41,415 nt of DNA from positions 1-41,415 of IMG/VR virus record IMGVR_UViG_3300048929_000264. One strand, 5' to 3'. This document shows, one piece after another, positions 1 to 41,415 of this stretch (position 1 is the first letter of the stretch; the number at the start of each line of letters is the position of its first letter). The translations under genes were made by a program, and so were the position numbers. The notes beneath the pieces were generated by a model. That model made no database searches. It had not been told where the DNA came from and saw only the letters and a list, made by a program, of their open reading frames with translations. The DNA is from a virus.

Positions 1-1180
1 CTTTATCCTTTGTATCGCATATTCCAAGAAGTGCGTCTGGCTCCCCTAACGGTAGCGCAAGGTATCGCCTTAATTCATCTTCATGATATAAAAGGCCTTC
101 ACGCTCAATCGGCTGGCTTTTATATAGACACTTATAAGAAATGTCATCCATAGCCAATGCCTGATCATTGAAGAAAGCAACTGAAAAGCCATTATATTCA
201 TAGTCAAAGTTTGATTTCTCGGTAACTGGATCAATATCTGGAACCTCAATAAATCTTACCCTGTCACTCTTGTTATACAAATTCTTTATTCTGCCAATGA
301 CATCATGGACTGACCACCTTGTTGCAATATGTATTTCTTTACACCCGTCCATCTTCCTCTGCTTACCATCAACACTGTACAGGGACCAAAGTTTATCCAA
401 CCGAATCTTATTTAAAGCTTCTTCAATTCCACCTATAAGATCATCACAATACAGGTACCGGTTACACCTAACTTTACCGGCATTCTTTGAACCGATAGAG
501 GTACACTGAATATTAGGAAAAGGCTTGTACTTATTGAAATTAATTGTTTCTGTCTTAGCATTTGTGCTTTGAAGTATGACATCTGGAAATATTTCACTCC
601 AGGTATATTCATCTGAATTTGTTGTGATATCATATATACCATCATAAAACATTCTAGTAATATCACCACTATGAGAATAAAATAAACTGAAATCATCTGG
701 GTGCTTACCAATTACCCATGAAGCAAAAAACTTCTCCAAGGTCGTTTTCTGCGTCCCAGGGGGCATTGATATGCTTAAAATATCCAGTCTATCATCTTCC
801 AGGTCCTGCATAGCCTGAATTAAGCCGTGTTTGTTCAGTTGCTCACGTTTCGGTAAATAAAATCGGTCCTTTGCTTCTCGGTTCTTTTCTAGATAGGTAA
901 GATATGATTCAAATAAATATGGAGCTTCAAAATGCAAGGTCTTCCAGTACAGATCGTCCCACCGTATATCCATAGTATGGACAAACCTTGTGACAGCCCA
1001 TTTTTTTATAAACCCGGAATAGGTCATGATGAAATCCCGGTCTTCAACTGACAAATCCGTATTATCTTGCATTGTATATTGGAGTTCTGATAACAGAATG
1101 TTTAGAATGTCGTAAGATGGCGGCGTTTCAATCTGCCGCTTTAATTTTTTGATTATTTCCCGGTGTTTCTGAAAATCCAT
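1..1180 (-). CDS. terL: Terminase large subunit (C-terminus beyond the window)
   Basis: Packaging motor ATPase/nuclease, 393 codons visible and open at position 1. The ATG at 1180 follows GGAGG. The ATPase part has a P-loop-like segment MPPGTQKTT at residues 139-147 and an acidic Walker B-like YCDD ending at residue 247, followed by TRWSVHDVIGR, a typical motor segment. The last visible residues, ICDTKDK, match the start of the RNase H-like nuclease domain of phage terminases, with D389 a likely first metal ligand. The P-loop has Gln where the last Gly of GxxxxGK normally sits. The order of genes implies portal and head genes to the left of the window. Confidence 0.9.
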   Translation of the reverse strand, partial: MDFQKHREIIKKLKRQIETPPSYDILNILLSELQYTMQDNTDLSVEDRDFIMTYSGFIKKWAVTRFVHTMDIRWDDLYWKTLHFEAPYLFESYLTYLEKNREAKDRFYLPKREQLNKHGLIQAMQDLEDDRLDILSISMPPGTQKTTLEKFFASWVIGKHPDDFSLFYSHSGDITRMFYDGIYDITTNSDEYTWSEIFPDVILQSTNAKTETINFNKYKPFPNIQCTSIGSKNAGKVRCNRYLYCDDLIGGIEEALNKIRLDKLWSLYSVDGKQRKMDGCKEIHIATRWSVHDVIGRIKNLYNKSDRVRFIEVPDIDPVTEKSNFDYEYNGFSVAFFNDQALAMDDISYKCLYKSQPIEREGLLYHEDELRRYLALPLGEPDALLGICDTKDK

Positions 1181-1258
1181 GGAAAAAGAGCCTCCTTCCT
1201 CTGTCAATAGCAAAGGTCCGAAGGCTCATAAAAGGCTCATTTTGAATCAGACACATAT

Positions 1259-1780
1259 TCATTTATATTTATTAATAATTTCCATATCATCAGAATCGAA
1301 TTCAAAATAAAATTCTTGCTTTCTTTTATAAATCAATTTCCTTATCTTTTTATAATGACCAAACTCCATACACACAATCCCAACAAAAAGTATCGCCAAT
1401 AATAAACATCCTGTGGCTATCGTGAAAAGATATATTAGTTCGAGTTCAATTAGTGAATTTACAAGATATACCAATGTCGTAAACAAACCAAACGTCAACC
1501 TAATCATCATAATATTATAATTCCAATATAAATCATAATAATCACTATTAAATAAATGTTGTTTATTATTTTTTGTATGAGATAATACCAATTTGTTATA
1601 TTCTATCTTACTTTCAAAAAAATGACCTAGAAGTACATCAACAACCAAAAATGATAGAATAATACTTAAGTAATTGTTTGTAAAGGAATAAATAAAACAG
1701 CCAAATACTAAAATGCTAACAAAATAGCCAATAATATAATAACAGTTATCGACCAACAAACTTTTAATCTTATTAATCAT
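1259..1780 (-). CDS. Four-helix membrane protein of unknown function
   Basis: A 173-residue protein with two hydrophobic pairs: residues about 12-32 and 36-52, then about 95-113 and 115-138. A charged loop separates the pairs and the C-terminal tail is charged and Lys/Glu/Asp-rich. The ATG follows GAGGAG. It is clearly more AT-rich than the terminase beside it and has its own promoter about 35 nt upstream. I do not recognise the family. An AT-rich membrane protein with a private promoter inside a late region is the usual look of a moron gene, for example superinfection exclusion, but that role is inference. Confidence 0.7.
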   Translation of the reverse strand: MINKIKSLLVDNCYYIIGYFVSILVFGCFIYSFTNNYLSIILSFLVVDVLLGHFFESKIEYNKLVLSHTKNNKQHLFNSDYYDLYWNYNIMMIRLTFGLFTTLVYLVNSLIELELIYLFTIATGCLLLAILFVGIVCMEFGHYKKIRKLIYKRKQEFYFEFDSDDMEIINKYK

Positions 1781-1813
1781 ACTGTGTATCTCCTCTTCTT
1801 TTGTATTTAAATA

Positions 1814-1842
1814 ATTTTACTTTCTTTTAGAGTATAAATCAA
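1814..1842 (-). promoter_or_regulatory. Sigma-70-type promoter for the 1259-1780 membrane gene
   Basis: Minus strand: -35 TTGATT (1837-1842), exactly 17 bp spacer, -10 TAAAAT (1814-1819). The predicted start is about 26 nt upstream of the ATG, leaving room for the GAGGAG ribosome site. Confidence 0.6.
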
Positions 1843-1878
1843 GTTTAAGGAAGAATATATACGTAATTACCTTAAGCA

Positions 1879-2121
1879 CTATATATTTATCATAAATTCT
1901 TTTTTACATTTATTGTTTCTACACTTAAACAATAATTCAAATATTTTCGTTTTGGGCATGATCTTTACTGCCTTTTTGCCGCACCATGGGCAAACCGCCC
2001 AACGACTTTCATCTGGTAACATTTTTATATCCGCCTGCCCGCCAAATCCATCTTCCGGGGAATTCATGATACGGCTAAACGAATCACGCTCTATGGCCTC
2101 AATTACTTTACTAATGCTCAT
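1879..2121 (-). CDS. Zinc-ribbon protein, Com-like
   Basis: An 80-residue protein. The C-terminal half carries CPWCGKKAV and then CRNNKCKKEF, a four-cysteine zinc ribbon resembling the Com translational regulators and other single-ribbon phage proteins. The N-terminal 35 residues are a short polar helix. The start is preceded by AAAGGTAAGGTGA. Its 5' end overlaps the 3' end of the upstream gene by 11 bp, so the two are probably translationally coupled. A nucleic-acid-binding role is likely; the target is unknown. Confidence 0.7.
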   Translation of the reverse strand: MSISKVIEAIERDSFSRIMNSPEDGFGGQADIKMLPDESRWAVCPWCGKKAVKIMPKTKIFELLFKCRNNKCKKEFMINI

Positions 2122-2305
2122 TATTCACCTTACCTTTCAAATTCTCCACAATATTATTACACCGCCCCTCATTTTGGCACCGAATATTATTCATTACTTT
2201 AGAAGAAGAATCCCCAAGCAGGGTACAATCCTCTATATCGACCTCCGGCTCGAAATCCGGGCAGTAAGTGCAGAAGTTATGTAAGCATAACTGGAACCCA
2301 TCCAT
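2111..2305 (-). CDS. Small cysteine-rich phage protein
   Basis: A 64-residue protein with cysteines spaced as LCLHNFCTYCPDF, then EDC, then IRCQNEGRC. It resembles small conserved proteins found beside zinc-ribbon genes in phages of Clostridia. The ATG follows GAGGTGG. The cysteine pattern suggests metal binding, but this is not shown. It is coupled by overlap to the zinc-ribbon gene downstream. Confidence 0.65.
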   Translation of the reverse strand: MDGFQLCLHNFCTYCPDFEPEVDIEDCTLLGDSSSKVMNNIRCQNEGRCNNIVENLKGKVNNEH

Positions 2306-2365
2306 AATCCACCTCGTTTTTGCAATAAAAAACCAACCATCAAATATTAATGGTTGGCAAACAAC

Positions 2366-3076
2366 TTATTTTAGCTCTGCTTTATCTTTCAAGTACGTTC
2401 TAATAACTGTTTTTAAAACATTATATTGTTCAACTACCTTTTTCATTTCTTCATTCATTTCATAATTAAGTAAATCTTTTTTCTTCGCCCTATCTAAAGC
2501 GGCAAAACATTCTTTTAAATATGTTTCAAGTGATGCATGTATATCTTCCTCCATAAAAAATGTATACAGATTCCATACCTCGCGAAGCTTGTCTAAATTT
2601 ATTTTAGCATAATATTCTATCATTTCTAAAGTTTCTGCATCCATAACTTGAGTTTTAGCATTCACTATATATGACAATATAGATTCCTTTACATCATTTA
2701 CAAACGGAGAAATTTTCTTGTATATATCAACTTCTTCATCGAAAAGCAATTTATTTTTATGAGAAACCTGTTCATTAAGAGCTTTGGATTTTTCTATTTC
2801 TGATGATAATTCATGTTTTAATTTCTCTATTTCCTGTTTATACTGATAAGTTTTCTTTTCCATGAAATAGTCAACTGAAAACTTACATATTAATCCCACC
2901 ACAGCGGTAAAACCTCCAAGTTTGGCAACTAATCCGGTAATATCATTAATAAAACTATTAGTCTTTGTAATATTAGAAGCCGAATCCATATTAATTAAAA
3001 ATAAAAACATCAAGATAATCAAAATAATAAATTCAATTGTATTTTTAACAACCCAATCTTTCATTCTTTTCATCAT
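2366..3076 (-). CDS. Membrane-anchored coiled-coil protein
   Basis: A 236-residue protein with two N-terminal membrane segments (residues about 13-29 and 46-66). A charged coiled coil follows at about 75-110, then a helical domain containing KNKLLFDEEVDIYKKISP. Proteins of this plan (TM pair, coiled coil, then a helical R/EIY-K core) are frequent around phage-defence loci, but I cannot name the family. The ribosome site is GGGGGAAG; the ATG at 3073 is an alternative start. It has its own promoter and lies between the tRNA cluster and the late genes, so it is a moron candidate. Confidence 0.7.
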   Translation of the reverse strand: MMKRMKDWVVKNTIEFIILIILMFLFLINMDSASNITKTNSFINDITGLVAKLGGFTAVVGLICKFSVDYFMEKKTYQYKQEIEKLKHELSSEIEKSKALNEQVSHKNKLLFDEEVDIYKKISPFVNDVKESILSYIVNAKTQVMDAETLEMIEYYAKINLDKLREVWNLYTFFMEEDIHASLETYLKECFAALDRAKKKDLLNYEMNEEMKKVVEQYNVLKTVIRTYLKDKAELK

Positions 3077-3097
3077 CTTCCCCCTTAGTATAAGTAA

Positions 3098-3126
3098 AGT
3101 ATATCACACCAACCATCAATATTCAA
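3098..3126 (-). promoter_or_regulatory. Sigma-70-type promoter for the 2366-3076 gene
   Basis: Minus strand: -35 TTGAAT (3121-3126), 17 bp spacer, -10 TATACT (3098-3103). It starts within 20 bp of the 3' end of the first tRNA and gives a leader of about 15 nt containing GGGGGAAG. Confidence 0.65.
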
Positions 3127-3142
3127 TTTCCAATGTGCAAAA

Positions 3143-3215
3143 TGTACCTTCTGGGATTCGAACCCAGGACCGCCCGGTTATGAGCCGGGTGCGCTGACCG
3201 CTGTGCTAAAGGTAC
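3143..3215 (-). tRNA. tRNA with anticodon CAU (Met or Ile2)
   Basis: 73 nt with a perfect 7-bp acceptor (GTACCTT/AAGGTAC), anticodon stem CCCGG/CCGGG around CTCATAA, and T arm CTGGG-TTCGAAT-CCCAG. The D stem has one A-C mismatch. No CCA is encoded. CAU could read AUG, or AUA if the wobble C is lysidine-modified by the host TilS. An Ile2 tRNA would suit an AT-rich genome, but identity cannot be settled by eye. Confidence 0.9.
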
Positions 3216-3218
3216 AGT

Positions 3219-3300
3219 GTGTAGTTGCCCCCTGATTGTCCAAAAGGCAACCGATGTTTTTCAGACATCTGCTCTTTCTCTTCTAAGCGAGCGTATACAC
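3219..3300 (-). ncRNA. tRNA-like cloverleaf in the tRNA spacer
   Basis: On the minus strand an outer stem GTGTA/TACAC closes three hairpins: GCTC/GAGC with a 14-nt loop, GATGT-CTGAAAA-ACATC (exactly an anticodon arm, GAA), and GTTGCC/GGCAAC with a 16-nt loop. Linkers of 3, 1, 1 and 0 nt are close to tRNA geometry, except for a 1-nt variable region and an oversized T-like arm without TTCRA. It may be a decayed tRNA-Phe or a domain of a larger RNA. Confidence 0.35.
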
Positions 3301-3336
3301 ATTACATTCTGTTACATGACCAATATGTCACAGAAA

Positions 3337-3409
3337 TGGGAAGTATAGGTTCCGACCCTATCTCTCCTGCTCTTCAGGCAGGCGCTTTCACCAGATTAGC
3401 TTACTTCCC
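3337..3409 (-). tRNA. tRNA-Phe (GAA), divergent
   Basis: 73 nt: acceptor GGGAAGT/ACTTCCC, a 3-bp D stem with a long loop, anticodon stem CCTGC/GCAGG around CTGAAGA, and T stem ATAGG/CCTAT. The T loop reads GTCGGAA, so the usual T54 and A58 are G, and position 37 is G rather than A. The fold is complete but these changes are atypical, so function is likely but not certain. A 29-nt hairpin (3307-3335) starts one base past its 3' end. Confidence 0.8.
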
Positions 3410-3529
3410 AGCTGTTATTTTCCCTGTTCTCGCACATGGAAAAACCTACTACCCAAAAGCAAAACGCCTGTTTCACTACCGTTTATCACAGAGTCGTTTG
3501 GAAACAAGAAAACGTCAACACATCTCGCG

Positions 3530-3601
3530 AGGGGATTATCGGATTCGAACCGATGTACATAGGTTAACAGCCTATTGCTATGCCATCTCAGCTAAATCCC
3601 C
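3530..3601 (-). tRNA. tRNA-Asn (GUU)
   Basis: 72 nt: perfect acceptor GGGGATT/AATCCCC, D arm GCT/AGC, anticodon arm ATAGG-CTGTTAA-CCTAT, T arm ATCGG-TTCGAAT-CCGAT. The discriminator base is U and no CCA is encoded, so 3' processing and CCA addition by the host are needed. It is the first tRNA of the cluster in transcription order. Confidence 0.9.
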
Positions 3602-3767
3602 ATACTTGGCAGTCTTTTCAGCAACTTACTGCCATAATTGAGTTGCTATTGGCCAACGGAAGAATAATTTTTATTACTAGGCACTTGATGTTGTTTGGTA
3701 TACAAAATATTATTCATTATTTACAGTTACACATCTTCCGCCTTTGGCACCATCTATACTGGGTGCC
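3602..3767 (-). other. Structured stretch upstream of the tRNAs
   Basis: Two mutually exclusive hairpins lie just before tRNA-Asn on the transcript: GGCAGT/ACTGCC (3608-3633) and AGCAAC/GTTGCT (3620-3647). A third, GGCACC/GGTGCC with a 10-nt loop, spans 3746-3767. None is followed by a T-run, so they are not terminators. They could guide tRNA processing or belong to a larger structured RNA. The rest is AT-rich with no gene seen. Confidence 0.3.
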
Positions 3768-3888
3768 TCGACCTGTCTGATTCATAGGACAACACATACC
3801 CCTGTGAAGTCTGACGAGGTCGCTCCTTTATGAATTGCACCCATTCTGCGACGAAGAACGGGACAATTTCGAAATATGTAAAAATCAT
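3754..3888 (-). CDS. Possible 44-residue protein
   Basis: A short frame with ATG at 3888 behind GGGGAAG. It begins with the hydrophobic stretch MIFTYFEIVPFFVAEWV and ends in a polar basic tail. Composition looks protein-like, but the same DNA can form a long imperfect hairpin (GACCT at 3836 to AGGTC at 3770). It could therefore be coding, structural RNA or both. No family recognised. Confidence 0.4.
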   Translation of the reverse strand: MIFTYFEIVPFFVAEWVQFIKERPRQTSQGYVLSYESDRSRHPV

Positions 3889-3992
3889 TTTCTTCCCCAT
3901 TTTTTGTAATATAAATATGTTGCAAGTGGCAATATGACTAAGTTAAAAATCAAAAACAGTAAAATGAGTCTATCATTATGTAACATTCATTA

Positions 3993-4733
3993 TCACTCCA
4001 GCCATCTGTTATCTAAGTAAAGGAATACGAATACGAAAGCACCAGTTAAAACAATCCAGAATATCCAAAACAGCCATAATCCAATTCCAGAAGTCTTTCG
4101 ATTCAACGCTTCTTCAATATTCATATTTTCAAAGAATTCCGTATTGTCTGCTATGGTGCCATCTTTCAGAAATGTATATATGGATCCAGTATGTTCTTTC
4201 GGACAACCATAATATTTATATCTGATCTTGCTTGATTCTTTAATGGTTTCTATGTAATCCCCACTGGGAACAACTACTTTCTTATATGGAAATTCAATTT
4301 CTAAAAACCGTATGTTGTTCGAATGCATATTTTCTGATCCGATCTTATCCCATGTCCAGTATGTCTCAGTTGTTGTCCATGAAGTTTTCCCATTCGAATG
4401 ATGAACTGTTCTTGTGTGCCTTGTATATCTCTCTTTCACCTTTTCCACATACAGGTATGCTCCACCAAGTTCAGGATATGTCACCGGATCAACTGCTTGA
4501 AGATTGCCATACACAAAGGCATTTCCAAGACTAGTGTCCATGCCATACCGGAACATATCCGACTCAGTAATATGTATCGCCTTGTTGTATTTAGCGTTCT
4601 TGTCCATTTGGTGAGCTTCTATTTTCCCAGCTATCACAAATCCAATCAGGAACATAACCGCAATAATGGTAATGCTGGCAATGATTTCTCTCAATGTGAT
4701 TTCAAAATCCCCAAGATCCCATGACCTTTTCAT
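3993..4733 (-). CDS. Membrane protein with large central domain
   Basis: A 246-residue protein: N-terminal membrane segment at about 15-35, a soluble domain of about 180 residues with many aromatic and Thr/His residues (for example RHTRTVHHSNGKTSWTTTETYW), then a C-terminal membrane segment at about 217-240. The two anchors put the middle domain on one side of the membrane. I do not recognise the fold. It directly follows the LemA gene (12 bp gap), so the two products may work together at the membrane, as LemA genes elsewhere often neighbour membrane-protein genes. Confidence 0.7.
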   Translation of the reverse strand: MKRSWDLGDFEITLREIIASITIIAVMFLIGFVIAGKIEAHQMDKNAKYNKAIHITESDMFRYGMDTSLGNAFVYGNLQAVDPVTYPELGGAYLYVEKVKERYTRHTRTVHHSNGKTSWTTTETYWTWDKIGSENMHSNNIRFLEIEFPYKKVVVPSGDYIETIKESSKIRYKYYGCPKEHTGSIYTFLKDGTIADNTEFFENMNIEEALNRKTSGIGLWLFWIFWIVLTGAFVFVFLYLDNRWLE

Positions 4734-4745
4734 ATCATGCCCTCT

Positions 4746-5288
4746 TTATTTATTAAACAAATTCTGCGGAGCGTCTACCGGAGCATTGTAATCAAGTCGC
4801 TGGTAATTCTGACGCTCATAACCACACCATTCAAGATAAACTCTAGCCGGGAAACCTTTAACATAACGGTTATATGTACCCACCTGCCGGTTATAATTTT
4901 CCCGGTACTGTGCCATCAGATTTTCAGTTGTGGCCAATTCGGTCATGAGTTGCTTATAATTCTCGTTACTCTTTAATTCCGGATAAGCTTCAGATACAGC
5001 CGTAATTGCCGTTGTTACATTCTCAATATCTCCAGTACTACCTCGGCCCTCTACAATAGCCGTCAGCGTTTCTGCCTCATGCTTGTCATACTGCTTCACA
5101 CAATCCGCAAGATTATAAACCAGATCCACTCTGCGCTTTTCCTGAACCTTGATATCGGACTGTGCCGTCTGAATAGATTCTTCCAAGTTGATTGCCTTAT
5201 TCTGGCTTCCCTGGATTCCGAACACACACATCAGAATCACAGCAAAGACCGCAGCTACTCCAATTACGAAAACTTTCCAATTCTTCAT
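4746..5288 (-). CDS. LemA family protein
   Basis: A 180-residue protein: an N-terminal membrane segment (about 6-24), then a long helical region with the LemA signature QEKRRVDLVYNLADCVKQY and the typical C-terminal YNRYVKGFPARVYLEWCGY. LemA proteins are membrane-anchored helical bundles of unclear function, common in bacteria and occasional in phages. The start is set at the ATG after GGGGG (5288); an in-frame start 15 codons earlier lacks a good site. It is operonic with the membrane protein downstream. Confidence 0.85.
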   Translation of the reverse strand: MKNWKVFVIGVAAVFAVILMCVFGIQGSQNKAINLEESIQTAQSDIKVQEKRRVDLVYNLADCVKQYDKHEAETLTAIVEGRGSTGDIENVTTAITAVSEAYPELKSNENYKQLMTELATTENLMAQYRENYNRQVGTYNRYVKGFPARVYLEWCGYERQNYQRLDYNAPVDAPQNLFNK

Positions 5289-5301
5289 TTCCCATATCCC
5301 C

Positions 5302-5607
5302 CTAACAATTATTCCGGCAGTGGTATGCACCACCTATCATCAAGTTAATTTCTTTTTCAGTGAAACCGCACTTATCCAGCCTGCGGACCGCCTTATATCT
5401 TTTCTTTGGCGGCATATCTCGGTATTCTTTACGAATCATCTGTACGCTTTTGAGGATTCTATCTGCAAGCTTCAGCAACACATTGTTTACAACCACAAAC
5501 ACATCTTTTAGGGCTTCACTGGCCTTTAGGATAGACCTCTTGAAATCAATTACCAGTATCCCTGTATAAACTACTTCCTGTTTCTGCTGTTCCGTGAGGC
5601 AAATCAT
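5302..5607 (-). CDS. Conserved phage protein of unknown function
   Basis: A 101-residue protein, helical and basic, with a C-terminal block RRLDKCGFTEKEINLMIGGAY that looks like a small helix-turn-helix or helical hairpin. The ATG at 5607 sits 8 nt after GGAGG and overlaps the stop of the upstream gene as ATGA, which fixes the start over the longer reading. The C-terminal block resembles short conserved proteins in Clostridia phages. Function unknown. Confidence 0.65.
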   Translation of the reverse strand: MICLTEQQKQEVVYTGILVIDFKRSILKASEALKDVFVVVNNVLLKLADRILKSVQMIRKEYRDMPPKKRYKAVRRLDKCGFTEKEINLMIGGAYHCRNNC

Positions 5608-5777
5608 ATCGGCCACCTCCATATCGGCACTAAAGCCAAAACATACATAACAGTCATAATGCCAAAACCTATTATTGTTGCCTTATCTCTTTTCCAGATC
5701 AGACCCCGGGAAAACCAAAGAATGAAAATAACCATTAATACATTCCAGACTGTTACAATCCATTTCAATACTTCCAT
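5604..5777 (-). CDS. Small two-helix membrane protein
   Basis: A 57-residue frame beginning MEVLKWIVTVWNVLMVIF, with a second hydrophobic segment GFGIMTVMYVLALVPI, separated by the basic turn SRGLIWKRDK. The ATG at 5777 follows GGGGGTAAGGGAT, and its stop overlaps the next start (ATGA), good evidence that it is translated. The size and two-helix plan would fit a holin-like or other small membrane protein, but no endolysin lies beside it, so this remains open. Confidence 0.65.
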   Translation of the reverse strand: MEVLKWIVTVWNVLMVIFILWFSRGLIWKRDKATIIGFGIMTVMYVLALVPIWRWPI

Positions 5778-5789
5778 ATCCCTTACCCC

Positions 5790-6182
5790 CTATCTCACAT
5801 CTGCCAAATCAAATACGATACCCTGGCAATACGACTGCCCGTCCTCATAAATCATGAAGGTTTCATGGGGGATGTCCGTTTTATATGTCCAGGTAATGAC
5901 ATTCCCATTTTCATCTATTGCGGACTTATCGCACCAGAAAGCTTCAATCTTATTTGTAGCATAACCATCACTACCAAATGCACCCTGACGGTCAAAATAT
6001 ATCACGCCCCCCTCAAAACAACCTTGTTCATCATATATAGCTCCGTCAAACTCCATCAAGTCATCAGAAGCACCACTGACGATAACTAATCCCGAAGCCT
6101 TCGCTGCCTGACGAACGTCCAGAAATGGCTCATAGCCATATTTCCGGCCATTAATAAGCTTTGCGAATTCTTTCTTGTCCAT
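5790..6182 (-). CDS. Conserved phage protein (SGASDDLMEFDGAI type)
   Basis: A 130-residue acidic soluble protein containing VIVSGASDDLMEFDGAIYDE, then GGVIYFDRQG and a C-terminal CQGIVFDLADV. This pattern (GASDDLMEFxGAI ... NKIEAxWC ... WTYKTDIPHxTF) recurs in phages and prophages of Lachnospiraceae; its function is unknown to me. The start is at 6182, six bases after GGGG, rather than six codons upstream. It ends 12 bp before the membrane gene. Confidence 0.65.
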   Translation of the reverse strand: MDKKEFAKLINGRKYGYEPFLDVRQAAKASGLVIVSGASDDLMEFDGAIYDEQGCFEGGVIYFDRQGAFGSDGYATNKIEAFWCDKSAIDENGNVITWTYKTDIPHETFMIYEDGQSYCQGIVFDLADVR

Positions 6183-6196
6183 GAGAAGCCCCTTTC

Positions 6197-6742
6197 TCAA
6201 TACTTATACTTTTCCATTTTCTCCGTAATCTCATCAATGTCCTGATAATCAAGATTTGTTATTTTCCTCAAATCTCCAGAGTACATATTGCGGAGTTGGC
6301 TCACCGTATTTATGCCAGCACGTTTCAGGCAGTTATATATCCTAACTGCAAGGTCCAGATTGTCAATGCTATCTCGGTCCGGTTCAATGCCAATGATACG
6401 GTTTGCCAATTCCTCGGCCATCTTGTCATAAGGGACTGAACCATCGGATTCACATAGATATCCAAAGATAGAAGCAACAAAAGCATTATACCAGTCACTT
6501 TTCTGCATAAATTCAGTCCGCAATATTTCTGCTGCTATCTGGAGTGATTTATTGTCACTCTTAATCTCTGCATTGTTCAGTAATATAGCTGCAGATGGCA
6601 CCAACGGAGCATAAAGAGTTAAATTTGGATAACAACCAGCTTCTATCCTCAAATTAACTCCAGATAAAAGGGCACTTATATCCGTTCCGTTCATAAGAAC
6701 AGTCGTTTTGTTTTTATCATTTTTGATTTCCACTTCTGACAT
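6197..6742 (-). CDS. Protein with RNA polymerase alpha-CTD-like domain
   Basis: A 181-residue protein. The last ~58 residues (IDNLDLAVRIYNCLKRAGINTVSQL ... LRKITNLDYQDIDEITEKM) closely follow the helix-hairpin-helix fold of the alpha subunit C-terminal domain, which in bacteria binds UP elements and activators. The N-terminal ~110 residues are unrelated to alpha: a short beta-like part, then helices. It could act as a decoy or adaptor at host promoters, or the domain may simply bind DNA. Its 3' end lies within a few bases of the next gene. Confidence 0.65.
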   Translation of the reverse strand: MSEVEIKNDKNKTTVLMNGTDISALLSGVNLRIEAGCYPNLTLYAPLVPSAAILLNNAEIKSDNKSLQIAAEILRTEFMQKSDWYNAFVASIFGYLCESDGSVPYDKMAEELANRIIGIEPDRDSIDNLDLAVRIYNCLKRAGINTVSQLRNMYSGDLRKITNLDYQDIDEITEKMEKYKY

Positions 6743-6818
6743 TTCATAACCTCCCTAATTTCAAAAAAACAGTTACAGGCTGCTTTACGCCCAGGCGTCG
6801 CCACCTGATTGACCACAT

Positions 6819-7280
6819 TTAATCCGATTTCCCATGCATACCTGAACAAGTAGATTCGTTTGATTTAATATAAATACTGCCTATCGGCACTGCATTGCGT
6901 GGAGAAATAAAAGAGTGCCCAATATTACCCTCGGGAAACTCGAATGAATTTATAAATGCCTGCGAAGCCTCTAAGTTTTCAAAGTCATATCTCTCACAAT
7001 CAAAATCAAGCCATGTCGGAGAACCAAATATCCAACCGTCAGTACCAATATGAAATTTACCACCTATCATGGAGTTATGTTTTACGCCCTCCCATGGCTT
7101 CTTTTCGCAGACCGAATATTCCCATTCATCAAACAATTTTCGTGCCATAACAAAATAGTTTTCTGATACAGCAATTACCTTTAACGGTTTCTTCCAATCG
7201 TTGACCTTTACTAAATCACCTGGTTTCACGGAATCTAAAACTTCTTTTGTTATGTTTAAAAAAATCTTATATTCTTTCAT
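6819..7280 (-). CDS. Hypothetical phage protein
   Basis: A 153-residue protein. The N-terminus (VKPGDLVKVNDWKKPLKVIAVSENYFVM) resembles a small SH3-like beta barrel; the remainder is aromatic and Gly-rich. The ATG at 7280 follows AAGGAG. I do not recognise the family. It lies directly beside the left inverted repeat of the tail-fibre cassettes, whose outer flank contains this gene's ribosome site. Confidence 0.55.
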   Translation of the reverse strand: MKEYKIFLNITKEVLDSVKPGDLVKVNDWKKPLKVIAVSENYFVMARKLFDEWEYSVCEKKPWEGVKHNSMIGGKFHIGTDGWIFGSPTWLDFDCERYDFENLEASQAFINSFEFPEGNIGHSFISPRNAVPIGSIYIKSNESTCSGMHGKSD

Positions 7281-7293
7281 TAATGGATCTCCT

Positions 7294-7310
7294 TAAATAG
7301 CAATTTAGCT
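7294..7310. repeat. Left 17-bp inverted repeat of tail-fibre cassette pair
   Basis: TAAATAGCAATTTAGCT, exactly repeated as its reverse complement at 7922-7938. In both cassettes the repeat is read in the same frame and encodes N-S-N-L-A, as expected of a recombination site inside a coding sequence. Confidence 0.75.
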
Positions 7311-7586
7311 ACGCATAAATCCTCTGGAGATCACGATGGACGGTACTATACGAAGGCAGCAATTGATTCTCGTCAGAGATTGGTTTGTAGCGGATACACT
7401 GGAAATGGAGCTGGCATTCGCGATATAACCGTACCCGGTTTGACAGCAATATATTTTGGAGCAATCGGAACTGGTAGGGGTAACGTTTTATATGGTCTTG
7501 ATGGGGGCGCGGGTAACGTTATTACCGTTGCCGCAGACCAAAATCTAGCGAATCGCAGTTATTTTTATGTAGCATTTGGAGTTTAA
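7296..7586 (+). CDS. Tail-fibre C-terminal cassette, rightward (no start, silent)
   Basis: An open frame of 96 residues from the left repeat to a stop at 7586. It contains DHDGRYYTKAAID, a hallmark of Firmicutes phage tail fibres and collars, then a Gly-rich beta domain VCSGYTGNGAGIRDITV ... SYFYVAFGV. There is no ATG or ribosome site and an in-frame stop lies 5 codons before the repeat, so as it stands it is a promoterless 3' module. It faces opposite to all neighbouring genes and meets the second cassette tail to tail. It would become functional only if joined to an N-terminal fibre gene. Confidence 0.65.
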   Translation, partial: NSNLATHKSSGDHDGRYYTKAAIDSRQRLVCSGYTGNGAGIRDITVPGLTAIYFGAIGTGRGNVLYGLDGGAGNVITVAADQNLANRSYFYVAFGV

Positions 7587-7594
7587 ATGATCAT

Positions 7595-7921
7595 TTATGC
7601 CTTCGGGATAATGCCATTAATTATAAGTTCTGTTGTATTGTTTACTGTTCCAGTATGTAATCTATAAAACATCTGGTTATTATTACTTGCATATGTAATT
7701 CCGCTCGCACTTAAACCAGCAGTAATTGGAAGTACACAAGTTGCTAATTGTTTCGGAAAAGTCAGCATCGGGGTATCGGTAGTGGGAGTTCCCGTTGGGA
7801 GAATAGTTATTGCAATGGCATAGTAATTTGGATGTTCAATCACCATTTGCCGTGTGATATGAAATACTCCAATATCAGATAAAGTAATTTGCTTTCCCAA
7901 ATCGTTTTTGTCAGCTTTCAA
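7595..7921 (-). CDS. Tail-fibre C-terminal cassette, leftward
   Basis: About 108 residues from a TTG at 7921; the frame is open through the right repeat to a stop at 7951. It has a short linker (NDLGKQITLSDIG) and a beta-rich tip domain (MLTFPKQLATCVLPITAG ... TELIINGIIPKA). There is no convincing ribosome site. It differs in sequence from the rightward cassette but shares its position relative to the repeat, so the two look like alternative receptor-binding ends. The upstream gene stops in the same frame five codons before the repeat. Confidence 0.6.
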   Translation of the reverse strand: MKADKNDLGKQITLSDIGVFHITRQMVIEHPNYYAIAITILPTGTPTTDTPMLTFPKQLATCVLPITAGLSASGITYASNNNQMFYRLHTGTVNNTTELIINGIIPKA

Positions 7922-7938
7922 AGCTAAATTGCTATTTA
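7922..7938. repeat. Right 17-bp inverted repeat of tail-fibre cassette pair
   Basis: AGCTAAATTGCTATTTA, the exact reverse complement of 7294-7310. The two arms enclose 611 bp holding two convergent cassettes; similarity ends sharply outside the 17 bp. I saw no other perfect copy in the window. Confidence 0.75.
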
Positions 7939-7948
7939 CATTGCCTTC

Positions 7949-8161
7949 TTACCGAAAATCTTTTTCCCATTCAACTTCAATCCTTAAGAATCTTATTCCT
8001 GTTTTCTTTCCAGAGTAACCATGTGATATAGCACTCAACACATAACCAATACTTAATCCAGACCAGTCTACCAGTTCTCTTGACGTATCTGCCACATAAA
8101 GCGGCAGCTCATATTCATTGGTTTCTACTGCCATGTACAATTTTTTCTTCATAGCATACAA
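7949..8161 (-). CDS. Small conserved phage protein
   Basis: A 70-residue protein. The motif ETNEYELPLYVADTSRELVDW ... IRFLRIEVEWE is of a type seen repeatedly in Lachnospiraceae phages and may carry a short HTH-like middle (LSIGYVLSAISHG). Two ATGs (8161 and 8152) are possible behind AAGGG. It stops 10 bp from the right inverted repeat. Function unknown. Confidence 0.6.
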   Translation of the reverse strand: MYAMKKKLYMAVETNEYELPLYVADTSRELVDWSGLSIGYVLSAISHGYSGKKTGIRFLRIEVEWEKDFR

Positions 8162-8168
8162 CCCTTAT

Positions 8169-8615
8169 TTATTTTTTGAGGAAAATCGAAATCCATCTTC
8201 TGGACTGAACCCGATTTATTAAAGCCACAGTATCTCCATCTTTTTCAATCTCAACATTGCAGTTATACCGAAGAATCGTCCGCCGAAACTTTCTGGCCAG
8301 TTCTTTATCTAGCAGATTATAAATCATGTACAGATTCCCGGCCTTATCAATTATAGGCTTCTTGCCCTCATGAATTTCGCTTTTCTGACACGGGATAACT
8401 GCTCCCCTTGTATGCCTGCCAAAGTAGAAAAACAACCAGCCGGCTAATGGCCACTTTCCATTTAGGTAATACGGATTATATTTGGGAATCCACCAGGGAT
8501 CCTTAAAAGAAAATTGAAAGAACCATTCATAGCATTCTTGGGTCTTGAAATTCGCAAATGCAAACAAGAAAGTTCCTCTATGTCTTTTGGCAAACAATAA
8601 TTTACGATTGAACAT
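8169..8615 (-). CDS. Hypothetical basic aromatic protein
   Basis: A 148-residue protein, strongly basic, with many Trp/Tyr/Phe in the middle (DPWWIPKYNPYYLNGKWPLA) and a C-terminal mixed domain. The ATG follows GGGAGG. The GWLFFYFG stretch is hydrophobic but too short for a clear membrane span. No family recognised. It is followed 7 bp later by the 70-residue gene, so they form one operon. Confidence 0.55.
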   Translation of the reverse strand: MFNRKLLFAKRHRGTFLFAFANFKTQECYEWFFQFSFKDPWWIPKYNPYYLNGKWPLAGWLFFYFGRHTRGAVIPCQKSEIHEGKKPIIDKAGNLYMIYNLLDKELARKFRRTILRYNCNVEIEKDGDTVALINRVQSRRWISIFLKK

Positions 8616-8724
8616 TTATATATCCTCCCGGAAAGAAGCTTTTTTGTTTTTGAAATTTTTTTCAAATATCTTTGCCTAAGAAACGATTTCCACAGGACAT
8701 CTCACTAGCAATCCAATATCAGTT

Positions 8725-9138
8725 TTAATGAATTCCATAGAGATCTTTATCTCTCAGCTTTCTGAAATAAAATGCTGACCCGATATCACGGTATTCTTTT
8801 AATTCTGCCAGCCACTTTGATAACTGTTCATGATCTTTTCCGCATTGATTGCAACTGTTTTCTATAGTTTTTTCTCTACAGTATTGAATTGCTTTATCAA
8901 TGTCCACGTTATTCTCCTGCTCTGAAACAATGGACAATACCTTTTTCCTTGCAACCTCTGAATCTAATCTCACCCATTTTCTATCTTCCATTACGGCCAG
9001 GGCTTCTACCCAATCAAGGCCGCCACGTTCCGCTAGTCTTTTAAGAGTCTGACCATGGTTTGACAATGCCTGTTTCTCATGTGGAGTAATGGCTTTCCAT
9101 GGTATGGTAAACTTTGTTCCAAGAATAGGAAACTCCAT
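8725..9138 (-). CDS. Conserved phage protein with C-terminal CxxC
   Basis: A 137-residue protein. The N-terminus (IPWKAITPHEKQALSNHGQTLKRLAERGGL) matches a conserved pattern of unknown function in Clostridia phages. The later part carries YCREKTIENSCNQCGKDH, a possible metal site. The start at 9138 follows AAAGGAG. The 109-bp gap after it holds the inverted repeat TTTGAAA-AAAA-TTTCAAA near 8656 and no gene I would defend. Confidence 0.6.
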   Translation of the reverse strand: MEFPILGTKFTIPWKAITPHEKQALSNHGQTLKRLAERGGLDWVEALAVMEDRKWVRLDSEVARKKVLSIVSEQENNVDIDKAIQYCREKTIENSCNQCGKDHEQLSKWLAELKEYRDIGSAFYFRKLRDKDLYGIH

Positions 9139-9154
9139 TTAAACATCTCCTTTG

Positions 9155-9340
9155 CTATAAACCAAACTCGATTGAACATATATGTATTTTCTCTCTTGGT
9201 AAGACTCTCTTGGCAAATGCCCTGACTTTGGCAGAAAGCTTTTTTATTTTTTTCGGAACTTGGACGGCTAACTGGCCCCTAAACTGCTTCCCTATAGACC
9301 CCCTCCCGGGTGCCTTTCGGCTGCCTAAACGCTGCGTCTG
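9155..9340 (-). pseudogene. Open basic reading frame without a start (possible remnant)
   Basis: 62 sense codons between stops, very rich in Lys and Arg (for example LAVQVPKKIKKLSAKVRAF), ending 16 bp before the 8725-9138 gene. No ATG, GTG or TTG is present. The composition looks protein-like, so it may be the 3' remnant of a DNA-binding gene; chance openness is the alternative. Confidence 0.25.
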
Positions 9341-9350
9341 TCACAGAACA

Positions 9351-9482
9351 TAATATTGCACAAAATGAGCCTATCATTTACAGCATATTTCACAAGGCGA
9401 TGCAATTAATCTACTACCAGTGTTTCAACTATTCGTTAAATTACCGTTTAACGCAGTCTTGCACCTTAATATTGCACAAAAT
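9351..9482. repeat. Pair of 16-bp direct repeats in a non-coding stretch
   Basis: TAATATTGCACAAAAT occurs at 9351-9366 and again at 9467-9482. The core TTGTGCAA resembles one of the operator copies near 12.12 kb, so these could be regulator sites. The remainder of 9341-9572 is AT-rich and I see no gene in it. Confidence 0.45.
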
Positions 9483-9572
9483 CGTTGTTGATTTCTATGC
9501 ATGTTGTATATGTAATATTAAGTATTGTCTTTTGTGTGGGTAAATATAGATATTGTCAGAATATTTGATATG

Positions 9573-10205
9573 TTAATCTGGTAGTTCGTCAGCTGATCCC
9601 GGCAGATGGTCCATCGTTTTCGCCCTGGCTTCTATTTCTTCACGGCTCACTGATATACGTGCTGCTCCGTCTGCTCCTCTTGGCTGTCCCATGTTCCAAC
9701 CATAATGCCGGTTGAGTGCCGGTAGAATTTTCATGGGATTTGAACCGCCGGAAATCAATTTATTGCTCAAACTTTCTTCTCTTTCGGAGTTAAGTTTTTT
9801 GTATATCTCGGAAGCACCAGAGCCGACTTGTGTCTCATTATTGCCCCAAGAATAGAAAGTATCTTGGTTAATACCAGTAAGCTTAGAGAAACCTATAATA
9901 CTAATCTCCTTGTCATACTCATAACAGAGAGTTATGTATACATCACATATATTACTAATAAGCTCTATGTTATAAGCATTACTTACTCTGGTATCTATTA
10001 CTAATTTATCTTTATTAATTCCAAATAAAGCTTTATTAATATATATAAGAGCGGCATTCCAACGGCTCTGGGGTTCCTTACGCATGTCCTGGATTTTACG
10101 ATCATCTATGTATTCTTGTAAGTGTAGAGATATCTCATTTTCAAAGACATCTACTGTATTCCCATCAGTATCAGCTACAGAAGTGTAATTAATATTATCT
10201 GACAT
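9573..10205 (-). CDS. HTH phage protein, candidate terminase small subunit
   Basis: A 210-residue protein. The middle (ISIIGFSKLTGINQDTFYSWG) reads as a helix-turn-helix of the kind that starts small terminase subunits. It is followed by KLNSEREESLSNKLISGGSNPMKILPALNRHYGW, a pattern I associate with phage DNA-packaging or DNA-binding proteins. The ATG follows GGAAGGAG. It lies more than 8 kb upstream of terL, unusual for a small terminase, so it could instead be a regulator. Confidence 0.5.
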   Translation of the reverse strand: MSDNINYTSVADTDGNTVDVFENEISLHLQEYIDDRKIQDMRKEPQSRWNAALIYINKALFGINKDKLVIDTRVSNAYNIELISNICDVYITLCYEYDKEISIIGFSKLTGINQDTFYSWGNNETQVGSGASEIYKKLNSEREESLSNKLISGGSNPMKILPALNRHYGWNMGQPRGADGAARISVSREEIEARAKTMDHLPGSADELPD

Positions 10206-10300
10206 AGTATTTATATCTCCTTCCTGGCCTTATACAGGTGTCATACAGATACATATAAAGGCTTTATATATTTATTATCTGGGTAGATACCACAGATTTG

Positions 10301-10471
10301 TTAATCTTTAATTACCTGATCTGATAGAGCAAATGTTATCCGGTTATCTGAATCAGGAATAACTTGATTTAGCAGTTCTAAGCATTCATTCCGCTGCTCT
10401 TGATCAGTACATTTCCCTGTCTCGCAGAAACGGCAACTTTCCCGACTGCATTTATCACTTATTCTTTGCAT
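10301..10471 (-). CDS. Small cysteine-rich protein
   Basis: A 56-residue frame beginning MQRISDKCSRESCRFC, with five Cys in the first 30 residues (positions 8, 13, 16, 21 and 30) and a helical acidic second half. The ATG at 10471 follows GAGGAG. The Cys spacing suggests a small metal-binding knuckle. It is followed by the terminase-small-subunit candidate 95 bp on. Confidence 0.6.
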   Translation of the reverse strand: MQRISDKCSRESCRFCETGKCTDQEQRNECLELLNQVIPDSDNRITFALSDQVIKD

Positions 10472-10637
10472 CTACCCAACTCCTCAATTTTTGATTCGTT
10501 CTGATTTTGTTCTAATTGTGCTATGACTAGTAGATTTAAAATCCATTCAGGCGTTCAAATTAGCCCACTGCGCCGTTTTCAATCTCTCCCTTGAACATTT
10601 TCTCGTCTGCATTCTTAAAATTGATTTGCGGGCAAAT

Positions 10638-10687
10638 AAAAAAGTCCTCGCGCTATACGGAGTGAATACCGTACAACACAAGGACTT
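10638..10687 (-). terminator. Strong intrinsic terminator
   Basis: Minus strand: AAGTCCT/AGGACTT extended to 19 pairs (several G-U) with an 8-nt loop, followed directly by a run of six T's at 10643-10638. It ends the small RNA and would block read-through from the replication side. Confidence 0.85.
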
Positions 10688-10778
10688 GAAGTCATTGGTT
10701 CTTTCCCGCCTATTACGGGGTCATTGTATATGGTCAAGGCCAACCAGGCTAGCACATACACGCTTTTATATTTAATTG
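10638..10778 (-). ncRNA. Probable small RNA with its own promoter and terminator
   Basis: A self-contained unit of about 140 nt: a promoter ending at 10784, a transcript with a CC-rich middle region (TGACCCCGTAATAGGCGGG), and a 19-bp terminator hairpin followed by T's. A continuous frame crosses it from a GTG, but there is no ribosome site and the frame runs through the terminator, so a structural RNA is preferred. No Rfam class recognised. Confidence 0.55.
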
Positions 10779-10783
10779 TCTAC

Positions 10784-10812
10784 ACTTTAGCAGATATTTA
10801 ATTATCTGTCAA
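10784..10812 (-). promoter_or_regulatory. Promoter of the small RNA
   Basis: Minus strand: consensus -35 TTGACA (10807-10812), 17 bp spacer, -10 TAAAGT (10784-10789). The spacer contains the dyad CAGATA-ATTAAA-TATCTG, a possible operator. Confidence 0.65.
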
Positions 10813-10929
10813 TATCTGGATATCGTTTTTCTATCTATCCCCTATATATTATTATATTTACTTCAGGGGGAACAGGGTATCTCGCTTATCCAGATTATCA
10901 AAGTATCAAATTCACCCCATTGATGTGGC

Positions 10930-11140
10930 CATTCATAACCTGATTTGCGTCAGTGCTACGAACAGTATTTTTATACTGTATTATTTATTTGGTTTTATAT
11001 CTGGTTTATTATCTGTATATATATTTTTATTATATATTACATCCTTTAACATTTGACAAATCCGTACTTTCCATTGTGCAAAATTGTCCAATGGATATGA
11101 CAAAAATGTTCAATGCATTTTACAAAAAGAGCCAGCAACC
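10930..11140 (-). pseudogene. Decayed copy of the replication initiator middle region
   Basis: Translated fragments QFCTMESTDLS and DNKPDIKPNK match QNCQMESTNLS and the IKPDNKPNIKPDN linker of the initiator gene at 30.5-31.3 kb, and the DNA that follows (TTCGTAGCACTGACG) is the same in both. Stops and frameshifts rule out a protein. It is probably the relic of a related replication module left by recombination; the 5' part would have been lost where the DUF2442/DUF4160 pair now sits. Confidence 0.6.
10962..11016. repeat. Second origin-like element: hairpin plus three iterons
   Basis: Hairpin ACAGTAT-TTTT-ATACTGT at 10962-10979, followed one base later by three 12-bp units of the type TTTTATATCTGG (10981-11016). 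The arrangement mirrors that in the initiator gene at 30823-30890, with a different stem sequence that still pairs. Confidence 0.5.
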
Positions 11141-11153
11141 GCTGACCCTTAAA

Positions 11154-11405
11154 TTATATTCGTTCTATCCCGTATTCATAAATCGTATCACTTGGCAAAT
11201 CAATGTCATCGGTCCAAAATACGCAAGTCCGGCTTTCGTCAACCTGGACCTGCTGGAACAATCCATAAATATTTTTCAGTTCTGCAAACTGTGCTATGCT
11301 GCCGATGTCGTCTTTAACGTCATATAACACTTCTTTGCCATCGTCAAAAATCACTTTTAAAACATAATCATCTAATGGCTTTAATTCTTTTATTCTTGGT
11401 ATCAT
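11154..11405 (-). CDS. DUF2442 protein
   Basis: An 83-residue protein beginning MIPRIKELKPLDDYVLKVIFDDGKE, the standard opening of the DUF2442 family, with a C-terminal VFWTDDIDLPSDTIYEYG. The ATG at 11405 is 7 nt after GGAGG; a GTG two codons earlier is too close to that site. It follows a DUF4160 gene 31 bp upstream. The two families are often adjacent in mobile elements and have been suspected to form a toxin-antitoxin-like pair, without a settled mechanism that I know of. Confidence 0.85.
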   Translation of the reverse strand: MIPRIKELKPLDDYVLKVIFDDGKEVLYDVKDDIGSIAQFAELKNIYGLFQQVQVDESRTCVFWTDDIDLPSDTIYEYGIERI

Positions 11406-11436
11406 TCCCACACCTCCAGACGGGCGAAAAAGCCGC

Positions 11437-11688
11437 TTATAATGGCGGCAATTTCTTTAGATTCTGACTATCCCACATATCTAATAATTCATTATGATTC
11501 TGGGACATCCACTCTTTAACAAGTTCCTGTGCTCTCCGGGGTAAATCTCCTTCGGTCATTTCCATAGTCCGCAAATCAAAGATTCCGATATGCTCACCAT
11601 ACAAAGCATGCAAATGACTTGGTTCATGTTCCTTTGGCTTGAAGAACATTTTGATTACTATCCCGTAGAACCTTGCTATCTCTGGCAC
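11437..11688 (-). CDS. DUF4160 protein
   Basis: 83 residues from a GTG at 11688, eight bases after GGAG. This gives the family's usual start (M)PEIARFYGIVIKMFF, followed by EHEPSHLHALYGEHIGIFDLRT. The frame stays open 19 codons upstream, but that part runs through a promoter (-10 at 11728-11733), so the longer form is unlikely. The promoter carries an operator of the HTH gene upstream, so the pair is probably repressed by that protein. Partner: DUF2442. Confidence 0.8.
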   Translation of the reverse strand: MPEIARFYGIVIKMFFKPKEHEPSHLHALYGEHIGIFDLRTMEMTEGDLPRRAQELVKEWMSQNHNELLDMWDSQNLKKLPPL

Positions 11689-11727
11689 CTCATCAACTCC
11701 TTTTATCAATACTTCTTGCATAGTTAC

Positions 11728-11756
11728 ATTATATTCTATTATCATGTAATAGTCAA
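11728..11756 (-). promoter_or_regulatory. Promoter of the DUF4160/DUF2442 pair
   Basis: Minus strand: -35 TTGACT (11751-11756), 17 bp spacer, perfect -10 TATAAT (11728-11733). The 17-bp dyad CTATTA-N5-TAATAG (11736-11752) fills the spacer, so a bound repressor would block polymerase directly. Predicted leader about 34 nt. Confidence 0.8.
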
Positions 11757-11773
11757 TTCTATTATTGCGTAAT
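11736..11773. promoter_or_regulatory. Operator copies 7 and 8
   Basis: CTATTATCATGTAATAG (11736-11752) is the most symmetrical copy in the array (CTATTA/TAATAG). A second, CTATTATTGCGTAAT, starts at 11759. They are the same repeat as the six copies upstream of the HTH gene. Confidence 0.7.
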
Positions 11774-11775
11774 TT

Positions 11776-11997
11776 TTATTTTTCTTTATATTCCATAATC
11801 TGTCCAGGCTGACACCTGAGAAGCTTACACAAATTACATATGACTTCACAAGTAACATTTTCATTTTTCACTAACTTATAAACAGTAGCCCGATGAATCC
11901 CATTATCAATAAGCCACTGCTTTTTTAAGCCCTTTTTATCCATCAAAGTCCAAAACTTTTCAAAGTCAATAATACCATTCTCTCCGTAGTTTGCCAC
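11776..11997 (-). CDS. Small XRE/Cro-type HTH regulator
   Basis: A 73-residue protein. FEKFWTLMDKKGLKKQWLIDNGIHRATVYKLVKNENVTCEVICNLCKLLRC is a complete Cro/C1-type helix-turn-helix with the typical closing (QPGQIMEY). The start is GTG at 11997 behind GGTGAG. It is flanked on both sides by eight copies of a dyad operator that sit within its own promoter, the DUF4160 promoter and the rightward promoter. It is therefore the likely repressor of all three and probably autoregulates. Confidence 0.85.
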   Translation of the reverse strand: MANYGENGIIDFEKFWTLMDKKGLKKQWLIDNGIHRATVYKLVKNENVTCEVICNLCKLLRCQPGQIMEYKEK

Positions 11998-12038
11998 TGT
12001 CTCACCGCTTTCTATTATCGTGTATTATTTTATATCTA

Positions 12039-12067
12039 ATAATATTCTAAAATCGTGTAATTGTCAA
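12039..12067 (-). promoter_or_regulatory. Promoter of the HTH regulator
   Basis: Minus strand: consensus -35 TTGACA (12062-12067), 17 bp spacer, -10 TATTAT (12039-12044). Operator copy 2 overlaps the spacer and copy 1 lies just downstream of the start point, so autorepression is likely. Confidence 0.75.
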
Positions 12068-12164
12068 CATTCTATTATCATGTACATTTTCAACAATAAA
12101 TCAACCATGATCACATTCTATTTTTGTGCAATACATCAAAGTTCTATTATCGTGTAATTTATCC

Positions 12165-12193
12165 TTGATTTTAATTCTATTATCATGTAATAT
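12165..12193 (+). promoter_or_regulatory. Promoter of the rightward operon
   Basis: -35 TTGATT (12165-12170), 17 bp spacer, -10 TAATAT (12188-12193); an alternative TATAAT begins at 12191. Operator copy 6 covers the spacer and -10, as at the other two promoters. Confidence 0.55.
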
Positions 12194-12243
12194 AATAACA
12201 TAGCAAGCAACACAAAACAAGCCAATCGAAAGGCGGTACTTAT

Positions 12244-12495
12244 ATGAATAAGAAAATAAAAATTGAATGGTGTGAAAATTTTATAAAAGCAAGATTTAAA
12301 AAGCTTCCAGAGTTTGCAAAGGGTATTGAAACAAATTGCTTCTTTAAAATGGCTGAAAAGTCGGGTCTTTATATAGCTGGAACTTACGGAAGTCCAATGT
12401 CACAAGCGCTTGAAAATCTTGCGAGAGTAGAAATGATTCAAGATGATAACGGAAACTATCTTTACTCTGCATTTTATATGAAACAAATCCCCTGA
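12244..12495 (+). CDS. Hypothetical protein, first gene of rightward operon
   Basis: An 83-residue protein, basic at the N-terminus and with a Gly/Ser loop (AGTYGSPMSQALENLARVEMIQDDNGNYLYSA is its middle and later part, broken here only by description). It could be a small winged-helix-like fold, but no family is recognised. The ATG follows AAAGGCGG. It stands first behind the operator-controlled promoter, so it should respond directly to the HTH protein. A hairpin ACCGCC-TTCC-GGCGGT (12520-12535) follows it. Confidence 0.6.
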   Translation: MNKKIKIEWCENFIKARFKKLPEFAKGIETNCFFKMAEKSGLYIAGTYGSPMSQALENLARVEMIQDDNGNYLYSAFYMKQIP

Positions 12496-12576
12496 AGAGT
12501 CTTTGAAAATTAAGACGAAACCGCCTTCCGGCGGTCGGGATACACGCACATTACAACCAAATAAGGAGGTTTTACG

Positions 12577-12789
12577 ATGGCAAATTTAGCACACTTATTC
12601 CACGTAGGGCAGAAAGTAAAAATAAGAAATGATGACTTTGATTCATTGCAGAAATTTGATGATGGGATTGTGAAAGAAACTAATGAAGACCATATCATCG
12701 TGACAGAAACAAAAACAAATACAGACGGTTGGTATGAAGAAGATTTCAATATCGGCATGATTTACCCTGAATACAATTTTTTGCCTTAA
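12577..12789 (+). CDS. Small hypothetical protein (SH3-like barrel pattern)
   Basis: A 70-residue acidic protein. FHVGQKVKIRNDDFDSLQKF ... GIVKETNEDHIIVTET reads as a small five-strand beta barrel. The ATG follows AAGGAGG with good spacing. It lies in the rightward operon; no close family known to me. Confidence 0.65.
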   Translation: MANLAHLFHVGQKVKIRNDDFDSLQKFDDGIVKETNEDHIIVTETKTNTDGWYEEDFNIGMIYPEYNFLP

Positions 12790-12919
12790 CTCAAGTCTCG
12801 CCCATAGAACATCATCGACGTAGTTGCAATTCCTACGAAGGCTATTATAGTATGCAAGAAGTACGGATATTTCAGGATAAATGTAATTGATGAATAAGCC
12901 AAAATGAAAGGAGTTTCAC

Positions 12920-13096
12920 ATGAAAACAGAACACAGAGTAGACAACTGGAACCAAAATAAAATCTGGATCTGCAAAATTTCAAAATGCAACCATTACTAC
13001 ATAGGCCAGCAAGTTGGTTGCCTAAACTTCCGGCCGGTAAGAGTTTCAAAATCTCATTACAAGTCAATCATCTTCAATTCAAAATTTGCTTATTAG
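12920..13096 (+). CDS. Small basic protein
   Basis: A 58-residue frame starting MKTEHRVDNWNQNKIWIC behind AAAGGAG. It has three Cys in the first 34 residues and a basic tail. The stop overlaps the start of the hairpin GGCGGC-ACT-GCCGCC (13096-13110). The family is unknown to me; the ribosome site and operon position support translation. Confidence 0.55.
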   Translation: MKTEHRVDNWNQNKIWICKISKCNHYYIGQQVGCLNFRPVRVSKSHYKSIIFNSKFAY

Positions 13097-13196
13097 GCGG
13101 CACTGCCGCCCCTCTAATGCAGCCGGACAAGCTCCGTAGGTCACAAGCCCTGGTAGATGCAGAGTGGAGGTAAATAGCCAAAATGGAGGTAAAGAG

Positions 13197-13403
13197 ATGA
13201 TTAAATTAACCAAAACAGAAATGGCATGGATTATTGGGGAACTTGATAGGAATGCAGCAATTAATACAAATGCCGCCTCGTCGCCTGAGGCAATCACCAT
13301 TGAAAAAGGGCTCTTAAATCTCAAAGCGGAGAACTTAACCAGTATGTCTAACAAGCTTCAGAAAGCCCTTGACAGTAACGACAAGAGAATTGCAATAATC
13401 TAA
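13197..13403 (+). CDS. Small helical hypothetical protein
   Basis: A 68-residue protein starting MIKLTKTEMAWIIGELDRNA, mainly helical. The ATG at 13197 is 7 nt after GGAGG, which is preferred to a frame extending 11 codons upstream. It is followed by a 7-bp hairpin CTGGCGG/CCGCCAG (13409-13447). No family recognised. Confidence 0.6.
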   Translation: MIKLTKTEMAWIIGELDRNAAINTNAASSPEAITIEKGLLNLKAENLTSMSNKLQKALDSNDKRIAII

Positions 13404-13474
13404 TTATACTGGCGGCGGTCAATCCGTAGCGTCAAAGCAACCGCCAGATTAACAAATTTTAGGAGGATAACATC

Positions 13475-14479
13475 ATGACAACATTTTTTAAAAATGTAAA
13501 GAGTTTAGAGGATTTAAAGAATCAGTTCAAGGCCCTAGCCCGGAAGAATCACCCGGACACTGGCGGCGATCCGGAAGTTATGAAAGCAATTAACGGCGAG
13601 TATGACCAGCTTTTTCCTATCTGGAAACACAAATACAATGCAGCCGCACCGGAGCCTACGAAAGAGACCGCAGATAGCACCAGAAGCGAATTTTATACGG
13701 AATATGGCTGGAAAGGCTCAAAGCATGATTGGAACCGTTCAACGAAGGAAGTAGCCGCATTGGTTCGTGCCTATGTCAAAGAAGTTTTCCCGACTTATAA
13801 GTTTAGCGTCCGCTTCTCATCAGCTTCCATGTGTTCAGAAATCCATGTGGAGCTGAAAGAATCCCCTCACGGTTTATTTAAAGATATTGAGGATTTAAGC
13901 AAGGAGGACATCAGCAATATCCACAGAAAACTTAGGGTAAATAACCTTTTTAATAAAAATTCTTGGTTTGACCACGAGTTAACAGCCGCCATTCTTGAGG
14001 CTTGGGAGATATCCGATTTTTACAAGGTTTACAATGATCAAACCGCCGCTGTCATTGAGGACGTGGACCGGGAAGTGAATAGTTATAACTATGAGGATTG
14101 CGACGGGCAGATCGATTATTTCCACGTTGATTTTTACTATTTCGGTTGCAAAGTATCAAATGATTTTAAAATCGTTCCTAAAACAGCCAGAATCAAAAAA
14201 AAGGAATCTAAGCCAACAAAGACAAATAAGACCCCGGAACCAGAACCGGCAGAGCCGCAGGCCCTGGAGCAGAAAAGCGGCTATACCTACAAAATAACTA
14301 AGGGCGAGGACACCCGGGACGGCTCCGAACTCTGGCTTGTACGAATTGCAGAGACTTTGGATCGGGCCGCGTACCTAGCAGAAAACAAGGCCATGAATGA
14401 CCGTGGCGGCTATTATTCAAAATTCCGGAAAGCCTTCATCTTCCGGGCAGACCCAATTGAAACACTCCAAACAGCATAA
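13475..14479 (+). CDS. J-domain protein, plasmid/ICE type (LPD29-like)
   Basis: A 334-residue protein. Residues 10-47 form a J-domain with the HPD motif at 26-28 (ALARKNHPDTGGDPEVMKAI), which would stimulate a DnaK partner. Residues about 90-240 resemble the LPD29-type domain found in large proteins of plasmids and conjugative elements (FSVRFSSASMCSEIHVEL). A Pro/Glu linker (about 250-270) leads to a C-terminal Tyr/Gly-rich domain. The ATG follows AGGAGG. Base composition is visibly more GC-rich than the minus-strand genes, suggesting separate origin. Confidence 0.75.
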   Translation: MTTFFKNVKSLEDLKNQFKALARKNHPDTGGDPEVMKAINGEYDQLFPIWKHKYNAAAPEPTKETADSTRSEFYTEYGWKGSKHDWNRSTKEVAALVRAYVKEVFPTYKFSVRFSSASMCSEIHVELKESPHGLFKDIEDLSKEDISNIHRKLRVNNLFNKNSWFDHELTAAILEAWEISDFYKVYNDQTAAVIEDVDREVNSYNYEDCDGQIDYFHVDFYYFGCKVSNDFKIVPKTARIKKKESKPTKTNKTPEPEPAEPQALEQKSGYTYKITKGEDTRDGSELWLVRIAETLDRAAYLAENKAMNDRGGYYSKFRKAFIFRADPIETLQTA

Positions 14480-14550
14480 CGGGCAGGCAAGAGCAAAACC
14501 GGGGAGCATTCCCCGGCTGTCATTTATCCAAGAAGAAAGGAAGCGTGCGA

Positions 14551-14727
14551 ATGAGAACATATGAGACAGCCGCCGTTAAAATGGCGGTTAAGCGGTCCAT
14601 AAGAGCCGGGAGCGTTGAAAACGGATTTCAGAGCCTTTATAGGTGGAACAAGGATCACCCGCAAGCAGAGATGGCAGAAATGTTGAAATGCTTTAGAAAA
14701 TGGACAAGGAGGTATCAAGGACTATGA
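14551..14727 (+). CDS. Small basic protein
   Basis: A 58-residue protein rich in Arg/Lys (VKMAVKRSIRAGSVENGFQSLYRW). The ATG at 14551 lies behind AAAGGAAG; a GTG two codons upstream is too close to that site. Its stop overlaps the next ATG (ATGA), showing coupling. The hairpin CCGGGGA-GCAT-TCCCCGG (14499-14516) separates it from the J-domain gene. Confidence 0.6.
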   Translation: MRTYETAAVKMAVKRSIRAGSVENGFQSLYRWNKDHPQAEMAEMLKCFRKWTRRYQGL

Positions 14728-14969
14728 AATTTTGCACTACTGTAGGAGTTGCGGATAAAATGGAAAAATCAGAAGAGTTTAAGCAATTTGTTCATAATTC
14801 AATTTCCCGGCACTTAATAGGGGACTGGGGCGAAATAAGCGAAGATGACGCACAAGCCAACGACGAGACTCCAACAACTGCCCTAAGCGCTTATATCCTT
14901 AACGGCGCGAAAATCTGGATTAAGCAGGATGATGATATTATAACCGTACTTTTCCCAGATGAATATTAA
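14724..14969 (+). CDS. Conserved plasmid/ICE protein, often misnamed a type I restriction subunit
   Basis: An 81-residue protein starting MKFCTTVGVADKMEKSEEF, then FVHNSISRHLIGDWGEISEDD and KIWIKQDDDIITVLFPDEY. Proteins with this exact plan (VxDKM ... SLxRHxxGDWG ... TVLFPDEY) are common in conjugative elements of Firmicutes and carry misleading type I restriction labels; no restriction function is evident here. The start is fixed by the ATGA overlap and GGAGG upstream. Confidence 0.75.
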   Translation: MKFCTTVGVADKMEKSEEFKQFVHNSISRHLIGDWGEISEDDAQANDETPTTALSAYILNGAKIWIKQDDDIITVLFPDEY

Positions 14970-15060
14970 GCCAGACGGTGACGGTTAAGCCGTGGGCGGT
15001 CCAGTCCGCCGCTGTTCTTTTATTTCCCAGCTCCCAGGGATAAGGGAAGAATGAAAGTCG

Positions 15061-15240
15061 ATGAAAAAGAAATATAAAGACTTCTACGGCTGCACCGCTA
15101 CCATATCGCACCAACCAGACGACGCTCGTTTGATTATACGACTTCAAACAGGTAAGAAAATAAAAGATTCAGTGCATAAGAATTTCGCTGCAGCCAGATC
15201 TGCAATGTATTGTTACTCGGACAGCTGGCATCAACTATAG
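15061..15240 (+). CDS. Small conserved mobile-element protein
   Basis: A 59-residue protein MKKKYKDFYGCTATISHQ ... RSAMYCYSDSWHQL. Short proteins of this type sit in the same neighbourhood as the preceding gene in conjugative elements. The ribosome site is weak (GGGAAG). A tRNA T-arm-like stretch, GTCGGTTCGATTCCGGC, follows its stop but has no anticodon arm. Confidence 0.6.
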   Translation: MKKKYKDFYGCTATISHQPDDARLIIRLQTGKKIKDSVHKNFAAARSAMYCYSDSWHQL

Positions 15241-15513
15241 GCCGTTGGAGTACCGTCGGTTCGATTCCGGCGGTGGCTATTAAGCACTTGTGAAAGGTCC
15301 GTACCTGTCTGCCGCCTTGAGCAAGCCGGCAACAATCCACCCTACACCGCCCCGGTGACGTAATCCGGCGTTTAAACGGTTGCACGATAGCCCCCCAGCA
15401 TATTATCAGGCAACACCCTATAAGCCACGGGGCAGGATGTGGACGGGTGCGGCTTGAGGTATGCAAAAACAAAGTGAGGAGGTACAAGCCAATGTTAAAC
15501 CGGGCTACGCAAG

Positions 15514-15545
15514 GAGGGCCACCATTCTGGCGGCTCTCTTATTTA
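15514..15545 (+). terminator. Probable terminator of the rightward operon
   Basis: GAGGGCCACCA-TTC-TGGCGGCTCTC, an 11-position stem with one mismatch and one G-U, followed by TTATTT. Between it and 15688 I see no gene; 15241-15513 is GC-rich and also without a convincing gene. Confidence 0.55.
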
Positions 15546-15688
15546 ACCCTTGAAGTCTCTGCCGGCATATGCTATCATAGCACCAGATAACCTTTATATG
15601 GGTCCTAGCCTACAAATGCGATAAAGTGACCATGTGTTGCTTTAATGTTCACCAAAGGGCAAATACTACGTCCTATCCATGGCTTAAG

Positions 15689-15889
15689 CTATGTGACAAC
15701 AACTACTTGCCCATTGCTTGGATAGTTTCCGCCCTCAAATGCAAGTTTGATAATCTTCCAAATACTGGACGAATTTAAACCGGATTTTTTTCGGAATATC
15801 TCTACAATTTGAATATGATTTTCAACAGTAATTTTCACAATTCTGAAATGAACTTTTGGGATCCCATTATCAATACCTGGGGGTATCAA
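15689..15889 (-). CDS. Possible small protein downstream of Dam
   Basis: 66 residues from a TTG at 15889 with only a weak GTGAG upstream. Sequence KVHFRIVKITVENHIQIVEIF ... SIWKIIKLAFEGGNYP looks protein-like. It starts 5 bp after the Dam stop, so translation could be coupled. It may equally be the remnant of a longer C-terminal domain. No family recognised. Confidence 0.35.
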   Translation of the reverse strand: MIPPGIDNGIPKVHFRIVKITVENHIQIVEIFRKKSGLNSSSIWKIIKLAFEGGNYPSNGQVVVVT

Positions 15890-15893
15890 ATTC

Positions 15894-16649
15894 TCACGGA
15901 AAATTTTTCAAGATCAGCTCCTTATATCTCCTGCTTCTATCTTTGTTAACCAAATTATCCATTCTTTCAACCTCAACAATCGTGTATCCCTCGTACAAAT
16001 CCCTAATCTGCTGGCAATCATTATAAGACAAAATGAATTTACCTTTTATATTGCTCAGGCATTTCCGCAGCCTCTCATGGTCCTCTGGGTTAAACCGATC
16101 CGGATAATATTTCTCCGCTTCGTAATATGGAGGATCCAGATAGAAGAATGCGTCTGGTCTGTCGTATGTTTTTATCAACCGCTCAAAATCCTGATTCTCA
16201 ATTACGACTTTGTTAAGTCGGTCCGAAACCTCTCTCAGGTAGTCTACCGCTTTATGTATATCCCTGGAACTTACTCCAAATGATCTGCAGTCAGTCCCAA
16301 AACTTTCCCTAATCAAGCAGAAGAAGCGAGCTGCCCGTTGTATATCGGTCATGCCTCTGGTGTTCCGATTCAATTCATCAAAGAACAGCTCCCGTGACAT
16401 AAGCAGCCATTCCAATTCTTTCTGCAGCGGTTCCGGGTGATATTTTACCACCCGGTATAAATTAATCAATTCCCCATTCACATCATTCAAAACTTCCAAA
16501 GAAGCATGTTTGTCTTTAGAAAATAATACCCAACCAGCCCCGCCAAACACTTCAATATACCTGTTATATGAATCCTGATTTGGAAACTGTTCCAGTATTT
16601 GTTTCCTTAATAACTTTTTTCCACCAATCCAGCTAATAAAACTATTCAT
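15894..16649 (-). CDS. DNA adenine N6-methyltransferase, Dam/D12 class
   Basis: A 251-residue protein of the alpha-class N6-adenine methyltransferases. Motif I is FISWIGGKKLLRKQI with YIEVFGGAGWVLF, and the catalytic DPPY is within FFYLDPPYYEAEKYY. Length and motif order match the D12 family. The recognition site cannot be read from sequence; GATC is only a guess from the family. The ATG follows GGGGG. No restriction enzyme gene lies beside it, so host-avoidance or regulation is more likely than a restriction-modification pair. Confidence 0.9.
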   Translation of the reverse strand: MNSFISWIGGKKLLRKQILEQFPNQDSYNRYIEVFGGAGWVLFSKDKHASLEVLNDVNGELINLYRVVKYHPEPLQKELEWLLMSRELFFDELNRNTRGMTDIQRAARFFCLIRESFGTDCRSFGVSSRDIHKAVDYLREVSDRLNKVVIENQDFERLIKTYDRPDAFFYLDPPYYEAEKYYPDRFNPEDHERLRKCLSNIKGKFILSYNDCQQIRDLYEGYTIVEVERMDNLVNKDRSRRYKELILKNFP

Positions 16650-16689
16650 TACAAAGCCCCCTTTTTGGAGAATCTCAACAGAACAATTA

Positions 16690-17721
16690 TTAGAAATCTA
16701 AAAGATGAAATTTACATGCTATTTCCTGAATTACTTTTACTGTTACGCCATTACCTGCCTGTTTATAAAGCTGATTATCGCTATTAACCAAAGCGGCTTG
16801 ATCAAAATAATAATCTTTCCAGCCTTGCAGACGAAAACACTCTCTTGGAGTAAGTTTTCGTATTATAGGAATTTTGTTTTTTTCACATACAACTGCTTGA
16901 TTGCATGCAGTTGTCAATGTATGAGTCCTCCCTTTTCCAACTCGGCCACGTCTTGTTTCGCTATTTATATAGTCAAGACTTATACTATCTCCTACCTCAG
17001 CTAATGTGTAACCTTTTACATTTGCATCTCGAATTAATATACCTTTTGGACGTTTCTTGAGCTTTAGTAATGGAAGATTATTTTTGCTGCTTGTTCCTCT
17101 GACAGGTAATATTTCTCTTCTGCTTCTTCCTCTAAGAAACCCAATAATGAACACTCTTTCTCTGCTTTGTGGGATTCCGAAATCTTTAGTATTGAGAACT
17201 TGCCATTCTGCATCATAGCCGATCTCATCCAATTCAATGAGAAGTTTGGCAAAATCAAGCCCTCTATTAACACTAAGTAGGTTTTTAACGTTCTCAATAA
17301 ATAAGATTGAGGGCCTATCCGCTTCTTCGAGGTCTCTAATAAGTCCTGTAACTGTAAAAAACAGGCTTGAACGTTTCCCAGCAAATCCAAGTCTTTTTCC
17401 GGCAATGGAAATATCTTGACAAGGGAATCCGAAACACCATGCATCTGCTTTTGGCAACTCTCTGGCTGTAATTGTTCTGATGTCATTTGCATACCATTCT
17501 CCATTCCTATATTCCTCCTTTAAAATTTCTTTTTGCCTTTCTCTATACGGAAACTGAAGAAGGTATTGGTTTTGCTCTTTCGATATTAAATGCATAGATG
17601 TATAACTCATTACTGCATACTTATCCCATTCGCAGAAGCCAACACATCTATGACCAGCAAGTTCCATTCCTTTTCTAAATCCTCCGATGCCAGAAAAAAA
17701 ATCTAAAAATGTAAGATTCAT
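16690..17721 (-). CDS. C5 cytosine methyltransferase A
   Basis: 343 residues. Motif I LTFLDFFSGIGGFRKGME, catalytic GFPCQDIS (Cys101), motif VI FIENVKNL, motif VIII QSRERVFIIGF and C-terminal YKQAGNGVTV give a complete m5C methyltransferase. The frame is open 34 codons further up, to a GTG at 17823. The family fold, however, starts at the ATG at 17721, and the DNA just before that ATG belongs to the same leader type as three other genes here. Target specificity is unknown. Confidence 0.9.
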   Translation of the reverse strand: MNLTFLDFFSGIGGFRKGMELAGHRCVGFCEWDKYAVMSYTSMHLISKEQNQYLLQFPYRERQKEILKEEYRNGEWYANDIRTITARELPKADAWCFGFPCQDISIAGKRLGFAGKRSSLFFTVTGLIRDLEEADRPSILFIENVKNLLSVNRGLDFAKLLIELDEIGYDAEWQVLNTKDFGIPQSRERVFIIGFLRGRSRREILPVRGTSSKNNLPLLKLKKRPKGILIRDANVKGYTLAEVGDSISLDYINSETRRGRVGKGRTHTLTTACNQAVVCEKNKIPIIRKLTPRECFRLQGWKDYYFDQAALVNSDNQLYKQAGNGVTVKVIQEIACKFHLLDF

Positions 17722-17770
17722 TTTAAAAAGAAGCCGCTGCAGCTTTCGTCCGGATGACTTCGCTCCTTTC
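17722..17770 (-). promoter_or_regulatory. Palindromic leader D (C5 methyltransferase A)
   Basis: Minus strand: GAAAGGAG (17770-17763), then palindromes TCCGGA (17754-17749) and GCTGCAGC (17743-17736), then CTTCTTTTT and the ATG. The Shine-Dalgarno-like box is 41 nt from the ATG and no nearer ribosome site exists. Confidence 0.55.
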
Positions 17771-17826
17771 AATTTGATATCGTGATTGAGCATAGCACAT
17801 ATCTTGACTGCACTTCTATGCACTTA

Positions 17827-18195
17827 TTAACTACTTTTATTGATTTTTTGTAATGCTCTGGTATGAATATTATAAATTTGTCTGTCGCTATAACCCATTT
17901 TTTCAGCAATTGCTTCCCAATGGTAACCACGCATGTAACGGTATTTAATTAACCGCTTCTCCTGCTCATCACTCAAAGCTTCGATTTTATCATACAGATT
18001 TACACAGCTTTTTATTTTTTGATACCGATAGTAAGAAACCTTATGATTTAGATCTTTTAAGACAGAAACATATTTCTTATCATAACCATGTGTATTTATT
18101 TCCGTCTCAATCATCTGGATTTCTTCGTCAGCTTCAGCAATGGCAGCATTGATAACAACCAAGCTTTTAAGTTGATCTCTTGTCTCATTTCCCAT
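17827..18195 (-). CDS. Sigma region-4-like phage regulator
   Basis: A 122-residue protein. The C-terminal LSDEQEKRLIKYRYMRGYHWEAIAEKMGYSDRQIYNIHTRALQKI is a sigma-70 region-4 type helix-turn-helix, as in phage late regulators of the ArpU/RinA/DUF1492 kind. Its ATG overlaps the stop of the recombinase gene (TAATG). The expected role is activation of late or packaging genes. A start four codons up is possible. Confidence 0.75.
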   Translation of the reverse strand: MGNETRDQLKSLVVINAAIAEADEEIQMIETEINTHGYDKKYVSVLKDLNHKVSYYRYQKIKSCVNLYDKIEALSDEQEKRLIKYRYMRGYHWEAIAEKMGYSDRQIYNIHTRALQKINKSS

Positions 18196-19232
18196 TATCC
18201 TGCACACCTCTCTCTCACACTTCTTAATGTATTCGGTGTGGATTGAGCGTAATAAATAGCCGTTACTGAAGGGCTAGAATGTCTCAAAATCTCCTGAATG
18301 GTACCAATATCCACTCCTTTATTTTTAAGATTCATCCCCAGCGTTTTACGCAATTTATGAGGATATACCCGGCATTTTAATCTAGCTCGATTGCCAATGC
18401 ATTTTAAGATGCTCCGGATTCCAGAAGTTGACAGTTTCTTATGGGGCGCCCTGCATTGAGGAAACATAAACGGACTTTCGTCATTCCTTAAATCCAGATA
18501 CTGCCTGTAATAATATCGTGCATCATCATCTAAGAATATAGGTTCATACCTATCATTCTTTTCTCCCTGGATCATAATATCCCCGGTGTTCCAATCTATC
18601 TGGTCCAAGGTGATTTCCACCAGTTCCCCAACTCTGGCTCCGGTGCTCCGCAATACTTCAATTAATGCGCGATCCCTAGAACTCTTGCATGCATCCCTCA
18701 TCTTTGCCATTTCTTCTGACTTGAAATAATCAATCGGCTTTCTGATTGCCTTTAATGGATCTGTAGCTTCTACAGGATTGTCACTAATTAATTTTTCTTT
18801 TCTCATCCAGGTGAAGAAAGCAGACAGGAAACGCCTTTCATTATTCACAGTTACGGCTTGATTCTTTTTGCCACCAGTATTAACATTACGTTTCTCATAC
18901 CAAGAAAGATAATAGAAAACATCGGAATCTTCTATTCTGTCCAGAGGCTTGTCAATCAGGGTTATCAGGCGCTTAATGGCTCCAAGATATGCTTCCTTTG
19001 TATTGTCCTTTATTTTCTTTTTAACAATGAATAGCTGAATAATATACTTATTCTTCTGATCCATATCATTCTGATACTCTATCGGGAGTGTTGTGATTTC
19101 CTCCATATTAACATTTACAAATTCCCTTACAATCACCTGATGAAGGATATCCAATATTTCTTTAGCCACATGCCCTGACATGGCAACAATGATATTGTTG
19201 ATTACCTGAGTTTTGATTGTTTGTCCATTCAT
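18195..19232 (-). CDS. Tyrosine recombinase (integrase or invertase)
   Basis: 345 residues. The catalytic set is complete: STGARVGELVEI (Arg), PHKLRKT (His-x-x-Arg), LRHSS (His) and AIYYAQS (Tyr). A SAM-like core-binding domain lies at about 70-150, behind an N-terminal helical extension of about 60 residues. Such extended XerC/D-like recombinases occur in Clostridia as both integrases and DNA invertases. ATG at 19232 behind AGGAG. It is the only recombinase in the window and so a candidate for acting on the 17-bp repeats at 7.3/7.9 kb. No att site was identified. Confidence 0.85.
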   Translation of the reverse strand: MNGQTIKTQVINNIIVAMSGHVAKEILDILHQVIVREFVNVNMEEITTLPIEYQNDMDQKNKYIIQLFIVKKKIKDNTKEAYLGAIKRLITLIDKPLDRIEDSDVFYYLSWYEKRNVNTGGKKNQAVTVNNERRFLSAFFTWMRKEKLISDNPVEATDPLKAIRKPIDYFKSEEMAKMRDACKSSRDRALIEVLRSTGARVGELVEITLDQIDWNTGDIMIQGEKNDRYEPIFLDDDARYYYRQYLDLRNDESPFMFPQCRAPHKKLSTSGIRSILKCIGNRARLKCRVYPHKLRKTLGMNLKNKGVDIGTIQEILRHSSPSVTAIYYAQSTPNTLRSVRERCAG

Positions 19233-19263
19233 GATTCTATCTCTCCTTTTCATATAAATTCAG

Positions 19264-19292
19264 TTGCTTAAGGAGATGTTTTGCTTTATAAT
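19264..19292 (+). promoter_or_regulatory. Rightward promoter
   Basis: -35 TTGCTT (19264-19269), 17 bp spacer, perfect -10 TATAAT (19287-19292). The inverted repeat GCTTAAGGA/TCCTTAAGC (19266-19274 and 19294-19302) brackets it and could be an operator. Confidence 0.65.
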
Positions 19293-19298
19293 ATCCTT

Positions 19299-19418
19299 AA
19301 GCGTGTAGCGGTAGAAGAACTTTGGTCGGGGACTCTGCCGCTTATTTATTGGTTTGAAATTCGAATGTATGTTCTTTTTAGGCTATTTTTTTACCGGGGA
19401 CTATGCCCCGGCTTTTTT
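19299..19418 (+). ncRNA. Probable small RNA antisense to the operon direction
   Basis: About 120 nt from the promoter to an intrinsic terminator with no ribosome site or credible frame. Hairpin 1 is AGCGG/CCGCT (about 19307-19341). Hairpin 2 is the terminator. Both loops carry the related string GGGGACTMTGCC. The rest of the gap to 19567 is AT-rich, then a GC hairpin ACCGGC/GCCGGT around 19529-19552, with no gene seen. Confidence 0.5.
19393..19418 (+). terminator. Intrinsic terminator
   Basis: CCGGGG-ACTATG-CCCCGG (19394-19411) followed by C and six T's. Confidence 0.8.
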
Positions 19419-19567
19419 ATGCTGTTAATAAAAATGGTAAAATTTTACATCCATTTACCAATTTTATTTTGCTATAATATTATTGCATATGCATCTTTTC
19501 AATTTTATGTATGTGTTTTTCATACTCATACCGGCGGGGGAAACCTTGCCGGTCCCCCCCAGGGTTT

Positions 19568-19780
19568 TTATTTCTCAAAGGATTCCAGTTCTTCGATCTT
19601 CTGAAACAAATCCCTCTCCTCATGATCCCTTTTAGGATATTGCTGATATGTAACTTTGCACTGTTTCCCTGCCACATACTGGTTGTAGTAATGTCTAGCC
19701 AAATCTAACGGAATATCCTGGTGCTTTCCTGTCAATGTACATTTACTTTTATCCTTGTATATAATCCTTATTTTCCACAT
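19568..19780 (-). CDS. Small conserved phage protein
   Basis: 70 residues: MWKIRIIYKDKSKCTLTGKH, then HYYNQYVAGKQCKVTYQQYP and an acidic helical tail. The pattern is familiar from phages of Lachnospiraceae; the function is unknown. The start overlaps the 3' end of the PAPS-reductase-like gene by 13 bp, with AAAGGA upstream. Confidence 0.65.
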   Translation of the reverse strand: MWKIRIIYKDKSKCTLTGKHQDIPLDLARHYYNQYVAGKQCKVTYQQYPKRDHEERDLFQKIEELESFEK

Positions 19781-20823
19781 GGTCCGTTCCTTTCTTCATT
19801 CAAAAAATCAGCAAGATTCATTTGCCCCACCGATTCCCAAGTTTCATACGGTATGCCAAGGTAATCCAACGGTATCCCCATTCCAAGGCCACCATTTTCC
19901 AATGGCTTAAAACATAAACGGTAATATCTTGGGTGTGTAACTGACATTCTTTGAAAGCGGTTAGGCTCTGTTTCCAAATGAGCCCCGAAAGCGCAAAACA
20001 TGCATCCGGTCCGCTGCTCTCCTGTAAGATAATAATTTCCACAAGAAGATTGCTTAATGTCACCATATACTGAGCATATTTCCAAATCGTTCTCAATGAC
20101 ATATCTCAATACATCTTGCTTAGTCCAAAATCCCATAGGCTGGCTCTTAATCGTTTTTCCATCATATACATTGCATCCGGTATTCGCATAAAGATGCGCT
20201 CTCATGAATCCTTCATCTTGCGTTGTTCCAATAAAAGGGACCCGTCCAGTTTCCTTTGTATATTTTTTTAAAGGGTTCTTTTTCATTACATCACAGCATT
20301 TTTCAGAAGTATCAAAAGGTGCATTCAAGAGACATCTCCATTTTTTCGGGAGAACTCCAAAAGAACCCCTTTCATCTCCATTCAACAAGTAATTTCTGTA
20401 TCTTTCTGATAAATTTCCATGTCTTAGTTTCCTGATTTTTATAGCAGTTTCCTTACTTACTAGTGGATATCCTTCATTCAAGACAACGTCTCGGTATGTA
20501 ATGCGATTTCCTTTTTTATCCCTTGGTTCTATTTCTTTAAATTCTCCCGGCGCTTTCCGGGAAAATCGGACAATTTCAGGGAATTCCAAACCCGTGTTTG
20601 AAAACACTGCAGGAACATCTTCACCCAATGTCTTGCGGATCAGGTGAAGTAACACAGTGCTATCCAGTCCACCGGAATAACTGAGATATACTTGACCTCC
20701 CCAGTTGTCATACCATTCTTGGATTCTTGACTTTGTCAATCTTAACTTAGTTTCCCAAGACAAGTGTTTTCTCTGTGCAAATTGCCATGCATTAAGTTGT
20801 AAATCATCTTCTTTTATAAACAT
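19768..20823 (-). CDS. PAPS reductase-like PP-loop protein
   Basis: 351 residues of the PAPS reductase/DndC superfamily. The PP-loop SYSGGLDST (residues 48-56) activates substrates with ATP. Later come KKWRC, EKCCDV and TGCMFCAFGAHLE (CxxC at 274-277), a cysteine set compatible with an Fe-S cluster as in DndC-like enzymes. Phage members often have unknown targets. It shares a distinctive leader with three methyltransferase-type genes and sits among them, so a nucleic-acid modification role (for example sulfur chemistry) is a reasonable inference. Sulfate assimilation in a phage is less likely. Confidence 0.8.
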   Translation of the reverse strand: MFIKEDDLQLNAWQFAQRKHLSWETKLRLTKSRIQEWYDNWGGQVYLSYSGGLDSTVLLHLIRKTLGEDVPAVFSNTGLEFPEIVRFSRKAPGEFKEIEPRDKKGNRITYRDVVLNEGYPLVSKETAIKIRKLRHGNLSERYRNYLLNGDERGSFGVLPKKWRCLLNAPFDTSEKCCDVMKKNPLKKYTKETGRVPFIGTTQDEGFMRAHLYANTGCNVYDGKTIKSQPMGFWTKQDVLRYVIENDLEICSVYGDIKQSSCGNYYLTGEQRTGCMFCAFGAHLETEPNRFQRMSVTHPRYYRLCFKPLENGGLGMGIPLDYLGIPYETWESVGQMNLADFLNEERNGPCGK

Positions 20824-20874
20824 TTCCGAAAGGAGTCGACACGTGTCTCCTGCGCAGAAGCTCCATCTCCTTTC
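20824..20874 (-). promoter_or_regulatory. Palindromic leader A (PAPS reductase-like gene)
   Basis: Minus strand: GAAAGGAG (20874-20867), palindromes CTGCGCAG (20857-20850) and GACACGTGTC (20847-20838), then CTCCTTTC (20835-20828), the exact complement of the first box, 4 nt before the ATG. Box to ATG is 43 nt. Confidence 0.6.
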
Positions 20875-20892
20875 CCATTATTCAATTAAATC

Positions 20893-21096
20893 TCAATTGA
20901 TTTGCTTCTTTGCCAGGTCATTCATGAAGCCAGTTCCCAGACTGAAATTTTCGACTCCATCAATTGTCACAGAATCTATAGCGAAAGTTCTGTCCCCGGC
21001 CTCTTGCATTACTGCAAGGATAAGGTCCTTCACTTTGTTGTGGCTGTCACAATCTGTATTGATTTCAATATTAATCTGCATCTTTTTAATAGCCAT
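20893..21096 (-). CDS. Small hypothetical protein
   Basis: 67 residues, MAIKKMQINIEINTDCDS ... GDRTFAIDSVTIDGVENFSLG. The ATG at 21096 follows GAAAGGAG at normal spacing, preferred over the longer frame. It lies between the C5 methyltransferase B and the PAPS-like gene. It has one Cys and no recognised domain. Confidence 0.6.
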   Translation of the reverse strand: MAIKKMQINIEINTDCDSHNKVKDLILAVMQEAGDRTFAIDSVTIDGVENFSLGTGFMNDLAKKQIN

Positions 21097-21130
21097 ATAA
21101 AACTCCTTTCGATAAGAAAATACTAATTCG

Positions 21131-22777
21131 CTAAGCAAACCTAAGTTGTTCTTGGCTGTCATCAATCTTTAAATTGGGCATTCGCTCTCCGACTTTCAAA
21201 TACGGTACATTAGCTTCAGTCAGTACTTTTGCTAACCCTGGACAAACGCTATTTCCGATCCTTTTTACCTGTTCTGAGATTGTTATTGCAGTCCCGTCCG
21301 AATAAGTATCAATTAAGTAGTCAATCGGGAATCCCTGTGCAAGTTTCAGTTCTTCGGGTGAAAGCATACGTAAATAAATGTCTGCAATACAGTACTCATT
21401 CCCGAGAATAGTAATTAATGCAAATCTATCTTTTGTAACAATAGTATGTAATGGATCACTTAAATTCTGTCCAGTACCGCAACCATAATATTCCATAATA
21501 AACTGCGATACCCATGTACATTTTTGAGCAACTTCTTCTGATATACCAGCTTCTTTTAATTTTCTCCATTCAATGGCCTTTATAGTAACTTGTCCAAAAT
21601 GTCCGGGACTTGTGGTTATAGTATGGAGTGGAGAAGATAAATCTTGCCCGGTACCAGTCTTATAGAACTTAGTCAAAAATGAACTTAATAGAGCATATCT
21701 GTTGCTTGTATCAATGGTTTGAATGGGCTCTTTTACCTGTTGTCCTCGTGGTTGGCTACTGGTTTCTGAATGATATTGGATTATAAATGGAGAAGTTAAA
21801 TAGTGTTTATTCCCACCGGACACAACTGTATTTAATGAATTATCTATGCTATTTACTCTAGCTGACTGCCCTTCTCTTTCACCATAACCGATCTGAGTAA
21901 TGTATGGCGTTACCATTCCAACACCATTTTTTTGAGTTATTGTAGGCATCGGATTATCAATACTCTGTCCACGGAAATTATCACCACCATGATTAACGGT
22001 TACCAGGAAAGGTTTGGGATTGTTAAATACGAACTTGTCCATCCCTCCAGCTATCCGTTTCATTGTCTTTTCTGCTAATGGTTTATTCCTTCCGAATATG
22101 GATTTTCCTAAATCATTGAAATTCAATACATTACTAACTGGGACCCATTTTTTTAGCCCATTAGTGCCATCTTTACAATGAGTCGGCTCTGGCCAGACTA
22201 TTTGTCGTCCATCACATCTGAATATTGCAAACCACCTTTTTCTTGTAGTGGGGACTCCGTAATCGGCTGCTACCAATTCCCGGCATTCAAATTTATATCC
22301 AAGAGCCTTCATAGAATTAATAAACTTCTTATAATCCTCTCCTTTTCGTTCCTTAATTGGCTTATCATTTGCATCTAATGGACCCCAATCTTGAATTTCT
22401 GAAACATTCTCCATGATAATTACTTCCGGAAGATTCCCTGTAATATTTTTAACTTGGACACATAATCGGCGGACCCCATAAGGAAGTATTCTTAGACCTC
22501 TCTCAACGGGCTTTCCTCCCTTAGCTCTACTATGCTGTGTACAATCTGGACTTGCCCACATAAACCTTACAATGTCGTCACGTCTAAGCCTATTTTCGAG
22601 TGTTACTTTCATAATATCTTCTGTATAATGATAAGTCCATGGGTGATTTCGCAAATGCATTTTTATTGCAAACGGATCATGATTTATTGCAAAATCAACA
22701 GCACGCCCTAGCTCCATTTCAATTCCAACACTTGCTCCGCCTCCTCCGGCGAAACAATCAATAATTAAGTCTCTCAT
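21131..22777 (-). CDS. C5 cytosine methyltransferase B with repeated target region
   Basis: 548 residues. Motif I IIDCFAGGGGASVGIE; catalytic MWASPDCTQHS (Cys79) with PDC in place of the usual PCQ, a variant seen in phage enzymes; motif VI IMENVSE; motif VIII TTRKRWFAIFR; C-terminal RIGNSVCPGL. The segment 270-457 holds five modules of the type GQ-x(4-9)-P-x-x-T-[IV] (NPMPTIT, NSLNTVV, EPIQTID, SPLHTIT, DPLHTIV), probably target-recognition repeats. It is preceded by a palindromic leader. Confidence 0.9.
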   Translation of the reverse strand: MRDLIIDCFAGGGGASVGIEMELGRAVDFAINHDPFAIKMHLRNHPWTYHYTEDIMKVTLENRLRRDDIVRFMWASPDCTQHSRAKGGKPVERGLRILPYGVRRLCVQVKNITGNLPEVIIMENVSEIQDWGPLDANDKPIKERKGEDYKKFINSMKALGYKFECRELVAADYGVPTTRKRWFAIFRCDGRQIVWPEPTHCKDGTNGLKKWVPVSNVLNFNDLGKSIFGRNKPLAEKTMKRIAGGMDKFVFNNPKPFLVTVNHGGDNFRGQSIDNPMPTITQKNGVGMVTPYITQIGYGEREGQSARVNSIDNSLNTVVSGGNKHYLTSPFIIQYHSETSSQPRGQQVKEPIQTIDTSNRYALLSSFLTKFYKTGTGQDLSSPLHTITTSPGHFGQVTIKAIEWRKLKEAGISEEVAQKCTWVSQFIMEYYGCGTGQNLSDPLHTIVTKDRFALITILGNEYCIADIYLRMLSPEELKLAQGFPIDYLIDTYSDGTAITISEQVKRIGNSVCPGLAKVLTEANVPYLKVGERMPNLKIDDSQEQLRFA

Positions 22778-22828
22778 CTTTCAAAAAGGTTCCGTGTACA
22801 CTCTCCCGGCCGGGGAACGGTTCCTTTC
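22778..22828 (-). promoter_or_regulatory. Palindromic leader B (C5 methyltransferase B)
   Basis: Minus strand: GAAAGGA (22828-22822), palindromes CCCGGCCGGG (22814-22805) and GTGTACAC (22801-22794), then CCTTTTT and GAAAG before the ATG. Box to ATG is 44 nt. A weak GAAAG sits directly before the ATG. Confidence 0.55.
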
Positions 22829-22829
22829 A

Positions 22830-23243
22830 TTATTTTTGTTTTCCTGTTCTCCAAATCCCTTCAAGCTCTTCCAGAGTTACGTGAATCAGGAGGTTACTTA
22901 TAAAACTACAATTACCATATTCTTTGGACATGGCTCCGATCATATCAACAAGACCATTCCAATATTCATCTGAATCATTTGGTTCGCTGTACTGTTTAAA
23001 CAGCTTCCATGCTCCAGTAAGACATTCTTCATATTGCTTGTCCTGAAGAGGAATACCCCCAAATTTAATGCGCTTTATTTCCTGCCAGACAACCAGGCAG
23101 AACAGCCGGTCCATAACAGGAGCCTCATGTTTCTTTATCATCTGCGCCACATGCTCCGGCTTAACCATCTGTCGATTCTTCATAAGTTTCCATGCGTCCG
23201 TATAGGCGGACCAGTACTTTCTAAGTTCGCTTTCTTCCATCAT
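22830..23243 (-). CDS. Hypothetical helical protein
   Basis: 137 residues, almost entirely helical and rich in Trp/Lys (ELRKYWSAYTDAWKLMKNR ... LTGAWKLFKQYSEPND). The ATG at 23243 follows AAGG; its 5' end overlaps the HAD gene by 23 bp. The family is unknown to me, though it resembles phage accessory proteins with repeated YW-W helices. Confidence 0.55.
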   Translation of the reverse strand: MMEESELRKYWSAYTDAWKLMKNRQMVKPEHVAQMIKKHEAPVMDRLFCLVVWQEIKRIKFGGIPLQDKQYEECLTGAWKLFKQYSEPNDSDEYWNGLVDMIGAMSKEYGNCSFISNLLIHVTLEELEGIWRTGKQK

Positions 23244-23595
23244 CTTCACCACCTTGATATGGAATTCGATATCCGGCTTTTATTTTTGCCTTATCGTCTA
23301 TGTAAACATCAGCAAATATCTTTCTTGAATCATTTCCGAAATACTCTATCATTTCAGGCAAATTCTCATTCACAGCGTCAAATTCCAGGTCGAATCCTCG
23401 GCACCATGAAACAGCTTCTTCTAAACGATTTCCACATCTACAAGTCCAGAGAATTACTATGTTTCCCTCTCTGCGCCTTTTAATCAAATGCTTAATCAGT
23501 GCAGTGTTGGGACTACCAATTCCCGGCCAAACACTTTCGCATAAAGTCCCATCAAAATCCACCGCATAAATTGTAAATTTTCTACTTTCGTTCAT
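23221..23595 (-). CDS. HAD-superfamily phosphatase-like protein
   Basis: 124 residues. YAVDFDGTLCES is the HAD nucleophile motif I (DxDGT), VILWTCRCG is motif II, and ADVYIDDKAKI is the acidic motif IV. The cap is minimal. Phages carry such short HADs, sometimes acting on nucleotides or on 5'/3' phosphates; the substrate is not predictable. It overlaps both neighbours, so it is part of one translated block. Confidence 0.8.
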   Translation of the reverse strand: MNESRKFTIYAVDFDGTLCESVWPGIGSPNTALIKHLIKRRREGNIVILWTCRCGNRLEEAVSWCRGFDLEFDAVNENLPEMIEYFGNDSRKIFADVYIDDKAKIKAGYRIPYQGGEDDGRKRT

Positions 23596-23869
23596 AACCC
23601 ACCGCCTTTACGCTTCGTTCACAGAGGAAACAAGTATCATCACCAAGTCTCCCATCATAATGCTTACAGGTCCCGCAGTTCCTTCCGGTCCACCATATTG
23701 TTATCTTTCGTAAAAACATATGTAAGTTATATCCCATATCCGATATACCTCCGTTATTCACAGAAAAACACGGAATGAAAAACGCCCATAAACAATTCGG
23801 GTTTTTCGTAATACAAATTCCTACGGAAACTGCAACACCTACGCTTACCCATTTAACCCAATTCTTCAA
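23582..23869 (-). CDS. Small membrane/cysteine-motif protein
   Basis: 95 residues from TTG at 23869 behind AAAGGAG. It has a hydrophobic N-terminus (about 4-36) and a C-terminal CGTCKHYDGRLGDDTCFLC four-cysteine motif. The halves look unrelated, and an internal ATG at 23737 could start the second half alone. Function unknown. Confidence 0.5.
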   Translation of the reverse strand: MKNWVKWVSVGVAVSVGICITKNPNCLWAFFIPCFSVNNGGISDMGYNLHMFLRKITIWWTGRNCGTCKHYDGRLGDDTCFLCERSVKAVGYERK

Positions 23870-23897
23870 GGTTAGTTCTCCTTTCTCATACTTTACC

Positions 23898-26405
23898 TCA
23901 AGCTATTATTTCAGTCATAAAATCAAATAATGTAGGTGTATCTATATTATCCTCTGCTGCCTGTAGGTACCCAACACCATCTCTGAAATAATCAGGATTT
24001 AATTCTATTCCGTATCCTCGCCGCCCCATTTTAATAGCTGTCATAGGTACTGTCATAAGACCCGCAAACGGATCTGCTACGAGGTCACCCTCATTGGAAT
24101 ATCTGTTAACAATGCGCTCCACGATATCCAACTGTAAAGGGCACACATGGAGTTGAGCTCTTCTACGACTCTGGCTACTATTTAGGGTCCGCATACGATT
24201 AATATCGTCCCATATTTCCCAGGTCCAACTTCCCGGCGCAACAACCATAAATGTAGCTGGGAGTTTATCTTCTGAATCAAGTTTCTTAGCCAGTTCTACA
24301 TGCTCTTTATAGTCATAAACATGGTCCCTGCTGTATTTTCTGTAAACAGCCTGAAGATTCTTTACTGAAACATTTTCTAACTCTTCTTTTCTAATAAGAC
24401 GGTCACCTGAAGATCTCCAAAATCCGTGAGCGTCTATCTGCCATTGCGCCCTAGTATATTCTTCTTTGGTCTTTTTCACAGGAGTATCTGCATAAGCCGT
24501 TGATCTGTCAGTAGGAAGTTTCCTAAAAAGCAAAACATATTCAGGACAACCCACTCCCATTTTGCTTCCATCTTTGCATTGCTCTGTCCAGCCCAGCCGG
24601 TAAGTCTGATTATTCTCTCTTACTACATCAGTAACAATCGTAATCATGCCAAAATACTGGAATCCATGTTTTATATAATGGCTGATACAATCAGAATGAA
24701 AAGGTTCAACTGTTGGCATTCCTGTCCCTGTAGCATTTCCAAAAAGCACACGATCCTTAACATGAATAGCAGCTACTCTTCCTGGTTGCAGAATCCTTAG
24801 AAGCTCCGGCGTTAGAAAATCCATCTGCTTAAAGAATTTTTCTGTATCCTGATTGTGCCCGAAATCATTATAGTTCGCAGTATATTCATAGTGGTTTCCA
24901 AAAGGTATTGATGTATGAATTAATCCCACACTATCATTCTTCATTCTCTTTGTTTCTTCCACACAATCATCATATACTGCAGTATACTTACTTCCCTCAA
25001 CCTTCACTGTTTCAACCCCCAACTTACGTTCTAACCGCTTATCTCTCCCTGCCGCTGATAATCCATACTTTCTTACAATTTCAATCATTTTTTCAACCAT
25101 ATAATTATGATTCTTCCACTTTTCCAGTAACACATCTTTTATTTCTCTCTCATTTTCCATGTAGATAATATCAATAATGACTGGCTCCTTTTGCAGAAAA
25201 CGGTAACACCTATGTATAGCCTGAATAAAATCATTAAATTCGTAATCAATCCCCAGGAATATTTCTCTATGACAATGCTTTTGAAAATTGCAACCAGAAC
25301 CAGATAATTCTTTCTTTGTAGCAAACCACTGGCAACGACCTTCTGAAAAGTCTATGACTCTTCGTTCTCTGATCTCATAATCCTGCGAACCATAGATATC
25401 AACAGATTCCGGCACCGCTTTCTTAATTGCTAATCTCTCTGCTTCTAAATCATGCCATAGTATGAAATGAGCGGCCGGATCAGATTCAATAATCTCTCTC
25501 ATTTTCCTTGTTCTAACATCAATGCTCTCACGCTTTACTTGAGCTGCTTCTTTTAACCCTGCTGCCGCCTCATTAAATAGTTGAAATTGACCGTCCCTAT
25601 TAACGGCATCACCGTATCTTACAGGAAGTTCATGCCATCTTACATCTAATGGTGGAAGAACATACCCTTCATCTAAATAATTTGGATTTACATCTGATGG
25701 CTTTGTAATGAATAACGCCCAACTACTTACCCAAAGCCAGAACTCATCTTCCATATTTGGATATAGGGTTAAATTGTTTGCCTTTGTAGAGTCTCTCTGG
25801 AAGAACCTTGTCAATGCCTGACCAGTATCCATTACCCCGAGATATCCTCCATAATGAATCAGCTCTTTATATTTATTTGGGCTTGGAGTTGCCGTAGCTA
25901 CAAGCTTATAAGGCACTTCTTTGAATTTATCTAAAAATATCTGATATGTTTTACTTCCAAAGCTTCTTAAAACACTAGCTTCATCAAGAGAAGTTGCCAT
26001 GAAATAACTGGGCTCTATATCACCATCACGGACACGTTCATAATTTGTAATGAGAATACCGGCATCTGCCGATTCAACTTCTTTCATTGTCCTGACGTAT
26101 ATAAGCTTTTCATATCCAAGAATGGTTTCAGCGTCCCTTATGAACTCCTGCTTAACGCCTAAAGGACAAACAATAAGAGCTTTACCTCCAAATTTCTTAA
26201 TAACCTGATAGCAGAACTCTATTTCCTGAACTGTTTTCCCAAGACCGAAGCTTTCAAATAGTGCACGACAACCACCTTTCAAGACCCATACAACAGCGTC
26301 ACCCTGATGTAATTTCAATGCCTTATTGATACTGCTCCTATCTACGATAAATCCTGTATCCGTTGCAATTTCTATTTTAGTTTTTAAAAACTCTAAATAA
26401 TCCAT
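23898..26405 (-). CDS. SNF2-type helicase fused to DNA methyltransferase
   Basis: 835 residues. The N-terminal half is a superfamily 2 translocase: P-loop ESFGLGKTV (Lys57), Walker B-like LDEAS (141-144, where DEAH/DEAD is usual), motif III TATPSP, and C-terminal motif QAIHRCYRFLQ (about 395-405). The second half is an amino-methyltransferase: catalytic TSIPFGNHYEY (near 500) and the AdoMet-binding DPFAGLMTVPMTAIKMGRRGYGIELN near the C-terminus. Such fusions occur in phages and resemble single-chain type I-like or ISP-type enzymes without a nuclease. I see no nuclease motif. Confidence 0.85.
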   Translation of the reverse strand: MDYLEFLKTKIEIATDTGFIVDRSSINKALKLHQGDAVVWVLKGGCRALFESFGLGKTVQEIEFCYQVIKKFGGKALIVCPLGVKQEFIRDAETILGYEKLIYVRTMKEVESADAGILITNYERVRDGDIEPSYFMATSLDEASVLRSFGSKTYQIFLDKFKEVPYKLVATATPSPNKYKELIHYGGYLGVMDTGQALTRFFQRDSTKANNLTLYPNMEDEFWLWVSSWALFITKPSDVNPNYLDEGYVLPPLDVRWHELPVRYGDAVNRDGQFQLFNEAAAGLKEAAQVKRESIDVRTRKMREIIESDPAAHFILWHDLEAERLAIKKAVPESVDIYGSQDYEIRERRVIDFSEGRCQWFATKKELSGSGCNFQKHCHREIFLGIDYEFNDFIQAIHRCYRFLQKEPVIIDIIYMENEREIKDVLLEKWKNHNYMVEKMIEIVRKYGLSAAGRDKRLERKLGVETVKVEGSKYTAVYDDCVEETKRMKNDSVGLIHTSIPFGNHYEYTANYNDFGHNQDTEKFFKQMDFLTPELLRILQPGRVAAIHVKDRVLFGNATGTGMPTVEPFHSDCISHYIKHGFQYFGMITIVTDVVRENNQTYRLGWTEQCKDGSKMGVGCPEYVLLFRKLPTDRSTAYADTPVKKTKEEYTRAQWQIDAHGFWRSSGDRLIRKEELENVSVKNLQAVYRKYSRDHVYDYKEHVELAKKLDSEDKLPATFMVVAPGSWTWEIWDDINRMRTLNSSQSRRRAQLHVCPLQLDIVERIVNRYSNEGDLVADPFAGLMTVPMTAIKMGRRGYGIELNPDYFRDGVGYLQAAEDNIDTPTLFDFMTEIIA

Positions 26406-26460
26406 TTGTTACGAAAGGAACCCGGCGCGCCTGTTTTCCGGAAAGGTTCCAGCTCCTTTC
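26406..26460 (-). promoter_or_regulatory. Palindromic leader C (helicase-methyltransferase)
   Basis: Minus strand: GAAAGGAG (26460-26453), palindromes TTTCCGGAAA (26444-26435) and GGCGCGCC (26431-26424), then TTCCTTTC and GTAACAA before the ATG. GGAACC and GGTTCC inside can also pair. Box to ATG is 47 nt. Confidence 0.6.
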
Positions 26461-26482
26461 TCTTGCTCATTCAAATATCAGT

Positions 26483-26818
26483 TTACTTAATATATCGTTC
26501 CTGTAAATCAGTTTTATGCTCCCTGCAAACCAGAACAGCTTTGCCATATTCACAGGGAATCGCACAGAAATCATCATCGTTACAATAGGGTATCCACTCT
26601 TCGCCGCATATTGGACAATGGTTATTCCTGACCATGTGATTATTAAATCCGGCCGGTTCCTCCTCAATATATCCACCTAACTGATCCGCATCAACAAGCC
26701 TCTGAATAGCTGGATCAGGTTTGAAAGATTCATGCTCATATTTTATACGCCTGATTTCTGCCTTTTCCCTATCAAACTCTTTATTTCGTGGTGGAGCCTG
26801 CCCAATTGCTTTTGACAT
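26483..26818 (-). CDS. Zinc-binding hypothetical protein
   Basis: 111 residues. The polar N-terminus is rich in Arg/Glu; the C-terminus has NHCPICGEEWIPYCNDD ... IPCEYGKAVLVC, six cysteines plus His, likely one zinc site. The ATG at 26818 follows AGGAGG. It precedes the helicase-methyltransferase leader, so it is the upstream operon partner. Function unknown. Confidence 0.6.
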   Translation of the reverse strand: MSKAIGQAPPRNKEFDREKAEIRRIKYEHESFKPDPAIQRLVDADQLGGYIEEEPAGFNNHMVRNNHCPICGEEWIPYCNDDDFCAIPCEYGKAVLVCREHKTDLQERYIK

Positions 26819-26842
26819 GCCTTTCCTCCTCAAAATCCTAAT

Positions 26843-27097
26843 TTACTCATACAGCCTTTGCCCGCAAAATTCACAATACTTCTTCAATGGATTTCCTGTT
26901 CCTAAGACAATAGTGCCGCAAGTAGGGCAATAGCTACCGCAAGTATGTGGTTGTTTAACCATTTGCTTTTCTACTGCATGTATGGCAACGTCAAACGCTT
27001 CCCCAAAGGCCAATTTTTCTTTTGCATCTGCCACCATATTGTCATTGCATCTCTTAGTCTGCTTTAATATTTTTAACGCTTGTTCTGAATTAATCAC
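26843..27097 (-). CDS. Small zinc-ribbon protein
   Basis: 84 residues. The helical N-terminal half is followed by CGSYCPTCGTIV ... KYCEFCGQRLY, a rubredoxin-like zinc ribbon. Starts at GTG (27097) behind GAGAGG. A CACGGC/GCCGTG stem lies in its upstream leader (27124-27166). Such small ribbons are common accessory genes in Clostridia phages. Confidence 0.65.
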   Translation of the reverse strand: MINSEQALKILKQTKRCNDNMVADAKEKLAFGEAFDVAIHAVEKQMVKQPHTCGSYCPTCGTIVLGTGNPLKKYCEFCGQRLYE

Positions 27098-27172
27098 TCT
27101 AAAATACCTCTCTTTCTTCCTTCGACCACGGCCCTCTTAGTCAGGTCGGGAGGTTGTGTAGTGCCGTGCGCA

Positions 27173-27604
27173 TTACCCATTTAATAAAAATTGCTGCGTT
27201 TCAAGCCGTTCATAAATCGTCTGACCGCTTGATGTTTCAATGTACGGAAGGAAAATTTCCTCAAAGCGTACCATTTCTATATCCAATAACGCCATCTGTG
27301 CCTCTACCCAATCTTTTAAGATTCTCCATGCTACACGCTCCGCCTGTTCTCTTATAGCCTTTATGCTGCTCCTTGGATTTTTCTTTTTCTCCTGCTTCAT
27401 AACCTCCAGGCATTCACTTACCTTTACAGGCAAGCGGACCGGGATCTGCTGGCCTCCTGTATCAATCAAAAACGAAAGTCCGGTGATGCTTTCACCCTCG
27501 TAATTCTTCATGATTGATTTTGCCTTATGTCTCATGAGTATGTATTCTATTTCCGATACGGTCTTGAAAGCGTCAACCGTTGTCGTGTAGTTTAAAATAG
27601 CCAC
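27173..27604 (-). CDS. Conserved phage protein
   Basis: 143 residues with the recurring pattern MAILNYTTTVDAFKTVSEIE ... GLSFLIDTGGQQIPVRLP ... VAWRILKDWVEAQMALLDIEM. This is widely seen in Firmicutes phages near replication genes; its function is unknown. GTG start at 27604 behind AAAGGAG. Confidence 0.7.
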   Translation of the reverse strand: MAILNYTTTVDAFKTVSEIEYILMRHKAKSIMKNYEGESITGLSFLIDTGGQQIPVRLPVKVSECLEVMKQEKKKNPRSSIKAIREQAERVAWRILKDWVEAQMALLDIEMVRFEEIFLPYIETSSGQTIYERLETQQFLLNG

Positions 27605-27664
27605 GTTGCTCCTTTCCGCCGTTTCTGGCTTACTCCGTTAAATTCGGGTTTACTCAGATTCTGA

Positions 27665-28090
27665 CTAATATTCGGCTACGATCTTCCCATCATTATCTAA
27701 ATAAATCAATTCATAATGTGGGTGGCAGTTCTCTTTATGGCAGGTTCCATTGAAGCAGATATCCAAATTCATGCTGTCATTTGAACCTACAATGACTCCT
27801 TTAATATTTCCTCTGCTTCTGGATTTTAAAATCACCTTCATTCCCATAAAAGCGAATGGGATATTACGACATTCTTTCATTCGCTCGAACTGTTCAATAT
27901 CACAAAACAAATCGCATGGTCTGAATTTATGAATCAACTTTATGCTTTTTACAAATCGCAAAAACTCAACAAAGCTATCAAATAAATCCCCCATTTCTAA
28001 GTAGGAATTATACTTAGCCTTTCCCGGCGTTTCACCGCAAGCAGTTACCGGTCTATCATATCTTGATAAAGTAATCAAATATGTATTCAT
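27665..28090 (-). CDS. Hypothetical protein
   Basis: 141 residues, mixed alpha/beta, with scattered Cys (CDLFCDIEQFERMKEC; CFNGTCHKENC). The ATG follows AAAGGG. The GVIVGSNDSMNLDICFNG segment could be an SH3-like barrel edge. No family recognised. Confidence 0.55.
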   Translation of the reverse strand: MNTYLITLSRYDRPVTACGETPGKAKYNSYLEMGDLFDSFVEFLRFVKSIKLIHKFRPCDLFCDIEQFERMKECRNIPFAFMGMKVILKSRSRGNIKGVIVGSNDSMNLDICFNGTCHKENCHPHYELIYLDNDGKIVAEY

Positions 28091-28120
28091 ACTACCCTTT
28101 CTGCCTAAGCAGGTTATGTA

Positions 28121-28441
28121 TCAACCTTTAAACGGCTCTGCAACTTCACGCCACGCCAATACCTGATAATAGGGAATCTCCTGAAACCATTGACTTTTCC
28201 ATTTTCCGGACACATAGACCATTCGGATATTCTGTACAACGCCAGGCGATACACCCTTAAATCCAGGCAAGGTTATCACTGTAGCTTCATACTCTCCATC
28301 ATACTTAGGGGGTTGCTCCTTAATTGGTATCCACCGCAAAGATTCAAGTACTTCATCAAGAAGCCACACTGCTCTAAGCAATTCATCTTTGGTCATTGCC
28401 GCACGTTCTTCCCGTGTAGGCTTTGGAGTGCTTAATGTCAC
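28121..28441 (-). CDS. DUF551-like small protein
   Basis: 106 residues. The segment WIPIKEQPPKYDGEYEATVITL ... YQVLAWREVAEPF follows the DUF551 pattern (WIPVxExLPxxxGxYLV ... W). The start is placed at a GTG (28441) eight nt after AAGG; an earlier GTG overlaps that site. Function of the family is unknown. Confidence 0.6.
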   Translation of the reverse strand: MTLSTPKPTREERAAMTKDELLRAVWLLDEVLESLRWIPIKEQPPKYDGEYEATVITLPGFKGVSPGVVQNIRMVYVSGKWKSQWFQEIPYYQVLAWREVAEPFKG

Positions 28442-28458
28442 AATTACCACCTTACTTT

Positions 28459-30498
28459 CTAAAATGGAATTTCTCCCTGCTCTACATTGTAAAATCCATC
28501 ATCTGACTTATTCCAGCCATAGATTTTATTTTCTGCCAGATAATTTTTCAGGCGCTTCGTTTCCTGTTCATAATACAACGGTACGAAATGATCCTGAGTA
28601 CCTCCATCACGGTCCTTTGCGATCTCTATCACATTCGTTGCACTAAATACCGGATTATCATCTTTCCAATCAAACATCTGCTTGCCTAGTCGTTTAAAAT
28701 CATTGTTTACCCGATGGATAATAAAGGCATTATCAACAGCATTGCCAAGGTCTGCGGTACCAGATATATCATCCAATCGTAAGAACCCCATTGCCTTTCT
28801 AGGGTGCGCCACAAAAATAATATGGACATTATGCTTTTTCGCAATTCTCTGCATGTCCAGAATAAATGCTGTCTGCGCTTCAAATTTGTTATCTGACAAA
28901 CCAGAAATATTGAAAGTCATTAAGTTATCTAAAAAAAGTAAATCCAACTTATTCTCTACAATTTTCTTTTCAAACTGCTCTGCAACTGCACGATAATCAT
29001 TGCCGTAATCGTTGTTGTACAGGAAGAAATGCTGTCCAAGCCATTCCGCGATCTGCTCTTTATATTTCCGTGAAACATTGTAATACCCCTCAAATTGCGT
29101 TGGCTCTGTATATCCTTTTCCGGCCGCCTGCAGGTCCATCCACCTCATGAAATTCTTAGGTGCCAACTCTCCAGAAAAAACAGCAACATTATTGCCTGTA
29201 TCTCTTGCATCCAAAACGATTTCTGATATAATGCTTGACTTTCCAGCAGCCCTCAATCCAGACATAACCGATACATAGCCTTTCTTTAATCCTCGGAGCT
29301 TCTTGTCAATATCATCAATCCCAGTTTTAACAAATCTTTCTTCAGGGACCTGGAGGTCTAGGATATTTCTTGCGGTATAAAATACCGGATTTCCATGAAC
29401 CGGCACTATGGTCTGAACTGGCCTTTGCTGTATAGGTTGCCTAGAATATATCTTTCGTTCATACTCCTGCTGCCGTTTCTCATAAGCGTCTGGCTCAAAT
29501 AGCTTCCTTACGTCCTGCCATGTTTTATCCGAGCAGGAATTATGGAAACAGTGAAATCCAATTGCACCGGACCGGGTCTGAAAGATACAGGCATCCTTAC
29601 CCTTATGGTTGCTATCAAAAGGACACTCGTCCAAAATAAACTTAGTGCCATCACTATAACTGGCTTTTCTGTTCCGGACATTGTACCGTTGCATCCATTC
29701 TTCCAAATCAAATTCTTTGGGATTGTAGTTATTGTACTTCTGGGGCTTCTCCTCTTTTTCAGGAAGCATGGCAACCAACTTCTCTAGGTACATCCGATCC
29801 GTAGGCTCCTGACTGCCCTCTGTAAGCAAATGACTAAGTCTGTGCGGATTCTGTTCTGTGTTGCTACCTTTTCTTGCCATGGTCCCATATAATTTACAGA
29901 TCCGAGAAGGGTTGAAATTGGTGGTATCAATTTTCAATTCATCATCACTAAAGAACATATCCAGTGCAGCCAGACATTTTTTCACTAATGCCTTATTATC
30001 TTCGTTGTTGGCAAGTTGCACCCGGTAGAGAAGGTGGATACCATTTCCGCTTAGAGCCGTCACTGGTTCGTTAAATCCAAGGTTCTTCATAAATAGATAA
30101 ACCTGATTGCCACGTTCCTTGGCTTTATTCAACTGTTCATCAGAACTAGAAACGCCAGCTGGCCGCTGAGGATCCACATCTACGAAAAGCCATTCATAAC
30201 CTACGATATCGTTATCATTTGTTGTATTTTTTGCGTTCAGGACAAATTTTTCTCGCTGCTCACGGGAATAACATTCATCTTTCACGCAACCAAGTGTTAT
30301 GTAAATATTGCTGTCCGAAGTATTCAGCCTGCAAAGTTGATCAATTAGGCTTTCAGGTGATTTGAAATAACCACTATATACTCTGCGTCCATTAGCTTCC
30401 AAACAACGAACCTCAAATAATTCTCCGTCTGGCTTTAAGACATTGATTGTTTTAAGGATTTCCACAGGTTCAAATAACTTTTGTCCTGCTATTGCCAT
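28459..30498 (-). CDS. Bifunctional primase-helicase
   Basis: 679 residues. The N-terminal domain has the primase-polymerase acidic pair WLFVDVDP (D107, D109) and LSGNGIHLLYRV, a prim-pol signature. A Cys/His cluster at 292-322 (CPFDSNH ... HCFHNSC) is a likely zinc site. The C-terminal RecA-like helicase has Walker A SGLRAAGKSS (413-422) and Walker B LLFLDN (520-525). It overlaps the initiator gene by 10 bp, and together they would start and drive phage replication. Confidence 0.85.
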   Translation of the reverse strand: MAIAGQKLFEPVEILKTINVLKPDGELFEVRCLEANGRRVYSGYFKSPESLIDQLCRLNTSDSNIYITLGCVKDECYSREQREKFVLNAKNTTNDNDIVGYEWLFVDVDPQRPAGVSSSDEQLNKAKERGNQVYLFMKNLGFNEPVTALSGNGIHLLYRVQLANNEDNKALVKKCLAALDMFFSDDELKIDTTNFNPSRICKLYGTMARKGSNTEQNPHRLSHLLTEGSQEPTDRMYLEKLVAMLPEKEEKPQKYNNYNPKEFDLEEWMQRYNVRNRKASYSDGTKFILDECPFDSNHKGKDACIFQTRSGAIGFHCFHNSCSDKTWQDVRKLFEPDAYEKRQQEYERKIYSRQPIQQRPVQTIVPVHGNPVFYTARNILDLQVPEERFVKTGIDDIDKKLRGLKKGYVSVMSGLRAAGKSSIISEIVLDARDTGNNVAVFSGELAPKNFMRWMDLQAAGKGYTEPTQFEGYYNVSRKYKEQIAEWLGQHFFLYNNDYGNDYRAVAEQFEKKIVENKLDLLFLDNLMTFNISGLSDNKFEAQTAFILDMQRIAKKHNVHIIFVAHPRKAMGFLRLDDISGTADLGNAVDNAFIIHRVNNDFKRLGKQMFDWKDDNPVFSATNVIEIAKDRDGGTQDHFVPLYYEQETKRLKNYLAENKIYGWNKSDDGFYNVEQGEIPF

Positions 30499-31328
30499 TT
30501 CTTGCCACCGCCTTCTGGGTTATCCGGTTGAACAATTTCTGAATTATCATCATTAAGATAATTACCGTCAAGCACTTTGGGAAAGTTGTTTGGTCTTACA
30601 AACCAGTCAAATGTTATTGTCCAGCCACCTTTACTTTTCCCGAGAAGGAATGGACTATGCCGAATATTCTCAATGGCCATTAGAACACTATCAATGCCGT
30701 AGTCCCTGATTCGAACTTTTAACCATTCATATCGTTGAGAACCTGAAACAAGTTTTGTAATACGGCTTAATCCATGTAAAGAGTTCCAAGCATCAATAAC
30801 ACGTTGCACGTCAGTGCTACGAACTGTATCGTTAGATACAGTATTATTATCTGGTTTTATATTTGGTTTATTATCTGGTTTTATATCTGGTATAGGTTCG
30901 ACATTGGTGTTAAATCCATCTGACAGATTTGTTGATTCCATTTGACAATTTTGTAAAATGGATTTTGCATTTTTGCTATTTCCATTTAACATATCCGTAT
31001 CTTTAATTTCTCTTTTTTCAACAATAGCCAGACCAAATTCACTTATGGAATACCATAAAGTTCTATCATATGTTTTTTGATTATAATTTCCAACAAGAAG
31101 GATCCCCTCATCTCGCAGATGTTTTAAAGCATAATTTATCTGTCTTTCGGAGGCATATGGAAACAATTGGCTGAACGCTTTTGTACTGTTATATGTCCAG
31201 TAATTACCATCATAAAAGTTCAGTTCATTTGCACGATTCTTTTCAGTCCAATAATAAATATGATTGAGGAGAACAGCTTCTAAAATCCCATATTTTTCTG
31301 CAACTTCTGAATCAAAAACATGTGTCAT
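30489..31328 (-). CDS. Replication initiator, winged-helix/DnaD-like
   Basis: 279 residues. The N-terminus (VFDSEVAEKYGILEAVLLNHIYYW ... ERQINYALKHLRDEGIL) is the winged helix typical of phage replication initiators. A Pro/Asp/Asn/Lys linker (IKPDNKPNIKPDN) follows, then a C-terminal helical domain (RVIDAWNSLHG ... GGWTITFDWFVRPNN) of the DnaD/helicase-loader type. ATG at 31328 after GGGAGG. The linker DNA is made of 12-bp repeats, resembling lambda O, whose origin iterons lie within the initiator gene. Confidence 0.8.
   Translation of the reverse strand: MTHVFDSEVAEKYGILEAVLLNHIYYWTEKNRANELNFYDGNYWTYNSTKAFSQLFPYASERQINYALKHLRDEGILLVGNYNQKTYDRTLWYSISEFGLAIVEKREIKDTDMLNGNSKNAKSILQNCQMESTNLSDGFNTNVEPIPDIKPDNKPNIKPDNNTVSNDTVRSTDVQRVIDAWNSLHGLSRITKLVSGSQRYEWLKVRIRDYGIDSVLMAIENIRHSPFLLGKSKGGWTITFDWFVRPNNFPKVLDGNYLNDDNSEIVQPDNPEGGGKKWQ
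30823..30890. repeat. Putative replication origin: hairpin plus four iterons
   Basis: Perfect 8-bp hairpin ACTGTATC-GTTA-GATACAGT (30823-30842), followed directly by four tandem 12-bp units (30843-30890) of the type TTTTATATCTGG / TTTATTATCTGG. They lie inside the initiator coding sequence. A degenerate copy of the same arrangement is at 10962-11016. Confidence 0.6.
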
Positions 31329-31435
31329 TAACACAACCTCCCTTAGTCTGCTACCTTTCAAAAATAACTAATTCAATTACTATGGATATTTTATATTACA
31401 TTTTCTTCGTATTGCTGATGATTACCTTATTTATC

Positions 31436-31864
31436 TTAAGGCATCGTTTTCTCTAACTTTTTTTTGGCCCGATATTCTCTCTGCTTCTGTCTGTAATACT
31501 CAGGATTCTCGGCCCATCTTTCACGTTTCCTGTCACGGTTTCGAGTATTTAAAAGTTCCTTATTCCGCTGGTAATATTCATGCTGTTTAGCCAGTATTTC
31601 TTCTTTGTTAGCTTGATAATAAGCCACTCTTCTCGCTTTATAAGTATCGTAATTATCTATGTAATGCCTGTGCTTGTTCGCCTTATTTCGTCTTGGATTA
31701 TTCCTGGCCCATATGGATCTATAATCGTCTGGGAGAGGTTCTGGATTTATATCAATATCAATCTGCTCTGACAAGCGTAGTTCACTTGATGTGATCAATT
31801 TTTCACACTCAGAATAAGGACAATTTAACTGACATTGTATTGTAGGAACAATTGGACATTTCAC
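31436..31864 (-). CDS. Cys-rich, basic tail protein
   Basis: 142 residues. The N-terminal cysteine cluster (MKCPIVPTIQCQLNCPYSEC) precedes a long basic helical tail with repeated Tyr-Tyr motifs (YYQANKEEILAKQHEYYQRN, then YYRQKQREYRAKKK). The tail type occurs in phage and plasmid proteins that bind nucleic acid. GTG start at 31864. Function unknown. Confidence 0.55.
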   Translation of the reverse strand: MKCPIVPTIQCQLNCPYSECEKLITSSELRLSEQIDIDINPEPLPDDYRSIWARNNPRRNKANKHRHYIDNYDTYKARRVAYYQANKEEILAKQHEYYQRNKELLNTRNRDRKRERWAENPEYYRQKQREYRAKKKLEKTMP

Positions 31865-31925
31865 TTCAGAACACCACCCATCAATCTAATTCTCTGACCG
31901 AAACCAGAGGTCCCGGCCAGTCATT

Positions 31926-32669
31926 CTAAGTATTTATCTGAGAAATTTCAAGCAATTCTAAAATCTTCTTTCCAGATTCATCTGGTTTACAGAAAAGGAA
32001 TTTACATCCATATTTCAGCTCCATAGTTAAGCATGCTTTTGCCAACCATTCTCCGGTAGCCGCATAAGGATATTTCCTGACCTTTTTATATCTGGGCCTA
32101 CCATTTCCACTGAATCCAATCAATTGATTACTTTTAACCATAATATCTAGACGAGGATTATGCCAATGGAATAAATCATCTGCGGAAGAAACACGGTCCT
32201 CATTTTCAATCAATATGAATAGCCTTATTTTGCTATTCTGTGCCCTTTTGAGTCCTCGATGGAAGAATCCGTGTCTCTTAACATAAAGTACTTGAAATGA
32301 TGCTATTATGCTTTCAGATAAAGCATATTTGTAGCAAATTTCATTAATATCTTTTTCTGCAAATCGATCTGCATCATCATCACATATCGCATGATATATT
32401 TCATCAGCAAGATCAAAAGAAATTCGCTCATTTTTACAGATTTCGTAAACTTTATCTTTAACTTCTTTTTTTGGCATTTGCTTAACTTGAATATCACCGA
32501 TAAGCTCATGAATATCCTTTTTTGTATCTATACAAACACTCTGATTTGCAGGTAGAGTATAATCTCCACAATACAACGCGGTCCTGTTGTAATGCACGCC
32601 AACCGACCGGAAATATTCATGCTTTAATTCATGCTTTTTCTCCTGTTGTCTGGTATCCTCCAGAATCAT
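31926..32669 (-). CDS. ERCC4-type nuclease with internal insertion
   Basis: 247 residues. MILEDTRQQEKKHELK ... GDYTLP ... VCIDTKKDIHEL is the first half of an ERCC4/XPF nuclease core (D-x-R, GDY, D-x-K). HRGLKRAQNSKIRLFILIEN is the second half. About 75 residues of helical sequence separate them. It probably acts as a structure-specific endonuclease in phage recombination or replication. The ATG overlaps the upstream stop as TGATG. Confidence 0.8.
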   Translation of the reverse strand: MILEDTRQQEKKHELKHEYFRSVGVHYNRTALYCGDYTLPANQSVCIDTKKDIHELIGDIQVKQMPKKEVKDKVYEICKNERISFDLADEIYHAICDDDADRFAEKDINEICYKYALSESIIASFQVLYVKRHGFFHRGLKRAQNSKIRLFILIENEDRVSSADDLFHWHNPRLDIMVKSNQLIGFSGNGRPRYKKVRKYPYAATGEWLAKACLTMELKYGCKFLFCKPDESGKKILELLEISQINT

Positions 32670-33055
32670 CAAGCTGAACCACCTCCTCGGGGATAATAAA
32701 CACGCTCACTTTTAATCCATTCTTCTTCTTCCTTCTGCTCCTTAACCATGCTACGTAATTTATCAAAGAACGGTTTATTACTCTTGTCAGTATAGAACTT
32801 TGCAGTTCGCTCAAATTCAAGGGATCTGTCCTTTGCTTTTCTCCGTCTGTTTCTGCTGATATTAAATTGAGTCGCTATTTTGCTCCGTTCCTTAGAGTTA
32901 TTTTCAAACTCAATGGCATGTACAAAATCTTGGTGCTTTTTATCCTCTGCGAACATTTCTGTACAAGCAGCCTGATACTCTTTTTGACAGTCAACCAAAT
33001 AATCAAGAAAAGCTTTTATCACTTCCGAGGGCTTAGGCTCGTTTCTCTTTTTCAC
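32669..33055 (-). CDS. Conserved phage protein
   Basis: 128 residues, highly charged and helical (MKKRNEPKPSEVIKAFLDY ... RNRRRKAKDRSLEFERTAKFYTD ... RVYYPRGGG). It resembles conserved proteins lying beside SSB and nuclease genes in siphophages. The start is GTG at 33055, eight nt after GGAGG. Coupled to the nuclease. Confidence 0.6.
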   Translation of the reverse strand: MKKRNEPKPSEVIKAFLDYLVDCQKEYQAACTEMFAEDKKHQDFVHAIEFENNSKERSKIATQFNISRNRRRKAKDRSLEFERTAKFYTDKSNKPFFDKLRSMVKEQKEEEEWIKSERVYYPRGGGSA

Positions 33056-33070
33056 ATTTGCCACCTCCCG

Positions 33071-33523
33071 TTAGTTAAATGGTAGGCCTTCGTCTTCCAT
33101 ACCATCAGGAATGTTCATGAAACCGTCTCCAACTCCACTGGTCGGCTCTGGCCTGCTTGTAGGTTGATAACCGCCACCGGAATTTCCAGAAGAAGTATTC
33201 TTGCTGTCAGCAAATTCCTGATCTTCTATGACTACATCTGTTGTATAAACTTTTACGCCGTCCTTATTTGTATAACTGCCAGTCTGAATTCTGCCAGAAA
33301 CAAGCACTCGCATACCCTGACGGAAATACTTCTCCGTAAACTCTCCGTTCTTGTCAAATGCAATACAATTGATGAAATCTGCAGTCTGTTCATTATCCTG
33401 CCCTTTACGTTTCCTACGATCTATCGCGAGAGTATATCTTGCAATGGCCATGGCTTTTTCACCTTGGGAATATCTTACTTCTGGATCACGGGTTAATCTG
33501 CCCATAAGGATTACTTTGTTCAT
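33071..33523 (-). CDS. ssb: Single-stranded DNA-binding protein
   Basis: 150 residues. OB-fold with the classic opening MNKVILMGRLTRDPEVRYS and RQGMRVLVSGRIQTGSYTNKDG, a flexible Gly/Ser/Pro linker, and an acidic tip DEGLPFN that would recruit partner enzymes. The length is somewhat shorter than host SSBs, as is usual in phages. It is placed with RecT, the nuclease and the initiator. ATG behind AGAAAGAAGGA. Confidence 0.93.
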   Translation of the reverse strand: MNKVILMGRLTRDPEVRYSQGEKAMAIARYTLAIDRRKRKGQDNEQTADFINCIAFDKNGEFTEKYFRQGMRVLVSGRIQTGSYTNKDGVKVYTTDVVIEDQEFADSKNTSSGNSGGGYQPTSRPEPTSGVGDGFMNIPDGMEDEGLPFN

Positions 33524-33575
33524 ACTATATCCTTCTTTCTCCGCCGGCCCAATTACTGAACCGGCGGTAATGATG

Positions 33576-34292
33576 TTATGAAATCACTGTAAACTGCGGT
33601 AATTCTTCTAGGGCAAACCCAAGATACTTTTTGATATTGCTCATGGCTTCATTCTTCCAGGCACCACCATCAGCTTCAAAGATTGCACACTCTATACCAT
33701 TATTTTGACGCATGCGGAATACAAAGGCACTTTCGGGCTGTTCTACTTCAATGAATGTACGAAACGGGCGTAAATGAACAGGATTTGGGACAATAGCGTC
33801 TCCTACAGAAGAAATACCAGTTTTAACGGTAGCTTTCTGAGTTACCCCGTCATCTCCATACTGTGCAATGGATTCATCTTTTACAGTTCCAGCAAATTTA
33901 AGCAATAAGGCTCTGTCATCATTGTCGATAAACTTTGACTGTAAGGCAATAATGAAGCTTTCATGATCCATGTATCTGCCATACCCAAATTCCGGGATCA
34001 TAGCCTTCACGTTTACAAGGCATTCGCGTTTCCGGTCTAGGTCAAGACAAGAAATCAATTTTACTTCCGTAGGAGAAACCACCTGCACTAACATCTGTTC
34101 TGACATTTCACCAGTAAATGCTTTGGCATAATCAACCAGACTTGACAGAGTGTTCATTTCAATCGCTGCAGCACGAAGCTCATTATCAACACGATAAATC
34201 TCTTTGTCGGCATATGTATCTCCATTGATAGTAAGGAGTGTTGCTTCTTTTAAACCAACTACATACTGTAAAGCATCTCTTGTCATATCCAT
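33576..34292 (-). CDS. Conserved phage protein near RecT/SSB
   Basis: 238 residues. Features: EMNTLSSLVDYAKAF, then MVQV-type strands, and a closing FRTFIEVEQPESAFVFRMR ... ALFEADGG-like (here CAIFEADGGAWKNEAMSNI). It is reminiscent of the DUF2303 group of phage proteins, but I am not certain. It probably belongs to the replication/recombination set by context. ATG follows AAGGAGG. Confidence 0.55.
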   Translation of the reverse strand: MDMTRDALQYVVGLKEATLLTINGDTYADKEIYRVDNELRAAAIEMNTLSSLVDYAKAFTGEMSEQMLVQVVSPTEVKLISCLDLDRKRECLVNVKAMIPEFGYGRYMDHESFIIALQSKFIDNDDRALLLKFAGTVKDESIAQYGDDGVTQKATVKTGISSVGDAIVPNPVHLRPFRTFIEVEQPESAFVFRMRQNNGIECAIFEADGGAWKNEAMSNIKKYLGFALEELPQFTVIS

Positions 34293-34306
34293 AATTTAAA
34301 TCCTCC

Positions 34307-34741
34307 TTAAGCCTGTTTGGCTGTTCTCAAATCTACTACTTTGCCATCTGATTCTTCCTTGATTTCCCCCGTTTCAGGATCAACAGTCTTACCATCAACC
34401 TTTAAATCTCCCTGCGGTGTCTGATAATCTTCCATACACATCTGGCCGCGAAGCTGTCCTCCATACTCCTGAGCAAAAACTTTTCCAGTCTTTAGATCCT
34501 TGCCGATAGCCATTCTGGTAACAATTGGCTTAACAGGAGCCAGTTTTGTTTCAACAGAAATGTTTACTTGAGTATCATCTCTGTCCTCATTCTGCTCAAA
34601 TGTCAGCTTTATGGTAACAGCTCTTTTGTTTTTATAGGGAGTATTGGGATCCTGCATGTTTTGCAACACTTTTTCCTGTGCCGCTGTATACAGTTCCTGT
34701 AATCCTCCATCTGCCAGTTCTTCCAAATTTACCTTTGCCAT
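34307..34741 (-). CDS. Conserved phage protein
   Basis: 144 residues: MAKVNLEELADGGLQELYTA ... MQDPNTPYKNKRAVTIKLTFEQNEDRD ... SVETKLAPVKP. This is a conserved pattern in Firmicutes phages next to SSB/RecT modules, with no assigned function that I know. ATG at 34741 behind GGAGGG, preferred over a start seven codons earlier. An acidic hydrophilic tail closes it. Confidence 0.65.
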   Translation of the reverse strand: MAKVNLEELADGGLQELYTAAQEKVLQNMQDPNTPYKNKRAVTIKLTFEQNEDRDDTQVNISVETKLAPVKPIVTRMAIGKDLKTGKVFAQEYGGQLRGQMCMEDYQTPQGDLKVDGKTVDPETGEIKEESDGKVVDLRTAKQA

Positions 34742-34835
34742 GATATTTCCCTCCGTAGGCACTGATTAATAGTTACATATATTTCAACCCGGGTCAAAAA
34801 CGTCTTATAGTTTATTAAGGACATCTCGGTCCTAT

Positions 34836-35423
34836 CTATCTGTAATTTTTCAATTTTGATTTCATCTTTTTTAATATGTTTTTTTCCAATCGGCTGATAT
34901 AAGATTGAGAAATTCCAAGCCGTTCAGCCACTTGTTTTTGAGTGTGTACTTTTTCACCAAGACCATAAAGTAAGCAGATGATCTTACATTCTCTATCCGG
35001 AAGAGAACATATTACATCATAAAGCTTTTCCTTCTGCTCAACCTGTTCAACGTTATCAAATGATTCATCTTCATACTCCAACACATCTGCTATCGATAGT
35101 GTAATTCCATCTGAATCACAATTTATTATGGTTTCAAATGAGATATTGGAAGAGTGCTTTTTCATTTTTCGTATATACATTAAAATTTCATTACGGATTA
35201 CCATCGATGCGTAAGTTGCAAACTGAATTTCTTTGTCTAAATTAAAAGTATCCACTGCTTTAATCAGACCAATCATGGCAACTGATTCATAATCCTCTTC
35301 ATAGCTGAACTTCTGCGCTACTGAAATAGCCAGCCTTATATTATTTTTGATTAAGCACTCTCTTCTGTCCTGAGGTTCCATGGAACGAAGCATTTCAATA
35401 TCATTTTGATCTTTATTAAACAT
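34836..35423 (-). CDS. Sigma-70-like factor
   Basis: 195 residues. Region 2 (NNIRLAISVAQKFSYEEDYESVAMIGLIKAVDTFNLDKEIQFATYASMVIRNEI) and region 4 (LPDRECKIICLLYGL ... TQKQVAERLGISQSYISRLEKN) are both present; region 3 is short, as in sporulation and ECF-like sigmas. It could redirect polymerase to phage promoters. The start at 35423 lacks a strong ribosome site; the frame is open 40 codons further, overlapping the radical SAM gene. Confidence 0.8.
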   Translation of the reverse strand: MFNKDQNDIEMLRSMEPQDRRECLIKNNIRLAISVAQKFSYEEDYESVAMIGLIKAVDTFNLDKEIQFATYASMVIRNEILMYIRKMKKHSSNISFETIINCDSDGITLSIADVLEYEDESFDNVEQVEQKEKLYDVICSLPDRECKIICLLYGLGEKVHTQKQVAERLGISQSYISRLEKNILKKMKSKLKNYR

Positions 35424-35481
35424 GGGAATGCTTTTCTCACTGCAAATCGTAGTAATCAACTCCTTTACTAAAAGAGTGCAT

Positions 35482-36048
35482 CTACTCCTTTTCCAAATCG
35501 TAATAAACCAGTTCTTCATTATCAGGTAGTGGGCATTCATCATCTTTCCATACCAAAGATTTAATGCTCGACCAGTGCTTTACACCTGTATCATTCAAAC
35601 CGATAATGCTTAGCACCTCCTCGGTATAGCACCGGCTGTCAATCAGCAAGCGATCTGAACGGTTATGCTTCCGGTTATCAAGGTTCTCAAGAAGAAATTT
35701 GTTCAGCTTACGAACATCACTCAAATCTTTCTGTGATGGCTTGTGATGTAAGGTATATGTAATCCCGTTTACCTCTTGCAGAACTGCTCTATCAGCCCAT
35801 CTGGCTGTCTTAATGCAAGAAGTGTAAAGCCAAATCTTTCCCTTGTATCCATTTTCTCGGAGCCGATGAATCATCTCCACCACTCTCGGGGCAATTTCCA
35901 TCGGTTCGCCGCCAGTAATGACTAGCTCCTTATATTTCAATAAATCTTCAAAATTGACCTGTGGTACATTGCCGATATGCTCATTACAGCAGTTTGGGCA
36001 ATTTCGGGGACAATCGTATGTAACTATTACTCTCGCAACGTCTTTCAT
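35482..36048 (-). CDS. Radical SAM protein
   Basis: 188 residues. VTYDCPRNCPNCCNE gives the CxxxCxxC iron-sulfur motif (Cys13, 17, 20), and ELVITGGEPMEIAP the GGE AdoMet motif. The size and pattern are similar to small phage radical SAM enzymes related to QueE or NrdG activases. No NrdD or queuosine partner gene is in the window, so the substrate is unknown. ATG behind GAAAGGAG. Confidence 0.85.
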   Translation of the reverse strand: MKDVARVIVTYDCPRNCPNCCNEHIGNVPQVNFEDLLKYKELVITGGEPMEIAPRVVEMIHRLRENGYKGKIWLYTSCIKTARWADRAVLQEVNGITYTLHHKPSQKDLSDVRKLNKFLLENLDNRKHNRSDRLLIDSRCYTEEVLSIIGLNDTGVKHWSSIKSLVWKDDECPLPDNEELVYYDLEKE

Positions 36049-36061
36049 GAAGCTCCTTTCA

Positions 36062-36793
36062 TCAAAATGGATCTTTATTTATCTCAACAGCCAGCCCCGG
36101 CACCGCACAATCCACATTTACGTTCCTGCCAGTCACTTTCTGCATTTCATTAATAAAATACTTACCAGCACTTGAACCGGCTCCCAGATGGCACATTGTG
36201 ACGCTCCTAAGATTTGGTGACTGGTTCGCTTTAATGGCTCCGATACAAGTTTCTAGGGAAGCATGGCCCAGAAGCTTGTGCTCATAGTTTGGAATATCCT
36301 TATCAATAAACTGCTCCTGGTAATTTGCTTCAATAAGAAAATGATGAATCTGCTGTTTCTGGAAATTATATGGTATGTACTCAAAATCTGTAGCGAACAG
36401 CAATCTTCCCATCTTCTCATGCTCAATCAAATAGCCAAAGTTCGGTGTTCCGTTATGGGGAACATGGAAAGGAATAACCTTGAATCCTCCTATATTGACC
36501 GCCTTAAGCTCTGGCATGCTGTAAAGCTGTGCTCCAGGGATTTCATTAACAGCTTGTTTTGTTTCATCGTTGGTATATACCGGGATTCCGGCTTTTAGAT
36601 TATCTTTAGTATATTTAGAATGGTCTGAATGCCCATGGGTAAGCAAACAACCTTTTATCTTTAGAATTTGCCAATCAATGGCTTTTTTGATATCTTTTAA
36701 CGGACAACCACATTCCAGTAGTAGAATCTCATTTTCCGCAACAAGGGCATATCCGTTGCCTTTACTGGAACTGCCAATTACTTTTAATTTCAT
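36062..36793 (-). CDS. Metallo-beta-lactamase-fold hydrolase
   Basis: 243 residues. MKLKVIGSSSKGNGYAL and LLTHGHSDHSKY (HxHxDH) are the MBL metal site; LLFATDFEYIP and a later GHAS/CHLG supply further ligands. It is closest in look to YycJ/WalJ-type nucleases, with a likely role in DNA processing next to RecT. The ATG at 36811 (TAAATG overlap with recT) is an alternative start. Confidence 0.8.
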   Translation of the reverse strand: MKLKVIGSSSKGNGYALVAENEILLLECGCPLKDIKKAIDWQILKIKGCLLTHGHSDHSKYTKDNLKAGIPVYTNDETKQAVNEIPGAQLYSMPELKAVNIGGFKVIPFHVPHNGTPNFGYLIEHEKMGRLLFATDFEYIPYNFQKQQIHHFLIEANYQEQFIDKDIPNYEHKLLGHASLETCIGAIKANQSPNLRSVTMCHLGAGSSAGKYFINEMQKVTGRNVNVDCAVPGLAVEINKDPF

Positions 36794-36811
36794 GTTAGCG
36801 ACCCAATTCAT

Positions 36812-37741
36812 TTACGCCCAATCAGGTTTCTGCGGTTGATCTGGCGTTGCTGTCTTTGGTTCAGTTTCTGCCTGCTGATCTGGAACTTCTTCACCTACAG
36901 TCACTTCTTCCTGTTCAATCGTTTCTGATTCTTCTGGCATAGGAAACTCCTGAGCATTGGCATAACTCTGAACATCATGCGCCACGTCTTCAGCAACAAC
37001 ATCTACTGAATCAATATCTTCTGCCTTGTCAGCTGCTTCAATTGTAAATACATCGCCGTACTGCTGAACAATCTGTTTGCAGGCTCTGGAGATTACTGTC
37101 TTTTTTGCCATCATGTCAGTAAACTCCGCATGAGTACCGCTGTTTTCCTTGTAACCATAGCCTTTCTTCCATGCCGTCTTAATCTGATGGATATTCATTA
37201 CTTCCATGTATGTACTTCCGTCATCAAGGATAACTATGCAATAGGCACCTTTGATCTTAGTTAAGTCAATATTCTCAAAATCCTGTGTATGTTCGTCAAG
37301 AATCTTTCGGCCATCTTCAATGTGGTACTTGAACGTATCTCCTTCATAGATAACCTCTGCATTAATATCCTTTGCTCCGTATCTATGTGCCATGGCTTTG
37401 TGACCATGATAGGAAACCTGACACTGTAACTTTCCGCCATAGGCTATCGGATAACACTGTCGCTTCTGCATTGACAGGCCCATTGTTACCATATCCATGA
37501 GAGAATTTGCAATGCTCGCCTGAGAGCAGGTATCCAGAACATACTTCCCATTTCTGTCCTTGGTTTCTTTTAAAATGAGGTATGCTCCCATTAAAGCATT
37601 AGTAGGGTTATAGTCGGCTGGGAATGTAAGCCCATATTCCTGCTTCTGTTTAAGCTGATTATTTAAACCATCTATGAAAGCATTATTTACAACCAGAGAG
37701 GCCTGCTGTGTTCCGGCTGCCACTAATTCCTGTTTTGCCAT
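36812..37741 (-). CDS. recT: RecT-family single-strand annealing protein
   Basis: 309 residues. The core SIANSLMDMVTMGLSMQK, CYPIAYGGKLQCQVSYHGHKAMA, ADFTDM-like HAEFTDMMAKKTVISRACK matches RecT. The C-terminal 60 residues are acidic and low complexity (EEVTVGEEVPDQQAE). It anneals single strands during phage recombination and replication. A matching exonuclease (RecE or YqaJ) is not visible here; the MBL protein or the SbcC-like system may serve instead. ATG behind AAAGGGG. Confidence 0.93.
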   Translation of the reverse strand: MAKQELVAAGTQQASLVVNNAFIDGLNNQLKQKQEYGLTFPADYNPTNALMGAYLILKETKDRNGKYVLDTCSQASIANSLMDMVTMGLSMQKRQCYPIAYGGKLQCQVSYHGHKAMAHRYGAKDINAEVIYEGDTFKYHIEDGRKILDEHTQDFENIDLTKIKGAYCIVILDDGSTYMEVMNIHQIKTAWKKGYGYKENSGTHAEFTDMMAKKTVISRACKQIVQQYGDVFTIEAADKAEDIDSVDVVAEDVAHDVQSYANAQEFPMPEESETIEQEEVTVGEEVPDQQAETEPKTATPDQPQKPDWA

Positions 37742-37743
37742 GA

Positions 37744-37932
37744 TTATTTATCCCCTTTCTGGTTTCTGAACATCTGCTTAAATCTGTCAAGCCAATTGAC
37801 ACCTATTGCCTGACGAACCATATTTCTAGAATTACTACGGTATGCTGTCGCTGTTGCTACACTTCCAAGAACCTTACGATTCTGATAAAAACTCCGGTGA
37901 CTTCTTTGTTTGTGCTTAAATGCTCCTGCCAT
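37744..37932 (-). CDS. Small basic phage protein
   Basis: 62 residues, strongly basic: MAGAFKHKQRSHRSFYQNRK ... FKQMFRNQKGDK. Proteins of this form (MAGxFKHxxRSHRSFY) are common beside recT in Clostridia phages; probably RNA/DNA binding, function unknown. ATG behind AAAAGGAG. Confidence 0.65.
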   Translation of the reverse strand: MAGAFKHKQRSHRSFYQNRKVLGSVATATAYRSNSRNMVRQAIGVNWLDRFKQMFRNQKGDK

Positions 37933-37934
37933 AT

Positions 37935-38522
37935 CTATTTCTCCTTTTCTAATAAATAAGTTGATTCCATATCTGCTTCATGCAATGCCAAAACCAGAGG
38001 ATATTTTTCCATAGCAGCTCCTAAGGTATTCCAGAGTTCTTTTGGCTCATAACTTCCCATGTGCCAACGAATTGCATATCTTTCAGCCGGTAACAGTTTT
38101 ATGTATTCCTCAATCATCATGACGCTCTTTTCACCATGCCCATAAGGAATCAGATCATTCACTGTGTAAAAGGGGACCTGCACCCAGGTACCGGATTCAT
38201 CTTTCTTGTTACGCATTTCAGTGATGTAAAAATACGTTTTACAAAGATCATGAAGCAAAGCTGAAATTGCAATAGATTCTTCTTTTACTCCCTCAAGGTG
38301 CTTATGCCAGGCCCCGCTATCAAGCTCCCATTTGTTTGCCAAACAATCATAGACATTCAAACTATGTTCTAGTAGACCACCCGCGTATGCTCCATGGAAT
38401 CTGGTGCTGGCCGGAGCCGTATAAAAATCACTCTTACGAATAAATTCAAGGAGATTTACAATTCCTGGCCGCTTTGTTTCCAATAACAATTTTTCAAATT
38501 TCTCAACTAATTCCTGGTTCAT
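37935..38522 (-). CDS. HD-domain hydrolase
   Basis: 195 residues. RFHGAYAGGLLEHSLNVYDC (His) and ISALLHDLCKTY (HD) form the HD phosphohydrolase core, with later GHGEKS and RWHMGSYE completing the metal ligands. Such phage HD proteins are thought to act on nucleotides or RNA ends; the target is unknown. Start at 38522 behind GAGG, overlapping the upstream gene by 20 bp. Confidence 0.8.
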   Translation of the reverse strand: MNQELVEKFEKLLLETKRPGIVNLLEFIRKSDFYTAPASTRFHGAYAGGLLEHSLNVYDCLANKWELDSGAWHKHLEGVKEESIAISALLHDLCKTYFYITEMRNKKDESGTWVQVPFYTVNDLIPYGHGEKSVMMIEEYIKLLPAERYAIRWHMGSYEPKELWNTLGAAMEKYPLVLALHEADMESTYLLEKEK

Positions 38523-38835
38523 TTTTTGCCTCACTATACTTTCTGATTGCCATATGAAACGCTCCACTATCAAGCCAATGCAAGACAGTTAATAACTGCG
38601 TATGCTTTATAACTTCAATATGCCTTGTCTGGTGATACCACATTACCCATTCTTCTCTTAAAAGTTCATCAAGTGATGTAATTGGGGTACCCTCTTCAAA
38701 TTTTCTTTGGGATTTAAGATATTCTTTATGCTTTTTGATATTCTTACATTCAGCACAAGGCGGTTCGTAGGAAGGATAGTGTTTGCCATTATGCTCCCAA
38801 CTCAAAGCACAATACCTACAAGGATTCTGTTTCAT
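38503..38835 (-). CDS. Hypothetical protein with N-terminal Cys motif
   Basis: 110 residues. The N-terminus has CRYCALSWEHNGKHYPSYEPPCAEC, a four-Cys plus His likely zinc motif, followed by a charged helix and a C-terminal helical part. ATG behind AAGGAGG. Overlaps the HD gene by 20 bp. Confidence 0.6.
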   Translation of the reverse strand: MKQNPCRYCALSWEHNGKHYPSYEPPCAECKNIKKHKEYLKSQRKFEEGTPITSLDELLREEWVMWYHQTRHIEVIKHTQLLTVLHWLDSGAFHMAIRKYSEAKNEPGIS

Positions 38836-38854
38836 TTTTCCTCCTTAATCTCCG

Positions 38855-39310
38855 TCATTCACAATATGACCAGTTGCAGTGAGGACAGCCAGTAATTAAC
38901 TCGCTTCCAGCCTTTTCAACCGATATTCCTTCGGACGAGTTTCCCATACGGTTTTTACCTTCAGTATAAATCTGCTGATTACATCTCCAGCAAATTCCAT
39001 TTTCAGGAGCAAAATGAGGATAGCTTTTTTCTTCACAATAACGCTTCTGTGCCGCCAGGGAATCAAGAACATTAAAATGCTCGCTGGGTTCTTCCTTTGA
39101 TTCAGCAACCACTTTTCCTACGATGGTTTTTACCTTTTCCCGGAAACCATTAATCTCCCTGTCCGGGATATCAACTTCGGTAACAATGCCTTTTGCAGAA
39201 GAGTTTATCTGCACCAGATCCCCAACCGATAATTTTTCCTCTGAAAAATAGGTATAGGCCTTACCACTGGGTATTTCTCCTTTTAAAAACTGCACCTTTA
39301 TAATCTGCAT
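38855..39310 (-). CDS. PriA-N-like strand protein with zinc motif
   Basis: 151 residues. The N-terminal domain (IIKVQFLKGEIPSGKAYTYFSEEKLSVGDLVQI) has the beta pattern of the PriA 3'-end-binding or related barrel domain. The C-terminus carries CWRCNQQIY ... GCPHCNWSYC, a four-cysteine zinc ribbon. Phage proteins of this plan are seen near recombination genes. ATG behind GAGG. Confidence 0.6.
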   Translation of the reverse strand: MQIIKVQFLKGEIPSGKAYTYFSEEKLSVGDLVQINSSAKGIVTEVDIPDREINGFREKVKTIVGKVVAESKEEPSEHFNVLDSLAAQKRYCEEKSYPHFAPENGICWRCNQQIYTEGKNRMGNSSEGISVEKAGSELITGCPHCNWSYCE

Positions 39311-39709
39311 TTAGATTTCCTCCATTTCCTTTTCAAGCTTCGCAACCCTTTCATCAACAATACTTTTAAATTCATTAATCAACCGAGTCATGCTTAATGA
39401 GCCAAGATCTTCATTGCCAGAAATTGCTACGCTTCCTGAAGCCGTTTTAAACTCGATAGAATAGCATTCCGGTGGCAGGTTGATAGAATTTTTTAAATCA
39501 CTCAGATGTTTAATATGTTGCATGATTGGTTCGGCTTTCTCAAACTGGGCTTTATTCACTTTAGGCCTTCCTCCATTTTCTTCTTCCAACATTTCAGCTA
39601 TTTTGTCCAGATGCTTCATATCTTCATCTTTCAGACGATTAGCTGCAGCAATGAATACTTTTATGGCATGGATGAGTTCAGATATACGAATCAGGCTATC
39701 AGGATCCAT
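39311..39709 (-). CDS. Conserved helical phage protein
   Basis: 132 residues: helical, with RISELIHAIKVFIAAANRLKDED and a beta middle (YSIEFKTASGSVAISGNEDL), then a coiled-coil tail ending in KLEKEMEEI. Overlaps the SbcC-like stop (TAATG), so it is coupled and may be its partner. No function known. Confidence 0.6.
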   Translation of the reverse strand: MDPDSLIRISELIHAIKVFIAAANRLKDEDMKHLDKIAEMLEEENGGRPKVNKAQFEKAEPIMQHIKHLSDLKNSINLPPECYSIEFKTASGSVAISGNEDLGSLSMTRLINEFKSIVDERVAKLEKEMEEI

Positions 39710-41415
39710 TATGCAACCTCAACCATCAACTCTTTGTTATCTGCTCGGCTCATAACAATTAACTGGCTATCGCATTCAGGAAGTCGCCACGGATCAAGGC
39801 TTTCCCCATCATCAAGTATAACCGGACACTGAATTCCCACAATTTTCTGGATAGTCAAGGCAATGATCATCATGGCTTCGATCTTTCTGCCGTGATTTGC
39901 GGTATTGTCGTGTATTTCATATCCATCAATCCTTGGTACGCAGTAATCTTTCTTATATCCACCATTCTTGGCAAAGGCGAATAAATCCCATGTCACCCTG
40001 CCGCCGAAATAACTATTGATTGAATCAACCAGAAGTTCATTTTTCTTTTGGTCAAGCTGATCCAGCAAATCAAGGATTTTTTCACAGTCAGCCTTTGACT
40101 GTTCTTTCTGTAACTGCTCATTTCTGAGAAAAGATAACCGATCATCCAGTTCCACATTTTTAGCTGCTTTGGAAATCTTCTCTTTTACGGCATCCAGCTC
40201 GGTCTGAATCTCCGCTTTTCTATTCCGCAGCGTAGCCCGGTAGTCAGCTCCTGTATTCATTGCCTTTAAGGCTTCTTCCTTTTTTGTAATCTCATGACAC
40301 ATAGCTTCATATTCTTGGTTATCCGATAGATCAACCTGAGCAGGAAGAGAATTCATTTCCTCCGTTGCCTTGTTTTTGGACCCATTGGATTTAACCTTCT
40401 GCTCATTAGCTAATTTGAGACGTTCCTCAATAGCAATAAGCTCTTCGTTCTCCAGTTTTTCTAATTCCGCTTTTAATGAACGTCCTTTTTCAGAAATAGA
40501 AGTTAGGAGGTCTGATCTTTGCTGCTCCCATTTCTTCTTTTCGCTCTCATACATTTCACGGTGCTTCTGGCTTTTTATTCCATACTGGTCCTGCTTTTGT
40601 GTCTTAACTACCTCTGGTAATTCCTGCCCACAAGTTGGGCAGACAAATACATCTGAACCCAATTCAGGAAGCGGTGAATATTGGGAGAAGATTCTTTGAG
40701 AAGTGTTTGTATATTCCTCTAATAAACTGGTTTTATGTTCCTTTTTTCGATCTATAGCTTCCAGTAATCTCTGCTTATCCATTTCAGCCATCGAAGAATT
40801 GTTCATTGCCTGTCTAAATTGAATTTCTGCTTCATCAATTCGTTTCTGTATTTCTTTCTTCTGCATAACCAGATTTGCATTAGCATCCTGCTCGACACCA
40901 GAGCGTTTAAACTGCAGGTTCATGATATCTTTGGACATAGTGTCAAGTTGTTTGGACTGTGTTAGTGAATCATCTTCCTGCTTCTCAAGATCATCGATCT
41001 GGCGTTGCAGATCGTTTTTCTGCAATTCCAATTCAGCTATATCAATATCTTCCACGATCTGGCGGCTTACCTCATCTATTCGACCAGGATAGCCAGCAAT
41101 TTCCTTATTTAGTTTCAGTACGCTGGCCTTATTCATAGAAGAAATCTCTTCAATGTCGTACTTATCAAGCAACGGCACCAGTTCCGCAAAATCCGGATAC
41201 TTAGCCACAATGTATTTAATGGAAATATCCTGTGGAAGTTTAAAAAGGAACTCTCTCATCTCCTTTGGTTTCTTAGCTAGGAATGCTCCAATGTTCATAC
41301 ACATAAGCAGATCATCAAAATCAAAGTCAAAATAGGCAATAAAGTCTTTAAGATTCTTCTCCACGCCATTGATGGAATATGTATTATCATCAGAATAGCT
41401 ACTGTCCTTTTTGGT
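39709..41415 (-). CDS. SbcC/Rad50-like ATPase (N-terminus beyond the window)
   Basis: The frame is open to the right edge; the residues before the first internal start (GVEKN...) read TYSING, so the true start and Walker A lie outside. Visible are MCMNIGAFLAKKPKEMREFLFKLP (a post-P-loop segment), a long coiled coil with zinc-hook-like VFVCPTCGQELPE near the middle, a second coiled coil, and a C-terminal Walker B/D-loop region CPVILDDGESLD. It belongs to the SMC-like DNA-repair ATPases; a phage nuclease partner is expected. Confidence 0.8.
   Translation of the reverse strand, partial: TKKDSSYSDDNTYSINGVEKNLKDFIAYFDFDFDDLLMCMNIGAFLAKKPKEMREFLFKLPQDISIKYIVAKYPDFAELVPLLDKYDIEEISSMNKASVLKLNKEIAGYPGRIDEVSRQIVEDIDIAELELQKNDLQRQIDDLEKQEDDSLTQSKQLDTMSKDIMNLQFKRSGVEQDANANLVMQKKEIQKRIDEAEIQFRQAMNNSSMAEMDKQRLLEAIDRKKEHKTSLLEEYTNTSQRIFSQYSPLPELGSDVFVCPTCGQELPEVVKTQKQDQYGIKSQKHREMYESEKKKWEQQRSDLLTSISEKGRSLKAELEKLENEELIAIEERLKLANEQKVKSNGSKNKATEEMNSLPAQVDLSDNQEYEAMCHEITKKEEALKAMNTGADYRATLRNRKAEIQTELDAVKEKISKAAKNVELDDRLSFLRNEQLQKEQSKADCEKILDLLDQLDQKKNELLVDSINSYFGGRVTWDLFAFAKNGGYKKDYCVPRIDGYEIHDNTANHGRKIEAMMIIALTIQKIVGIQCPVILDDGESLDPWRLPECDSQLIVMSRADNKELMVEVA

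Follow-up and report, generated by a model that had tools for sequence, protein, structure and literature searches.

The DNA analysed here (the window) is the whole of a 41,415-base virus record, IMGVR_UViG_3300048929_000264, which is classed as 'linear' and is probably a fragment of a longer phage genome. At 7294-7938 it carries a slot bounded by two putative crossover sites that form a perfect 17-bp inverted repeat: the left outer site, TAAATAGCAATTTAGCT at 7294-7310 (+), with its core AAATAGCAATTT at 7295-7306, and its exact inverted partner at 7922-7938 (−). An open frame without a start codon reads inward from each site, beginning N-S-N-L-A in both cases, and we refer to the two products as silent fibre tips A (7296-7586, +; 96 aa) and B (7595-7936, −; 113 aa). 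The tips are unrelated to each other and converge on a 12-bp central palindrome, AAATGATCATTT (7585-7596), that overlaps both stop codons. Two genes of unknown function border the slot, one encoding 153 aa (6819-7280, −) and the other 70 aa (7949-8161, −). Also adjoining the slot, at 6197-6742 (−), is the gene for a 181-aa phage protein with a C-terminal RNA polymerase alpha C-terminal domain (PF03118, E 2.8e-17).

The repeat search and the frames confirm what a first-pass annotation had read from the letters alone, namely that perfect 17-bp repeats, both in frame as N-S-N-L-A, enclose two different convergent tips. Its statement that no N-terminal fibre gene lies beside the repeats, and that stops occur within about five codons, also holds: neither flank of 7294-7938 carries a fibre N-terminus, and an in-frame stop is found four codons outside each site, with WISL in one case and EGNV in the other separating the stop from NSNLA. 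Only one of 150 Markov simulations of the window, made with the same dinucleotide make-up, gave any 17-bp inverted pair spaced 300-1300 bp apart, and this figure was counted before frame or open reading frames were required. No further copy of the repeat is present in this record, even when 3 mismatches are allowed. Given that the record is 'linear' and probably a fragment, the presence of just two copies is uninformative about the phage as a whole.

Neither tip matched annotated phages by tblastn, and neither matched Pfam or PHROGs; they are therefore placed by their site, their frame and their relatives. The silent tip that tip A resembles (L109; 44% identity) occupies another slot, and the C-terminal 37 aa of tip B are 84% identical to a silent tip that has another partner and stands at the end of contig L108. 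A protein search for the window tips in near relatives came back empty, which fits full replacement of the slot contents, though an empty answer is weak evidence. The window tips were not found in a live position anywhere. Structure models built from the single tip sequences were of poor quality (mean pLDDT 37 and 51) and were left unused.

The window is a 41-kb piece of a 76-85 kb temperate phage family that infects Lachnospiraceae (Lacrimispora and relatives). Relatives of its tyrosine recombinase (18195-19253, −) that are 82-91% identical are found in viral contigs of up to 85 kb and in the genomes of Lacrimispora xylanisolvens and Clostridium sp. E02. The genes around the recombinase (15894-26405, −) include four DNA methylase genes, comprising one of the D12 class, two C-5 cytosine methylases and an N6/N4 methylase fused to an SNF2-like part, as well as a gene for a PAPS-reductase-domain protein. 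The region 34836-36048 (−) encodes a small protein that has a 4Fe-4S (radical-SAM-like) match and whose end is overlapped by a sigma-70-like factor.

Fibre genes and remote silent pairs in related phages

The exact 17-mer is present in 16 other viral contigs, and in several of these it lies inside a long open frame and in the same N-S-N-L frame; some of the 16 matches are probably due to chance. In five phages the in-frame site lies inside a tail-fibre gene (G005 at 52712, G001 at 61183, G008 at 26977, G009 at 54831 and G022 at 25910). PHROGs identifies the collagen-like fibre genes (G005, L014) as tail fibres, and that of L014 stands between tape-measure/tail genes and a holin; for the other shaft type (G022) the tail-fibre matches are weak. 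In other contigs, the site begins a silent tip that faces a live one. These pairs were recovered by an unbiased scan for convergent open frames bounded by inverted 12-mers, which gave few outward-facing controls.

Longer records contain a single live fibre junction, which an inverted partner tip usually faces, plus at least one remote silent pair. We found three remote pairs in G005 (37511, 59850 and 74823, with the live junction at 52712), two in G022, one each in G001 and G009, and others in G020 and G015. In G015, a more distant phage whose recombinase is 58% identical, the live pair (18325) and the remote pair (954) are 17 kb apart. Most remote tips are still open for 90-116 codons though they lack a start, and some are truncated (G020, G022, G005). 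Phage G004 and the window have a remote pair and no site-bearing fibre gene within their records; judged by synteny with G001 and G002, the window phage's own fibre gene should lie about 10-16 kb past the left end of the window.

These relatives bear on both readings that the first-pass annotation had offered. The in-frame copy of the repeat that it expected in an N-terminal fibre gene is found in the relatives' tail-fibre genes, though not in the window record. Together with the remote pairs, this supports its suggestion that the locus stores silent tips for recombination with a fibre gene beyond the window, the switching itself being inferred. Its alternative, a displaced switch, is unsupported, since relatives possess an intact switch at the fibre gene and a remote pair at the same time.

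Within a genome the sites tend to match in their details. Clostridium sp. E02 uses one altered core, AAATAGCGATTT, for its live pair and for one remote pair, which is what would be expected if recombination needs matching sites. A further pair in the same genome has the core AAATATCAATTT on both sides, which mismatches its live site and would match only itself. The core AAATATCAATTT (N-I-N-L) stands on both sides of the remote pair at G020 C11 106089-106740 (L141), where it is unlike the live site of that genome; this pair is perhaps a separate compatibility group. Several hosts have more than one site-bearing fibre locus (G021 C8 and C16; G020 C11 and C89).

A fixed slot with replaced contents

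The slot of the window has equivalents in G005 (37511-38119), G004 (26768-27396) and G022 (46669-47187). Both border genes have an orthologue at the G005 slot, and one of them has an orthologue at the G004 slot: orthologues of the 6819-7280 gene that are 83-84% identical border the slot in G005 and G004, and an orthologue of the 7949-8161 gene that is 76% identical borders it in G005. When the four phages are compared on the 6819-7280 side, identity is 91-99% over the 100 bases outside the site and 11-41% over the 100 bases inside it, which is no more than unrelated sequences show. At the opposite end of the slot, the flanks of the window and G022 share 88% identity and those of the other pairs 50-68%, and the sequence inside is again unrelated. 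Four phages hold four different tip sets in one slot, and these alignments show its contents to have been replaced. In G008 and G009, the 7949-8161 border gene is present with no pair beside it. Tips at one slot are unrelated rather than point variants of one another, unlike the adenine-directed substitutions within nearly identical repeats that mark a diversity-generating retroelement, although no specific search for a reverse transcriptase was made.

The same tips are observed live in one phage and silent in another, and their homology begins sharply at the site. A live tip (L005) and a silent one (L011) are 100% identical for the 109 nt between position −2 of the site and the end of the contig; the live tip of L007 and the silent tip of L013 are 92.8% identical over 334 nt from −3; and the live tip of G011 and the silent tip of G013 are 97.8% identical over 313 nt from −1, with unrelated sequence upstream. 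These best identities link a fibre gene to the partner position in another phage. The matches between live and clearly remote tips are weaker, at 56% (G021 live, G020 remote) and 39% (G001 live, G004 remote) at the protein level. L038 and L039 have fibre shafts that are 94% identical and live tips that differ, and in one metagenome the same tip is joined at the site to different fibre shafts (L007 at 712; L012 at 6331, −).

Some contigs end close to the site. L153 (5617-5743) stops precisely 127 nt past the beginning of the site, as would result from an assembler word length of 127 and two upstream contexts of the tip; a search for the other context returned the same contig only. L012 ends 78 nt into the stretch that it has in common with L007, and L005 ends at 109 nt. 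Such ends hint at mixed states, a hint on which we do not rely because L037, which comes from the isolate that gave L005, is inconsistent with a single length.

The recombinase, the central palindrome and a proposed exchange of tips

The window encodes an Xer-like tyrosine recombinase of 352 aa (PF00589), whose nearest solved relatives are XerA and XerD and in which the expected R, HxxR, H and Y positions are visible in the alignment. It had been put forward in the first-pass annotation, as an enzyme 11 kb away, and it remains the only conserved candidate: it is found in all 11 family records, and a serine recombinase (PF00239) occurs in just one of the 11, in a 551-aa frame, and not in the window. 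Among nine records with a recombinase relative of 54-61% identity, six contain an inverted site pair. This co-occurrence extends down to 57-61% identity, and in G018 and G019, whose relatives are 54% identical, the enzyme is present and no site pair was found. The enzyme therefore likely acts on the sites, its activity being inferred. A second integrase gene at the contig end in some relatives (G005, G008, G009) is likely the lysogeny integrase.

We consider it probable that the slot at 7294-7938, a remote fibre gene with an in-frame site and the Xer-like recombinase make up a dispersed, shufflon-like archive from which fibre tips are exchanged. The recombinase would recombine the sites, and because the fibre gene carries the same site in frame, any tip that starts there could fuse to the shaft. 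Inversion at the fibre gene would swap the two local tips, as in Mu or P1. A remote pair with inverted outer sites could replace the local pair as a unit, through two inversions or a double reciprocal exchange, and would leave the order of the backbone unchanged. In G001, G005, G008, G009 and G022 the orientation of the live gene relative to the recombinase is constant, which rules out fixed large inversions of the backbone; any such inversions are at most transient. The identity of the enzyme, the timing, the order of crossovers and exchange within one phage line are inferences: the comparisons are all between different phages, no reads or paired isolates show two states and, in the absence of reads, switching within one line has not been directly observed.

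The central palindrome may provide a further route. It has the same 4-bp arms as the outer core and a different centre, reading AAAT-GATC-ATTT (symmetric) where the outer site reads AAAT-AGCA-ATTT. Exact copies of AAATGATCATTT number 13 in the 710 kb of phage and adjoining host DNA, all of them between inverted outer sites, and none arose when the window and G005 were each simulated 60 times. Most of the tips listed have this element, or a close variant of it, after their stop. In two clear cases the homology of moved tips stops at the central element, between the window and L108 (at TAAATGATCATT), where the likeness of tip B ends, and between L039 and L011 (at AAATAATCATTT). Two live loci with a single tip, L131 5590-6531 (in G022) and L159 from 5607, have the reversed outer site directly after the stop, the partner tip and the centre being missing; from their sequence, they look as if the partner had been removed between the centre and the outer site. 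The first-pass annotation described the pair correctly and missed both this palindrome and the repeated replacement of the slot contents.

If the palindrome is also a site, it would permit the exchange of single tips. In engineered recombinase-mediated cassette exchange, a unit flanked by two sites that are alike in their arms and unlike in their centres can be replaced by a double crossover. A natural version, in which tips have unlike ends with the same arms and one recombinase swaps them singly across an 80-kb genome with the backbone neither deleted nor inverted, is an idea that we put forward tentatively, as somewhat short of an even prospect. The layout of two different sites with shared arms and the ends of homology match it, and no exchange has been shown; the known process is engineered, and its natural use here is a hypothesis. 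It is also possible, though we lean against it, that the palindrome is merely a compact two-way stop or end-of-gene element and that tips move only as pairs or via the outer sites. It does have stop codons on both strands, just where both frames end, and there is no biochemical evidence for it as a recombination site. However, a stop does not need a fixed 12 bp with the arms of the outer site, nor does it explain why AAATGATCATTT is found nowhere else in 710 kb and marks the homology end of moved tips, or why the outer site comes straight after the stop of the live tip in G022 and L159, as if after a centre-to-outer deletion.

The archive reading also has to be weighed against the possibility that the slots are only landing places, with tips spreading between phages (by co-infection, or where a cell has several prophages) and remote pairs arising as by-products that rarely return to a fibre gene. 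We regard this as unlikely, though well worth keeping in view: the clearest matches link different phages and different fibre shafts, several hosts have more than one site-bearing fibre locus (G021, G020) and some remote tips have decayed. By-products would nevertheless not be expected to stay open for 90-116 codons without expression, as most remote tips do, and the slot always holds a convergent pair with both sites kept, the sites matching within a genome. Improbable in our judgement is homologous exchange, by a RecT pathway or host recombination acting on short shared sequence, with the tyrosine recombinase serving another job such as dimer resolution. The window does encode RecT (36812-37741; PF03837) and an SSB-like protein, and its recombinase lies in the early region, away from the fibre gene; but the shared sequence is only 12-17 bp, the boundaries are exact and the core has paired arms. 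Moreover, the tip arrays of L011 and L013, whose site is nearly identical, adjoin a different Xer-like recombinase. In L011 (7286-11624) it stands directly beside the fibre gene among several silent tips, the site variants include TGTAGCAATTTA, and one tip is 96% identical to a tip in L039.

Slightly more doubtful still is a degenerate Mu-type switch, in which the window pair would be a displaced copy of the fibre switch that now has no function. It would account for the absence of an adjoining fibre shaft and of in-frame expression signals. It would not be expected to leave four different tip sets in the same slot of four phages, both window tips fully open and similar slots elsewhere in the relatives.

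Relation to known switches and significance

In the G segment of Mu and the C segment of P1 (Gin/Cin), two convergent tips lie between inverted sites, with the constant part of the fibre at one end and a serine invertase as the enzyme. The fibre locus of the relatives shares this arrangement of tips, inverted sites and constant part. The window pair differs from it, having no adjoining constant part at a segment end, and no serine invertase is found in the window, or in the family save in one record. The Rci shufflon of R64 is a contiguous array in which convergent partial genes lie between inverted sites and a constant gene gains one of several C-termini. We know of no central element in the R64 Rci or Min shufflons. 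Min of p15B is also a contiguous array and is served by a serine recombinase (PMC6109161). The present system resembles both in its convergent partial genes bounded by inverted sites and in a constant gene with alternative C-termini, and is unlike them in not being contiguous.

The closest known system is the Rin shufflon of Bifidobacterium prophages, in which a phage tyrosine recombinase that lacks an arm-binding domain and is separate from the lysogeny integrase acts with an 11-bp asymmetric rix site, TTCCCTAACCC, found at the start of each receptor-binding tip (PMC6109161). As here, a constant N-terminus is combined with replaceable, unrelated C-termini; in Rin, however, all tips stand in one array between the constant gene and rin (PMC6109161). 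The slots described here are far from both the fibre gene and the recombinase, they hold convergent pairs with a central palindrome, and their site is AAATAGCAATTT rather than TTCCCTAACCC. A tyrosine-family recombinase encoded with the element (its activity on the site being inferred) and a constant gene with an in-frame site (in relatives) are criteria of a shufflon that are met. A single contiguous array beside the constant gene is one that is not, the remote pairs lying kilobases to tens of kilobases away. The system thus works like a shufflon, most like Rin, and adds remote fixed slots and a central element. The literature search, which was confined to open-licence papers, turned up neither a dispersed archive of fibre tips nor a Lacrimispora system.

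The fibre switches known so far select from a small number of tips adjoining the fibre gene, whereas here the choices are scattered over the phage genome in fixed slots, an arrangement that would let the archive grow, be traded among phages and be re-used. The palindrome, if it is a second type of site, would make the system a natural parallel to engineered cassette exchange. As a simple sequence handle, the site pair can be used to find such archives elsewhere, and the model gives a testable account of how phages of anaerobes change their receptor-binding tips while the rest of the particle is kept.
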